A program made the translations under genes and the position numbers. Shown piece after piece: positions 1 to 64,000 of a DNA stretch of 64,000 nt. The stretch spans positions 1-64,000 of the forward strand of contig RPFO01001898.1 in assembly GCA_009746045.1 (NCBI GenBank), read 5' to 3'. The notes under the pieces were generated by a model. It made no database searches and was not told the DNA's origin. It saw only the letters and a list, made by a program, of their open reading frames with translations. This DNA is from Mesostigma viride (taxonomy: Eukaryota > Streptophyta > Mesostigmatophyceae > Mesostigmatales > Mesostigmataceae). How positions within the stretch are numbered: the stretch's first letter is position 1; each line of letters opens with the position of its first letter.

Positions 1-205
1 TAAGGTTAAATAGTGCGGAACCTTTTTGCCCACTGAGCAAATCGGTCCGTACACTATTTTGCCCGAATAACCACTTCCGAGCACCCAAGTTAATTCGGCC
101 GAAGTAACTTGGGTGCTCGGAAGTGGTTATGTATTCCGGGCAAAATAGTGTGACGGACCAATTTGCCTCAGTGGGCAAAAAGGTTCCGGCACTATTTAAC
201 CTAAA
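1..205. repeat. Palindromic foldback MITE, copy 1
   Basis: The whole segment is one near-perfect palindrome centred near position 108 (TTCGGCCGAA-like centre). It runs from GGTTAAATAGTGC at the left to GCACTATTTAACC at the right. It shares its sequence with 339-536 and 49156-49357. It is non-coding; short ORFs in it are translations of the palindrome. A few single-base indels separate the arms. Confidence 0.85.
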
Positions 206-338
206 TAAAACCTGGCCTCGTGGAGGGGGGACGAAGAGCCCGAGACATCCGCCTGGGCCGCTGAGCACGCAAATAAAGTGCGCCGGAACGCCACAGTGAG
301 GATTCGAACCCCTGACCTCCAAGGTGCACAGGTTTTAG
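206..338 (-). other. Spacer between two MITE copies with a tRNA T-arm-like remnant
   Basis: The stretch between MITE copies 1 and 2 has no gene. On the minus strand around 297-325 it carries a T-arm-like motif (GGGGTTCGAATCC) and a short stem-like tail. A complete tRNA cannot be folded because the 5' half is missing where MITE copy 2 begins. It may be a tRNA or SINE fragment. The ends next to each MITE are inverted repeats of each other (TAAAACCTG and CAGGTTTTA). Confidence 0.3.
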
Positions 339-536
339 TTAGTTAAATAGTGCGGAACCTTTTGCCCACTGAGGCAAATCGGTCCGTCACACTATTTGCC
401 CGGAATAACCACTTCCGAGCACCCAAGTTAATTCGGCCGAATTAACTTGGGTGCTCGAAGTGGTTATTCCGGGCAAAATAGTGTGACGGACCGATTTGCC
501 TCAGTGGGCAAAAGGTTCCGGCACTATTTAACCTAA
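339..536. repeat. Palindromic foldback MITE, copy 2
   Basis: Same palindrome as 1-205. The left end is TTAGTTAAATAG and the right end is CTATTTAACCTAA, so one G has been lost on the left. Its left neighbour is the T-arm-like spacer and its right neighbour is a Copia-like protease fragment, so the flanks do not show a clean target duplication. Confidence 0.85.
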
Positions 537-540
537 CTGA

Positions 541-1892
541 TCCCAAGGTATCCAAGCTCACGGGGTGGGGTTCGTGCTGGGCAGCTACAATGGAGGTAGA
601 TACCAACTCACAGGTGTCTGTCATCAGGGAAGAGGATGCTGTAGGCTTACAGATGTCCCATCCCAGTTGCCTTGCTGTGTCTGATTTCTCAGGAAAGGTG
701 TCCACTGATGAAGATCCTAGGGGAAGTGAGTGTGCCTATCTAAGGGGTGCCCACCACGTTCTGTGTGGTAGAGGGCTATCAGGGGCCTGCCATCCTGGGT
801 CAGAACTTCTTGTGCATGCCAGGGGTTAGCTTGACCTCTGATGAGTTGGCACTAGAAGGCAGAGGCAGCCTCCCCCTTGAAAGATATCACTATTCCCAGG
901 GTCTTGCTGTGGCGGTCAAGGCTGTTAAGAGTCAGCATGATGAGGGTCCCCAAGGTCAGGAGCCCATAGCTGAGGACCTGTTGATTATCCCAACCACCTT
1001 TGATCCACGGCAGTTAGGGGTAAACAGGTACCAGATAGCTGCTCACAGTCCTATTCCCTGGCGCCAGCTATAGTCGAGATGATGCAAAGCCCCAAGATGG
1101 CTAAGGCATGGACTCTTGGCTTTGTAGCCTCTGGGCATGAGTGGATAGTTTCCAACTGTGCAGAACCTGTGGATGAGCTAGCTGCCAGAAGTTCACCAGC
1201 TGCTCAGATTGATGTTTGTCCTCAAGCTCAAGAAGTGGATGGTGTCCAGGTGCCACATGTCAGACCAGTTGTAACCGAGTATCATGGCACTGGCCAGTTG
1301 TTAGATGAGGAGCTCTATACTCCAAGGATGCTGCATGACACGTGGAGGATTCTGCTGTGTATATTTCTGTCTTTTCTGGTTAAGGGTGTGCCCTATAGCT
1401 CTGTGCTGATTGATTTCAAGAGGGCTTTTCTTAAGGGTGACCAAGATCAGGCTAGGCAGACTTGGAGAGATATCCCTCCTTTCTTTGTGACTGTACCTGC
1501 TGTATGGAGAGCAGAGATAAAGGCCAGGTACCTGAGAATTCTGAAAGGGTTGGAAGGTCTCAGGTCCAGTCCCATCATCTGGAGGAAGAGCCTAGAGAAA
1601 TTCTTGAAGAATACCTGTGGCTTTTCTGTGTCTCCAGTGGATCCCTGTCTGTTCCAAGGGTCCCATAATGGCCTCCCTGTCTTTGCCTCCTTGCATGGTG
1701 ATGACCTGCATCTCATAGGTCCACCAGCCTGGGTAGAGGCTGTTTTGGCCAAGATCCAGAAGCGGTTTGAGCTGGGTAAGATACAGCACATGGTGGAGAA
1801 TGAGCCCATGGTATTCTGTGGCATGCAGGCTACGCTGTTCCAGACGCTCGTGGTTCATCAAGATGGAGGGTGGTAAGGACTATCCACAGCAG
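541..1892 (+). pseudogene. Lineage I copy I-a: protease-like domain and reverse transcriptase, broken
   Basis: This is the 5'-truncated pol of a Copia-like retrotransposon. Positions 541-1070 align with the protease-like domain of the other copies (EVDTNSQVS motif near 595, ILGQNFL near 790) but switch frame around 720-750. The RT follows in one frame at 1079-1876. It carries DFKRAFLKGD (near 1411) and the catalytic-site motif SLHGDDLHL (near 1692). A further frameshift near 1845 breaks the SWFI/MEGG stretch that is intact in copy I-d. The reading continues after the hAT insertion at 1901-3294 into RNase H at 3303. The element is inactive as it stands. Confidence 0.85.
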
Positions 1893-1900
1893 ATTGTAGA

Positions 1901-3294
1901 CCGGGTTGGAAAATACGTGTGCGGGGTATAATACGTGGACTTAAAATACGCGTATTATACGTGGGGGGTATAAAATACGCGGCGGTAAAATGCGCGACAG
2001 TTTTTGTGGTCCAATTGTCAGTCACCCAATTAGCACGCTCCTTGGTGATGGTCATGCAGTTATTACAACTGAAATTTGGTGTATATGCTTATTTATTAAC
2101 ATCTTCCATTTATGCCCTGCAATCCTATCTGATTATGATTTGATAAATGCAGGGGGGAGCATGCTGCAACGGGAATTGTAAGGAATCAATTAATTAATTA
2201 ATTGTAAGGAAAGCCATCCACTATATAATGGACAGAAACGAGGGTCCAGCTGTAACGGTTGTTCTTGGCCCTGAGATCCTCGACAGCCACCTGCACACTC
2301 TCTCTCCTTCTTCTTCACGAGAAGCTCGCCACCCAACAACTTCCGAGAAGGAGGGGTGACGTGCCCTCGATCCTCTGTACTGGACCATGCCGGCCACCAT
2401 CTGCTTGAAAGAGGCGCTCTCAGCCGCATTGAAGAAGGCAATGCCGTTCTCGATAAAAAATTCGGCAGCCAGCAGCTGGACACCTTTCTCATCGACGGGA
2501 ACCAGCCATTTGGTGATGCTCAGCTGGCCTTTGCTGGGAACCGACGACAAGTCAGCCGGCGCAGCCCCTCCCATCTCCGCCATTGCCCTGTTCAAATTGT
2601 GCTGCTTCTTGGCGTCTGACTGCTGCGACTTGTTGTTATACATCCTGAGAAACTTGCTCCGGATATTCGGTGGAATTTTGTCGCAGGGTAACATCCCTTC
2701 CCCTGCGATTCCGGCAAAGTGTGCACGGACTCGGAATACGCTGATTGCCCCCGCCCCGTATGAGAACTTCTTGTTGCAAAATGAGCAGAACTTATTCGAC
2801 ACAAACTGCGTTTTGTTACTAACAGCATCTGTGACTGCTTCTTTCTTCTCGAGAACGAAATCCCATTCAGGCCCTTTCTTCTTCATGGCTGCAAATCGAA
2901 AATGGCTGCACACTGTCGCACAGTCGCACTGGCCTCGTCGTCGCTATATTGCATTACACCGTCAGTAGCACAGCTGGCATTTGCTGGCACACTGTTATTA
3001 TGCGTTATGTACCTAGTCCTAGCTGTCTCCTACCGGCCAAACATTTTGCAAGGCTTGCGCTTTATGAAAAGAACTGTACGCATCTACTTCTAGTAGTAAA
3101 AATCTCAAATGTGCAGTGAGCGCGCCGCGCCCAGAACCTGGGCACCGCGCCAGTGCCCGCTGCCCTGGTACCCCCGAAAAATTCCAAGTCCAAACCGCGT
3201 GGTCAGACGTAAAATACGCGTAAAATACGTCGAGGCCCATAATATGCTTTATCCCGCATTTTATCGCATTCGTACGGCGTACAGACCAACCCGG
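1901..3294 (-). mobile_element. hAT-type DNA transposon, non-autonomous, inserted in copy I-a
   Basis: An 8-bp target duplication ATTGTAGA (1893-1900 and 3295-3302) flanks the insert. Removing the insert restores the RT/RNase H linker seen intact in copy I-d (QQIVDALQE). The ends are inverted repeats CCGGGTTGG and CCAACCCGG. Both subterminal regions are rich in TATAATACG/CGTATTATA-like repeats. An 8-bp duplication plus a BED-finger hAT-like ORF supports the hAT superfamily. The element is 1,394 bp, too short for a full transposase. Confidence 0.85.
2221..2913 (-). CDS. Truncated hAT transposase, BED zinc-finger N-terminal part
   Basis: A 230-residue minus-strand ORF inside the hAT insert. 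Residues about 38-76 look like a BED-type DNA-binding finger: FCSFCNKKFS (CxxC), then HFAG and a later Cys in GMLPC. Around residues 150-170 the segment AEFFIENGIAFFNAAES resembles the start of the hAT transposase core that follows the BED finger. The catalytic RNase H-like core and dimerisation region are missing, and the last ~50 residues do not look hAT-like. It may act as a binding-only or repressor-type protein, or be dead. No intron was needed to read it. Confidence 0.65.
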   Translation of the reverse strand: MCSHFRFAAMKKKGPEWDFVLEKKEAVTDAVSNKTQFVSNKFCSFCNKKFSYGAGAISVFRVRAHFAGIAGEGMLPCDKIPPNIRSKFLRMYNNKSQQSDAKKQHNLNRAMAEMGGAAPADLSSVPSKGQLSITKWLVPVDEKGVQLLAAEFFIENGIAFFNAAESASFKQMVAGMVQYRGSRARHPSFSEVVGWRASREEEGERVCRWLSRISGPRTTVTAGPSFLSII

Positions 3295-3302
3295 ATTGTA
3301 GA

Positions 3303-3999
3303 TGCATTGCAGGAGCCCATCACCCAGGCCAGGTGTGCTACCATCAGAGGCATGCTGGCATGGCTGGCAAGTATATGTGCCCCTGACTTGCTGGTTTTGA
3401 GTCGACTTACTGATTCCCAGCTGGTTGAGGTGGGTGCTGAGAGTGTGGTGCAGGCTGTCATGATGTCTCCCCCTCTCATCTTGGGTCCTGTGGATTTGTA
3501 CAAGCCCCTTGACATGATTCTCTATGTGGACAGTTCTATGGATAATAGGAAGGTCACAGAGGTCAGGGTCAGGCCAGCAGCATTAGTTACCCTGGAGCAA
3601 GATCACACCTCACTAGTTACCTGGTACAGTCGGTTGCAGAACAGGGTTACTCCCAGCAGTGATATTGCTGAGTGCAGGGCAATTTGTGAAGGGCTGCATA
3701 CTGCTCTTTACTTGAGGGAGCTCTTCTACCAGCTATGTCAAGTGGCTTCCTGTAGGTTGCAGCTGCACACACTGGTGAGGACTGATAGTATGGGCATGGT
3801 GCAATTTGTGCACAGGCAGCTGGCCAGGAGCAGGGATCTTGATTATCTGCTGCTCAAGGAGATGTCCTACCTAGCTCACATTGAACATGTGCCTGGTGTG
3901 GACAACCCCGCAGATGCCCTCACCAAGCTGGAGGAGAAGGCGGAGCGGCAGTACCCCCTGCTCCGTGGGCTCATGGACCCCTTACACGGGCGGCCATAG
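3303..3999 (+). pseudogene. Lineage I copy I-a: RNase H domain
   Basis: This continues the I-a pol after the hAT insert; the open frame runs to the stop at 3997-3999. It matches residues about 232-464 of the intact RT-RNase H protein in copy I-d. RNase H acidic residues are visible in LYVDSSMD, SSDIAECRA, VRTDSMG and PADALTK. The reading frame is open here, but the protein would depend on the broken upstream part. The ORF extends left into hAT sequence (from 3109), which is an insertion artefact. Confidence 0.85.
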
Positions 4000-4560
4000 A
4001 GACCAGGCCTTGCTTCAGCTTGGGTGTCCCCAGTGGGTTGTTTGACCAAAGTACCAAGTGGTGACTGGTGCTTACTGGTTGACAACCGGTCCTTCAGGGT
4101 TAGGTACACCCTCCTGGACAGGAGTTGGTGTGGAATGCACTCCTACCAGCTGAGAATCATGCCTGGCCCTCCCCATGGGGTTTCAGAAGAGTCGCCAGGA
4201 CTTAAATCGACGCCTTTGGCCTCAAACAGTTAGGCCATGCAAGGGCAACCCGAATGCTGGTTCTTACAGGTTGCTGTAAATATGTCTCTCTAGTGTTTGT
4301 GTTCAACCTGTTGCTAATAAAGAACCTGGTTGTGTGACCATGTGGGACATGGTTGCCACGGAGCCACATTCTGGGTTATATAATGCTTGAATAAAACATA
4401 ATCATGTCATTCTCATGTTGTTCTCATGGTTGTGATGTTTGTCTTGTGCAAAGTTCCAGGTCACCTATAAACCTGGAGGTTGGGGTGGGGTTCGATTCCC
4501 CAGCAGAGCCACAGCCTGGCATGAGTGATTCCTGGGCTTAACACCCAGTGAAGACATGGG
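4000..4560 (+). other. 3' untranslated region/LTR of copy I-a
   Basis: No gene. It has poly(A)-type signals (CTAATAAAG near 4315, GAATAAAAC near 4389) and a tRNA T-arm-like motif GGGGTTCGATTCCCC at 4486-4501. The same layout follows copies I-d (26621 on) and I-e (42591 on). It ends abruptly at 4560, where the LTR of another element begins. I could not define its LTR boundaries by eye. Confidence 0.6.
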
Positions 4561-5115
4561 TGTTACGTCGCGTAACAATCTGTCGTAGCTACGGACGTAA
4601 ATTAGGTCCTTTGCTTCGGTCGTCCCTAGGTTTACGTGTAGTTTGTACTGGTGGACACTGTTGTCCTCGTAACAGTACCGTGGTGCATTGGATGCATTTG
4701 GCGTCGCGCCGCGTACTTTAGTAGTGGTCCTTATCCTTCGGGTAGAATGTTGTGGACCAGCGTGCATCCGTGTATCTGTAGGCGAGGGCCATGTCGGCCC
4801 GAGCATGCTGGACCGTTGGTGATCATTTATGCACGTTCTACCCCTCGTGTTGGCACTCGGCGTGTGTTAAATGAATTAACACATATTAGCTTGGGTCATG
4901 GCAGTGTAGTTGTGTTTCCTTCCTCTATTCCTGGAATAAACGGGGTTTGTGTAAATGGCTTATGGCGTATTACAGTAGTACTTACGTAAATGCATTGAGA
5001 TCTGGATCGTCTCGTTCGTCTTTCGCTAGGGGTTTAACTAGAGGCGGCCTCACTAGTTTAGGTAGCATTAGGCCGGTTAGAGGTAGAGGTGGCGGTAGAG
5101 GCTTGAGTCGTAACA
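4561..5115 (+). repeat. 5' LTR of family B
   Basis: It begins TGTTACGTCGCG and ends GAGTCGTAACA, so the termini are inverted (TGTTAC...GTAACA). It is homologous throughout to the reverse complement of 44895-45468, including the shared block GTGTTAAATGAATTAACAC near 4862. A TGG-containing stretch directly after 5115 (ATGGACTCGG) may be the primer-binding site. Confidence 0.75.
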
Positions 5116-5631
5116 ATGGACTCGGAGGAACTTTAGGTAGAGAGCGAGACGACGATCCCCTGCAACATACGTCATTGAATCAAACCTTCCGCGTCCGGGA
5201 AAATGAAGACCACACCTTCTTGACAGGTAATGGGCGGGTCGCCTGCAAGCTAGGGGGGTAGTGCTGCCCGATTCGGGACACGCCCTGCCTAGAAGTTAGA
5301 CCTGCTCGCAGCGGAAAATCCTTTTATAGATAGCTCCTTTCCCTCGTTTGTTTTCCTTAGAAGTGTTGCTTACTGTCGAAGATAGGTGATGGTTTCGTTT
5401 CAGCGTTAGTGAGACGTTTAGCGTCTTTGTAGGCTCCACCTTTTCCTTCGTGCTGCTTTTTATTAGACGGCCGCACCCGCAGAAACTCACTGGGTCGCTG
5501 ATATTAGGACTACTACGAGCGCTGGACCATTGCCGCCCTCGTACTTTCGGTGATCCAGATACCTCAGCTAAGTCGCCTCCTACTCCTTCTACTCCTATCG
5601 TGACTCCACAAGACCTACCAGGTGGGTTCTC
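5116..5631 (+). other. Family B leader region
   Basis: The region between the LTR and the first convincing ORF. Several short ORFs overlap here in different frames, including a Pro/Thr-rich one at 5450-5635. None has a recognisable domain. Probably untranslated leader or a decayed upstream ORF. Confidence 0.4.
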
Positions 5632-6027
5632 ATGAAGCAACGGCGTTCTTTTACTGCTCCTTCCCATTCTTCTAGCGATAATAGTCTAGCTAAATATTAC
5701 GTAGTGATTACGCCTCAATGGTCCTCCATTTTCCTTTCTTGGTCCGACGCTAGGAAGATAGTTCAGAACCGTGTATACAACGTAACTAGATATAAGAAAT
5801 TTATGACCTTTGAAGAAGCTCAGCAGTTCCTTATAGACCATAGCGAATCAGATTTAGGCCTACACGTACGCCCCATTCCTCATGGTCGTCCTCCCGTGGA
5901 ATCCCTAGTTTTTGCTACCCCTCCTTCTTCTCCCCCTAAACGGGCTGCATCCTCTTCTCGCGTAGATACTCCTCTCACCTTAGAGTTTGGTTCCCTATCC
6001 ATTACTGTGGCTATAAAAAAGGATTGA
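5632..6027 (+). CDS. RNase H1 N-terminal/viroplasmin-like domain protein
   Basis: A 131-residue ORF. Residues about 22-66 (YYVVITPQ, then SIFLSWSDARKIVQN, then YKKFMTFEEAQQFL) follow the pattern of the small hybrid-binding domain at the N-terminus of eukaryotic RNase H1, also known from caulimovirus viroplasmin. In that family the domain binds RNA:DNA hybrids or dsRNA. The tail is Pro/Ser-rich. It lies 115 bp upstream of the Gag ORF, so it is a separate small ORF or an N-terminal Gag module split by a stop. The domain call rests on motif spacing only. Confidence 0.6.
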   Translation: MKQRRSFTAPSHSSSDNSLAKYYVVITPQWSSIFLSWSDARKIVQNRVYNVTRYKKFMTFEEAQQFLIDHSESDLGLHVRPIPHGRPPVESLVFATPPSSPPKRAASSSRVDTPLTLEFGSLSITVAIKKD

Positions 6028-6142
6028 TTTTACTTGTTTTCTTTGCTTAGGACATTCAAGGTTTTTCCTTTGACTTCCTTGCTTTAATTTAGGTTCCTAT
6101 CCTTTTCTTAAGGCAATTTCATTGTTTTCCTCATAATTAAAC

Positions 6143-7723
6143 ATGGATCCAGTGGGTGGAGAGATGTCACCTATACCTACCGCTAATACTACTACTAATA
6201 ATAATCATAATAATAACAATAATAACAACAATACTCGTGGTAACAGACGGGACTCCTTGGAAACGGTGCACCACCTCACTCCTCAAGGTAATCTGCGTAC
6301 CTCACCTCCTTCCCCTACCACTGGTGGTCGGCGTCGTCCCTCTATTACCCCACCTACCTTTGAACATGCAACGTGTCAGATTAAGTGACGACCCCTCCTT
6401 TACCCTGAACCAGGCCCCTGCCCCTCCTGCAACCTTGGCTCAACCCTCAATTAGGTCCTCACTCCCTGACAATGCTTCTAGGCCTCCTCCTCACCCTGCT
6501 CCTTCCATCCCTGCTCATAACACGGGTCGTACCTCTGCCCCTGTAGGCCCTTCTGGTCGCCCTAGTGCAGTTCCATTTCATCCTCCTGCTTCTTGGTCCT
6601 ACCCTGACACGGCCTACGAGGCTGCCCAGGTCCCTTCCCGCGTTGCAGAGTTAGAAGTTAATAGTGATTTCAGCACCATGCCTCTAGATGACAGAAATTA
6701 TGATCATTTTGCCTACTCCACCCTTCGTGAACCATATACTGTTCCCTTCTCCTATGGGCACCAGCCTGAAACGGTGGCCCCTTCTAGACCCCTATCCAAA
6801 ACCTTTCCTCTTCCTTCTTTCTATCCCTCCTATGTAGCAGTCGAAGACAGTGGTCCTATGGGTAGATCTGATCCTTCCCATCCTCCTAAGCCCCCTGCTC
6901 TTCCCCTCTTTGCTAACCTTCCCAAGTTGGATGTCAAGTCTTCCCCTCAACAGTTTTTCACTTTTATTATGCTGCTTACCCAGAACACAGAGTCATGGCA
7001 AAATCATAATAGATGGCGTCTCCCTGATGCTGTTTTAGTCCCTCACTACCTTACTACCTGTATTACCCCTGAGCTTGCTAACCTCATTCAGTGTGAATCC
7101 TTGGCCTCCCATGCCTACCCTAACTCAGTAGCAGAATTGTTTGAGGTTAGAGAGTCATCTATGTAGTCCCTCCTGATGCAGATTGGCAGGATAGATTAGA
7201 TTTTGGTACTCTGCAGCAAGGTACTAAACCGTTTAAGGAGTATATGAAAGAATTTGATGCACAGATGGTACGAATTAGGGATTTGTCGGGCGCAGAAGTA
7301 CGTGCTCGTTTCCTTCAAGGCCTCAGTAGACCCTTATTACGTGAGGTAAAGCGTCAGTTCTCTGCCTACCGTTTTACTGATCTACCCCTCAAGCATGTAC
7401 GACAGCATCTCTTAAGAGTAGCAGATTTCTTCACCACCCCTTCTCTTCCTACCCGTTCCCGTATTAATAACATTAGCCTTACCCCTGAGGAAGAGAACTC
7501 CTATGTAGAAGAGTTAGATATTTGTGTTACCGACCTTTCGGCTCTGGATGTCTCTCATATTACATGCTATCATTGTAAGGAAGTAGGTCATCTTAAACGT
7601 GAGTGCCCCAAGTTCCTTTCGGGTGCTCCCTCTCATCCCGATGCTCGCCCTCCTCGTACCCCTCAGCGTGCTCCTATTCGTCCCACTCCAGGCCGCATTC
7701 CCTCAGCTACCCCTAGCCCTTAA
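6143..7723 (+). pseudogene. Family B Gag with CCHC zinc knuckle, frameshifted
   Basis: It starts with an Asn-rich repeat (residues ~18-30, from AAT/AAC repeats at 6195-6235). The frame then changes near 6370 to a Pro-rich segment and a Gag-like helical part (PKLDVKSSPQQFFTF near 6925), and changes back near 7150-7240. The last part has the zinc knuckle CYHCKEVGHLKREC near 7567-7608 and a Pro/Arg-rich tail that ends where the 7713-9808 element starts. It is the structural and nucleic-acid-binding protein of the element and cannot be read in one frame. Confidence 0.75.
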
Positions 7724-9808
7724 ATGGTGTCCAACTCGCGCCTAAAAATAGGCTCCAGTTGCACCTTGCATGGTAATGTCCACAACCTAACCTAAAAACA
7801 ATTTAGGGTCCATACTGGTACCAAAGCACACACATATAGGGACTTACTTGGGGGTCATGTCATTGGTCATGTTGCAATGTCCTATGGGTGCTAAATATAG
7901 CACCACCCTCAGGGGGGTGCGCGAGTGCGAGAAAAACATTCATGTATAATGCATTATTACTCCTGAAAACAGTTCCGTTGCTCCCAACATTTTAAAGGCA
8001 GTTGCTTGGGTAGCCAGGCATGGCTTCTGAACACTGACATGACAGGTTGTCCCAGGGACCCAGATGCATTATCTAAAAATAACTCGCGCCTAAAAATAGG
8101 AGCCAGTTTGGCTGGTGACATTTGCTAGCATTACAAGGCAGGCGCCTCAGTCCGTAGCATCATAAAACATCATAAATGATCAAACATGCATTATTTCATC
8201 GATTCCAGCATACAGAACATCCATAACAGCGATTAAACATAGGTAGCCATGCAAATGCACAGTCACATTCGCGCGTATCATGGCATGGTAAGGCCAATGA
8301 CTACCCACCACACAAGCCTACCACATGCACAGTTTTTCTCACATGTCAGTGCTAGACTAAATAAGTAAAAGTAAGCCTAGATCATTGGAAATGCTAACTG
8401 GAGCTCCTTATATGCTGGGCTTCATCATTTCAGCTGTTAACTGGCTACGGGGCGACATGCGGCACTAAGTGGCATTACAATGGTATGAGGCGTGCACAAT
8501 GGTGCTTTTGAATGGCCGGGTAATGCTCAAAATGATCACTAACACACAGCTTAAACTATGCTTCATGTTGTTCTAAAGAAAATGTCACCATGTGGTGGCG
8601 ACCAAGCTCTATTAGCAGGTATACCACTGTGCCAAGGCCCAAATGCACGTGTGCAAGGGGCTACGGAGCCCATGCATCCACAACATAAAAAATGACCTCC
8701 ATATGCTTGCCTGAGATGAAATGACACAGAGACAACTCATGGACCTTCTTTTGAATGCAAGCAGGGCACTGGGACCTCCACAGGTGTTACATGAAGACAG
8801 ATGGGGTGACTGCACAACAGCAATACTAACAAAGCTAAAAGGCTAACCAAAAACAGGCCAGGATACCATCTATTCTTAAGGATTTAGGCTATAGAAACCA
8901 TCATGATACCATATAGAACTTATTTACATGTAACACCAATCATTATTCTAGTATATTTGGTGCAGACGCAGCCAATCATGAACAAAACTGATGAAAATCT
9001 GACCGTAATGGCTGTGCGCAACCACCACCACAAACCATTACAGAAAAGTAGTAACGAAGCAACTTTGACATCCCAAACCTTCAACAATGAGTTCGAGATT
9101 ACTTACCGAGTGATACGACGACTTTATCTTGTCGACGGTAACCGCAGGGACACTAAACTACGCCTGGTCGAAACCGCAAAAAAAAGGCTCAAGGACAGCT
9201 AGCAAGCTGACGACAGGGCCGATGCATCAAGACTTTCCTGGCCCACGACACTAATGAAATATTCGAAATACATCGTAACAAATTTACTCGATGCGAAATA
9301 TTCAATCATAAAGCCGCCGATAACAAGTGCTAGCTTCATTGTCACTCCCGTCACAATAAACACGCGTTGACGCAGTAAAACCCAGACCGAGATGATTGCG
9401 CACCTCAGTAAATGTTGCGCGACTGCGGCTACAGCATCTTTATAACGCATAAATAATGCCTACAAAATTTGGAACGAATCCATGCATCGATGCTCCTACA
9501 CCAATCAGTTTTCTGCACCGCCATAGCCTCGAATATGCATGTTCGTAATTATTTTACATTCACTTTCGTCCCGGTGGACCTGGGTACCCCCTGTACTGTA
9601 ACCGTTAATTAGTCCCTGTAGACTTGGTCTAAACATAGTGATGTCCGGTATCAGGGCGTAGAACACATCTAGCTCTAGCAGCAGACCTAAAAATATCACG
9701 GAAATGTCTACTGGCATTCGCGCCGCGCCGCTTCCCATCTCGCGCCTATTTGTAGGCGCGAGTTGAACTCGCGCCTAGAAATAGGCGCGAGCACCACTTA
9801 AGGGCTAG
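7713..9808. mobile_element. Non-coding element with inverted ends and TCGCGCCTA palindromes
   Basis: The ends are 17-bp inverted repeats with one mismatch: CTAGCCCTTAAATGGTG at 7713-7729 and CACCACTTAAGGGCTAG at 9792-9808. Inside them are short palindromes built on CTCGCGCCTA/TAGGCGCGAG: 7734-7755, 8083-8103, and a double one at 9738-9792. No convincing coding region was found; ORFs of 60-100 codons resemble nothing known. The TTAA inside both ends could be the real target site, in which case the outer CTAGCCC/GGGCTAG is flanking DNA. Left and right flanks belong to different retrotransposons. Confidence 0.5.
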
Positions 9809-9829
9809 TAGGCTGAATGCTGTGCAGAC

Positions 9830-10510
9830 AGGACCCTCAGGGTTCCCCTATGATAATCAGGCGACGAGGAGCTTAAGAAGTTAAACTCCAAGTACCTAGT
9901 CCATACTTGGCTCACCAAAGCTGAACTGGACAAGAACACCAATGCAGTCCTGCTGGCAGGCCTTAAAGATAAGTGGGATGACTTCAGGGGGGCAATGTTG
10001 TTTATTCAGCAGAGCTTAGAACCCTTCTCCACTGTCAAGGAAGCCAAAGTCAACAAGGTGCAAGGGGGGGAAGTCAGGAAGGTGCAGGTCCTAGCAGGAA
10101 GAAGCTAATAAAGGAGGTGGTGGCTCAGGTGAAGGCAGTGTTCAAGGGTCCCCAGCAAGGTAAAAAGAAAGGGGGGTCATCCAAGCAGCAGGGTAAGGCA
10201 GACAAGGGGGGCAGGGGAACCCAGGCAATAAGGCAGGGTCCTCCCAGGGGCATAGCCAGAAAGGTAAGCCTCATGACTCCACTTTGTATTGCACCAGATG
10301 CTCGTGCAAGGGGCACGAAAGGGATGATTGCTGGAAGGGCAAACCTGAACATGGACCTGATGTTGATGTGTGCCCAGGTTGCTGGGAGCCACGCCACCCG
10401 TTACCTGCAGGGGGACGCTGCAACAAGCCCAGGAAGGGAGCCACAGCGGGGCGCCCCTCCAAGCAAGCCAGCACTCAGGACGACTGTAAGTCTCCTGTAC
10501 CCTGGTTTAT
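9830..10510 (+). pseudogene. Copy I-b Gag remnant
   Basis: Gag-like helical segment from about 9865 (ELKKLNSKYL...LAGLKDKWDDF), then a Lys/Gly/Gln-rich basic stretch near 10130-10240 in another frame. The zinc knuckle CTRCSCKGHERDDC (near 10287-10328) lies in a third frame that continues into integrase. In-frame stops near 10106 and frameshifts make it non-functional. Confidence 0.65.
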
Positions 10511-11768
10511 CAATGGCCGTGTACCTTCAATCTGCTCTGTGTTGCCTGACAGTGAGGAAGTGGACTGGGAGCTGGCTTATGACATGACATTAGCTCAGGT
10601 GGCCCAAGATCCCACTATAGCCTCCTTAGACGCTGCAGCAGACAAGGTCATTTCCTATGCCAAGTTAGCTCAACAGCTACACAAGGCAATGGGGCATGAG
10701 GCAGTGGCAGAAAGGCTGGCCAACAAAATTGAGGGCCGTGACCTGGAACAGATGTGCAGGCATGTCAGGAAGCACTGTGAAGCGTGCCAACTGCATGCAC
10801 CTAAACCCAAAAGATGGCATGTGGCCACCCCACCACTGGCTAGGGGAAAGCTAGTAGGGGATGTGATACACGTGGTGAAGGACACGGTGTATTACTTGGT
10901 CCTAAAAGATGCCTGGTCTAGGTTTGTGGTGATAGAACCTTTGCCAGGCATGGCCAATGAACAACTGCACAGGGCCCTGCTGATTGCATTAGCACGGTAT
11001 CATCCCCAGGAAAAATAAATGCTGGATCAGCAGTTCACGTGGATACAAGATTATCCTGATCTGCCCAAGGTAGACATTGCTGGGGCTCAAGATCATGAAC
11101 GCCAGGGGATGATTGAACGTACCATGCGTGCTATCAGGGACCTAATAAAGAAAAATCAGTCCAGGGTAGCAGAATCTGGGAGCTATGCTGATAGGACAGC
11201 GTGGGCAGCTGAGGTGTGCAGAACTCTGAATACCAAACCCCTCATGTCTTCTCCTTTTGGTGAAATCACATCCATTGGCCTGCAATCAGGTAGCTACTCT
11301 CAGGAGGTACTAGACCACTACAACACGCAAGGGCAACACTTGGCCAAGTTGCTGGCAAAAAAGGACAAAAGTAATGCCAGGCCTGTGTTTGAAGTGGGGG
11401 ATCAGGTACTCTACTATAGGGAGGGGGAAGGGAACAAAGCCCACTCTGGTAGATGGCATGGTCCAGCTGAAATCATCAGGTTGTCAGAAACAGGTGACAC
11501 GGTGACTATTCAGCATCACAGAGAGCGAATGGTTGGCAAGCATAGGCTGAAGCTTTATTACCCTCCTTTGGCAGACGTGTCAGGGGTAGAATTCTTGGAC
11601 ATGGATTCAGAGCCTCAGTCTGGTGGGTTGGTCTCACCCAGTGAATTGGCCAGGGACATAGCTGATGCAAGCAATACAACCATAGACGCTCCTGTGTTCC
11701 TCAGTGGTGCAGCCCCACCACAGCCCAACGGTCCACCTGGGCAGGAGGAACGTGCACTGCATGGATGA
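10284..11768 (+). pseudogene. Copy I-b integrase (after zinc knuckle)
   Basis: One frame from the Gag knuckle through integrase. The zinc-binding HHCC region is LHKAMGH (H-x4-H) with HCEACQ (C-x2-C). Core acidic residues proposed: GDVIHVV (near 10858), LDQQF (D codon 11025) and GMIERT (E codon 11115). D-to-E spacing is 30 codons, i.e. 29 residues between them. A TAA at 11016-11018 interrupts the frame just before the second acidic residue; copy I-g reads through at the same place (HPVVELMLDQQF). The C-terminal part (FEVGDQVLYYREGEG) resembles an SH3-like DNA-binding tail. The gene precedes the protease-like domain. Confidence 0.8.
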
Positions 11769-11769
11769 G

Positions 11770-12258
11770 CAGCAGGTCGCTCCTCCCTCATCTCAGGAAC
11801 AGCCACACGAAGCAGCAGATCCTGTTGTCCCCAGGAATAAATTTGCTGAGGCTCTAAAAGCTCTACATAGAGCACACACTGCCAAGGCACAAATGGCAGC
11901 AGGTGCAGCACAAGTCAATGCTGTGGGTGAATCTAACCAGGATCCCAGTATTCTGGCAGTAGACACACAGGCACAGGTGAGCATCATCAGTGCACAAGCT
12001 GTATCTGGCTTAAGTCTGCAACGCTCGCCATGGGCTAGAGTGTCAGATTTTTCAGGCAAAACAAAAATGGCAGTCAAAGGCCAAGTGCTTATTCCCATTC
12101 TGGGTGTGCCCACTCCCTTCCAGGTAGTAGAGGGCTACAAGGGGAATGCACTGCTGGGGGAACCATTTGTCTCATACCCTGGAGTTGTCATCTCAGCTGG
12201 GAGGTTGAGCGTGACTGGGGTGGGGCAGGTCACCCTGGACCATTTCAAAATTCCTTAA
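11770..12258 (+). CDS. Copy I-b retropepsin-like domain, located after integrase
   Basis: The frame opens at 11704 and overlaps the integrase end; the domain proper starts about 11940. The motif AVDTQAQVS (Asp codon 11961) takes the place of the usual DTG/DSG active site. A glycine-containing flap-like region (VSDFSG, then VVEGYKG) follows, and ALLGEPF lies 63 residues after the Asp, matching the retropepsin ILG position. It would process Gag-Pol if active, but the active-site glycine is Gln. The same domain recurs at the same place in copies I-d, I-e, I-f and I-g. Confidence 0.65.
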   Translation, partial: QQVAPPSSQEQPHEAADPVVPRNKFAEALKALHRAHTAKAQMAAGAAQVNAVGESNQDPSILAVDTQAQVSIISAQAVSGLSLQRSPWARVSDFSGKTKMAVKGQVLIPILGVPTPFQVVEGYKGNALLGEPFVSYPGVVISAGRLSVTGVGQVTLDHFKIP

Positions 12259-12267
12259 CACAGATCA

Positions 12268-13444
12268 GTGATGGCATGGAAGCAGCCATCAATGCTGTCA
12301 ACTCAAAATACCTCCCAGGTCAGGAACCCTGTGTTGATTCCCTCATTCATTCTCAGAAGCTACACCCCTCTGCGTTTGGGCTTGGTAGATGGGACATTGC
12401 GTCCATGTCTCCCTTGTCCTATGATGATGTGGTCAAAGACTGTCAAACGCAGATTGGTTTTCTGAAATGGATGGAAGCCTTTAACAGGGCTAGAGAGGAA
12501 TGGGTTTGTCCTGACCCACGTAGTAAGTCCCAGGTACCACCTGTAACACCGATTGACGCACTGCCACAAGGGGCCAGAAAGCTCAGACTGAAGTTTGTCT
12601 GCAAGCATAAACCCCAGGCAGATGGGACACCTCCCATTTTTCATGCCAGACCTTGTGTCACGGAGTTCAGGGGCTCTACTGAGCTAACAGAGGCTGAACT
12701 GTATACCCCTGGTATTCAGCAGACGTCTCTTAAGGTCCTGTTGGCAACTTTCCTTCACCATCTGAATGCTGGCAAGGACTACGTGTGTAAAGCCACTGAC
12801 ATTAAACGAGCCTTTCTTAAAGGCAACCCTGACATCGCCCAACAGGTGTGGAGGGGTCAAGTCTATGTGGTAAACACTCCCAAAGTTTGGTCTGGGGACA
12901 TCAAGGAACCTCACCCATAAGGCCTAACTTGGGGGTACGTGGAAGGGCTACAGTCAGCACCTAAAATTTTTAGGCTGTCTGCCCAAGAGGTCTTCCTGAA
13001 GCTGGGGGCCCAGTATGATGATATTGACCCTTGTTTGTTCACCATCCCTCATCCTGCTGGTATGATGATGTTTGTGTGGCATGGGGACGATCAGCTCATT
13101 ACTGCCGTCCCAGGGCAGCTGTGGAGGATTTTATTGCTCAAGTGTCTGCTAGCTTTGAGTTAGGCAAGCAGCTGGAGCTGGGGAAAGACGCTGTCAAGTT
13201 TTGTGGCATCATTCTGAACCTGTTTAAGGAACAGAAGGAGTGGGTGTGTTCTCTCAAAGCATCCTCTGAATATGTCACGTCTTGCAAGGATGTTCTCCCC
13301 TCAGACATCACTCCTGATCTCTGTCCCACTATTAGGGGTAAGCTAGGGTGGCTGTGTGCCACATGTGCTCCTCATCTGGCCGTGGTCAGCAGAGTGGATG
13401 ATGATGTTCTCATGGAGGTTGGGTCTAGGGCAGGTGTTGGCTAG
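12268..13444 (+). pseudogene. Copy I-b reverse transcriptase, frameshifted
   Basis: RT in three frames: 12276-12920 (fingers/palm up to DIKRAFLKGN near 12800), about 12921-13110 (EGLQSAP, DPCLF and the active-site motif VWHGDDQL near 13074), then 13110-13444 (thumb/connection with TIRGKLGWLCATCAP). The HGDD motif replaces the YVDD usual for Copia RT. Breaks lie near 12915 and 13110. Confidence 0.8.
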
Positions 13445-13445
13445 A

Positions 13446-14007
13446 CAGGTGTTGCATGATGGCCCTCCCCTTATTCTTCATGCCTTGGATCTGTTCCAAC
13501 CCATCCACATCACCTGTATGATGGACAGTTCCATGGAGTCACGGGTAATCACTAAGGTACAAGCCAGAGAGGCAGGTCTATTTATGTTGTCTAACCCCAA
13601 TGGCAAGCAGTCTTTGGTTTCCTGGTTCAGTAGACTCCACAAGCGCAAGGCAGTCAGCAGCAATGTAGCAGAATGCCGTGCTGTACGTGGTCTCTTCTGT
13701 TTTGCATGCCAGGTACTTGAACCATCTGCTGGTGTGGTTGCAGCATCAGGCTGGTAGTTATGCTGGTGTCAAATCCCATCTGCTGACTGACAGTCAATCC
13801 CTTCTCTCTTTCCTGGACAACCCCTTGGCTGTGCACACTGATTTGGACTGGACTGTCCTCAAGCAGGAGTGTACCTATCTGGAGTCCAAGACTCACATCA
13901 GAGACCCTGACAACGCAGCTGATGCACTGACAAAAGTGCCCCAAGCTGCAGGGCCTCAGTATAGAGTCCTATACAAGCTGATGAACCCGTATGACGGCAG
14001 AGGGTGA
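13446..14007 (+). pseudogene. Copy I-b RNase H, frameshifted
   Basis: Ty1/Copia-like RNase H in two frames. MMDSSMES near 13520 and SSNVAECRAV near 13655 carry the first acidic residues. After a frame change near 13680 the remainder reads LLTDSQSL and DNAADALTKV to the stop at 14005-14007. Order and motifs match copy I-d. Confidence 0.75.
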
Positions 14008-14906
14008 AGTACCTCAGCCTAGGGTTGTTAGCACCAGATAGGAGGGCGGTCATGGGGTGGCAGGGACTGAAGTGTCCACCCGTAGACTCTCTTTGCGTCA
14101 TTAAAGATTGAGGTCAGAAGGGTCCTCCTTTATTGATGGCTTGTTGTTTGTCAATAAAATGTGTGGTTCTATTTTTATGACTTGGTTCTCCCAATACAGG
14201 CATCCAGCCAGTGTGGATGTTGTATCCAACACGGAGGAGCTATGGGCGCTTTTAACAATGCATCTCTTTCAGTGTCCTGGTTGTCCCTGTGGGGAGCCTT
14301 GTTTCCAAGCAGTAGGTTGGCATATGCGTGGGTTGTGGGAAGAGTCTTCCCCTCACTCCTCAAAGAAAAGTAATAATGGGAGTTATTCTAGGGCTCTACT
14401 AGGCCTAGACTATCTGTACACGTGGCGTTGTCTCCGTCTCCCAAGTGGGATACGGACCTGGACGGTGGTGTAGTACACTGGACAGATCTCTACTAGGGTT
14501 TAGATCCGCACGTGCCATGTTGGGCACGGGGGTGCTAGATATTAGCACTGAGATCTGTAGGGTTCACGCACGTGATATTCACGTGGTAGGGTTTATGAGC
14601 TGTGAGGCAGACCACAAGGTGGGCTGCAGCGCTAGTCCTGTACGGAGGTCCTAGGAGAGGTCCAGGACCATCCACGTAGTGCTGTTAGGCAGTCGTTGCC
14701 TGTGGGCATCGTATCAGTCCTAGCTGGAGTAGATCTAGCTGGACGGAGCCAGCACCTCATTGGTTAGCACTAGTGCAGGATAGCTAGGTTACCCTAACCT
14801 ACGTGCCCATGCAATCCAGCTTGGCAAGCTGGCATGGATTGATATATGCCAGCCATTGCATAATCAAACACACGTTCGCATCCAACACACACGTGCATTA
14901 ACTTTC
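14008..14906 (+). other. 3' flank of copy I-b; no gene seen
   Basis: Contains AATAAA-type signals (CAATAAAATG near 14154) expected for the 3' UTR/LTR, then about 700 bp with only short shadow ORFs. A small inverted repeat CCAGCTTGGCAAGCTGG lies near 14817. No LTR boundary could be fixed. Confidence 0.4.
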
Positions 14907-15795
14907 CCAAGGAGGGGTTGGGAGCCAGCAAGCTGGTGGTAAGCAGGGTAAGGGTGGCCAGGGGCAAGGCAAGGGCCAAGCTCAAGGCAACCAGGGCAAG
15001 CAGGGTGGGCAGTCTCAGGGATCGAGGCCAGGGGAAGCCTGGCAAGGGGGCTGCATGGGTCTGGGAAGAAGGGAGGCCGCCTGCTTTGTGTGTGGCAAGG
15101 AGGGTCACTGGCGTCGTGAGTGCCCTGACAGGAACAAGGCCAAGCCTGCTGGGGCAGGGGGCCAGTCTGGGCAGCAGTGACTGGGTACGCCATCCCCTGT
15201 AAATAGTCAGTCACCCCGTGGGGAAGGTGTGTTGGATGTACATAAGGATGGGGCCGGGTGTGCCCCTTGTGCAGCACCAAGGGTGTAAAGATGTTGTTCT
15301 TCCACTGGATTGCAATAACAGTGCTGCAGCTGAATTCCCTATGGCCTCTTGCAGGTGGTGGGTCTCCAGCAGGTGCTGGCCAGGGTGGCCAAGGGACCTT
15401 GCTGGAAGGGCCTGGTGCGGTCCAGGGAGCAGGAACTGGCTCTGGGAGTCAGGAGGGCCTGCAGAAGAGCCCTGGAACCCCGGGTGTGGATCATGTGTCC
15501 CCACACACGGTTCAGACGTCTCTCCAGGTCAGTACTGAGAGAGTGCTGAGCTATGCTGAGACTGGCTATAGGTTGCATCACATGTTTGGCCACTCTGGGC
15601 AGGCTGCTATGTTTGCCTGGAAGTTAGGTAGAAAGCCTCTGTGGGAAGCTTGCCAGGCTGCTGCTGAAAACTGTGGATGCCAGGATAATGCTGTTCACCC
15701 ACCCCAGTCCCATGCTAGGGAGCCAGCTAGGGAGCGTGGCGACATCCAGATGGATATCCAGCATATTAGGGGCTTGTATATATTAGTGGCCATAT
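14907..15795 (+). pseudogene. Copy I-c: Gag tail, UGA, integrase N-terminus
   Basis: A Gly/Gln/Lys-rich Gag tail in shifting frames, then the zinc knuckle CFVCGKEGHWRREC near 15090. The Gag frame ends at TGA (near 15179) and stays open after it with SPVNSQSP, as in copy I-d. The pol part begins with a Gly/Ser-rich spacer and the integrase zinc-binding start LHHMFGHSGQ near 15576, then DIQMDIQHIRG. It is cut about 15790 where a LINE-derived fragment starts. Confidence 0.7.
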
Positions 15796-15799
15796 ATTA

Positions 15800-16667
15800 G
15801 GGGCTTGGGCGCGCCTCAAGGACCCCCAGACCAAAGGGCTCCTCCTGTGGTTTTGCGCCCACCCGCGGGTGGTTCACTGGCTCCGTGGCGCTCCCCCCCA
15901 CTTGGTGCGGCTTGCCGCGGAAGGCCATGACGAGCGCATTCAGGCCGCCTTGCAGGTGCTCCTCCCCGGCCCTAGCCTGCCAGCTCACTCCATGCGCTTG
16001 GCCACCCTCCCCTGCCGCATGGGCGGGTGTGGGCTCACCCGCGCCGCCCGCCTCGCCCCCGCCGCCTTCCTTGGCTCTGTTGCTCAGGCCTGGGCGGAGA
16101 TCCGCCGGTTGGTCCCCAGCGCCGTCAGCGCCATTCCCGACTTGGTCACCCCATCCCCCTTCCCCTTTGTGCAGGCTGTGCAGGATTCTTACCTTGGGAT
16201 CCAGCAGGCTTGCGACCTCGTCCGCCCCGCTCAGGCCGTCCACCGTCGCCTGCCCCGGGGCACGCCCGGCGTGTCCACTGTCGTCAGTCCTAGTGTCTTC
16301 CCTGCCTGCGTTCATGAAAAACAACAAAAGACCTACGCGGGTATACTACACTGTGCCGACTGGATGGGTCTGCATGCGAGCTTGAACGATCAGGGGAAGG
16401 CTTGGCTTCACTCCGTTTCCCTTGAGGGGAGCGTGGGGTCCGCATTCCTGCGCGCCCTCCCCATGAGCCCTTTGTTCACACTGGTTCCGGCCCTTTACGC
16501 CATCGCTCTCCGCCACCAGCTCTTTGCCCCGCAACCTCTCATCACGGCGGGTGCGTCCTGCGGCAGCTGCGGGCTTGCTCTGGATACTACTGGGACGCAC
16601 TACATCGCGTGCATGGGTGGCCAGCAGAACCAGAACTGGTTCCTCTATCTCCATACCGCTCTCCTCC
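15800..16667 (+). pseudogene. LINE (non-LTR retrotransposon) ORF2 C-terminal fragment
   Basis: A GC-rich block unlike its neighbours. Its frame reads MRLATLPCRMGGCGLTRA near 15990 and GSAFLRALPMSP near 16440, typical of the region after the RT domain in many LINE ORF2 proteins. Near 16557 CGSCGLALDTTGTHYIAC resembles the Cys/His motif near their C-terminus. It sits between the integrase N-terminus and the RNase H of copy I-c, replacing integrase core, protease and RT. No poly(A) tail or target duplication was seen, so it may have arrived by recombination rather than by retrotransposition. Confidence 0.65.
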
Positions 16668-17121
16668 GGGTGGTGTGTGCGCTACCATCAGGGGCATGCT
16701 GGCATGGCTTGCAAGTATATGTGCCCCTGACTTGCTGGTCTTGAGTCGACTTACTGATTCCCAGCTGGTTGAGGTGGGTGCTGAGAGTGTGGTGCAGGCT
16801 GTCATGATGTCTCCCCCTCTTATACTGGGTCCTGTGGATTTGTACAAGCCCCTTGACATGGTTCTCTATGTGGACAGTTCTATGGATAATAGGAAGGTCA
16901 CAGAGGTCAGGGGCAGGGCAGCAGCATTAGTTACCCTGGAGCAAGATCACACCTCACTTGTTACCTGGTACAGTCGGTTGCAGAACAGGGTTACACCCAG
17001 CAGTGATATTGCTGAGTGCAGGGCAATCTGTGAAGGGCTGCATACTGCTCTTTACTTGAGGGACTCACCAGCTATGTCGTGGCGGCCTGTAGGCGCAGCA
17101 GCACACACTTGTGAGGACTGA
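16668..17121 (+). pseudogene. Copy I-c RNase H fragment
   Basis: Matches 25950-26415 (RNase H of copy I-d) almost exactly, with small indels after 17060. It carries LYVDSSMDN and SSDIAECRA. Around 17125-17131 the sequence jumps straight to the leader ORF that lies about 3.2 kb further on in the parallel copy (29648). This is a deletion junction sharing GGG. Confidence 0.8.
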
Positions 17122-17607
17122 AGCATGGGTACGCGATCTTGCTTGGCATCGCAACCCAGGTGACCACAACTACAGTCGCGCAAGGAAGACGGGCGACCTA
17201 GTAACCTGCGTGCTGGGAGGACAACCCAGACCTCCAGATTGTCGCAGCAGCAGCAGCCGCACCGGGTGCTGAGGGTGTTGAGCAGCGTCCAGACCGTGAG
17301 GAGGGGCAGGCGAGTGCAAGCCAGGAGGCGGCCTCGTCTGGAGTAAGTGCGTGAGCCTGAGTGGGTTCCAGCAGCCATATCTGGGTTAGTTGTCTGCAGG
17401 ATTTTATAATGCTTCGTAACACGCTGGGAGCGGCAGCGGGAGCGGGGCGGGAGCGGGGGATGGCGGTGGTGAGGCAAGGGCAGATACAGGAGGCCCCGCC
17501 AGCGTCGTGCCAGAGGGACAGGCAATCCCGACGGCAGAGGGCGCCAATGGCAGGAGGGCATCCAACCGGAAGAGGAAAGAGGTGGCACAAGGGGAGGAGC
17601 GTGCAAG
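17122..17607 (+). pseudogene. Copy I-d leader-ORF remnant and short intron
   Basis: The end of the pre-Gag leader ORF (compare 29647-29869), degraded by small indels. It keeps the splice donor GGAGTAAGTGCG near 17340 and the acceptor TTGTCTGCAG near 17398. In copy I-e the same sites would join leader and Gag in one frame. Confidence 0.5.
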
Positions 17608-18756
17608 GTGGCCCACCGACGGCGTGGTGCTGACGGGGAGGGCCAGGATGATGCTGAACGTCAAGCACCTGGTAAGAGACCATGTGTGCCTGCGTCTGGT
17701 GTACCTGCAGCTAGTGTTCCTGCGCCATTAGCACCTGTAGGAGCTGCAGTTATTGGCAGTGACCCTCGTGCTTTGCCTGGGACTAGACCTCATATGAGTG
17801 CTGTGGCTGTGATGAATGGCCAGAAGCCTCTCAAGCCTCCTGTGGGACAGGAAGAGCTAGACAAGTGGTTGGAGGATATGGAGCTAGTTTCTTGCTCTGT
17901 AGATCCCACTGTCAACCTTGTGCAGGTATTCCACACATCCACGACTAATAGGGATTCCAGTGAGCGTGTGAGGGACAAGGCTAGGCAAGCTGTCAAGGAC
18001 AAGCTGACTTGGTCTCAGTTCCTAGAGGGCCTACGTCAGGAGTTCTCTGATAAGGTACTCAACCTCACTAATCACTATAAGCTCAGCTATGATACCTTTG
18101 AGATCAAGGGCACGGTAGCTGAGGAGCTGCAGCGGCTCACACGCATCAGGGGGAAGGGGGCCAAGCATGGCTTCAATCTGACTGACAGAGCAGTGGCAGA
18201 TTACTTCCTGGATCGCATGGGGCTGAGTGTGGATGGGAGAAATGCAGCTAGGATGTTTGCTGATCAGACAGATGGGACGTGGACAGCCTTGCAAAGGGTT
18301 ATTTTCAACATCCGTCCATCTGACAATGCTGCTTGCAAGGCAATCCAGGTGACTGGTGCCCCTTCAGCCTCCGCTCATCAGGTCCATGGAGATGCCCCTG
18401 GGCAGGGTGCTCAGGGAGATCCCAGACCTAGTAGGCGTCAGAGGGCTAACAGGCGCAGGCAGAATGGAAACCAGGGTGGCAAGGGCCAGCAGCAGGGATC
18501 CAAAGGCAAGGGTCAGCAGCAGGCTGGTGGTCACCAGGGTGGTCAGCAGAACAAGGGTGGCCAAGGGCAAGGCAAGAGCCAGGGCCAGGGCACCCAGGCC
18601 AGTCAGAGCAGCCAGAACCAGGGTGGCCTGAAGAAGGCTGCTGCTGGGAAGGATGACAAGTGCTTTGGATGTGGCAGGACGGGTCATTGGCGACGTGACT
18701 GCCCAGACCAGGCCAAGTCTGCTGGAGTAGGCTCTGGCCAGGGGGGTAAGCCATGA
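17608..18756 (+). CDS. Copy I-d Gag
   Basis: A 382-residue frame identical over most of its length to 30137-31285. It has a helical capsid-like part (DKWLEDMELVSCSVDPTV to TALQRVIFNIRPSD), a long Gln/Gly/Lys-rich repeat region (residues ~260-340), and a zinc knuckle CFGCGRTGHWRRDC near the end (18661-18702). Its own N-terminus is damaged relative to 29888, where one extra G (about 17635) keeps the frame. It ends at TGA (18754-18756), after which the same frame is open into pol. Role: virus-like particle and RNA binding. Confidence 0.8.
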   Translation: MAHRRRGADGEGQDDAERQAPGKRPCVPASGVPAASVPAPLAPVGAAVIGSDPRALPGTRPHMSAVAVMNGQKPLKPPVGQEELDKWLEDMELVSCSVDPTVNLVQVFHTSTTNRDSSERVRDKARQAVKDKLTWSQFLEGLRQEFSDKVLNLTNHYKLSYDTFEIKGTVAEELQRLTRIRGKGAKHGFNLTDRAVADYFLDRMGLSVDGRNAARMFADQTDGTWTALQRVIFNIRPSDNAACKAIQVTGAPSASAHQVHGDAPGQGAQGDPRPSRRQRANRRRQNGNQGGKGQQQGSKGKGQQQAGGHQGGQQNKGGQGQGKSQGQGTQASQSSQNQGGLKKAAAGKDDKCFGCGRTGHWRRDCPDQAKSAGVGSGQGGKP

Positions 18757-19197
18757 CTTGATGTGTTGTCCCCTGTAAATAGTCAATCACCCCTAGTGGG
18801 ACGAACAGTTGTACAGAGTAATGGGGGTGTCCCTCTTGTGCAGCAGCAAGGGGTTGGGAATGATGAGGTGCTTCCACTCAATGATTGCAATAACGCTGCT
18901 GCAGCAGTGGAATTCCCTGTGCCTGTGGCAGGTGCAGGGTCTCCAGTTGTTGGGGTTGACTCTGGGAGTCAAGCCGCCAAACTGGAAGGACCTGCAGCTT
19001 CTGTGGGAACCGGGGCTGGCTCTGGGAGCCGAGCTACCTTGGAGGAGGTCCCTGGAGCAAGAGAACAGCAGGTGGGTCGTGCTATCCCAAGCACACAGTC
19101 TTTGTCACGTTCCTCTCTGTGCAGCCAGGCTGACAGGGGGTTGAGCTATGCTCAGGCTGGAAACACTCTACACCATACGTGGTGGCAGCCTGCCTGA
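18757..19197 (+). pseudogene. Copy I-d pol start; integrase core deleted
   Basis: In frame with Gag after the UGA. It reads LSPVNSQSP, a Gly/Ser-rich spacer, and LSYAQAGNTLHHT, the start of the integrase zinc-binding region (compare LHHMFGH in copy I-c). The sequence then jumps to the integrase C-terminus at 19179, so the HHCC remainder and the catalytic core are missing. A DSG in the spacer (VVGVDSGSQ) is judged chance. Confidence 0.7.
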
Positions 19198-20278
19198 AGA
19201 AGGCAGAGAGGGTGTTCTCCAGGTTGAGGCGTAAGGACAAGGGTTGGAAAATGCTGAGGCCCCAGGTGGGACTGAGGGTCAGGATGTGGAAGGAACCGTC
19301 ATTACCAGGCAAGCGTGGCAAGTGGCAAGATGGGCAGGTAACCCATGTTGAAGAGGCTAACCATTATTGTCTGGTGGCTTTGGAGAGTAATCCCAAGCAC
19401 GTGTACAGGCTATCCTGGGCTCACGTCAAGGAGAGAAGGCCAACTGCAATCTGGCCTGAAGACGGCCCTGATCCTCCCTTGGAGGGAGATGAGCAGGATG
19501 AGAGCCAGGCAGTAGATGCTAACCCGCCATGCTTGGATTATGGTCTGTCCTGGATGGATGAGGGTGAGCAGGAGTCTGCTGAGACGTCTGTCACAAGGCC
19601 ACAGGTGGCCAGGGCTGCACCACAGTCCAGGGGGCTGCTGATGGCGGACATCATTCGAGCTCTGCAGAACAGCAAGCGTGATCCCAAGGTATCTAAGCTC
19701 ACGGGATGGGGGTCATGTGGGGCACCAGCACTAGAGGTGGATACCAACTCACAGGTGTCCATTCTAAGGGTAGAGGATGCTGCAGGCTTGCAGTGGTCAT
19801 CCCCTAGCTGCCTAGCTTTGTCTGATTTCTCTGGGAATGTGTCCATGAAGATCTTGGGAGAAGTGAGTGTGCCTATCCTGGGGTTGCCCACCACGTTCAG
19901 TGTGGTTGAAGGGTATCAGGGGCCTGCCATTCTAGGTCAGAACTTCTTGTGCTTGCCAGGGGTGAGGATATCCTCTGCTGAGGAGCTAGCATTAGAGGGG
20001 CAGGGCCGCCTTCCCTTGCAGAGATATCGCTACTCCCAGGGTCTTAGTGTGGCTGTAAGGGCTGTGAGGGGTCTAGAGGCAGAGGGTCCTGATTCAAAGG
20101 AGCCCATTGCTGGGGACCTGCTGATCCTCCCTACTACGTTTGACCCACGTGAGTTGGGTGTGCAGAGGTACCAGATCCCAGGAACGAGTCCTGTACCTTG
20201 GCGCAAGCTAGTGGAGATGATGCAAAGCCCCAAGATGGCTAAGGCATGGACTCTTGGCTTTGTTGCTTCTGGGCATGA
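19179..20278 (+). pseudogene. Copy I-d integrase C-terminus and retropepsin-like domain
   Basis: Residues ~1-95 are the integrase tail (VRMWKEPSLPGKRGKWQDG, HVYRLSW), an SH3-like DNA-binding part. A linker leads to the protease-like domain: EVDTNSQVS (Asp at residue 188), LSDFSG, VVEGYQG, and ILGQNFL starting 63 residues after the Asp. The RT start (MMQSPKMAKAW) follows and is interrupted at 20279 by the nested LTR element. The last six residues of the ORF come from that LTR. The RT resumes at 25159. Confidence 0.75.
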
Positions 20279-20483
20279 TGTTGGAAAAGGTAGAGGAAAC
20301 TAATGGGTTTTACACAATGCCTTGTGCTTGGCCTTGCTACCCACACACCTTGCAGGTGCTGAAAGAAAGAGAGGTTGAAGACAATTTACGTGGAAGAATA
20401 AATGGCTTTATTAGAATATAATAGTTGGAGAAGAGCTTGAATGGAGGTTGAATGGAGGTACCTGCCCTTAGGGGGCAGTTTCC

Positions 20484-20496
20484 TTTTATACCTTTT
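20484..20496 (-). promoter_or_regulatory. TATA box in nested-element LTR
   Basis: On the minus strand the LTR reads AAAAGGTATAAAAGG here. It lies about 100 bp downstream, in element orientation, of the HSE-like cluster and upstream of the poly(A)-type signals. It recurs in all four LTR copies. Confidence 0.6.
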
Positions 20497-20597
20497 AGGC
20501 TAGGAAGGATGACATCAGCAATGACATCATCACAGAAGCTTGTAGAAACATCCTAGCATATTCCTAGCATATTCCCAGCATATTCTCAGTATATTCC

Positions 20598-20644
20598 AGG
20601 AATATTCCTGGCATATTCTTAGAACATTCCTAGAACGTTCTAGA
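20598..20644 (-). promoter_or_regulatory. Heat-shock-element-like cluster in LTR
   Basis: Repeated nGAAnnTTCn units: GGAATATTCC at 20599-20608, then GAACATTC and GAACGTTC at 20622-20639. The segment just upstream (20565-20600) is a degenerate tandem repeat of CATATTCC(C/T)AG. The cluster recurs at 24670-24716, 33127-33173 and 37199-37245. GAAnnTTC is the core of the eukaryotic heat-shock factor site, but the TTC-to-GAA gaps here are 3 bp rather than the usual 2. Confidence 0.5.
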
Positions 20645-21086
20645 CATGATCCAATGAGCTGGCATAATAGCTAGATGCCAAGTGTCTACATAATAATGTG
20701 CCACATAACATGATTAATAAAGTGACACATCTCTTCTCCTTGGAGTGACAAGTGTCATACAATGAGTCTACCCACTTGTCATCATGTAAGTCATAACATG
20801 TGTCATCATGAGCTTCCAACATTTGTCAGCTCATGGACCAAACACTTGTTCAATAGGCCATAGCACCACTTGTCAATCAAATACGTGATGCTACTAGGCT
20901 GACTCAGGGTACAAGTCATCCATGTCCAAGAATAGGACTATGGCACATGAATATTGATCAGCTCATTGAGCCCAATCCATCTAGCTCATCATAGCTATCG
21001 AATTCCCAGTCCATAAGTAATAAATCCAACAAGAAATAAATCAGGCTGGGATATATTGTGGCCAGGTGGATATAATATCCCTAACA

Positions 21087-21094
21087 CCCCCCTT
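21087..21094 (-). promoter_or_regulatory. Polypurine tract of nested element
   Basis: AAGGGGGG on the minus strand, directly next to the 3' LTR start (TGTTAGGG). This is where plus-strand cDNA synthesis is primed in LTR elements. A second similar tract (CACCCCCCTTAACCACATG on the plus strand) lies about 55 bp further inside. Confidence 0.75.
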
Positions 21095-22240
21095 AGCCAC
21101 ATGGGCACAATGCAAAAGATGTCTGGGTAGGTGGAATCTCAACACCCCCCTTAACCACATGCTCGTAGCATGCAGTCCAGTTGCTAGCATGGTGCAACTG
21201 AAAATGAAGATGCCGTCCTCGTGAAATACTTGAAGCTCCAACATGCGGTCATGAGCCGCACTACCGCCACTGATCCGTCCCCCCCGGCAACGCGAATGAG
21301 TGTCCTGCCATAGCAGCAACGCACTAGCTGCCCATCAATCCTGGATGGCTGATACCCAACCCTTAGTTGGAAAAAGTGCTCTAGATGCGACATTCCCCCC
21401 TCACTCAAAGCGGCTGCCCATGGACACAATAGGGGCACACAGTCCCACACATATAATACGGCAACACATGCCAACAAAGAAAGTCCCTATGAGCTAACCC
21501 AAACGGTATAGAGGTAGGGCAACGGCAACAATACGTGCTGTACACACACGGAGCAACATAACATACGCCATCTCACACAATAAATGACACCAACATCACG
21601 TTTTACGCCAAATAAACGGGGTGAGCAAACAAACATATTGGCAACAAATGCCACACAAACAAGGTACAATACAACCTTCAACACAAAACACAGTGGCCAT
21701 AACAGATAAACACGCTTCATAGCAAAGAAAACAGGACGTGCAAGACATTACCGCCACAAAGGCGAACACAGGTAACGATTACTTCGTCACGATTCACAAA
21801 TCAGTGCCCGAGAGTAAACATAACGTCCGACATTACAGGCTATGCCGAAATGCACAGCCAAATTCGACACAAAGGACGTAAGCATTTGCATACAAGCAAT
21901 GCTCTCAGCACAAAACAAAATAACACACGCGTCACAGGCACTTTAACTTACGAAAACAAGTCGTAGACGACGATATAACGGCGCTTCACTACGCCGCAGA
22001 CTAGTGCCACAAATAGCGTGCAAAAACTCTGGATACACACTCCAGGTACGTAGAAAACGTCTCGTGGGAACAATACCAAAATGTGTGGGCCATTGCCACT
22101 GAACGCATGGCAAAATAAACACATAATTGCTGGAAGAACACAAAGAAAGAACCAGAAAACGCAGGCTTACGGCGCCTCACAAGTTCCAGCAAACACGACA
22201 CAAAAGTCGACATACAAGTTAATTTCCCACAGACAAAACA
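21095..22240 (-). other. Non-coding 3' internal region of nested element
   Basis: About 1.1 kb between the stop of the Gag-protease ORF and the polypurine tract. Only short ORFs without recognisable domains. This is where integrase, RT and RNase H would be in a full Copia element. Confidence 0.6.
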
Positions 22241-24331
22241 TTAGGGCAACCTTGAGAAGTGGGGTCTGTGCATCCTGGGCGACAATTTCCAAGGGTCGTT
22301 GCAGCTAGCGCAATTGCAAATGCCATGGCCTGGCCGAACACCGTAAACTGACCGACGTGATACCTTGGCAGCATTTCGCACCTTAGTTGACCGTTGGTGC
22401 TTGACAACACTTTGGCTGACAGGTCGCTGTCCACGTCGTTGTCGGCTCGCTCGAGGCCTCGCGCCAGCACCGGACTTGGCAGTCCAGGACTTGGAAAAAT
22501 TTTGCAGCTTGGTCGATTTCGCCCTCGCGTCACGAATTTGTTCCCCCTCAGTTAGGCTGGCAGCGTTCGAGCGCCGCGCCTTTGGTCTGGTCGCCGGACT
22601 TTGGTTACTAGCACCAGTATCACCTGGTATGCTGGCGGCGACAACGCGCTCCGCCTGCACTGGGCTGTTCTGGACCGCAGTTTCTGGAAGTACTTCAGCG
22701 TCTGACACCGACTTCTCCGTTGCGCTGGAAACTTCTCGAATTGGCGTGAACTCCCACTGGGCCGGCGCAGAGTATATAAAGCCACGCAGTGTGCGAGTAA
22801 TGCCCAGTAGGCCGCCCCCGATCCCGCATACACGGGCAAGCATGGCCAGTATGACCGTTAGGCCCACGGCCAGCCACTCCGCCGCGTGTCCCGAGGCACG
22901 TGAGATGCTGCGCTCGCTGCTCGCCATTTTCTGCCCTTGACAGGCAGCGTCGACGTCCTTGAAGCTCGTCGCCGAAGATTTCAGCTCTGGGATGGCGTCC
23001 ATCGCTGCGTCCGCACCGCGCGCGGGCAAAAAGTAGGCATTGTTCCTCGTCACGATGCTGCAGGGCCTGCTGTCCAGCACAGCAACCCGCCTGGCGAGGT
23101 CGACGTTGTGGCCATCCTTGACGAGCTGGCCGACAGATAAAAGTCGGGTGCTCAGCTTTGGAACGAGCAGCGCGTTTTGGAGGTGCACGTCTGCCTCCTG
23201 GCCCGGCAGCTTCAGCTTGACAGTCCCGATGGCTGTCGCCTTCAGTTTGCCGCCTGAGCCGGCGATTTCCCTGTTGTGAGGGTGCAGGCACACGAAATCC
23301 GACGGGCATGGCGTCATGTGACAGCTCGCTGCAGAATCCAGCACCCAGCTGGTCGGCGCCTTCTTTTCATATTGCGTGAGTGCAGCAGTGTCCGACGGCG
23401 ATGGCGACTCGGCGATGGTGGCGAAGACGAAGCCGGACGGCAGCTCTGCAGCCTCCTGGGTGATGTGCGCCTCGCTGGCACCTGGTGAGTGCCCCTTTCT
23501 CGCCGCTGATGTCGCGTGGTTCCGTCGCGTCGCCTGGTTCTTGCGTTCTTGCTTCAGCTCCGGATGCTTCTCCCAGCACTGGGCCTCCACGTGCCCAAGC
23601 TTCTTGCAGTGATAGCACCGCTTTCCTCCACCTTTCTTGGCAGTAGTGTGGAAAGCCTGGCCGTCCGATGAGCTCTCCTTCTTTGCTTCAGCAGAACGCC
23701 CTCCCATCAGCATGTCCTCCGCTTCCAGCAGCGCAGCCTTGACCTCCTCCAAGTTGTCCTCCTCCTTGAAATGCACCGATATCAGCGCAGGGCGATATTT
23801 GTCTGGCAGGCCGCTCTTGAGAATGGCTGCGAAGTCTTGGTCACTCATGACTCCCCCCACAGCACGGTACTCCGCCAGCAGCAGCAGTCCCCTTAGGATA
23901 TACTGCCCCATGGTCTCCCCTGGCTTCATTTGCAGCCTGTGCAGCTGGACCCTGAGGTCCATCCGGTGGCTCTTGGTGAGCTTTTGCTGCTCGTAGACCT
24001 CCCTCAGCGTCTTGTAGAGCTTGCTGCCAGATTGGTCTGGCACGAGCGATAGGATGCGCCTCGCTTCTCCAACAAGTGCAGCTGAGATAACAAGGCCGAC
24101 AGCCATGTCAGCCTTGGGGTCCTCCTTGGTGCCAAGCAGAACATCCTTAACCCCGTAGAAGCGACAGAAGCCCTCAAGGGATGTCTTGGTCTCCTCCCAG
24201 CCACGTAAACTTGTGCCGTCAAATTTCAGCACCATCTTGGAGCACACATTCAGCATAGGAGTGTAGTCCACCTCGCTTGCCATGGAGCTTGTAACTGGGC
24301 TGGGTTTCTTGGTGGTCTTCTTGGAGCTCAT
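22241..24331 (-). CDS. Gag-protease polyprotein with membrane/basic C-terminal tail, copy 1
   Basis: A 696-residue ORF. The start chosen is the ATG at 24331 (MSSKKTTKK), 8 bp inside from the primer-binding site; the ORF also extends into the LTR. Residues ~20-230 look like the Copia Gag (UBN2-type) domain (LKFDGTSLRGWEE, LHRLQMKPGETMGQYI). A zinc knuckle CYHCKKLGHVEAQC lies near residue 245. A Copia protease has WVLDSAASCHMT near 335, the DSA form of the active site as in some plant Copia elements, and LLSVGQLVKDG. Beyond residue ~460 the usual integrase is absent: a hydrophobic segment (WLAVGLTVILAMLARV) is followed by a basic Ser/Arg-rich tail with HGICNCASC. The ORF is intact and identical in both copies. 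Confidence 0.85.
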   Translation of the reverse strand: MSSKKTTKKPSPVTSSMASEVDYTPMLNVCSKMVLKFDGTSLRGWEETKTSLEGFCRFYGVKDVLLGTKEDPKADMAVGLVISAALVGEARRILSLVPDQSGSKLYKTLREVYEQQKLTKSHRMDLRVQLHRLQMKPGETMGQYILRGLLLLAEYRAVGGVMSDQDFAAILKSGLPDKYRPALISVHFKEEDNLEEVKAALLEAEDMLMGGRSAEAKKESSSDGQAFHTTAKKGGGKRCYHCKKLGHVEAQCWEKHPELKQERKNQATRRNHATSAARKGHSPGASEAHITQEAAELPSGFVFATIAESPSPSDTAALTQYEKKAPTSWVLDSAASCHMTPCPSDFVCLHPHNREIAGSGGKLKATAIGTVKLKLPGQEADVHLQNALLVPKLSTRLLSVGQLVKDGHNVDLARRVAVLDSRPCSIVTRNNAYFLPARGADAAMDAIPELKSSATSFKDVDAACQGQKMASSERSISRASGHAAEWLAVGLTVILAMLARVCGIGGGLLGITRTLRGFIYSAPAQWEFTPIREVSSATEKSVSDAEVLPETAVQNSPVQAERVVAASIPGDTGASNQSPATRPKARRSNAASLTEGEQIRDARAKSTKLQNFSKSWTAKSGAGARPRASRQRRGQRPVSQSVVKHQRSTKVRNAAKVSRRSVYGVRPGHGICNCASCNDPWKLSPRMHRPHFSRLP

Positions 24332-24338
24332 GAACAAT

Positions 24339-24350
24339 CCTCCGATACCA
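24339..24350 (-). promoter_or_regulatory. Primer-binding site (initiator tRNA-Met type)
   Basis: TGGTATCGGAGG on the minus strand directly after the 5' LTR end (TTCCAACA). It differs by one base from TGGTATCAGAG, the sequence complementary to initiator methionine tRNA used by many Copia elements. Confidence 0.8.
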
Positions 24351-25158
24351 TGTTGGAAAAGGTAGAGGAAACTAATGGGTTTTACACAATGCCTTGTGCT
24401 TGGCCTTGCTACCCACACACCTTGCAGGTGCTGAAAGAAAGAGAGGTTGAAGACAATTTACGTGGAAGAATAAATGGCTTTATTAGAATATAATAGTTGG
24501 AGAAGAGCTTGAATGGAGGTTGAATGGAGGTACCTGCCCTTAGGGGGCAGTTTCCTTTTATACCTTTTAGGCTAGGAAGGATGACATCAGCAATGACATC
24601 ATCACAGAAGCTTGTAGAAACATCCTAGCATATTCCTAGCATATTCCCAGCATATTCTCAGTATATTCCAGGAATATTCCTGGCATATTCTTAGAACATT
24701 CCTAGAACGTTCTAGACATGATCCAATGAGCTGGCATAATAGCTAGATGCCAAGTGTCTACATAATAATGTGCCACATAACATGATTAATAAAGTGACAC
24801 ATCTCTTCTCCTTGGAGTGACAAGTGTCATACAATGAGTCTACCCACTTGTCATCATGTAAGTCATAACATGTGTCATCATGAGCTTCCAACATTTGTCA
24901 GCTCATGGACCAAACACTTGTTCAATAGGCCATAGCACCACTTGTCAATCAAATACGTGATGCTACTAGGCTGACTCAGGGTACAAGTCATCCATGTCCA
25001 AGAATAGGACTATGGCACATGAATATTGATCAGCTCATTGAGCCCAATCCATCTAGCTCATCATAGCTATCAAATTCCCAGTCCATAAGTAATAAATCCA
25101 ACAAGAAATAAATCAGGCTGGGATATATTGTGGCCAGGTGGATATAATATCCCTAACC
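24351..25158 (-). repeat. 5' LTR of nested element, copy 1
   Basis: Partner of 20279-21086. It carries the same TATA and HSE-like promoter (HSE near 24670-24716) upstream of the Gag-protease ORF. Its first base in element orientation is G instead of T. Confidence 0.9.
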
Positions 25159-25225
25159 AAGGTGGATAGTTGCCAACTGTGCAGAGCCTGTAGATGTCCT
25201 CCCTGAGGATCACCAGCTGCTCAGG

Positions 25226-26620
25226 TTGATGTTTGTCCTCAAGCTCAAGGAGGTGGATGGCGTGCAGGTGCCACATGTCAGACCAGTTGTGACTGAGTAC
25301 CATGGCACTGGCCAGTTGTTAGATGAGGAGCTCTATACTCCAGGGATGCTGCATGACACGTGGAGGATTCTGCTGTGCATATTTCTGTCTTTTCTGGTTA
25401 AGGGTGTGCCCTATAGCTCTGTGCTGATTGATTTCAAGAGGGCTTTTCTCAAGGGTGACCAAGATCAGGCTAGGCAGACTTGGAGAGATATCCCTCCTTT
25501 CTTTGTGACTGTACCTGCTGTATGGAGAGCAGAGATAAAGGCCAGGTACCTGAGAATTCTGAAAGGGTTGGAAGGTCTCAGGTCCAGTCCAATTATCTGG
25601 AGAAAGAGCCTAGAGAAATTCTTGAAGAATACTTGTGGGTTTTCTGTGTCTCCAGTGGATCCCTGTTTGTTCCAAGGGTCCCACAATGGTCTTCCTGTCT
25701 TTGCCTCACTGCATGGTGATGACCTGCACCTCATAGGTCCACCAGACTGGGTTGAGGCTGTCTTGGCTAAGATCCAGAAGCGGTTTGAGCTGGGTAAGAT
25801 ACAGCACATGGTGGAGAATGAGCCTATGGTCTTCTGTGGCATGCAGGCTACGTTGTTCCAAGCCAAGGGCTCGTGGTTCATCAGGATGGAGGGTGGTAAG
25901 GACTACCCACAGCAGATTGTAGATGCATTGCAGGAGCCCATCACGCAGGCTAGGTGTGCTACCATCAGGGGCATGCTGGCATGGCTTGCAAGTATATGTG
26001 CCCCTGACTTGCTGGTCTTGAGTCGACTTACTGATTCCCAGCTGGTTGAGGTGGGTGCTGAGAGTGTGGTGCAGGCTGTCATGATGTCTCCCCCTCTTAT
26101 ACTGGGTCCTGTGGATTTGTACAAGCCCCTTGACATGGTTCTCTATGTGGACAGTTCTATGGATAATAGGAAGGTCACAGAGGTCAGGGGCAGGGCAGCA
26201 GCATTAGTTACCCTGGAGCAAGATCACACCTCACTTGTTACCTGGTACAGTCGGTTGCAGAACAGGGTTACACCCAGCAGTGATATTGCTGAGTGCAGGG
26301 CAATCTGTGAAGGGCTGCATACTGCTCTTTACTTGAGGGAGCTCTTCTACCAGCTATGTCAAGTGGCTTCCTGTAGGTTGCAGCTGCACACACTGGTGAG
26401 GACTGACAGCATGGGCATGGTGCAATTTGTGCACAGGCAGCTGGCCAGAAGCAGGGACCTTGACTACTTGTTGCTCAAGGAGATGTCCTACCTAGCTCAC
26501 ATTGAACATGTGCCTGGTGTGGACAACCCTGCAGATGCCCTCACCAAGCTGGAGGAGAAGGCGGAGCGGCAGTACCCCCTGCTCCGTGGGCTCATGGACC
26601 CCTTACACGGGCGGCCATAG
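25226..26620 (+). CDS. Copy I-d reverse transcriptase-RNase H, intact frame
   Basis: A 464-residue open frame, the best-preserved RT-RNase H in the window. RT: DFKRAFLKGD with Asp69, VDPCLF near 145, and the active-site motif SLHGDDLHL with Asp165-Asp166. RNase H: Asp309 (LYVDSS), Glu356 (SDIAEC), Asp394 (VRTDS), Asp437 (PADALTK). The order RT then RNase H and the DFK...HGDD spacing fit Ty1/Copia RT, but HGDD replaces YVDD. The first RT residues lie left of the nested element (near 20215), so the true protein is interrupted; the ATG at 25226 is only the first in frame. Confidence 0.85.
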   Translation: MMFVLKLKEVDGVQVPHVRPVVTEYHGTGQLLDEELYTPGMLHDTWRILLCIFLSFLVKGVPYSSVLIDFKRAFLKGDQDQARQTWRDIPPFFVTVPAVWRAEIKARYLRILKGLEGLRSSPIIWRKSLEKFLKNTCGFSVSPVDPCLFQGSHNGLPVFASLHGDDLHLIGPPDWVEAVLAKIQKRFELGKIQHMVENEPMVFCGMQATLFQAKGSWFIRMEGGKDYPQQIVDALQEPITQARCATIRGMLAWLASICAPDLLVLSRLTDSQLVEVGAESVVQAVMMSPPLILGPVDLYKPLDMVLYVDSSMDNRKVTEVRGRAAALVTLEQDHTSLVTWYSRLQNRVTPSSDIAECRAICEGLHTALYLRELFYQLCQVASCRLQLHTLVRTDSMGMVQFVHRQLARSRDLDYLLLKEMSYLAHIEHVPGVDNPADALTKLEEKAERQYPLLRGLMDPLHGRP

Positions 26621-28580
26621 AGACCAGGCCTTGCTTCAGCTTGGGTGTCCCCAGTGGGTTGTTTGACCAAAGTACCAAGTGGTGACTGGTGCTTACTGGT
26701 TGACAACCGGTCCTTCAGGGTTAGGTACACCCTCCTGGACAGGAGTTGGTGTGGAATGTCACTCCTACCAGCTGAGAATCATGCCTGGCCCTCCCCATGG
26801 GGTTCAGAAGAGTCGCCAGGACTTAAGTCGACGCCTTTGGCCTCAAACAGTTAGGCCATGCAAGGGCAACCCGAATGCTGGTTCTTACAGGTTGCTGTAT
26901 ATATGTTTTCTAGTGCTTGTTTCCAACCTGTTGCTAATAAAGAACCTGGTTGTGTGACCATGTGGAACATGGTTGCCAGGGAGCCACATTCTGGGTTATA
27001 TATAATGCTTGAATACAACATAATCATGTGTCTCTCATGTTGTTCTCATGGGTGTACTGTTTCTCTTGTGTGAAGTTCCAGGTCACCTATAAACCTGGAG
27101 GTTGGGGTGGGGTTCAATTCCCCAGCAAAGCCACAGCCTGGCATGAGTGATTCCTGGGCTTAACACCCAGTGAAGACATGGGCTCCCCAATAAGGCAGTA
27201 TTTGCATAGGTGCTACCTGAGTCTCTTTGAGCATAAAAGGGAAAGGCTGGCCAAGGCGGGCGCCATAAGAACGGGCGCCTGTGATAACTGTGAAAGATCA
27301 GGAACTCACAATAATACGTTCTTGGCATCCTTTAATCCCAGCCATTGGACTAGGTAATGTGCCTTGACTTTAATCTAGCACCAAGTTCCCAAGGAAAGGT
27401 TGGGAGCTGACCAAGGGGTCAGGGGATAACCTGGGGTGACCTCTGATTCACTGGCCAGTACACCTAGCCTGGTCCAAGGGCAGATATGTTGTTACCCAAA
27501 GGGGGCAGGAACCTGGGCCCTCAAAGGTCTGATCAACCTCAAGGGACCAAGCGGTCTGTGGCTGAGTGGGCACAAGCTAGGTTAGGCTTGTTTCAAGCTG
27601 GTCCAGCTCCAAAAGAAGAAAGGGTTGGAGTTAGCATTTTGGGCAACCAATATGCTAAGTGGATGCAGTTTGGAAAGACCTTTCCAACGCCGTGCTGACC
27701 GCCTGAAACAGACAAGGGACGAGAAAGATATGAGGTCCCGAAGTCCTAGCCATCCGTGGCCGACTAGGGTGCAGTCCTCTGGTATAGTGGACAGGACACG
27801 TGGCAGGCCGTGCCTGCACAGGCTTAGCCTGTCTATCACGTGACTGTGATCCACGTAGACCAGGAGGAGCAGCAGCCTGTGACTAGTAGGGTACTGGAGC
27901 TGGCACAGGGCTGCAAGGATACTAGACCTTGCAGGCTTGTGACAGGTCCTGTACTTCCTAGGTTGCAGAGTCTAGGCAAATCCAGTACGTCCTGGTTCTG
28001 CACTGATGCCAGTGGACGTTGTGGATTTGCTTGCACGCCTGCACGTGCCTCGTCATGCCGATGGGAACGAGGAACAACGCAAAGGATATAGCTTGGTCAT
28101 GGGGGATGACCAGCTATCTCGGAAAGCACGAACCGTGGGTGCCACCTTGGTCGTGGAAGTGCCCACTGTGGTCGTGGCCTGGTGAACAGATTTAAGGTTG
28201 CTGCCTTGCAACATTGGCTAAGTCGTGCTGTGAAAGACCAAGAGCTCACATACGTTGGGAGCTCTTTCTAACTCTCACGTGACTGGGACACAGTGTACTG
28301 AGGACGCAACGGTCCTGTGGCTAGTAGAAGCCAGTAGCCAGCCAGCAGGTCTGCAAGGATGTAAGTCCATGCAGGACTGTGGCAGGTCCTGTGCTGTCCT
28401 AGACACAGGATATAGCCAGAGATTCCTGTATGCTGCCTGCAACGAGGATGCAGGGCAGCGATACGAGGCTCTGGCAATGTAGCGTTGCCCAGCGTTGCTC
28501 ATGACCGAGGAACAAGGATGGAACGAGGTGGCATATAGCTCGAGGCTCAACGAGGCAACGAGCGTCTTCACACACGAACC
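26621..28580 (+). other. 3' UTR/LTR and leader between copies I-d and I-e
   Basis: No gene. It has poly(A)-type AATAAAG near 26937, the T-arm-like motif at 27106-27123, a GC-rich pair of GGGCGCC boxes near 27258-27280, and blocks shared with 42591-44180. About 430 bp (27840-28266) appear to be a diverged tandem duplicate of 28267-28700, absent from the parallel region at 43735. This segment probably contains the single LTR shared by two tandemly arranged elements; its ends could not be placed. Confidence 0.5.
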
Positions 28581-29869
28581 TTGGTCGTCACGACGAGTGG
28601 CGAGCCTATCGAGGGTCGCAGGCCTGGTGTGAGGATAAAGGTTGCTAGCCAGCAGCCTAGGGTCATTCCAGCCGGCAAGGACCAGGAGCTCACAAGCTCT
28701 GCTGACGAGTTGCTGCGCAAATCGTACTATTGCTTCCAAGCGCTTTCATGTCTGGTTCATCGTCAAGCAGCCACGGTGCTGGTGAGGCGAACGAGCAGAG
28801 AGACGCGCAAGCGTTTTTCCCGTTACCGTAACCAAGCAAACGCTCCAACATTCGTGCAAGCGGCCTACGTAGCGAGGCACTTGGCAGAAGAGGGGTGGGT
28901 GGCGGTGAGTGGGGGAGGCAACAGGCCAGCGGCGGCGGACCCGATTATACAACGGGCTCGCGTCGTGATTTCTCCGGGTGAGACAGGGCGAGTGGCGGTG
29001 GAGGAGTTGGTGCGCATTCGTGACGCGCTAGCTGAAACTGCTAATCGTGTGGAGGTCGCCTACCAGGGCGCCCATATCACGCTAGCCGGTCTCGACCTAG
29101 CCAGGGAGGCGCTTAGCCAGATCGTGGCCACAGCGCTCGGCAGCACCAGACTGTTCAACCACTGGGTGGCGACAGCAGTGCTAGGAGAGGGGGTACCAGA
29201 CGCCGACATAATCCGGAACGCCCGAGCTCGCGAGGCGGTGAATCCTTGGAGCACGGCTCCACCATTGCTCAGACCATTGAGAATCTTGTTGCTGTCCTTT
29301 TGCAAGAGTCGAGAGGGTACGCAGACAGGTTCTTTATTACCACGCAGCCTTTCGGAGTGTACTCCAGGCTTGATACACCGAGGCCGGAAACCACCACTGC
29401 GTGGGGTCCGGAGGTGGAGATTGTCACGGGGGTCGAGAAGACGCCTGAAGACGTCCATTTTGAGTGGACTGACAAGCCAGAGGGCTCCGTCAAGCGCTCG
29501 GCCCAGCAGATAAACGAGGGCGACGGCACTACACAAACCTACGAGGAGAGGCAGAGAGCTGATCTGCATATCCCTCGTGAGGTGACTCACGAGTACGATC
29601 GTTACGGCCGAGGCGAGCAGAACGAGCTTGTCGGCGGCGGTAAGCGGTGGGTACGCGATCTTGCTTGGCATCGCAACCCAGGTGAGACACAACATCCAGT
29701 CGAACGCAAGGAAGACGGGCGACCTGTAACCTGCGTGCTGGGAGAGTTTAACCCAGACCTCCAGATTGTCGCAGCAGCAGCAGCCGCACCGGGTGCTGAG
29801 GGTGTTGAGCAGCGTCCAGACCGTGAGGAGGGGCAGGCGAGTGCAAGCCAGGAGGCGGCCTCGTCTGGA
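28581..29869 (+). pseudogene. Copy I-e leader ORF upstream of Gag
   Basis: Frame 1 runs from 28581 to about 29245 (Ala/Arg-rich, AEEGWVAVSGGGNRP, VEELVRIRDALAETANRV). After a frameshift near 29245 it continues as TIENLVAVLLQESRGYADRF to 29869, ending in an Ala-rich stretch. No known domain recognised. At 29870 a good splice donor (GGA|GTAAGTG) occurs, and the acceptor TTGTCTGCAG ends at 29926. Removing this 57-nt segment deletes two in-frame TGA codons and joins the ORF in phase 0 to Gag. It may be an N-terminal Gag extension. Confidence 0.55.
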
Positions 29870-29887
29870 GTAAGTGCGTGAGCCTGA

Positions 29888-31285
29888 GTGGGTTCCAGCA
29901 GCCATATCTGCGTGCGTTGTCTGCAGTATTTTATAATGCTTCGTAACACGCGCGGGAGCGGCAGCGGGAGCGGGGCGGGAGCGGGGGATGGCGGTGGTGA
30001 GGCAAGGGCAGATACAGGAGGCCCCGCCAGCGTCGTGCCAGAGGGACAGGCAATCCCGACGGCAGAGGGCGCCAATGGCAGGAGGGCATCCAACCGGAAG
30101 AGGAAAGAGGTGGCACAAGGGGAGGAGCGTGCAAGGTGGCCCACCGACGGCGTGGTGCTGACGGGGGAGGGCCAGGATGATGCTGAACGTCAAGCACCTG
30201 GTAAGAGACCATGTGTGCCTGCGTCTGGTGTACCTGCAGCTAGTGTTCCTGCGCCATTAGCACCTGTAGGAGCTGCAGTTATTGGCAGTGACCCTCGTGC
30301 TTTGCCTGGGACTAGACCTCATATGAGTGCTGTGGCTGTGATGAATGGCCAGAAGCCTCTCAAGCCTCCTGTGGGACAGGAAGAGCTAGACAAGTGGTTG
30401 GAGGATATGGAGCTAGTTTCTTGCTCTGTAGATCCCACTGTCAACCTTGTGCAGGTATTCCACACATCCACGACTAATAGGGATTCCAGTGAGCGTGTGA
30501 GGGACAAGGCTAGGCAAGCTGTCAAGGACAAGCTGACTTGGTCTCAGTTCCTAGAGGGCCTACGTCAGGAGTTCTCTGATAAGGTACTCAACCTCACTAA
30601 TCACTATAAGCTCAGCTATGATACCTTTGAGATCAAGGGCACGGTAGCTGAGGAGCTGCAGCGGCTCACACGCATCAGGGGGAAGGGGGCCAAGCATGGC
30701 TTCAATCTGACTGACAGAGCAGTGGCAGATTACTTCCTGGATCGCATGGGGCTGAGTGTGGATGGGAGAAATGCAGCTAGGATGTTTGCTGATCAGACAG
30801 ATGGGACGTGGACAGCCTTGCAAAGGGTTATTTTCAACATCCGTCCATCTGACAATGCTGCTTGCAAGGCAATCCAGGTGACTGGTGCCCCTTCAGCCTC
30901 CGCTCATCAGGTCCATGGAGATGCCCCTGGGCAGGGTGCTCAGGGAGATCCCAGACCTAGTAGGCGTCAGAGGGCTAACAGGCGCAGGCAGAATGGAAAC
31001 CAGGGTGGCAAGGGCCAGCAGCAGGGATCCAAAGGCAAGGGTCAGCAGCAGGCTGGTGGTCACCAGGGTGGTCAGCAGAACAAGGGTGGCCAAGGGCAAG
31101 GCAAGAGCCAGGGCCAGGGCACCCAGGCCAGTCAGAGCAGCCAGAACCAGGGTGGCCTGAAGAAGGCTGCTGCTGGGAAGGATGACAAGTGCTTTGGATG
31201 TGGCAGGACGGGTCATTGGCGACGTGACTGCCCAGACCAGGCCAAGTCTGCTGGAGTAGGCTCTGGCCAGGGGGGTAAGCCATGA
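29888..31285 (+). CDS. Copy I-e Gag, open frame
   Basis: A 465-residue frame; the likely translated start is the ATG at 29936, or the upstream leader if spliced. It has a Gly/Ser-rich N-terminus, the capsid-like helical part around residues 130-310, a Gln/Gly/Lys-rich region of KGQQQ-type repeats, and zinc knuckle CFGCGRTGHWRRDC before the C-terminus. The stop is TGA at 31283-31285, followed in the same frame by pol (TGACTTGATG context). It is not damaged within this frame. Confidence 0.85.
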   Translation: MGSSSHICVRCLQYFIMLRNTRGSGSGSGAGAGDGGGEARADTGGPASVVPEGQAIPTAEGANGRRASNRKRKEVAQGEERARWPTDGVVLTGEGQDDAERQAPGKRPCVPASGVPAASVPAPLAPVGAAVIGSDPRALPGTRPHMSAVAVMNGQKPLKPPVGQEELDKWLEDMELVSCSVDPTVNLVQVFHTSTTNRDSSERVRDKARQAVKDKLTWSQFLEGLRQEFSDKVLNLTNHYKLSYDTFEIKGTVAEELQRLTRIRGKGAKHGFNLTDRAVADYFLDRMGLSVDGRNAARMFADQTDGTWTALQRVIFNIRPSDNAACKAIQVTGAPSASAHQVHGDAPGQGAQGDPRPSRRQRANRRRQNGNQGGKGQQQGSKGKGQQQAGGHQGGQQNKGGQGQGKSQGQGTQASQSSQNQGGLKKAAAGKDDKCFGCGRTGHWRRDCPDQAKSAGVGSGQGGKP

Positions 31286-31726
31286 CTTGATGTGTTGTCC
31301 CCTGTAAATAGTCAATCACCCCTAGTGGGACGAACAGTTGTACAGAGTAATGGGGGTGTCCCTCTTGTGCAGCAGCAAGGGGTTGGGAATGATGAGGTGC
31401 TTCCACTCAATGATTGCAATAACGCTGCTGCAGCAGTGGAATTCCCTGTGCCTGTGGCAGGTGCAGGGTCTCCAGTTGTTGGGGTTGACTCTGGGAGTCA
31501 AGCCGCCAAACTGGAAGGACCTGCAGCTTCTGTGGGAACCGGGGCTGGCTCTGGGAGCCGAGCTACCTTGGAGGAGGTCCCTGGAGCAAGAGAACAGCAG
31601 GTGGGTCGTGCTATCCCAAGCACACAGTCTTTGTCACGTTCCTCTCTGTGCAGCCAGGCTGACAGGGGGTTGAGCTATGCTCAGGCTGGAAACACTCTAC
31701 ACCATACGTGGTGGCAGCCTGCCTGA
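31286..31726 (+). pseudogene. Copy I-e pol start; integrase core deleted
   Basis: Identical to 18757-19197: open in the Gag frame after UGA, Gly/Ser-rich spacer, truncated integrase zinc-binding region ending LHHT. The shared deletion shows it predates the long duplication. Confidence 0.7.
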
Positions 31727-32807
31727 AGAAGGCAGAGAGGGTGTTCTCCAGGTTGAGGCGTAAGGACAAGGGTTGGAAAATGCTGAGGCCCCAGGTGGGA
31801 CTGAGGGTCAGGATGTGGAAGGAACCGTCATTACCAGGCAAGCGTGGCAAGTGGCAAGATGGGCAGGTAACCCATGTTGAAGAGGCTAACCATTATTGTC
31901 TGGTGGCTTTGGAGAGTAATCCCAAGCACGTGTACAGGCTATCCTGGGCTCACGTCAAGGAGAGAAGGCCAACTGCAATCTGGCCTGAAGACGGCCCTGA
32001 TCCTCCCTTGGAGGGAGATGAGCAGGATGAGAGCCAGGCAGTAGATGCTAACCCGCCATGCTTGGATTATGGTCTGTCCTGGATGGATGAGGGTGAGCAG
32101 GAGTCTGCTGAGACGTCTGTCACAAGGCCACAGGTGGCCAGGGCTGCACCACAGTCCAGGGGGCTGCTGATGGCGGACATCATTCGAGCTCTGCAGAACA
32201 GCAAGCGTGATCCCAAGGTATCTAAGCTCACGGGATGGGGGTCATGTGGGGCACCAGCACTAGAGGTGGATACCAACTCACAGGTGTCCATTCTAAGGGT
32301 AGAGGATGCTGCAGGCTTGCAGTGGTCATCCCCTAGCTGCCTAGCTTTGTCTGATTTCTCTGGGAATGTGTCCATGAAGATCTTGGGAGAAGTGAGTGTG
32401 CCTATCCTGGGGTTGCCCACCACGTTCAGTGTGGTTGAAGGGTATCAGGGGCCTGCCATTCTAGGTCAGAACTTCTTGTGCTTGCCAGGGGTGAGGATAT
32501 CCTCTGCTGAGGAGCTAGCATTAGAGGGGCAGGGCCGCCTTCCCTTGCAGAGATATCGCTACTCCCAGGGTCTTAGTGTGGCTGTAAGGGCTGTGAGGGG
32601 TCTAGAGGCAGAGGGTCCTGATTCAAAGGAGCCCATTGCTGGGGACCTGCTGATCCTCCCTACTACGTTTGACCCACGTGAGTTGGGTGTGCAGAGGTAC
32701 CAGATCCCAGGAACGAGTCCTGTACCTTGGCGCAAGCTAGTGGAGATGATGCAAAGCCCCAAGATGGCTAAGGCATGGACTCTTGGCTTTGTTGCTTCTG
32801 GGCATGA
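31708..32807 (+). pseudogene. Copy I-e integrase C-terminus and retropepsin-like domain
   Basis: Identical in translation to 19179-20278. The integrase SH3-like tail is followed by EVDTNSQVS and ILGQNFL 63 residues apart, then the RT start, interrupted at 32808 by the second copy of the nested LTR element. Confidence 0.75.
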
Positions 32808-35800
32808 TGTTGGAAAAGGTAGAGGAAACTAATGGGTTTTACACAATGCCTTGTGCTTGGCCTTGCTACCCACACACCTTGCAGGTGCTGAAAGAAAGAG
32901 AGGTTGAAGACAATTTACGTGGAAGAATAAATGGCTTTATTAGAATATAATAGTTGGAGAAGAGCTTGAATGGAGGTTGAATGGAGGTACCTGCCCTTAG
33001 GGGGCAGTTTCCTTTTATACCTTTTAGGCTAGGAAGGATGACATCAGCAATGACATCATCACAGAAGCTTGTAGAAACATCCTAGCATATTCCTAGCATA
33101 TTCCCAGCATATTCTCAGTATATTCCAGGAATATTCCTGGCATATTCTTAGAACATTCCTAGAACGTTCTAGACATGATCCAATGAGCTGGCATAATAGC
33201 TAGATGCCAAGTGTCTACATAATAATGTGCCACATAACATGATTAATAAAGTGACACATCTCTTCTCCTTGGAGTGACAAGTGTCATACAATGAGTCTAC
33301 CCACTTGTCATCATGTAAGTCATAACATGTGTCATCATGAGCTTCCAACATTTGTCAGCTCATGGACCAAACACTTGTTCAATAGGCCATAGCACCACTT
33401 GTCAATCAAATACGTGATGCTACTAGGCTGACTCAGGGTACAAGTCATCCATGTCCAAGAATAGGACTATGGCACATGAATATTGATCAGCTCATTGAGC
33501 CCAATCCATCTAGCTCATCATAGCTATCGAATTCCCAGTCCATAAGTAATAAATCCAACAAGAAATAAATCAGGCTGGGATATATTGTGGCCAGGTGGAT
33601 ATAATATCCCTAACACCCCCCTTAGCCACATGGGCACAATGCAAAAGATGTCTGGGTAGGTGGAATCTCAACACCCCCCTTAACCACATGCTCGTAGCAT
33701 GCAGTCCAGTTGCTAGCATGGTGCAACTGAAAATGAAGATGCCGTCCTCGTGAAATACTTGAAGCTCCAACATGCGGTCATGAGCCGCACTACCGCCACT
33801 GATCCGTCCCCCCCGGCAACGCGAATGAGTGTCCTGCCATAGCAGCAACGCACTAGCTGCCCATCAATCCTGGATGGCTGATACCCAACCCTTAGTTGGA
33901 AAAAGTGCTCTAGATGCGACATTCCCCCCTCACTCAAAGCGGCTGCCCATGGACACAATAGGGGCACACAGTCCCACACATATAATACGGCAACACATGC
34001 CAACAAAGAAAGTCCCTATGAGCTAACCCAAACGGTATAGAGGTAGGGCAACGGCAACAATACGTGCTGTACACACACGGAGCAACATAACATACGCCAT
34101 CTCACACAATAAATGACACCAACATCACGTTTTACGCCAAATAAACGGGGTGAGCAAACAAACATATTGGCAACAAATGCCACACAAACAAGGTACAATA
34201 CAACCTTCAACACAAAACACAGTGGCCATAACAGATAAACACGCTTCATAGCAAAGAAAACAGGACGTGCAAGACATTACCGCCACAAAGGCGAACACAG
34301 GTAACGATTACTTCGTCACGATTCACAAATCAGTGCCCGAGAGTAAACATAACGTCCGACATTACAGGCTATGCCGAAATGCACAGCCAAATTCGACACA
34401 AAGGACGTAAGCATTTGCATACAAGCAATGCTCTCAGCACAAAACAAAATAACACACGCGTCACAGGCACTTTAACTTACGAAAACAAGTCGTAGACGAC
34501 GATATAACGGCGCTTCACTACGCCGCAGACTAGTGCCACAAATAGCGTGCAAAAACTCTGGATACACACTCCAGGTACGTAGAAAACGTCTCGTGGGAAC
34601 AATACCAAAATGTGTGGGCCATTGCCACTGAACGCATGGCAAAATAAACACATAATTGCTGGAAGAACACAAAGAAAGAACCAGAAAACGCAGGCTTACG
34701 GCGCCTCACAAGTTCCAGCAAACACGACACAAAAGTCGACATACAAGTTAATTTCCCACAGACAAAACATTAGGGCAACCTTGAGAAGTGGGGTCTGTGC
34801 ATCCTGGGCGACAATTTCCAAGGGTCGTTGCAGCTAGCGCAATTGCAAATGCCATGGCCTGGCCGAACACCGTAAACTGACCGACGTGATACCTTGGCAG
34901 CATTTCGCACCTTAGTTGACCGTTGGTGCTTGACAACACTTTGGCTGACAGGTCGCTGTCCACGTCGTTGTCGGCTCGCTCGAGGCCTCGCGCCAGCACC
35001 GGACTTGGCAGTCCAGGACTTGGAAAAATTTTGCAGCTTGGTCGATTTCGCCCTCGCGTCACGAATTTGTTCCCCCTCAGTTAGGCTGGCAGCGTTCGAG
35101 CGCCGCGCCTTTGGTCTGGTCGCCGGACTTTGGTTACTAGCACCAGTATCACCTGGTATGCTGGCGGCGACAACGCGCTCCGCCTGCACTGGGCTGTTCT
35201 GGACCGCAGTTTCTGGAAGTACTTCAGCGTCTGACACCGACTTCTCCGTTGCGCTGGAAACTTCTCGAATTGGCGTGAACTCCCACTGGGCCGGCGCAGA
35301 GTATATAAAGCCACGCAGTGTGCGAGTAATGCCCAGTAGGCCGCCCCCGATCCCGCATACACGGGCAAGCATGGCCAGTATGACCGTTAGGCCCACGGCC
35401 AGCCACTCCGCCGCGTGTCCCGAGGCACGTGAGATGCTGCGCTCGCTGCTCGCCATTTTCTGCCCTTGACAGGCAGCGTCGACGTCCTTGAAGCTCGTCG
35501 CCGAAGATTTCAGCTCTGGGATGGCGTCCATCGCTGCGTCCGCACCGCGCGCGGGCAAAAAGTAGGCATTGTTCCTCGTCACGATGCTGCAGGGCCTGCT
35601 GTCCAGCACAGCAACCCGCCTGGCGAGGTCGACGTTGTGGCCATCCTTGACGAGCTGGCCGACAGATAAAAGTCGGGTGCTCAGCTTTGGAACGAGCAGC
35701 GCGTTTTGGAGGTGCACGTCTGCCTCCTGGCCCGGCAGCTTCAGCTTGACAGTCCCGATGGCTGTCGCCTTCAGTTTGCCGCCTGAGCCGGCGATTTCCC

Positions 35801-37687
35801 TGTTGTGAGGGTGCAGGCACACGAAATCCGACGGGCATGGCGTCATGTGACAGCTCGCTGCAGAATCCAGCACCCAGCTGGTCGGCGCCTTCTTTTCATA
35901 TTGCGTGAGTGCAGCAGTGTCCGACGGCGATGGCGACTCGGCGATGGTGGCGAAGACGAAGCCGGACGGCAGCTCTGCAGCCTCCTGGGTGATGTGCGCC
36001 TCGCTGGCACCTGGTGAGTGCCCCTTTCTCGCCGCTGATGTCGCGTGGTTCCGTCGCGTCGCCTGGTTCTTGCGTTCTTGCTTCAGCTCCGGATGCTTCT
36101 CCCAGCACTGGGCCTCCACGTGCCCAAGCTTCTTGCAGTGATAGCACCGCTTTCCTCCACCTTTCTTGGCAGTAGTGTGGAAAGCCTGGCCGTCCGATGA
36201 GCTCTCCTTCTTTGCTTCAGCAGAACGCCCTCCCATCAGCATGTCCTCCGCTTCCAGCAGCGCAGCCTTGACCTCCTCCAAGTTGTCCTCCTCCTTGAAA
36301 TGCACCGATATCAGCGCAGGGCGATATTTGTCTGGCAGGCCGCTCTTGAGAATGGCTGCGAAGTCTTGGTCACTCATGACTCCCCCCACAGCACGGTACT
36401 CCGCCAGCAGCAGCAGTCCCCTTAGGATATACTGCCCCATGGTCTCCCCTGGCTTCATTTGCAGCCTGTGCAGCTGGACCCTGAGGTCCATCCGGTGGCT
36501 CTTGGTGAGCTTTTGCTGCTCGTAGACCTCCCTCAGCGTCTTGTAGAGCTTGCTGCCAGATTGGTCTGGCACGAGCGATAGGATGCGCCTCGCTTCTCCA
36601 ACAAGTGCAGCTGAGATAACAAGGCCGACAGCCATGTCAGCCTTGGGGTCCTCCTTGGTGCCAAGCAGAACATCCTTAACCCCGTAGAAGCGACAGAAGC
36701 CCTCAAGGGATGTCTTGGTCTCCTCCCAGCCACGTAAACTTGTGCCGTCAAATTTCAGCACCATCTTGGAGCACACATTCAGCATAGGAGTGTAGTCCAC
36801 CTCGCTTGCCATGGAGCTTGTAACTGGGCTGGGTTTCTTGGTGGTCTTCTTGGAGCTCATGAACAATCCTCCGATACCATGTTGGAAAAGGTAGAGGAAA
36901 CTAATGGGTTTTACACAATGCCTTGTGCTTGGCCTTGCTACCCACACACCTTGCAGGTGCTGAAAGAAAGAGAGGTTGAAGACAATTTACGTGGAAGAAT
37001 AAATGGCTTTATTAGAATATAATAGTTGGAGAAGAGCTTGAATGGAGGTTGAATGGAGGTACCTGCCCTTAGGGGGCAGTTTCCTTTTATACCTTTTAGG
37101 CTAGGAAGGATGACATCAGCAATGACATCATCACAGAAGCTTGTAGAAACATCCTAGCATATTCCTAGCATATTCCCAGCATATTCTCAGTATATTCCAG
37201 GAATATTCCTGGCATATTCTTAGAACATTCCTAGAACGTTCTAGACATGATCCAATGAGCTGGCATAATAGCTAGATGCCAAGTGTCTACATAATAATGT
37301 GCCACATAACATGATTAATAAAGTGACACATCTCTTCTCCTTGGAGTGACAAGTGTCATACAATGAGTCTACCCACTTGTCATCATGTAAGTCATAACAT
37401 GTGTCATCATGAGCTTCCAACATTTGTCAGCTCATGGACCAAACACTTGTTCAATAGGCCATAGCACCACTTGTCAATCAAATACGTGATGCTACTAGGC
37501 TGACTCAGGGTACAAGTCATCCATGTCCAAGAATAGGACTATGGCACATGAATATTGATCAGCTCATTGAGCCCAATCCATCTAGCTCATCATAGCTATC
37601 AAATTCCCAGTCCATAAGTAATAAATCCAACAAGAAATAAATCAGGCTGGGATATATTGTGGCCAGGTGGATATAATATCCCTAACC
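32808..37687 (-). mobile_element. Nested Gag-protease LTR element, copy 2
   Basis: Duplicate of 20279-25158, with LTRs at 32808-33615 and 36880-37687, PBS at 36868-36879 and PPT at 33616-33623. HSE-like clusters lie near 33127-33173 and 37199-37245. It sits at the identical position in pol, so it arose by duplication of the whole region and not by a second insertion. Confidence 0.9.
34770..36860 (-). CDS. Gag-protease polyprotein with membrane/basic tail, copy 2
   Basis: Same 696-residue product as 22241-24331: Gag, zinc knuckle CYHCKKLGHVEAQC, protease WVLDSAASCHMT, hydrophobic segment and basic tail. Start ATG at 36860. No difference found in the compared translation. Confidence 0.85.
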   Translation of the reverse strand: MSSKKTTKKPSPVTSSMASEVDYTPMLNVCSKMVLKFDGTSLRGWEETKTSLEGFCRFYGVKDVLLGTKEDPKADMAVGLVISAALVGEARRILSLVPDQSGSKLYKTLREVYEQQKLTKSHRMDLRVQLHRLQMKPGETMGQYILRGLLLLAEYRAVGGVMSDQDFAAILKSGLPDKYRPALISVHFKEEDNLEEVKAALLEAEDMLMGGRSAEAKKESSSDGQAFHTTAKKGGGKRCYHCKKLGHVEAQCWEKHPELKQERKNQATRRNHATSAARKGHSPGASEAHITQEAAELPSGFVFATIAESPSPSDTAALTQYEKKAPTSWVLDSAASCHMTPCPSDFVCLHPHNREIAGSGGKLKATAIGTVKLKLPGQEADVHLQNALLVPKLSTRLLSVGQLVKDGHNVDLARRVAVLDSRPCSIVTRNNAYFLPARGADAAMDAIPELKSSATSFKDVDAACQGQKMASSERSISRASGHAAEWLAVGLTVILAMLARVCGIGGGLLGITRTLRGFIYSAPAQWEFTPIREVSSATEKSVSDAEVLPETAVQNSPVQAERVVAASIPGDTGASNQSPATRPKARRSNAASLTEGEQIRDARAKSTKLQNFSKSWTAKSGAGARPRASRQRRGQRPVSQSVVKHQRSTKVRNAAKVSRRSVYGVRPGHGICNCASCNDPWKLSPRMHRPHFSRLP

Positions 37688-39049
37688 AAGGTGGATAGTT
37701 GCCAACTGTGCAGAGCCTGTAGATGTCCTCCCTGAGGATCACCAGCTGCTCAGGTTGATGTTTGTCCTCAAGCTCAAGGAGGTGGATGGCGTGCAGGTGC
37801 CACATGTCAGACCAGTTGTGACTGAGTACCATGGCACTGGCCAGTTGTTAGATGAGGAGCTCTATACTCCAGGGATGCTGCATGATACATGGAGGATTTT
37901 GTTGTGCATTTACTTGTCTTTTCTGCAGAAGGGGATACCCTATAGCTCTGTGTTGGTAGATTTCAAGAGGGCTTTTCTTAAGGGTGATCAGCAGGAAGCA
38001 CAGGATACTTGGCGCACAATACCCCCTTTCTTTGTTAAGGTGCCTGCAGTGTGGAGGGCAGAGCTGAAGACGAGGTATTTGAGGATTCTCAAAGGCGTGG
38101 AAGGCCTTAGATCGAGTCCCATCATCTGGAGGAAGAGCTTGGAGAAGTACCTCAGGTCTGTCTGTGGTCTCTCAGTCTCTCCAGTTGATCCTTGTCTGTT
38201 TCAGGGTAGCTATGAGGGGCTGCCAGCGTTTGCCTCCCTGCATGGTGATGATCTGCATCTCCTGGGCCATCCCACTTGGCAAGAGTTGACTCTGGCCAGG
38301 ATCCAGAAACGGTTTGAACTGGGTAAGATCCAGTACTGTACATGGTTGAGAATGAGCCCATGGTGTTTTGTGGAATGCAGGCGACCTTGGTCCATCAGCA
38401 GGGTACATGGTCCATCAAGCTGGAGGGTGGTAAGGATTATCCTCAGCAGATCATAGATGCCTTGCAGGAGCCCATCACCCAGGCCAGATGTGCAGCAATA
38501 CGAGGTATGTTGGCATGGCTGGCCAGCATTTGTGCTCCTGACCTGTTGGTACTGAGTCGGTTGACCGATTCCCAACTGGTGGAGGTGGGTGCTGAGAGAG
38601 TGGTAGAGGCTGTTCGCATGTCTCCCCCTCTCATGCTGGGTCCTTTGGATTTGTACAGGCCTTTTGACATGACGCTCTATGTAGACAGTTCTATGGATAG
38701 TAGGAAGGTCACAGAGGTCAGGGGCCGTGCAGCAGCATTAATATCCCTGGTGCAGGAACAGTCCTCTCTGGTCTGCTGGTACAGTCGGTTGCGAAACAGG
38801 GTAACTCCCAGCAGTGACATTGCTGAGTGCAGGGCAATCTGTGAAGGGCTCCATACTGCTCTTTATACTTGAGGGAGCTATTTTACCAGCTATGTCAAGT
38901 GGCTTCCTGTCGGTTGCAGATGCACACACTGGTAAGAACTGACAGCATGGGCATGGTGCAGTTTGTGCACAGGCAGCTGGCCAGGAGCAGGGACCTTGAT
39001 TATTTGTTGCTCAAGGAAATGTCTTGCTTAGCTAACATTGAACATGTGG
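37688..39049 (+). pseudogene. Copy I-e reverse transcriptase and RNase H, broken
   Basis: The RT start is shared exactly with copy I-d to 37885, then switches to a relative differing at many silent and some coding sites. It has VLVDFKRAFLKGD and SLHGDDLHLLG (near 38235). A frameshift near 38335 (duplicated TAC in CAGTACTGTACATGG) and another near 38868 separate the RT, connection and RNase H parts. RNase H resumes at 38869 and is interrupted at 39058 by a hAT element, with its C-terminus at 42488-42590. Confidence 0.8.
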
Positions 39050-40485
39050 CTGGCGTGCAGTGTTCCATTATACGGCGTATTATACGGTATAATACGGTAT
39101 AATACGCGTCATCATACAAGGTCGAGCGTATAATTTTTATCCGTTTTATACGATTTGCGTATTTTTACGTATAATACGGCGAATAACACGTATAAGCGCG
39201 CGTATAATGGGGTTTTCGCGCTCATCCGAGGTCCGGCAGCCAAATTTTTCGTGAGGGAACCAAGGCGGGAAAGCAAGGGAACTTAGAAACACTACGGAAA
39301 CCATCCACTGGTTGACATTTGGCGACCGTGAGACACAAGGATCTTACAAGCAAGCTACACTGTAGCATGGCAAGTTGGCAACCCAAGTTGGCAACCCTCC
39401 ATGCTGTTTAGGTCTCTGCCCTTGCCTCTCGGGCAGCCATGCACCGAATATAAATATAAGTCATACAGAAAACTGACTGTTTTGACAGCATGGCCGCTTT
39501 ACATTTTCAACTGAAATTCTGTAGGCATGATCCTTAGGTCTTGAAAAGCTTATATCCTTGGCCAGGCAATGTTTGGATGTGCGCAGATATGTCTCGACCT
39601 TCTGCTCGATGCGGCAACCTCGTTTCAGCAACCAGGTGGCGACCGTGCATGTGCTAACTGTTGATAGGCGGGAAATGCCCCTACATTTGAACGCGGATAG
39701 ATGTTTCACGTTATTCCTTACATGATTTATAAGCGACGACGGCCAGGAAAGGCTCGCAGCTACGTCCATCAGGTGGGCATGCTGGGTCCGTCAAGAAAGG
39801 TAATATGCGGTTTTGATCTGGTACGTGCTATCCTGTTCACGTGTTCATTGTACTGTCTCAAGTTGTTGGGTGGATTGTTAAATAATTGTAGACCTGTAAT
39901 GGAGGTTTTCTGCTTGTCTTTTGGTTGCTTTACTGCCTCTACGCATTATTGGCTTGTGATGGTTGGGGAATACCACCACGACATGCAGAGTTTGGACCAG
40001 ATTTGTCTGCTATTAGCTTATGCCTCATCGAAAGCAGTGACGTAGTGCTTGGCATTGTTTGTAAATATGATAAGCTTGATAACGCGATGTTTTTTCTTGC
40101 TAAAAACATCTCGAAACAAGTGGTTTTCTGGCCAGATCTAGCCACTATTTCTTGTTTTGCTCGCCAAAGTCAGCCTTCTTCTTGTGTGCTCCTCATGCAT
40201 ACAAGAAACATGGAGATGCCCAGGACCTGCTTGCATGGAAGCATAGCCATCTTACTTCTTTTGCTTTTTTCATCTTTCCATTTCATTTGGCGTTGTTTTT
40301 TAGGGTATAATGCATAGGTAATCTAGCTCCTCGTGAACCCTGGTTTACACGTCCAGTGTTCCCAAGCACTGCTGAGCAGTGGCAACCCATGTATCATGTG
40401 TAATTTAGTGTCAGAAACATGTGGACTGCTTGAAATGATATCAAAATGCATGAAACAACCCCAAAAACGATGAAATCCAGTATTT

Positions 40486-40557
40486 GCGTATAATTTCCGG
40501 ATAATACCGTATTCTACCGTATTATCCATTATACGGACCCCGCGCGTATAACCGCGC
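40486..40557. repeat. Internal copy of hAT subterminal block
   Basis: About 72 bp starting GCGTATAATTTCCGG recur at 42386-42458 next to the right end of the hAT element. Both copies are preceded by GAAATCC. This suggests an older element end or a rearrangement inside the 3.4-kb element. Confidence 0.7.
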
Positions 40558-40590
40558 AGACCAGGCCACCAAAGAGGGTGGGTGGGTGGG

Positions 40591-40982
40591 ACAAGAAAAA
40601 AGACCACAACAATGTCACTACGCCGCCAAAGTAGTCAAACTGCACTAGCACGGGGCTGACATCAGCAACCGAGCTTAACTTAACATGTCAACCTGAGAAT
40701 GTAGCGACACCTACCGTACCACAAAAACAACAACCAATCAAATACCCTTTCCGAAAGGTTCTAATTATCATTCGACATACCGGTTCAACAAACCCGGCCC
40801 TGTCAAACTTTAAGCATAAGATTGTTTCGAGATTGTAGTACAATATTTCAGGTCGCCAGCCATTAGCCAAATCCGGTTACATCTGCCAAACCCGCCCGGT
40901 TCAGCCGACCATCCAGGCGGCTTCCGTGAGCGGCCTTATTCCCCGCCTCACTTCGAGAAACTCTTTTCAAAGAAATCCGATT
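40591..40982. repeat. 392-bp direct repeat, copy 1
   Basis: Matches 41994-42385 (offset 1,403 bp) with no difference noticed. It starts ACAAGAAAAAAGACC and ends AAATCCGATT. It could be a pair of terminal direct repeats around 40983-41993, but it lacks TG...CA ends, so I do not call it an LTR. Confidence 0.85.
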
Positions 40983-41993
40983 CATACACCCGTTTGCTCA
41001 CCATAGTCACCAGCATCTTTGTTAAAACAATAAGTAGATGCATATAGACAGGTAGCGGTTACAGAACCGCTATTAAGAACTCCATAGGCATGGCTCGCGA
41101 TTACCCAACCTCCCCTTCCTGGCCCTCCGGTCCGCTAAAGAAGCACCATTTCCTTTCCCGTCAAAAGCTGTCCTGTCGCGATGGGCGCTCTCCGTTGCCA
41201 GAAAACAGATTTAATTCCCAGCGACTGTGAATGCACAAAAATTCATGCACTGTCGATCGACACAGCTCGCATTTTTGACCCCACTCGGGGGCCCCCGCTG
41301 ACCTCGTTGCCGACCTCTTCTCTGGTCCGCTAAGGGGTGCTGTCGCGGAACACAAAGTCAAAGCAAAAGCTGCTGACTGGCACCGCTGATTCCAGCCGAC
41401 GCCCAGTTTTACAACCTTTTTGAAGAGCAACCAACTTAGTGCCGAGCACATAAACACTCCTTCCGTACAAAACAATGGAAATACCACTGAATACGAAATC
41501 AAGTTGATTTTCAGCCCTTGCCTCCTGCGCCAAGGCTCCGTGTCCCACAACGGTGACTTAAATTTTTTACCCCCCGAGCCGCGACGGCCCTCAAGCCAAG
41601 CCCAACCCGGAATGCAAGCATTTCCAGGTACGAGACAACTCAAAGGCAGGCCAGCCTGCCGACAGCCCAACCTGAGGCGCAAGCATCCCCAGGTACGGAA
41701 CCATCAAGCAAGCTAGCCCTTGTCCAACCCGGCCAGCTGGCCGTTTCTTTCAAACAAACCAGCCATTAATTAAATAATGCATCAGCCCCCGCTTCGCATT
41801 TAAACCCCGATCACCCGGACATTAATTCCGGGCCAGTGGCAGCCATGAATCCCAACCGCCTTAAGCAGCCAGGGATCATGGATGCCGGAAATTTGGTTAA
41901 CAAATTTTAGCCCCGCACCCATGCTGAGCGCAAGGCTGGTGAGGCACTTCTTGTACCGCCATAGCCTCAGCCGTCGGCGCTCAGCCAACGTTT

Positions 41994-42385
41994 ACAAGAA
42001 AAAAGACCACAACAATGTCACTACGCCGCCAAAGTAGTCAAACTGCACTAGCACGGGGCTGACATCAGCAACCGAGCTTAACTTAACATGTCAACCTGAG
42101 AATGTAGCGACACCTACCGTACCACAAAAACAACAACCAATCAAATACCCTTTCCGAAAGGTTCTAATTATCATTCGACATACCGGTTCAACAAACCCGG
42201 CCCTGTCAAACTTTAAGCATAAGATTGTTTCGAGATTGTAGTACAATATTTCAGGTCGCCAGCCATTAGCCAAATCCGGTTACATCTGCCAAACCCGCCC
42301 GGTTCAGCCGACCATCCAGGCGGCTTCCGTGAGCGGCCTTATTCCCCGCCTCACTTCGAGAAACTCTTTTCAAAGAAATCCGATT
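41994..42385. repeat. 392-bp direct repeat, copy 2
   Basis: Second copy of 40591-40982. The 1-kb stretch between the copies has only short unrecognised ORFs. Confidence 0.85.
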
Positions 42386-42487
42386 TGCGTATAATTTCCG
42401 GATAATACCGTATTCTACCGTATTATCCATTATACGGACCCCGCGCGTATAACCGCGTATTGCGTATAATGGAACACTGCTGGCGTG

Positions 42488-42590
42488 GACAACCCTGCAG
42501 ATGCTCTCACCAAGCTGGAGGAGAAGGCTGAGCTGCAATACCCTTTGCTTCGTGGGCTCATGGCCTCCAAGGGGGGAGGGCCAGAGTAGA
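42488..42590 (+). pseudogene. Copy I-e RNase H C-terminus
   Basis: It reads GVDNPADALTKLEEKAE and PLLRGLM in the frame interrupted by the hAT element, ending at TAG near 42588. It corresponds to residues ~431 on of the intact protein at 25226-26620. Confidence 0.8.
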
Positions 42591-44099
42591 CCAAACAGCC
42601 TTGCTCTAGGTGGGAGGCATCCCAGTGGGCTGGGCAGCCACGTGGTGGCTGACAGCAGGTCCTTCAGAGTTTAGACACACTCTGCTGGACAGGGGTCAGG
42701 GTGGAGTCACTCCCCTGGCTGAGAATTTCGCCTGGCTCTGTCATGGAGCTGCAGAAGAGTCTTAAGGACTTTGTAATGGGCCTTGGGTCTTCATGGAATG
42801 GACCCTGCAAGGGCAGCCCAAGTGTTGGCTCTAACAGGTTGCTGTACATTTGTATATATTCTCTGTAACCAACCTGTTGCATGCTAATAAAATCCCTGGT
42901 TGTGTGACCATGTTGGACGTGGTTGCCAGGGGCCTCACTATGGGTTATACTTCTTTATAATAAAACATAATCTTGTTATTGTCATGTCTTGTTGTTTGTG
43001 TTGCTCAGTTCCAGGAGCTGATCCAAACCTGGAGGATATGGGGTGGGGTTCGATTCCCCAGCTGACCTCAGCCTGGCATGTGTGAATCCTGAGTTTATCC
43101 CTCAGTGAGGACATGGGCTCCCCATGTGTTGGCTAACATTTGTCAGGGCTCTCTCAGTCTTTGGAAGGATTTAAAAGATAAAGGAGGCTCCGTGGCGGGC
43201 GCCATATGAACGGGCGCCTGTGATAACTGGATGACCAGGAACTCACAATAGTACGTTCATGGACTCCTCTATCCAAACTCCTCTGACTAAGTGCAGACCT
43301 AACTTTAATCTACACCAGGTTCCCAAAGAAAGGGTTGGGGTGTCATGTGGGTCAGAGGGCAACCTTTGAACCAATGAGCAGGCCTAGCTAATATTTGGAG
43401 GCACCTCAGGTTCCAAAAGAAAAGGCAGGTCTGGTCTCTGGGAGGGATCAGATGTCTGAAGGCTTGTGGGGACAGTGGCTGATAGGTTCTCAGGCTGGTC
43501 CAAGCTCCAAAACAAGAAAGGGTTGGAGTTAGCATATTCGGGCACCAATGTGCTAGATGGATGCAGGTTGAGGAGACCTTTCCAAAGCCGTGTCAACCGC
43601 CTAGAACAGACAAGGGACTAGAAAGATATCAAGTCCCGAAGTACTGCCGACCGGTGGCCGAGGGCGGTGCACTCTCAGGGCATAGTGGACAGGACACGTG
43701 GCAGGCCGTGCCTGCACAGGCTTAGCCTGAGCTCTCACGTGACTGGGACACAGTGTACTGAGGACGCAACGGTCCTGTGGCTAGTAGAAGCCAGTAGCCA
43801 GCCAGCAGGTCTGCAAGGATGTAAGTCCATGCAGGACTGTGGCAGGTCCTGTGCTGACCTAGACACAGGATAGCCAGAGATTCCTGTATCCTGCCTGCAA
43901 CGAGGATGCAGGGCAGCGATACGAGGCTCTGGCAATGTAGCGTTGCCCAGCGTTGCTCATGACCGAGGAACAAGGATGGAACGAGGTGGCATATAGCTCG
44001 AGGCTCAACGAGGCAACGAGCGTCTTCACACACGAACCTTGGTCGTCACGACGAGTGGCGAGCCTATCGAGGGTCGTAGGCCTGGTGTGAGGATAAAGG
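42591..44099 (+). other. 3' UTR/LTR and leader between copies I-e and I-f
   Basis: No gene. Diverged counterpart of 26621-28640: AATAAAATC near 42885, T-arm-like motif GGGTTCGATTCCCC near 43046, GGGCGCC boxes near 43198-43220, and long shared blocks from 43660 on. It lacks the 430-bp tandem duplicate. It presumably holds an LTR shared between two tandem elements. Confidence 0.5.
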
Positions 44100-44936
44100 T
44101 TGCTAGCCAGCAGCCTAGGGTCATTCCAGCCGGCAAGGACCAGGAGCTCACAAGCTCTGCTGACGAGTTGCTGCGCAAATATCTCAGCATTAGCCGACCG
44201 GGTGCGTGCCGAGTTGGTGGCCAGGCGAGAAGGAGCTGCGGAGCCAGCTGGTGCGGTGCGACAAGAGTTCGTGCCAAAATTTTTGCAAAGTGACCCCATT
44301 TTCAGGCCCCTTGGGGTCACGTCGCGAAGCGGTTGGCAGGCAGCGGCAGGTGTGGGCGCGCAACGTGCGTTCGCAGGCGCAATTGGCGACGAGGTATTTG
44401 CGGCTGGACCAGTTCGACGTGAGCGACGAGTGGCGGAGCGCTACAGGCGGCTAGCAGATATCGAGGCGGCTGAAGGAGCTATCGCTGGAAATCAGCGTGC
44501 GACGCGGGTCGACAGGGTAGTCGACAGGAATCCGGAGCGGAGGAGAGTGCCGCTTCAGGAATTGCCCCAACCTCTTCGCGTTCGAGTGACGCAGTGGGAG
44601 GAGTTCGCCTCTCGTGGTTACGACAGTGACCTTGAGGTAGGCGCTGTGTGGGTCGCTGATCTAAGCGACGAGGAGCTTGGCGACTGCGAGGTGCCAAGGT
44701 ATAACCCGCGGGGTGGTAACGACGGGTTGTCGCCTGTTTACTACGCCAACGGTGACGACGCTGTCATCGCGAGCCGACAGCGGGCTGACGACGGTGCTGC
44801 TGGCAGCAGGGTGCCAGAGCTCATCAGTGTGAGCGACAGTGACAGCGACAGCGACAAGGAAAACCAGGTGGCGCCTGCGGGTGGCCGTGGTGGGTGTTAC
44901 GTCCTGGCTCGACTCTATCCCAAACACCTCGCCTAA
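44100..44936 (+). pseudogene. Copy I-f leader ORF upstream of Gag, cut by a solo LTR
   Basis: A 278-residue frame with Arg/Ala-rich sequence (ISALADRVRAELVARREG, RRERRVAERYRRLADIEAAEG) and an acidic Asp/Ser repeat near the end (SVSDSDSDSDKEN). No known domain. From 44895 the frame runs into the inserted solo LTR, which supplies the last 14 residues. It occupies the position of the leader ORF of copy I-e but differs from it after about 44180. Confidence 0.5.
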
Positions 44937-45468
44937 CCTTACCTAAACTAGTGATGAGGCACCTACCTAGGAGTGAGGAGCTATATTGGCTATAAGACCT
45001 AGGACGCGACGACTCTGCTTCTCAATGCATTCCATTATAATACGCCATATACCGAATAAAACCAGGGTACTACGAAGGAAACAATACTGCACTGCCGTGA
45101 CCCAAGCCTATATGTGTTAATTCATTTAACACACGCCGAGTGCCATTCACGAAGGACAACTGCTGCATAAATGATCGCCGACAGGCGTGTATGCTCGGGC
45201 CGACATCGACCCTCGCCTACAGGACCAACGCACGTCCACAAGATTCACACGCAGGATAAAAGGACCACTACTAAAGTACGCAGCGCGGCGCGACTGCACC
45301 GAACCACCATAATGTACACTTGCCACGTCACAAGGCCCGGTACCGACCGGCCAAAAGGTCCTAACTACACGTAAGCCTAGGAAAGTCATCGAACTGCTCC
45401 GGAATGGCTGAGGCAACAAAGGACCTAATTTACGTCCGTAACAACAACCAAAGTTACGCGACGTAACA
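44895..45468 (-). repeat. Solo LTR of family B
   Basis: A 574-bp solo LTR flanked by a perfect 5-bp duplication GTGGG (44890-44894 and 45469-45473). In plus orientation it starts TGTTACGTCC and ends GCGACGTAACA. It is the reverse complement relative of 4561-5115. It formed by LTR-LTR recombination of an element inserted in the copy I-f leader ORF. Confidence 0.88.
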
Positions 45469-45588
45469 GTGGGCTTGACTAAGTGGTAACACTTGTCATC
45501 TTCCTTCTTGTTCAGCAGCGTAATAATATTGCTTTAATTGCTGTTTGGCCACTTGGCTGATCTGTAGCAGACCTGAACAAGACCCATC

Positions 45589-46746
45589 ATGAGCGAGGGA
45601 GCATCCGACCAACGAGGACGTGGGGTCGGCTTTGAGCGGCGTTGATATGGATGGACGCGGTGGACGAGGAGGAGGGCCTGCACTAGGGGACCAGGCTGGT
45701 CTAGAGGATGATCAGAGTCAGGGGTCTCAAGGCGCTCAGAACGCGCCAGCAGCAGCCCAAGCAGCGCCTAGGCGGCCGACCGTAGCCGAGGGGTACGCGG
45801 TGCTGAGCCAATTTCAGTCAATCAAAGACAATTGGCAGCCCAGAGACGCGGAGAGGATGCTGGAGGATATGAACTTGTACACGGACATCTACACCGGCGA
45901 CAAGCTTCGCATTCTGGCGTCCAGTGCCTATATACGGCAGTCGGCACGGCGGCTGTTTAAGTTCGTCCGGGAGCGCCATTCAGCGGGGGATACCTGGGCC
46001 GCTTTCATGACGCGCCTCAGGGTGTTCCTAAGTGATAAGAGGACCATAGATGGTTCTCACTTGAAGCAGGAGTACCTGGACTACTACAAGCCCATCAAGG
46101 GGCAGTTGGTGGTCCACGCATTTGAAGACTTCTGCAAGCTGAGGGAGGACGCCATGGCTAAAGATTCTTCTGTGCAGACAGAATGGCCATGGGTGACTTT
46201 CTCAAGTCACTGCAGCTGGATCCTATCACGATGGACAACGTGTCCATCCACATGCGCCAAGTCCATGGCTGGGCTGCAATGACGGACCAGCTGTATGAGT
46301 GCTTCAGTGGCAAGTACGTAGGCGGGAAGCGCCCACGTCAAGGGGACGAGGAGGCAGCTGAGCCTGCAGTCAAGTCCATGAGGGGATCGGGCCACGGGGG
46401 TCCAGCGTCCTCGAGGGGGCCTGAGACCTCGTTCAGTGGTCGAGGAAGGTCCAGGAGGGGGCGTGGCAGAATGGCTGGACGGGGGACACCTCCGAAGTCG
46501 GGACCTCCACAGTCCCAGTTTGACTTCAAGAGGGTGGGTGGTCCTCCCAAGGCTGGGCCCAGCAGTGGGACCTCACGGGACATCAGTCAGGTGGAATGTT
46601 ATTTCTGCCAAGGGAAGGGTCAATTCCGGAATGAGTGTCCCTGGTACCTGAGGCAGGAAGGTCAGAGCAAGCCAGCCCAGGGTGGCAGCAAGGAGAAGGC
46701 CGGTCCATCCCAGGACAAGGGCAAGGGCAAGGCTGTTGATCATTGA
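45589..46746 (+). pseudogene. Copy I-f Gag
   Basis: The ATG at 45589 (MSEGASDQRGRG) is the likely start; a frameshift follows near 45620. The main part (45620-46200) has a capsid-like helical region (QFQSIKDNWQPRDAERMLEDM, FKFVRERHSAGDTWAAFM). A second frameshift near 46190 leads to a Gly/Arg-rich segment and the zinc knuckle CYFCQGKGQFRNEC (near 46599). In the knuckle GQFRNEC has Gln where His is not expected (CX2C then KGQFRN), so zinc binding may be lost. It ends at TGA (46744-46746) with pol open in the same frame (TGACTTGAGC). Confidence 0.75.
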
Positions 46747-48194
46747 CTTGAGCCTGCACACATCCCTGAACCCTGGAGGGTGCCCCCAGGGGTGTGTAAT
46801 GTAGCTGCTAGTGACGGCAGTGAGGGGCAGCCCCATGCTCTAGTGATAGAGCCCATTGGACACGATGGGGCAAGCTTGGTTACCACAGAGAGTATGCCAG
46901 CTGTAGCTGCAGTGGTTACTCGCCAACGTGCCCGCCATGGCGGTGCTGAGCCTGAGGTAGGACCTGGTGCTGTGGACCCAGGTGGATCTCAGAAGCATTC
47001 TGACCGTGCAGGACTGGCACAGGATGGTCAGGATGAGGATAGGGCTGGAGACAGTCTGACAGGCACGACCCTGGTGCCTCCTGTACATAAGGGATCTGTA
47101 CATACCTTGAGTGCTTATAATGACAATAAAAGATTTTCTCTATTGTATGACATTGCCTCAAGGTTGCATACCATGTTTGGCCATGCAGCTCAGTCTTTGC
47201 AGGTTGCTAGACGGCTGGGAGGAAGTGAGTTGTACTCCATTTGCCAACAGGTTGCTCAAGCTTGCAGGTGCAGGCCAGTTGCTAGAAAGCCCAAGCAGTC
47301 TCATGCCAGGTCTCCTATTTTGCAGCCAGGCCATGTGCAGGTGGATATTCAGAGAATCAGGGGTTTGAAGCAGCCTGCTGGTGGCAGTGGACAGATATAC
47401 CAAGTACAAGACCCTAGAGATCCTGCCTGATATGGAGAAACCTACGTTGATTGCTGCTCTGAAGTTGACAAGGAGCAGGTACCCTGGGTTGGAGTTGCTG
47501 CAGTGTGACATTCAGTTTGAGTGCTGTGAGAACCTGCCAGAGTTTCCAGAGTTGCTGATTACACCCAGGGAGAGCCACGGCCAGCAAGGGGTGGTGGAGA
47601 GAGCCATCCAAGAGATCAAGACTGTGCTGCTGGTGGAGAGGATACCCAGGACGTCATCTGCCATTGTGACATCTGCATGGCTACGTTCTGTGGAGGACAG
47701 CTGGCTGAACCTAAGGACTCCCATGTTCTTTGGTGACATTGCCATCAATCCTCTTATGCTGCATACCAGGATGCTGCACTCAGCTGACGCTGAGCAGGCA
47801 TGGAAGGAGAAGCTAGAGGCCAAGTTCCTCAAGCTGATCGAGGCAGAAAGACAAGGGCTGGAGTGTCCTAGAACCTAACGTTGGACGACAGGTTGTTGTG
47901 TGGAAGGAGCCAAGCTTTCCAGGGAAACGTGGCAGCTGGCATGATGGGGTGGTGACCCAAGTAGAAGCCGCTGGCCATAAGTGCTGGGTGGCCATTGATG
48001 GCTCCCAGGCAGTGCACCGTCTGTCCTGGTCAAAGATCCGTCCCCGGGGAGGTAATCAAGGAGACCTCTTCCAGGTGCCCGCTGGTGTACAAGGCGGGGG
48101 TGACGTGGAACTTCCTGATCAGGGTGCTACAGCTGTATCGAGCCCTCAGGGTGACCCTGGCCCGGCCCCTGGGGTACCTTCACATACGGTGGTT
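46747..48194 (+). pseudogene. Copy I-f integrase
   Basis: In frame with Gag after UGA: spacer, then the zinc-binding start LHTMFGHAAQ near 47165 and VQVDIQRIRG. A frameshift near 47375 leads to the core (AVDRYTKYKTLE), CDIQF (D codon 47507) and GVVERAIQE (E codon 47597), again 29 residues apart. Another frameshift near 47880 leads to the C-terminal part (VVWKEPSFPGKRG, VHRLSW). The frame runs to GTT at 48192-48194, where the 9-kb DNA transposon is inserted. Confidence 0.8.
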
Positions 48195-48219
48195 CCCTAA
48201 GCACAACTGGAATTGTACT
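48195..48219 (+). repeat. Left terminal inverted repeat of 9-kb transposon
   Basis: It reads CCCTAAGCACAACTGG and continues AATTGTACT. Its reverse complement is 57183-57207 without mismatch. A second TACAATTTGA block near 48230 also recurs inverted near 57163. Confidence 0.92.
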
Positions 48220-48315
48220 CCACCACTAGTACAATTTGACTTTTTTTCAACTTTGTTATTTTGTACCTCCCTTAGGTCCAAAGCTAGGAGGTAAGTGTCT
48301 CATCATGTTTTGACA

Positions 48316-48656
48316 CCGTTGCACCGGCACACCGTTGCACCGGCACACCGTGCCACCATAAAACTACCATTTTATGATTTTGTATGGTGTCACGAGGTAA
48401 CCTAACGTCCAATACTAATGTTATAATGTCCACAAGCACTGCCTAAAGTGGGGTGCCACTGTGCCACCGTGCCACCGTGCCACCATAAAACTACCATTTT
48501 ATGATTTTGTATGGTGTGACGAGGTAACATAACGTCCAATACTAATGTTATATTGCCCACAAGCACTGCCCAACGTGGGGTGCCACTGTGCCACCGTGCC
48601 ACCGTGCCACCGTGCCACCGTGCCACCGTGCCACCGTGCCACCGTGCCACCGTGAC
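48316..48656 (+). repeat. Left subterminal GTGCCACC arrays
   Basis: Tandem 8-bp repeats GTGCCACC and variants GTTGCACC and GGCACACC. They are embedded in a larger ~127-bp tandem unit (CCACCATAAAACTACC at about 48353 and 48480). The last run (48580-48652) holds about nine perfect 8-mers. Such subterminal repeats are usually transposase-binding sites. Confidence 0.85.
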
Positions 48657-49155
48657 ATGTCTTGACACATCATTTTTTGACTTTTCCTACGCAAGTAATG
48701 CAAGCACATGGAAAAATAAAATATTGATGATTACTTGAGACAACTATTAATTGATTATCAGCATTGTCTCCAATGTCCCCTACATGTAACACATGGAGAA
48801 GCAAGTACTACGTGATCGCAACCACAATTCCTTTGTTCGCCAACTATAATACATCACAGCATAAAAAAGCTGAATAAATGGCTGAAAACTGACAAAGAGG
48901 TGCAAACACGATCAATATGAACATGAACCATAATAAACTGGTTCCCCTCGCTCATTTGCATCTTGCGAGTACGGCTGATGCCTTTTTCCGCGATGGAGGG
49001 GCGGTGGGCGGTGGGCGAGGGGCGCTGCGAGCACGCATGCGTTCATCATCAAAGTTGCTGACAGTGAGTCGTGAGACGAGTATGCTGAGTTGCTGCATAA
49101 TGTCCCTCAGCATAATGTGGCCTATCTGGCTCCCTCATGGCGGCATAACGGTAAG
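48657..49155. other. Transposon left interior without gene
   Basis: About 500 bp between the 8-bp arrays and MITE copy 3. Only short unrecognised ORFs. The GGTAAG at its right end is part of a repeat flanking the MITE. Confidence 0.5.
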
Positions 49156-49357
49156 TTACGTTAAATAGTGCCGGAACCTTTTGCCCACTGAGGCAAATCG
49201 GTCCGTCACACTATTTTGCCCGGAATAACCACTTCCGAGCACCCAAGTTAATTCGGCCGAATTAACTTGGGTGCTCGGAAGTGGTTATTCTGGGCAAAAT
49301 AGTGTGACGGACCGATTTGCCTCAGTGGGCAAAAGGTTCCGGCACTATTTAACGTAA
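49156..49357. repeat. Palindromic foldback MITE, copy 3, inside the 9-kb transposon
   Basis: Near-perfect palindrome centred near 49257 with ends TTACGTTAAATAG and CTATTTAACGTAA. CGGTAAG directly precedes it (49149-49155) and recurs at 49360-49366, a probable target duplication. It supplies the last ~29 residues and the stop codon of the minus-strand gene. Confidence 0.9.
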
Positions 49358-51742
49358 CTCGGTAAGCGCCCTGCAAGGGCTCACCGTGGGCCATATAATA
49401 GGAGTCATAAGGCTCGTACAGGCCATGCGATTCATCTTGCCAATCCAGCTTCCTTGCCCCATCGATCGCGGGTGCGCGCGTGCGCGGCTCTGGCTCATCT
49501 TGCCAATTCAGCTTCCTTGCCCCATCGATCGCGGGTGCGCGCTTGCGCGGCTCTGGCTCACGGCGTGCCGGCTGCCATTCTGCCCCCTGCGTGCCGGTGA
49601 AGCCTTCACGTTGCCGCAATGTGGGAGGCGCAGCAGGAATGGTCGGCCGGTGAAACTCCGTGCCGCGGCTTGAGGTTGGAGCACATTCAACAGGCGTGCA
49701 TGGCACTCGTTCCCTTTCCAAAGCATCAACCCTCTCCGTCAGGGATTTGACTTGTTCCTTCAGCTTCGCAGTCGCGGGGTTATCTGGGGCGGCAGCCGGC
49801 TTTGCACGCGCTGCCAATGATGATTGGCACTTGGAAACCTTTGCATTCAAATCAGCGATCTGCATAGCCACAGACGGCGGCGCCTTCTTCCTCCCTTGCT
49901 TCGCTTGAAACCCCACCCACGGTCCTTCAGCTCTGCGATTGCTGCCTGTGCTGCTTGCAACCCCTGAGTAAGGGGCGCTATGTAGCCACCCTGCCGGGGG
50001 AGCTGCTGGCATCGCACTCTCGGACGGTGCTGACTTTGCTGCGCGAGGCGGCAGTGCCTTCCCGCCCTGGTATTCAAGCTGGCGTGCAGGGCGCAAGCTC
50101 CGCTGCCCCCCCCCCCCCCGCCGCCTTCGAGACGCGCTTCCTGGCCTTGACGGGTGATGTTTGTTCCTCGCTGCCATCGTCACCCCCCCCTTCCCCACCA
50201 TTGTGCTCCTCCTCCACCTCCTCTTCATCGTCCAGGTCATAGCTGGCATCGCCCCCGCTTTCATCTTCATCTTCATCTTCATCAGATGGAGCAGGCGGGA
50301 CGACAGCGAGCACCTGAATTGTAAACATGCACGCATACAGAGATTGACATTTTACGTCAACAATACTTGGAAATTAATGTTTTATGGTGCTTACAAATAG
50401 AGTGCTCCTGATGGTGTCTTCTAGTATGCACATTGATCATATGCGCCAGTGTGGTTTGCGCTCGGCTGCGGTTGGATTGCGCATGGCATGTTCTAGCATA
50501 TGAATGTCAACAATGCAAAACCGATCTGAGATACTTACTTGATAGCCCTGCCCGGTGGTCTTGTTGGTCGCGCTCTTTAACTGGTTGATGCGCGACTCCT
50601 GGCGGGTAAACACTGACGTGATGTCCGCCATGGCATCCGCCAAGGTAGTACTCGAATTGCAATGTAATTCGGCGGTGGCGGCAGGGTCAACCGTCAAGTT
50701 ATATGGTCGGCACCACGCTACACGGATTTCACCGGAGGCGAATGAGGTAACCTTCCATTCTCCTTCCTCGCAGCTGTAAATGGGACGCACCATCGCCACA
50801 AAGGACTGGTACTCATGGCCAATGCTGGCTGCCCTCACACAAGCGAGTCCGAGGATGACAAGCCGCACAGCGGTGTTGCCCGTGGGAGTGGCACGCAGGT
50901 CACGCATTAGGTCAGCATCCGCATGACCGCAGATGTCACCGATGGAGAACGACGTCACCTTGGCGGTGCTACGAGAGCTAGCCTTTTTGCACGAAACATA
51001 CAGCGGAGGCCAGTCACTCTTGGTGTCTAGTTGGGCCAGGGAATCCTTTTCCTCAGGCAGCGTGTAGAACTTGTGAGCTCGTGTGATGTTGTGCTCTGGA
51101 ACGGTTATCTGAGGAATACCGTTGATGAACCGGCTGCTGTGGGTTGGAAAACCCTTGCCCACGTCAAGCATGTGAAGCACAACTGGCTTGGCCGCAGTAG
51201 CACCCCGGGATGCAATCGAGAGGCTGCCGGCTCCCTTCACGAGCACCCCCAAATATCCCAGATACTTGACGAGGCACTTGTGCGGAACTGGGTCCTGCGA
51301 TGGTGCCTGTTGCAATTCAAGAGCAATAGCACAAGCAATGTCATGATTCCAAACGCCAAGAACTGCACTTATTGTAATATTCCTTTGGTAAAATGCCATT
51401 CAAGAGCAATAGCACAAGCAATGTCATGATTCCAAACGCCAAGAACTTCACTTATTGTAATACACCTTTGGTAAAATAACAGCCGGATTTCCCCTGTCAT
51501 AAATTTACCTCAGATTTCCCAGTTGCACGGTCGGCTTCATCATCCGAAGCACCAGAGGCAAGTATTCTCTCAAGTTCCTTCACTGCGCCCCTGTGATACA
51601 CGGTCGCTTGCATTTTCTTCCTTTCTTCATCATCTACACCTATCACGGATACAAGGCCTGTATCCTTTGTCTGGTTCTCTTGCCCCGGTGGTGCAGGGCC
51701 GGGATCCATTGTGTCTGGTGGGGCTACTGCGTCCTTTTCCAT
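49248..51742 (-). CDS. Transposon accessory gene: three-exon coiled-coil protein, frame-damaged
   Basis: Exons deduced: 51742-51509, 51306-50539 and 50313-49248. Donors are GAG|GTAAAT and CAA|GTAAGT; acceptors are GCAACAG and AATTCAG; all junctions are phase 0. Exon 1 encodes a Pro-rich leader shared with the opposite arm. Exon 2 (256 residues) resembles no family I know. Exon 3 starts with an Asp/Glu-rich stretch (APSDEDEDEDESGG). It then needs frame changes at a 14-C run (50106-50119) and at other homopolymers to reach a coiled-coil segment (LKEQVKSLTERVDALERE) and a 21-residue tandem repeat (PAIDGARKLNWQD). The end lies in MITE copy 3. It may be the element's second, DNA-binding protein. 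Confidence 0.6.
49439..49564 (-). repeat. 63-bp tandem duplication in accessory gene
   Basis: Two 63-bp units (49439-49501 and 49502-49564) encode the repeat RAPAIDGARKLxWQDEPEPR on the minus strand. The length is a multiple of three, so the frame is kept. Confidence 0.85.
51315..51480 (-). repeat. 83-bp tandem duplication in intron 1 of accessory gene
   Basis: ATTCAAGAGCAATAGCAC starts at 51315 and again at 51398. The units differ at a few positions only. It duplicates the pyrimidine-rich stretch before the intron 1 acceptor, so intron 1 has a second branch/tract copy. Confidence 0.85.
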
Positions 51743-52360
51743 CGCTGGTGCTTTCCGATATCCCCTACATGTAAAGACCAAATGGTGGTGGCACGGAGTA
51801 CAAAATTAATGGTGGTGGCACGCCGCCATTGTTGTTGTTGTGTCCCACGCCGCACACCGGTGGAGTACAATTTGGTGGTGGCACGGTGTGCCGGTGGCAC
51901 GGTGTGCCGGTGCAACGGTGCAACGGTGCAACGGCCAGTGATTGGCCCGTTGCTGATTTTCTGATATGCAGCCTAGTAAAAATTGGCCGCAAATCTTGTG
52001 CCCACGTGCGACCGGACGAATTTGCGGCCAATTTTTATTAGGCTGCATGTCAGCAAATCAGCAACGGGCCAATCACTGGCCGTTGCACCGTTGCACCGTT
52101 GCACCGGCACACCGTTGCACCGGCACACCGTGCCACCACCAAATTGTACTCCAGAATGCCCGATGGTCTTTACATGTAGGGGATAATGAACCAGCGATGG
52201 AAGCGATGGAAGCACCAGCGATGGAAAGGGACGCAGTAGCCCCACCGGACACAATGGATCCCGGCCCTGCACCACCGGGGCAAGAGAACCTGACCATGGA
52301 TACAGGCTCTGTATCCGTGACAGGTGTAGATGATGAAAAAAAAAGAAGCAAGCGACCGTA
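51600..52360. repeat. Giant inverted repeat at the centre of the 9-kb transposon
   Basis: Arms extend outward from a 25-nt loop (51995-52019). The inner stem is GGCCGCAAAT/ATTTGCGGCC; then come 8-bp arrays (51880-51925 and 52080-52135), the TACATGTAGGGGAT block, and coding DNA for the same leader peptide (AVAPPDTMDPGPAPPGQEN) on both sides. The inner ~140 bp are almost perfect; the outer coding parts are more diverged. It serves as the shared 5' region of the two divergent genes. Confidence 0.88.
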
Positions 52361-52388
52361 TAATATTACGCAGTTCCTAAAGCCATGA
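52191..52388 (+). CDS. Leader-peptide ORF in the right palindrome arm
   Basis: About 65 codons from ATG near 52197 encode MEAPAMERDAVAPPD, then GPAPPGQEN and a Lys/Arg-rich end (KKRSKRPYNITQ). It ends with TGA at 52386-52388, directly upstream of and in the same frame as the DUF7869-like ORF. It mirrors exon 1 of the minus-strand gene. It could be a separate peptide, a leader joined by a small intron, or a nonsense-mutated N-terminus. Confidence 0.45.
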   Translation, partial: PAMEAMEAPAMERDAVAPPDTMDPGPAPPGQENLTMDTGSVSVTGVDDEKKRSKRPYNITQFLKP

Positions 52389-52397
52389 AGGGCCTGC

Positions 52398-55300
52398 ATG
52401 GGCATTATGGAGCCCGATGCGGGGGCGCAGGTTTTTGGAATGCTATTCTCGCTGCTTGTCCTGGTGGTCGTGTTGCTCGTCATGGCGAGACGAGGGCTCC
52501 GTCTTAGCGCTGCCGCCGTCTTAGCGAAATGCACCACGGATGCGTCCTGTGCTGCGGCACTTAGCAGGGACTGGGACTGTGGGTGTGGCCGCCATTGTTT
52601 GCGAAGCGTGCATTTCGAGGAGATAAGAGCGATGAGGGCAGACTTTTGGTCCAAGCCGAAGCAGGCGGATCGGAAACATTTGATATCGAACCAGCTTTAC
52701 CAAGCGGGTCAGAAAGAAGATGAAATTCCGGGGAGCTTGCGTCACAAACGCAGTCGAGACGAGGGCTTCCTTTTCGCAGTGGATGGCTACGTTACTTACC
52801 CAGCTGACAGGCATCAGCCAGAGTCGGCAACCCCGTTTCGGCATCGCATGTGTGAAGCCGCTTGCCGCCGTGCTTTGTATATCAACCCCAATATGTGGCA
52901 CACGGCTGTCAAGGAGACAACCCGCCCTCGACCTTTGCCTGGCGATCGTGATTTGGAGTCCGGCTTGGGTAGCACTGCTGGACGGCGCATTGGGGTATCC
53001 CGGTCATTGTCTGCCAAGATTGGGGAGGCCAAGGCGCTTTGTGAGCTGTGGATTCAGCGTTGGTTCTGCCCAGCAGTTGAGAAGGATCCCCGGGATGGCG
53101 CCAGCATCATTGAGCAACCGTGCAAGAAGACTTTATACTCGGACTACACTGCAGAGCAGCAGGACTACGGAACACCTGTAGTTAGCATTTCGCTTTTCAG
53201 GACAATTTTTAAAGCAGTGAGAGTAAGCATGCGAGTCCGGATTGAGAAATATCGCACGAAAATTATGGGTGAGTGCTCCCGCTGCCGGAAGTTAAAGGAT
53301 GCCATCTTGTCTTATCGGACCACTGACCGGGCCCGGTGGGAGGCTTTCAAAGAGAAGTTAGCTGATCACACCGACTTCTTTAATGGGGAACGGATGGCTT
53401 ACCTGCAACGAAGGTTTGAGGGCGCCAAGCACTATTTTGTTTCCATAGTCATTGATGGTCTGGCGAAAATGAAGACGGCGGTTCCAACCAGGGGCAGCGC
53501 CACGAAAGAGTGGCTTAGCAGCCGCAAGCTACATATACCCTACCAGCTGGTTTGCTCGATTTTGCACGGAGTGAGGACGTACTTCTGGGTGATTATGCCT
53601 TGGGTAGCCAATTCTGAGGTTTCTGGTAATTCAGGGCGTGTCACTGCGACGCTGCTCACACACCAATTGTTGGAAGTGGTGGTTGAGCGACCATGGGAAA
53701 GGTCCCGCAATCCTGAGATCCGCGAGTTTGGCCTTGCCACGACACTCGTCCTTCAAGTGGACGGGGGTGGGGACAACATGAATAGCGAGCTATTGGGCTT
53801 TCTAGCGGTTCTCATTAACCGCCGTCTCTTTTCTCTCATCAGGGTGTGCCGCCTGCCCCCGGGGCACACCCATAATGACGCTGATCAGAGATTTGGTTGG
53901 TTTATCCGGTGGTACAACGGGATGAAGAACCGCGTGTCAGATCTCGCACTGGTGCTCATGCTGACATTTCAAGATGTGTTGCAAGGGCTGACGCGTGCCT
54001 TTGCACACTTCTACGAGCAAGGCCCATCCGGGAGCATGGCGACAATAAACCCACTGCCGCCATCTGCCAAGGTTGGTTTTCTTTAAAATACTATGAATTT
54101 CTTCGGGGTTCTTCTTCTTTTCCATATGTAGCATGCCAATCTCGCCTCTGTGATTTATCATTCTCTGAGAATATATAGCCATACATTCTATATATATTTA
54201 TATGTATTTATATGGTACATGATTGTATATATATTGAGCGTAAGACAGCGGAGTTTTTCCACGAGTGCTGCCAGCGCCGTGAAGACCGCCTCGACCTCGA
54301 GGGTCAGACCGCCCCGTGGTCGGCCCGCACGTGGTCCTCGTATTGGCGGCAGCGCCTGTCACTCGCCCTCACTCGCACCGTGGCTGATGTGTTATTCCGC
54401 CGCACCCGGGCCGACTTTGTCGCGACCCATGCGGTCTAGATCCTTTCCAGGCCTGCATGGTGGGCCGGCAGCGCTGTTGCTGCGTGTAGTTTTGTGCTGT
54501 ATAGTTAGTTGTACCTTGTGCAGCTGGCGTGATCCTTGGATGTCTGTGTCAGATTGCTATTAATTTCTTCAGGGTTATTCTCCCAGTTATCGGGTTTTTC
54601 CTTATGTTGCATGCCTATCTCACCTCCGTAATCTATCATTCTCAATGAATATATATTGAGCGTGTTTGTAGGTGGGGGCTTTGTCATTTAGCATGCCATA
54701 GTTAACCAATAATCACCTTGCTTACTCGCCTCTTATTGCAACTGTTTGTTCTATGCTTGTTGCTTGCAGCTCGTCAATGCAGCGCTGGACTTCACAACGT
54801 GGCTTCGAGGCTGCATGGACCCAGATCTTGGGCGTTGGGTCAAGTCTGCTGACGTGGTTATGGACGCGTCAACCAACCAACCTGTGGTGGAGCATCGGCT
54901 GGTCAGCAAGATATTTGATATCGAGCTATTCGGCCATCACGATGAAGGTGCAGGGGCGGACGTTGGTGATGACTGCTTTTTGCGCTACCGACTTGCCACG
55001 GCAGAGGCGTTAGCTGATGTGCCCGCCAACTGTTGGAGGCCTCTTGGGCCGAACGAGGAGCCATGCGACATGGTTACTGTCTCTTCGAAGCGTGTGAGTG
55101 ATGGCAAAGAGCTCCGCGGCGTGCTAGTCATGGAGGCGACCAAGGCGCCCAAGGGCAGCCCAGGTGTTGCCGCGTTTGCGGATTGGGATGGCGATCGCGC
55201 AATCCGCCGTCATTGCTCTAAACTCAACCGAGTGTTTCCAGACATCATGACGGATGCAAAGCAAGCAGAGCTCAACGAGGAGATCCGCGGCTTCCCCGCT

Positions 55301-56440
55301 GAGCCGGAGCAAGTGGAAGAAGAAGCGTCGGTGTTTGACCGCATGATCCAAGCTCTGACGGAGTGCAGGGAGCAGCAAAAAAACAAGCCCCTCCCTTTTT
55401 GCCTCCACAGTGCAGGGGATCAGGCGGTGATGCGGGCTGCCCGTGCTTTGGAAGCGCCGCTGCACCCAATTATCAGCCATGCAGGCAACCGCCGGCACGA
55501 GGTGCAAACTGCCATTCACCGGGCGCGACGCGAGGCTGAGCGCCTGCCGGCCGCATCTGCCACGCCTGCCACGCTTGCCTCCAATCCTCCTACTGGAGTT
55601 GCCTCCAATTCTCCTGCGGATGCCACCGGTGGTGCACGGACCATTGCGACTGCGGATCATATTTTTTCCGTAAATCCCGGCATTATCTCCCGCGGAGACT
55701 TTCTCATCATCAAGAGACCTGCGGTGACGTGCGGGGAAGGCATGCCCTGGCCAGAGGAGCTCTTGGTGAAGGTCATGGATGCGTCTACTGTTCGTTCACG
55801 CGGGACTCTGACTGTTTCCATGTTTTACTCACCCTCCTGGAAAGGGCAGTTTAACAAGCTCTCGCTCGCAGGCGGTGGGCCGGGCCTGACGGTGTCGGCA
55901 TCGGAAATCATCGTTCAACACTGGACAGTTGGTGCATCAGGGCAGGCTGTCCACACTCCGTCGCTGACAGCAGCACGTAAGCTATCTCGTGCAACCCTCC
56001 AGGCCTTAGATGACCATCCACACGTGCACTTTGCTGGTTTTCAAACGCAGCAAGCTGCTGCAGCGACGTCAAAAGCTGCATGTGCGGCACACTTTGTTGA
56101 GCACGGGCTGCGCGCGCTGAAAGGGAGAAGGCTGTGCGCCTTGTGGGGTGCTGCCAAGACCCGTTTTCACGGGTGGGTCGCAGAAGTACATGAGAATGGC
56201 GGGGCTTTGAAGATCGAGACGGTTTGGTCCGACGGCAAGGGAGCGACGTACACCACGTTGGAGGAAGTCTTAAAGTTCATCTGCGGGTGCCCTCATGCGG
56301 CTAATGCCTTTGGCCGCGAAAAGTTTTTTCAGGATGGTGCCGCGGCCGACGCTGAGACGGGGGCGGAAGAGCCCCAACTTTCTTTTGTTTGTGAGAGTAG
56401 CGAGAGTAGCGGTGATGAGGAGGAGGAAGCATGGGAATGA
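52398..56440 (+). CDS. DUF7869-like putative transposase, two exons
   Basis: Exon 1 is 52398-54071 (558 codons); exon 2 is 54770-56440. The intron has donor CAAG|GTTGG and acceptor TTGCTTGCAG, phase 0, giving about 1,114 residues. A hydrophobic stretch (LFSLLVLVVVLLVMA, residues ~16-30) is followed by Cys-rich CTTDASC and CGCGRHCLRS, then a second Cys pair (RMCEAACRRALY). The core has IVIDGLAKMKT (Asp353), LQVDGGGDN (Asp455) and PPGHTHNDADQRFG (Asp494/Asp496). By my memory of the family, these motifs and ECSRCRKLKD are diagnostic for DUF7869-type proteins; an RNase H-like catalytic triad is my inference. After the intron, LDFTTWL continues the family pattern. The C-terminal part resembles the family tail; function unknown. 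Confidence 0.75.
54072..54769 (+). other. 698-bp intron with duplicated flanks and a coding-like insert
   Basis: Two direct repeats about 85-100 bp long (54090-54240 region and 54560-54665) share AATTTCTTC, CTATCATTCTC and ATATATTGAGCGT. Between them an open stretch (54235-54437) reads EFFHECCQRREDRLDLEGQ. It has no good splice sites and ends in TAG, so it is not called an exon. An (AT)n tract lies near 54178-54232. Confidence 0.6.
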
Positions 56441-56732
56441 TGGGGAATGTGTGAAAGCTTCGATAGGAGTAAAGGCGTCTCTTTGTCCTGTCAAGCATGC
56501 TAGTCTTGTTGCAAGAATGAAGCCCAACATGCCAACTGTCCATGCATGGTCATGTTGCATAATGGTGGGCATAAGATACACGTGTTTGCTAGTGGCCATG
56601 TTTTACACGGAAATGGATTTACGTTCAGTATGTGATTCAATGACATGTGATTATTTTGGTTGATGCATGCAATATACCCCATGATAACCAATGCACGTGC
56701 AAAGATGTGTGTTTATATGCAATTTTTGAGTT
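56441..56732. other. 3' region of DUF7869-like gene
   Basis: Non-coding between the gene stop and the right subterminal arrays. Only short ORFs overlapping the end of the gene were seen. Confidence 0.5.
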
Positions 56733-57086
56733 GGCACGGTGGCACGGTGGCACGGTGGCACGGTGGCACGATGCCACGGTGCAACGGTGTCATGAGCATG
56801 TCTAGGTAACCCTTGCATGACCCATTACCCTTGATAAATCCCAATGGATAACCATTGTATGTGCAAATATGTGTGTTTATATGCAACTTTTGAGGTGGCA
56901 CGGTGGCACGGTGGCACGGTGGCACGATGCCACGGTGCCACGGTGTCATGAGCATCTAGGTAACCCTTGCATGACCCATCCACCTACATAAAACCCATGG
57001 ATAACAATTGCATGTGCAAAGGTGTGTGTTTATATGCAATTGAGGTGCAACGGTGGCACGGTGGCACGGTGGCACGGTGGCACGGC
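56733..57086 (-). repeat. Right subterminal GGTGGCAC arrays
   Basis: Three clusters of the 8-mer GGTGGCAC (reverse complement of the left array) lie near 56735-56770, 56892-56925 and 57050-57085. They sit in ~155-165-bp tandem units containing GTGTTTATATGCAA and CTAGGTAACCCTTGCATG. The orientation is opposite to the left arrays, so the pair forms long imperfect subterminal inverted repeats. Confidence 0.88.
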
Positions 57087-57182
57087 CGCCGACGAACTTT
57101 TTTTTCCTCAAAGACTTTAGTTGAAACTTTCAATGCATGAAAATGCAACTTTCAAAACTGAAGTACAATTTGAATAATGTAT

Positions 57183-57207
57183 AGTACAATTCCAGTTGTG
57201 CTTAGGG
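57183..57207 (-). repeat. Right terminal inverted repeat of 9-kb transposon
   Basis: Reverse complement of 48195-48219 with no mismatch; followed by GTT (57208-57210), the duplicated target. Confidence 0.92.
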
Positions 57208-57210
57208 GTT

Positions 57211-58959
57211 GGGCAAGCAGGCGGACAGGCTGCACCTCCGGAACGGCCCGACACCATGCAGGCCTAGGGGTGTGCGTCTATCAGATATTGTACAGGCTTT
57301 GCAAAGAGCCAAGAAGGAGCCGAAGGTGTCCAAGCTTGTCCAGTTGGATGAACCTGAGGTAGCTGCCAAGGAAGTAGATACCAATGCACAGGTTTCTGTC
57401 ATGGGACCTCAGCATACAGGAGAACTGCTGGTCGGTGAACCAAGTTGCCCCTGGGTGTCTGACTTCAGTGGTAGGACGCATCTAACTAAGGGTGTTGGGA
57501 GAGGTTACTGCCCCTGTCATGGGTGTGGATGTGACCTTCCTTGTGCTGCAAGACTATGATGGCCCTGTGATTTTGGGTCAGAATTTTCTGGGCAATCCTG
57601 GGATTTCTATCAGAGCTACAGCTCTGAGAAGAGATGGCTGGGGGATGATTCCCCTAGAAAATTTCAGGACAACATTTCCAATCAGGTGCAGGGCCAAGCC
57701 GGTCAAGGGTGTAAAATGGGATGAAGGGGAGGTGCCCCCAGCAGCCAGTTTGGTGATTCCAGCTGTGTTGCACCCCAGCAGTATTGACATAACTCACAGG
57801 AGCCTTGCTGCACACTCTCCTTTGACATATGACCAGCTAGTCCAAGAGATGAGCTCGCCTACTTTGTTTGAGGCTTGGAAGCTCGCCTTCTCCAAGGCAT
57901 TGGAGGAGTGGCTGCAGTTTGAGTGTGCTGCACCAACAGACAGGCGTCCCCGGGCATCAAGGAAGCTTGCTTTGAGATTTGTGCTGAAGAGGAAGGTTGT
58001 GGATGAGGTATCAGTGCCCCATGTCAGACTGAGCGTCCTGAATGAGTATCACGGCACGGGGAGTCTGCTGGGAGAAGAGCTGTACACGCCGGGGATGCTG
58101 CATGACACGTGGAGAATTTTGCTGTGTCTATACGTGGGGTTGCTGAACAGGGGAGCAGCTATGCATGTCATCAGTGCTGCTGGACTTCAAGAGGGCATTT
58201 TTAAAATCTGATCCAGAAGTGGCCAGGAGGGTGTGGAAGCAGGATGAGCCTTATTGTGTTGAGGTGCCTGCTATCTGGAAGCTGGAGCTGCATCAACATT
58301 TCCTGGTTATTCTGAAGGGCCTGGAAGGACTCAGGTCGAGCCCAATCATCTGGAGACTCACGCTGCAGGAAGCTCTGATCAGTGAGTGTGGCTTGAGAGT
58401 GTCTTCAGTTGATCCCTGTTTGTTGCTGGCCCAATGGGAGGGTCTGCCAGTGTATGCTAGTTTGCATGGAGATGATCTGCATTTGCTAGCCCCCACAACC
58501 TGGCTGAAGAAGTTTATTCCTGTCATCAGTGGCAAGTTTTTGCTGGGCAAGGAGCTGTGGCAGGAGCCCAACAAGCCTGTAGTGTTCTGTGGAATGCAGG
58601 CTACCCTGTTCAGGAGGGACGGGGAGTGGAGTATCAGGCTTCAGGCTGGAGGAGATTATAAGCAGACCATTGTGAAGGCCTTGCCAGAGAAGATCACCCA
58701 GGCTGCAGGACCTGAGTTGAGAGGCATGTGGGCCTGGTTTGCCAGCATCTGTGGTCCGTCTTTGATGGTCCATAGCAGAATGCCTGATGATGTGCTTGAG
58801 GATGAGACGCCTCGAGTCATAGCCCGATTGGTGGAGAGTACCCCTGATCTGATTTTGTCTGGGATTGACTTTGCCCAGCCTATCACCTTGGAGATCTTTG
58901 TTGATAGTTCCATGGATGCTCGCCAGGTTACCAAGGTCAGGGGGAGATCAGTTAAGTAA
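57211..58959 (+). pseudogene. Copy I-f protease-like domain, RT and start of RNase H
   Basis: This continues the pol gene interrupted at 48195. The protease-like part reads EVDTNAQVSVMG near 57375 and, after a frameshift near 57490, VILGQNFLG near 57570. The RT runs in one frame from 57492 to about 58165 (LLGEELYTPGMLHDTW). It shifts at ~58165 into 58165-58959 with VLLDFKRAFLKSD, the active-site motif SLHGDDLHLL near 58463, and FVDSSMDARQVTKVRGRS of RNase H. RNase H stops at 58957-58959, where the 5' region of copy I-g begins. Confidence 0.8.
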
Positions 58960-59431
58960 CTCTAGAGCCCTAGGATCTGGCTCTAAGTCCCCCATGTCCG
59001 TCCGCACGCCTTCCGCTAGCGTCCGCTAAGCCGCCGGCTATTATCCGGCGGTCCGACGCGGTCGACCGGTCTAAGGGCGGCGCCTAGGGCCGGGGCCACC
59101 TAGGCCCCAGCCCGGGGCCTTATCCGGGTCGGTACGGACAGCTAGCCTGTCCCACGGTTACGGCTAACCGGATAGGCTTTGCTGGCTAAGATATAAACCA
59201 GTGGTTGGCCAGCTCCGACAGCAGTTCTCTGTGTTCACCTTCTCTCAAGCTCAACGTGACCGACCGCCATAGCTTAGTCGGTCGGAGGCTTTAACTTGTA
59301 TTCATAAACATCCCGATGGCTTCCGGCACACGGAGCCGCACGTACGTACGGGCGAACACACAGATACGCCAAGTGGCGAGGCCGCAGGCTCCGTCCTGCC
59401 ACGCTTTAGTGCGGACGAGGCCACGAGGCTG
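58955..59431 (+). promoter_or_regulatory. 5' LTR/leader region of copy I-g
   Basis: GC-rich DNA without a gene, starting where the RNase H of copy I-f is cut. It has strong hairpins (CCGCCGG/CCGGCGG near 59030-59052, GGGGCC blocks near 59085-59120) and a TATA-like box (AGATATAAACC near 59189) about 100 bp before the first Gag-like codons. This is the layout of an LTR promoter. LTR ends and target duplication could not be fixed, and the 3' LTR is outside the window. Confidence 0.5.
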
Positions 59432-60505
59432 ATGCAAACCCTCGTGGCACAACCTGAACTGGCCAAGCAGTTTCAGCATTTGATGCTTACTGCTGAGGAT
59501 GCTCTGAATCGCGGGCCTCTGAAGCAAACGGAGGTGCCCGCTGATCTACCTGCCGACTATACGGCGGACGACGCAGCAGATTTTCTGGCTGCACTCAAGC
59601 GTCTGCGCGATGGACGCGCGGACAAAGATTCGGAGCTGATTGGCAAGTTCCGTGCAGTATTCTGCAGTACAACCAAGCACCCAAACATTGCCAATCTAGT
59701 TCGCATTGCGGACGACAACAAACAAACCTGGGAAGTTTTTTACAACGGTCTGGACGCCCACTTGTCGCGGTCTAAGGAAGAGGCCGACGAGCAAGCCTTC
59801 AACGACTTCGAGGGCTATGCAGTTAATATAAGGCAAATTTGCCCGGGGCTGCACGTGATTTCCAGGTCTTCGTGCACAAGCACAAGCTGCATGCTAGATA
59901 CCCTCAAGCCCATTTTCCTGTGCAATCTTTTTCTCAAGAAATGCGACCTGTCGTCGGATGTGCATCTGACCATAGCGACGGAACTCAAATAGAAGAGTGC
60001 TGTCAGTTTCGACGAGGGCATGCTGTATTTGATCTCATGCTTCAAGAGTGCGCAGTCCAAGCCGACTGCCTCGGCCGCCCTGCCATCCCTGCGCAAGGTG
60101 GATACCGGCGCGTCTTCTTCTTCAGGCGCAGAGGCTCCAATTACGCGGTCGGAGCTTACGGCCATCCTGAAAAAGGTCGTCGGTCACGGCAACAACGGGG
60201 GCCAGCGCGGGCGCAAGCGCGGGCATGGTGGCGACGACAAGAAGGGCGATAATCCCCCGGCCAAGCGGCAACGGGGGGCGTCTACTGACCGCAAGCAACG
60301 CTGTGAGCGCTGCTTCGGACGTCGCCATGTCCGGGATGACTGCCGAGTTCGCCCGGACCTGGAGCTCGAGGACAACCTTTGCCGCAAGTGCTACGACGTT
60401 CTGCGTGCATGGTCACAGCGTGGAGGCGTGCAAGGCCAAGCGCATCGTCGTCCACGGCACACGCGAGGAGTGGGCAGAGCGACGGGCAGCACGAAAGTCA
60501 GGTGA
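59432..60505 (+). pseudogene. Copy I-g Gag, one in-frame stop
   Basis: One frame interrupted by TAG at 59990-59992; it continues in the same frame to 60505. The first part is Gag-like helical (AELNP-free, ADDAADFLAALKRLRDG, LVRIADDNKQTWEVFYNGL). The second has a basic Gly/Arg region and the zinc knuckle CERCFGRRHVRDDC (near 60299-60340), spacing CX2CX4HX4C. A second Cys pair (CRKC near 60383) begins another finger whose HGHSVEAC half lies in a different frame from about 60406. The VDTGASSSS near 60098 is not treated as a protease site. Confidence 0.75.
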
Positions 60506-61994
60506 GAGCACGCTCGATACCCCTTCTTTTGCTCAATGCGTCACGCTGAACCGGGCCGTCGTAGAGCCTGAAGTCGTTCCTAAAAGCCACGTGACTGCAT
60601 CCTCTGTCTCATTCCGTGATGTGCTCACACAATCCGTTGATGCTGCTCTGGCACTGTCGCGACAGGATCACGTGCTTCCTGAGCACGGATCTACAATGCG
60701 TGACCTAAGCAATGTGGTGCCTTCTAGGTCGGGTGTGTACAACGCCGAGCGACCAAGCACTACTGCAGCACCCCAGCTAGATACTGGGGCGGTTGGGCCT
60801 ATGAGGAATGTTGTGACAGTGCAAGAGAATGCTGGGCGGGCAGATGTTCTCGGTACACACCACCCTAGTGTGGATCTTTACATTGGCAAGGTGCTCACAC
60901 GGGCGGCCTTTCGTGCAGCCTCTGAAGCTGCCCAGTTAGCCAATGTCACTACCCCAGTAGTCACCCCACCTGTTGAGAATCCTGACAATGCCACTGCACC
61001 TCAGGCTGTCACCCTGAAACTGTTAGCATACCAGATGCACCGTGCATACGGGCATGAGGCCCAAGCCGAAGTAGAGGGGGCACACATGTTGGGGGCACCT
61101 TTATACAACGAGCTGAAGAATGTGCGTGCTCAGTGTCCTGCCTGCATCAAGATCAGGAAGAAGTCGCGTAGGCGGCACGCCAAGACTCCACCCTTGGAGC
61201 GAGGGTACCTCGTGGGGGATGTCATGCACATGGAAGAGGGGGACACCTGTTTCATAGTCAAGGATAGGTTCAGCAAGGTCACCTACATTGAGCCGCTGCC
61301 CCACATGTTTGAGGCTGACCTGCACAGGGCTATCAAGATCAGCCTGGCTTTCTTTCATCCCGTAGTGGAGCTCATGCTAGACCAGCAGTTCCGCTGTGTG
61401 CAAGGTTTGCCGGGGATGGAGGCCGTGGTCATCGTGGGGCGTGAGGATCACGGCAATATGGGCATGATAGATCGCACTGTAAGCTATGTCAAGACTGTGG
61501 CAGCCAAGCGACAGGATAACCCACATGGCAAATCCTACGCGGTCAAGACGGCGTGGTGCAAGGAGCTCATGCATGTGTGCAACCATAGGCACGTGCTCGA
61601 TGTCAAGGGCTTTGGGCTGGTCACGCCTCGGGGGCTGTCAGCGGGCACCTACTCACCCGAGGTAGTAGAGGCATACCAACAGCATTTACAGGATACCGCC
61701 GCCAAGCTGCGGCTCAAGGATGCCACGCTGCCTGATTTGTCTAGCGCTTTTGAGGTCGGGCAGTTGGTCATCTTCCACAAGAAGGAGAGCTCGCCCAGCG
61801 GCAAACGGGGCACCATGCAGGGGCCTGGGGTCATCACACAGTTAGACTGGCCGCTGCGGGTCATAGATATAGAGTGGAATGATCGGGTGTATAGGGTACC
61901 ATGGGCATCGGTGGCAGGCTATAAGCAAGGGGATGGCATGGAGAGTGATCGAGCTGGCAGCCAACAGGGCACTGGGGTGGGTAGTGAAGGATAA
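60406..61994 (+). CDS. Copy I-g integrase
   Basis: Open to the stop at 61992-61994; the frame starts as shadow sequence at 60225 and becomes real at HGHSVEAC near 60409. The zinc-binding region has MHRAYGHEAQ (H-x4-H) near 61036 and AQCPACIK near 61132. The core has GDVMHM near 61217, LDQQF (D codon 61380) and GMIDRT (D codon 61470). The third acidic residue is Asp rather than Glu, with 29 residues in between. The tail AFEVGQLVIFHKKE and RVYRVPWASV is SH3-like. This is the cleanest integrase in the window. Confidence 0.8.
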
Positions 61995-62310
61995 TGCGCC
62001 TGTCGTAGCATCTGAGGTGGTACCCCACGGGTCGCTCCCAGGGGCAGACACAGCTACACCCCCCCCCTCCCCTGGGCCCCAATATGACCCCGTGGATGGG
62101 TGGGATGAGGATGGGGCGGGTTTGACGGGACCTAGTGCACGTAGTGACTCACCTCCTGTGCTAGCCACGGATAATGTGGGAGGCCCGCCTAGCGCGGCCT
62201 CGCCGGAGGGTCAGGGTCCTGCCCATGCGCCTCGCCCACCTAGGGACCTGGCTTCAACGGTCACGGCTTTGTGACGTGCTCAGGCGCTTAAAGCGCAAGC
62301 TGCATCAGGG
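61995..62310 (+). other. Linker region of copy I-g pol
   Basis: Pro/Gly/Ala-rich coding-like sequence, readable at 61879-62274 in a frame different from integrase. Equivalent to the acidic/Pro-rich linker between integrase and protease in the other copies. No domain. Confidence 0.45.
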
Positions 62311-62784
62311 GTGGCTCAGGTCAAAACTCTCTCACAGGGGGTCAGGCCGGTTAAGTCAGCCTTGTTTCCTACGTGTAGACCGTGGCAGCTGGTGGCTGTG
62401 GACACGCAAGCATCCGTGTCTAGAATCTCTCGACGGGCGGCCACCCTGTATCCAGTGCTAGAGTCGCCGTACAAATCGGTGACCGACTTTGCAGGCACTT
62501 CGGCATATCAAGTTACCGGGATGGTGGTGCTGCCGGTGTTGGGCATTGACACGCCGTTTCACGTCGTGGATGGCTACGAGGATGTGGCCTTGCTGGGCGA
62601 ACCTTTCGTATCATACCCGGGGTTTTCAGTGTCCACTGACTTGCTGTCGGTCGCGGGGGTGGGCAGCATCCCGCTTCGCGAGTACCACGCTCCATTGGGG
62701 GTGGTGGTAGGGCAGCCCGGCATCGTGCGGCGCTTACCGATGGCGGCGTTTTCCACACCGTCGCTCGTCCAGTCAAGCATCTAG
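62311..62784 (+). CDS. Copy I-g retropepsin-like domain
   Basis: A 157-residue frame. AVDTQASVS with Asp31, SVTDFAG, VVDGYEDVA and LLGEPF beginning at residue 94, exactly 63 after the Asp, as in copies I-b, I-d and I-e. Gln replaces the active-site Gly. It lies after integrase and before RT. The frame stops before RT starts at 62848 in another frame, so pol is split here. Confidence 0.65.
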   Translation: MAQVKTLSQGVRPVKSALFPTCRPWQLVAVDTQASVSRISRRAATLYPVLESPYKSVTDFAGTSAYQVTGMVVLPVLGIDTPFHVVDGYEDVALLGEPFVSYPGFSVSTDLLSVAGVGSIPLREYHAPLGVVVGQPGIVRRLPMAAFSTPSLVQSSI

Positions 62785-62847
62785 CCTCAGGACTGGCACC
62801 CGCGAAGCTTCGGCCTCCACTCACACTCACTGGCGGCGGATAGCCCT

Positions 62848-63740
62848 GTGACGTGGGAGCAACTTGTCCGGGACTGTCAAGATCCTCTCAAGTTTGCTTT
62901 GTGGCGCGACGCGTTCATTCGAGCCAAGGAGCAGTGGCGGGAGCGCGAGGTCTACCGAGGATTGGAGAGTGTGCCAGCCGGGGCCACGCGGTTACGGTTG
63001 AAGTTCGTGCTCACCTACAAGCCAGACGAGACCAACTCTTCGGTGGTGTTCTGGGTTAGGCCCGTGGTCACGGAGACAAAGGGGTCCTCCTCGCTGGATG
63101 CCAAGGATCTATATACCCCTGGGCTCAACCATGTTTCGCATCGGCTACTGACGGCCATCTACTTGGGCAAGCGGAACGAGGGCAAGGACTACGGGATGTG
63201 GTGCGGTGACTTTCAGCGGGCATTCCTCCACAGCGACGCTGGGGTCTCGCAGCAAACATGGCAAGGCACCCGCTACGTGGAGAAGGTCCCGGTGGTCTGG
63301 CAGGATGGCACCATTGGCAGCGAGTATATCGAGCTGTTGACAGGGGTGGAGGGGCTGCAGAGCTCTCCCATCATCTTCCGCATTTCCGTGGAGGAGGTCT
63401 TGCAGAGCTTAGGGGCCACGTACCATCGCGCTGATCCTAACTTCTTTGTGGTCCCCACCGGCGTCCCTGGCGAGCCAGCCCTCTTCGTGTGGCATGGCGA
63501 TGACTTCAAGCTGGCGGCACCTCGCACATTTGCTACCCAGTTTCTTGCTGCTGTGGCGGCTAAGTTTCCCCTGGGCAGGGCGGTGGATCATGAGGAGGGT
63601 AAACCCGTGGTGTTTTGCGGCGTGCAGTCTACGTTGCAGCGGGATTCGCGTTCTGGCGAATGGGTCATGCTCATGCAGGATAGCCGCAACTATGTGGTTG
63701 ACCTGCTGGCCGACCTTCCCCGCTGCTGGCAACCCATGGG
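62848..63740 (+). CDS. Copy I-g reverse transcriptase
   Basis: Frame opens at 62848 (MTWEQLVRDC). RT motifs: DFQRAFLHSD with Asp121, QSSPIIFRIS near 170, and the active-site motif FVWHGDDFKL with Asp218-Asp219. CGVQSTLQRD near 260 matches the CGMQATL of other copies. Near 63740 the frame shifts; the stop at 63835-63837 is reached in the wrong frame. Confidence 0.8.
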
Positions 63741-64000
63741 CCCTCGGTTAAGGGCAAGCTCGGGTGGTTGGCGGACACGGTGGCACCTGATTTGGCAGTG
63801 CTCGGACGCCTGCCCGATGATGTGCTGGAAGGACTAGGGTCCATTCATGTTCGGCGGCAGCTGGCCATGACGCCCGGCATTGTGCTTCGTGGGCTCGATT
63901 GCTCACAGCCGGTGCACCTCGAGATAGTGACGGATGCTAATCTAGAGACGCGCACAGTCAGCCAAGTGCGGGCCCGCATGGGGGCACTGTTCTTTATCGG
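63741..64000 (+). pseudogene. Copy I-g connection and RNase H start, cut by window end
   Basis: In the restored frame it reads KGKLGWLADTVAPDLAVLG, then HLEIVTDANLETRTVSQV, matching the first RNase H acidic motif (YVDSSMDNRKVTEV) of copy I-d. It continues beyond the window. Confidence 0.7.

Follow-up and report, generated by a model that had tools for sequence, protein, structure and literature searches.

A complete DNA transposon of Mesostigma viride with a DUF7869 protein as its probable transposase

Transposons of the CACTA/EnSpm group (CMCT) are large, carry two genes in divergent orientation and have subterminal repeat arrays. Target site duplications (TSDs) of 3 bp for EnSpm and the motifs shared among CMCT elements are described in section 3.1 of PMC12730594. 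Passages of PMC10045372 give 3-bp duplications as typical of Zator and ISAzo13, and 3- or 4-bp duplications for Academ (AcademX). The Pfam family DUF7869 (PF25273) has an entry description without a function, and we found no mention of DUF7869, PF25273 or IPR057191 in open-access papers. An earlier note on the DNA studied here had described an element of an apparently undescribed type driven by a DUF7869-like gene; the word undescribed stands for open-access papers, to which our comparison was limited, with Repbase and Dfam outside it.

Within the 64,000-nucleotide stretch analysed (positions 1 to 64,000 of Mesostigma viride contig RPFO01001898.1, hereafter the window), positions 48195-57207 are a complete DNA transposon (Table 1). 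Its 25-bp terminal inverted repeats (TIRs), CCCTA...TAGGG, form a perfect inverted pair flanked by a GTT duplication, and 8-bp subterminal arrays face each other inside them, as the earlier note had claimed. On the plus strand of the element TGCCACCG occurs 11 times (10 of these within element positions 268-451) and CGGTGGCA, the complementary form, occurs 12 times (11 of these within 8543-8881); the sole chance model used, order-1 Markov counts in 200 runs, gave a mean of 0.62 and a maximum of 4 for both together. The host site is a Copia-like element, and the insertion looks clean because the flanks, once joined across the transposon, align colinearly with two paralogous Copia-like ORFs, 19134-20303 and 31663-32832; amino-acid identity is ~56% up to the junction and 36% beyond it, with a different frame on each side. 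The central inverted duplication likely acts as a bidirectional promoter, and sequence related to the nested 206-bp palindrome lies also at window positions 65-500.

Two divergent spliced genes, also proposed earlier, were recovered with GT..AG junctions in both, splicing being read from the sequence only. The plus-gene exons join in phase 0. Its start, formerly placed at 52398, is corrected to 52407, since ATG 52398 sits after a 4-bp insertion private to the window copy (found in 0 of 8 other aligned copies) and ATG 52407 is present in the window and all 8 others; other copies carry an in-frame ATG 18 bases further upstream. An upstream ORF (52167-52388) was dropped as a candidate N-terminal extension, with its region variable among the 9 aligned copies and a stop before the shared ATG. 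In the minus gene, the frame past the third junction is closed by a stop (residue 413) close to a long run of C, and changes near ~50108; the exon 3 region encodes an acidic stretch and then a coiled-coil-like region.

Table 1. Features of the element and its insertion site, in window positions
Feature	Position	Strand	Remark
Left TSD copy, GTT, 3 bp	48192-48194	.	
Left TIR, 25 bp	48195-48219	+	Among 40 left ends scored genome-wide
Left subterminal array, 8-bp repeats of TGCCACCG type	48319-48656	+	
Nested 206-bp palindrome	49154-49359	.	103-bp arms, 99% complementary; minus-gene 3' part
Minus gene exon 3 and beyond	49250-50313	-	End approximate; counterpart exons in two other families
Minus gene exon 2	50539-51306	-	Counterparts 36% and 26% identical in two other families
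Minus gene exon 1	51509-51742	-	With ATG
Central inverted duplication	51622-52341	.	Holds 5' ends of both genes and palindrome 51861-52153
Plus gene (putative transposase) exon 1	52407-54071	+	ATG 52407 common to aligned copies
Predicted N-terminal membrane helix (VFGMLFSLLVLVVVLLVMA)	52431-52487	+	KD19 3.05
D353, candidate first catalytic residue	53454-53456	+	Invariant in 11/11
DUF7869 core, residues 445-502	53730-53903	+	PF25273 match and invariant acids
D455	53760-53762	+	Inside DUF7869 core
D494	53877-53879	+	Inside DUF7869 core
D496	53883-53885	+	Inside DUF7869 core
Plus gene intron	54072-54769	+	GT..AG, phase 0
Plus gene exon 2, C-terminal half	54770-56440	+	No Pfam match; counterparts 59% and 41% identical in two other families
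Right subterminal array, CGGTGGCA	56737-57082	-	Faces left array
Right TIR, 25 bp	57183-57207	-	Pairs perfectly with left TIR
Right TSD copy, GTT, 3 bp	57208-57210	.	

The absence of any second copy with these ends, which the earlier note had named as a ground for giving up its reading, does not apply, as the 440-Mb Mesostigma viride genome contains at least 40 left ends, among them that of the window (305 candidates, 40 scored). We fetched 20 of the 39 other left-end loci listed and read both ends in four of them, and all four have 3-bp TSDs (CAA, TAT, TCC and CTT). At a tblastn threshold of E 1e-5, two of these relatives (L017 and L028) match neither gene, and part of the element centre is kept in both despite the absent genes, while L016 and L021 retain exon 1 residues 1-50 and 1-162 only. 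A whole transposase gene is thus present in none of the four both-end relatives, a count that leaves aside the 13 others in which exon 1 is uninterrupted. For the remaining 16 of 20 loci no right end was found within the stretch fetched, nor in two of them extended to 13.3-13.8 kb, one of which still aligned with the element, as far as position 8484, at the edge of its stretch. The P0001 genome search returned at least 81 matches (78 of 936 candidates scored), including 14 uninterrupted 1-558 frames at 96-100% identity, the window's among them. TIRs, a TSD fixed at 3 bp in several copies, and multiple copies along with non-autonomous derivatives place the element among Class II TIR transposons.

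The DUF7869 assignment made in the earlier note is upheld by Pfam, where the window protein matches PF25273 at E 4.3e-11 and 43.2 bits over a curated cut-off of 26. All nine proteins of alignment A1, that of the window among them, exceed this cut-off, as do two further families. Open exon-1 frames occur in two families whose DUF7869 exons are 61% and 45% identical to that of the window. Both have CCCTA-ended elements of their own, built on the same pair of genes and flanked by 3-bp duplications, and the TSD is 3 bp in all three of their copies with both ends read. The 61% family is represented by two copies at different sites, each with perfect 25-bp ends and a TTT duplication (copy 1 is 10,886 bp long), and the 45% family by two copies that are mutually 99.8-100% identical, with ends CCCTACCAGCC... 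and a TAT duplication in the sole copy with both ends readable. Exon 2 of the plus gene (59% and 41%, respectively) and the minus gene (36% and 26%) are kept in both.

These observations suggest that the element is a class II cut-and-paste-type TIR transposon and that its plus-strand DUF7869 protein is, with high probability, the transposase. The element might instead be non-autonomous or composite and moved by another transposase, leaving the DUF7869 gene a passenger or accessory. The genome is rich in other DUF7869 families whose open frames differ widely in length, as would suit a passenger: at least 150 PF25273 matches were found in the genome (150 of 275 candidates scored), all of those listed over the cut-off and several families in many copies, and three families alone are tied to element ends here; a search of L030 gave no boundary for the family with a 753-aa ORF. 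The membrane-like N-terminal helix and an RNase H-like fold left unconfirmed by a low-confidence model weigh on the same side. However, three families at 45-61% identity carry the DUF7869 gene between CCCTA ends with 3-bp TSDs, its acids are invariant, and the one other gene found conserved among them is more diverged, at 26-36% identity against 45-61% for the DUF7869 exon, and its scanned ORFs matched no transposase-like Pfam family, which makes a passenger role highly improbable. With the DUF7869 protein as the likely mover of the element, part of the DUF7869 family is therefore probably made up of transposases, and the earlier proposal of a transposase lineage gains support from the two diverged families, in which an open frame, CCCTA ends and 3-bp TSDs go together. 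A domain described in Pfam without a function is thereby linked, in three families, with complete transposons. Should the assignment prove valid elsewhere too, genes that carry no annotation other than DUF7869 ought to be regarded as transposon genes, and it would become possible to recognise a new cut-and-paste group with 3-bp duplications.

The large size, the divergent two-gene layout and the subterminal arrays would fit a CACTA/EnSpm (CMCT) transposon that has diverged and changed its ends. The 3-bp TSDs are likewise those described for EnSpm in section 3.1 of PMC12730594. Unlike CMCT elements, however, all three families have CCC..GGG and not CAC..GTG ends, Pfam gives DUF7869 and no known or shared transposase family, and CxxC is absent from residues 455-530 of the window protein, a stretch that takes in the interval from D455 to the last acid, so that we consider a CMCT origin improbable. 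The TSD length also recalls Academ (AcademX; 3 or 4 bp, in the part of PMC10045372 that covers it), and no Pfam match to the Academ XPG nuclease or helicase domain was found in the ORFs scanned. Neither gene gave a Pfam match to a PIF/Harbinger transposase domain or a Myb/SANT second protein in its scanned ORFs.

The acids D353, D455, D494 and D496, singled out earlier, are invariant in all 11 aligned sequences, which represent about five separate lineages with identity down to 26%. Using phmmer against 5.8 billion proteins, exon 1 had, among the 8000 scored candidates with the most shared words, no match at E <= 0.001, and the core region had none at E <= 10 (351 candidates); no relatives were found in viral contigs by protein, TIR-pattern or alignment searches, and the PDB gave no match by sequence or by profile. 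The structure predicted from the single sequence (pLDDT 39.3) was too low in confidence to use, and the model from the 11-sequence alignment was also of low confidence (pTM 0.30; mean pLDDT 53.7, with the blocks of residues 341-510 at 26-54). Foldseek with this model gave 496 matches at E <= 10 and none at E <= 0.001, and the top rows, among the best 50 of 496, are non-transposases; integrases at ranks 23, 27 and 36 have E above 1 and were not taken as evidence.

Profile comparison links the protein weakly to ISAzo13/Zator transposases. The ISAzo13 profile was matched at E 0.075-0.24 in three of the seven DUF7869 proteins scanned and in the other four not at all, and hhalign gave a score of 33.5 at a probability of 11-23%, where 120 column shuffles reached 30.4 at most; the controls were these mild shuffles and a reversed template (P 0.02-0.04). 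In the alignment D455 and the PPG motif are in register, with DGGGDN over DCGGSN and PPGHT over PPGTS, and DQRF can be set over EHRxF by eye only, with a one-residue gap. The element could accordingly belong, as a distant member, to Zator, the group of eukaryotic ISAzo13 relatives, with which it shares 3-bp TSDs as given in the relevant passage of PMC10045372, the comparison drawing on the published description and the ISAzo13 profile. The matches reach only 10.4-12.1 bits against a cut-off of 200, however, and the hhalign alignment covers only 59 columns and stops short of the third acid (D494/D496), which would be D and not E; the element is also much larger and has a second gene. We hold membership of Zator to be doubtful. 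A tentative reading, less likely than not, is that DUF7869 represents a new eukaryotic DDD transposase superfamily, remotely related to ISAzo13/Zator, and that in this lineage an N-terminal membrane anchor takes part in mobility or its control, for example at the nuclear envelope.

With the DUF7869 protein as transposase, D353, D455 and D496 (or D494) may be the three acids of a DDD metal site within an RNase H-like core, and the protein would cut at the CCCTA ends and join these to target sites 3 bp apart. The acidic, coiled-coil minus-gene product and the C-terminal half of the plus-gene product might contribute to recognition of the subterminal arrays or of chromatin, and the copies without genes would have been moved in trans.

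Between subfamilies 81-86% identical, dN/dS ratios of 0.19-0.29 show purifying selection on the DUF7869 exon. Young copies show little constraint, because close copies compared with the window gave 0.45-0.85 (7 comparisons). The L014-L027 pair gave 3.07, with one synonymous change, and L014-L022 was undefined; close-copy ratios were set aside as uninformative for testing selection.

The N-terminal membrane-like helix was predicted in all five subfamilies tested (KD19 2.54-3.05). Its presence suggests a membrane anchor for the protein or for a precursor, with the catalytic part facing the cytosol or the nucleus, and a conserved N-terminal helix of this kind would be a novel way of controlling a transposase. 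Such a helix is unexpected for a transposase.

The inverted ends, target duplication, opposed 8-bp arrays and two divergent genes that the earlier note had described at 48195-57207 were all found. Perfect 25-bp inverted ends bound the element in the window sequence, and GTT is duplicated as a 3-bp target site on both flanks. Inside each end lies one 8-bp subterminal array, built of TGCCACCG on the left (11 occurrences in the element) and CGGTGGCA on the right (12 occurrences), and the two are oriented towards each other; under a Markov model 0.62 occurrences of the two motifs together are expected, with a maximum of 4 in 200 runs. The plus gene, encoding the candidate transposase, consists of two exons with a phase-0 junction and the minus gene of at least three; the 5′ ends of both genes are alike through an inverted duplication lying between them.

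Coordinates of features in the window element and its surroundings
Feature	Window positions	Element positions	Remarks
Transposon	48195-57207		
Left 8-bp array		268-451	10 of 11 occurrences
Right 8-bp array		8543-8881	11 of 12 occurrences
C run	50102-50123		In minus gene
Palindrome	49154-49359		206 bp, near-perfect, no spacer
Similar palindromic sequence	65-500		
Paralogous ORFs colinear with flanks	19134-20303; 31663-32832		Two different frames
Long repeated ORFs	19134-24457; 31663-36986		12,529 bases apart

The long C run stands near a change of reading frame and may reflect either faulty assembly or decay of the minus-gene frame. The palindrome lies inside the 3′ part of the same gene, with CGGTAA near both of its sides; because a similar palindromic sequence occurs near the window start, a dispersed fold-back element is suggested.

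The earlier note had proposed looking for other copies with the same ends, and these exist in the window's assembly (439,911,974 bases, 2243 contigs). A search with the element's first 300 bases gave 96 matches at E <= 0.001, and at least 40 matches, the window's included, start at the element terminus (40 of 305 candidates scored). Among 20 left-end loci fetched from the 39 others listed, right ends were found at L017 (6552 bp, duplication CAA) and L028 (7279 bp, TAT) and, after extension, at L016 (10,111 bp, TCC) and L021 (9739 bp, CTT). No right end was found within the fetched stretch at the other 16; L014 and L027 still showed none when extended to 13.3-13.8 kb, the match of L027 to the element persists to position 8484, where its fetched stretch stops, and L018 and L022 run out at contig ends. 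L017 and L028 match neither the plus nor the minus gene, and exon 1 is reduced to residues 1-50 in L016 and 1-162 in L021; since the genes are absent or only the start of exon 1 is kept, these four loci look like derivatives moved in trans. Exon 1 is uninterrupted in 13 other copies found by protein search. A fragment from within the transposase exon (residues 189-537, 87% identity) recurs with equal score at 23 places (for example G000:C887:4624749-4625795), apparently as a highly amplified deletion derivative.

Searching the genome with the exon-1 protein gave at least 81 matches when 78 of 936 candidates were scored, and the identities among them include 97-98, 86, 81, 73, 61, 59 and 45%. 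The 61% family has two copies at different sites, each bounded by perfect 25-bp ends and flanked by TTT on either side (copy 1 is 10,886 bp long). The 45% family also has two copies, C1 and C2, which are 99.8-100% identical and whose comparison gave the left end CCCTACCAGCCATTTAGAATGTACTCC; the right end in C2 is its inverse, with duplication TAT, and in C1 the right side consists of N and is unreadable. Copies of both families carry open exon-1 frames, the divergent gene arrangement of the window element, and counterparts of exon 2 (59% in the 61% family, 41% in the 45% family) and of the minus gene (36%, E 5e-38, and 26%, E 8e-18, respectively). That gene, ends and duplication go together in three families is our main argument for taking the DUF7869 protein as the putative transposase.

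The assignment of the plus-strand protein to the DUF7869 type held, as residues 445-502 match PF25273 (E 4.3e-11; 43.2 bits against a cut-off of 26), and this domain is found in all nine members of the family alignment, window included. The proteins of two further families in the same genome, L051 and L030 (26-27% identical), can be aligned over the core. The acids singled out in the earlier note, D353, D455, D494 and D496, are invariant in 11 of 11 aligned sequences, which count as about five lineages because six lie within 20% of the window protein; the upstream C293, C296 and H324 and a GHTH motif are equally invariant. In the window protein 101 residues separate D353 from D455, and 40 separate D455 from D496. 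Pairwise comparisons involving 81-86% subfamilies gave dN/dS of 0.29 (window-L031), 0.21 (window-L032) and 0.19 (L031-L032), dS being saturated beyond these; seven comparisons of close copies with the window gave uninformative values of 0.45-0.85. Other DUF7869 families are present in many copies in the assembly (e.g. C1215:4877252, C2:5582844, C1:13655750), many of them with open reading frames that range from about 750 to more than 1700 aa, and two of them share only 26-27% identity with the window protein.

As to remote kinship, the NCBIfam ISAzo13 transposase model gave weak matches around D455 and a PPG motif (E 0.13 for the window protein, 0.24 for L031, 0.075 for L032; 10.4-12.1 bits versus a cut-off of 200) and none in L033, L035, L051 or L030. 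An alignment of 48 ISAzo13-type proteins (from 80 loci listed of 118 stretches) was compared with DUF7869 by hhalign, giving a probability of 11% (P 0.0026) over a stretch that stops short of D494/D496, and 23% (P 0.0009) with the core alone; none of 120 column shuffles reached the real score in either test, and reversed-template controls gave P 0.04 and 0.02. The alignment places DGGGDN over DCGGSN and PPGHT over PPGTS, and DQRF over EHRxF would follow by eye only, with a one-residue gap required. In PMC10045372, eukaryotic Zator is described as resembling ISAzo13 and both as making 3-bp duplications, consistent with those of the window element. We treat this similarity as a lead, not as membership. 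An AlphaFold2 model from the 11 sequences was weak (mean pLDDT 53.7, pTM 0.30; 26-54 per block, residues 341-510), and places D353 just past a strand, D455 at a strand end and D496 just before a helix, an order that would suit an RNase H-like fold at a confidence too low for evidence. Foldseek of the model against the PDB returned 496 matches at E <= 10, of which none reached E <= 0.001.

The open-access papers searched contained no mention of DUF7869, PF25273 or IPR057191. The last, taken here as the InterPro number, may be wrong. By classification criteria from PMC12730594 and PMC10045372, the window element differs in at least one tested feature from each of CACTA/EnSpm, Zator/ISAzo13, Harbinger and Academ; in the passages of PMC6947507 and PMC7027972 consulted, repeats are covered in general terms. 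We describe the element as a TIR transposon whose transposase is unclassified; a named Repbase or Dfam entry may exist for it.

In all five subfamilies tested, the N-terminus comprises a short stretch, a hydrophobic segment whose highest 19-residue Kyte-Doolittle average is 2.54-3.05, and then positive residues (charge +2 to +4 over the following 15 residues); no other segment in the rest of window exon 1 exceeds 1.6. That the hydrophobic segment persists in families as distant as 45% identity speaks for its being real coding sequence. The positive-inside rule provides a basis for orienting a predicted membrane helix, and by it the catalytic part would lie on the cytosol or nucleoplasm side. 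The family profile, searched against 5.8 billion proteins (8000 candidates scored), had a sole match, the Mesostigma viride gene model Mv22949-RA.1 (P0003), in which about the first 118 transposase residues, hydrophobic helix included, are joined to a PF01923 domain, which we take to be cobalamin adenosyltransferase. These roughly 118 residues are identical by eye to the N-terminus of subfamily L031; exon capture, host-gene fusion and annotation error are possible readings.

The window element sits in a Copia-like element: once the insertion is cut out by script, the flanks are colinear with two paralogous window ORFs, but in two different frames. Long ORFs in the window also have translations that look identical, and their repetition suggests a large duplication inside the retroelement-rich part of the window.
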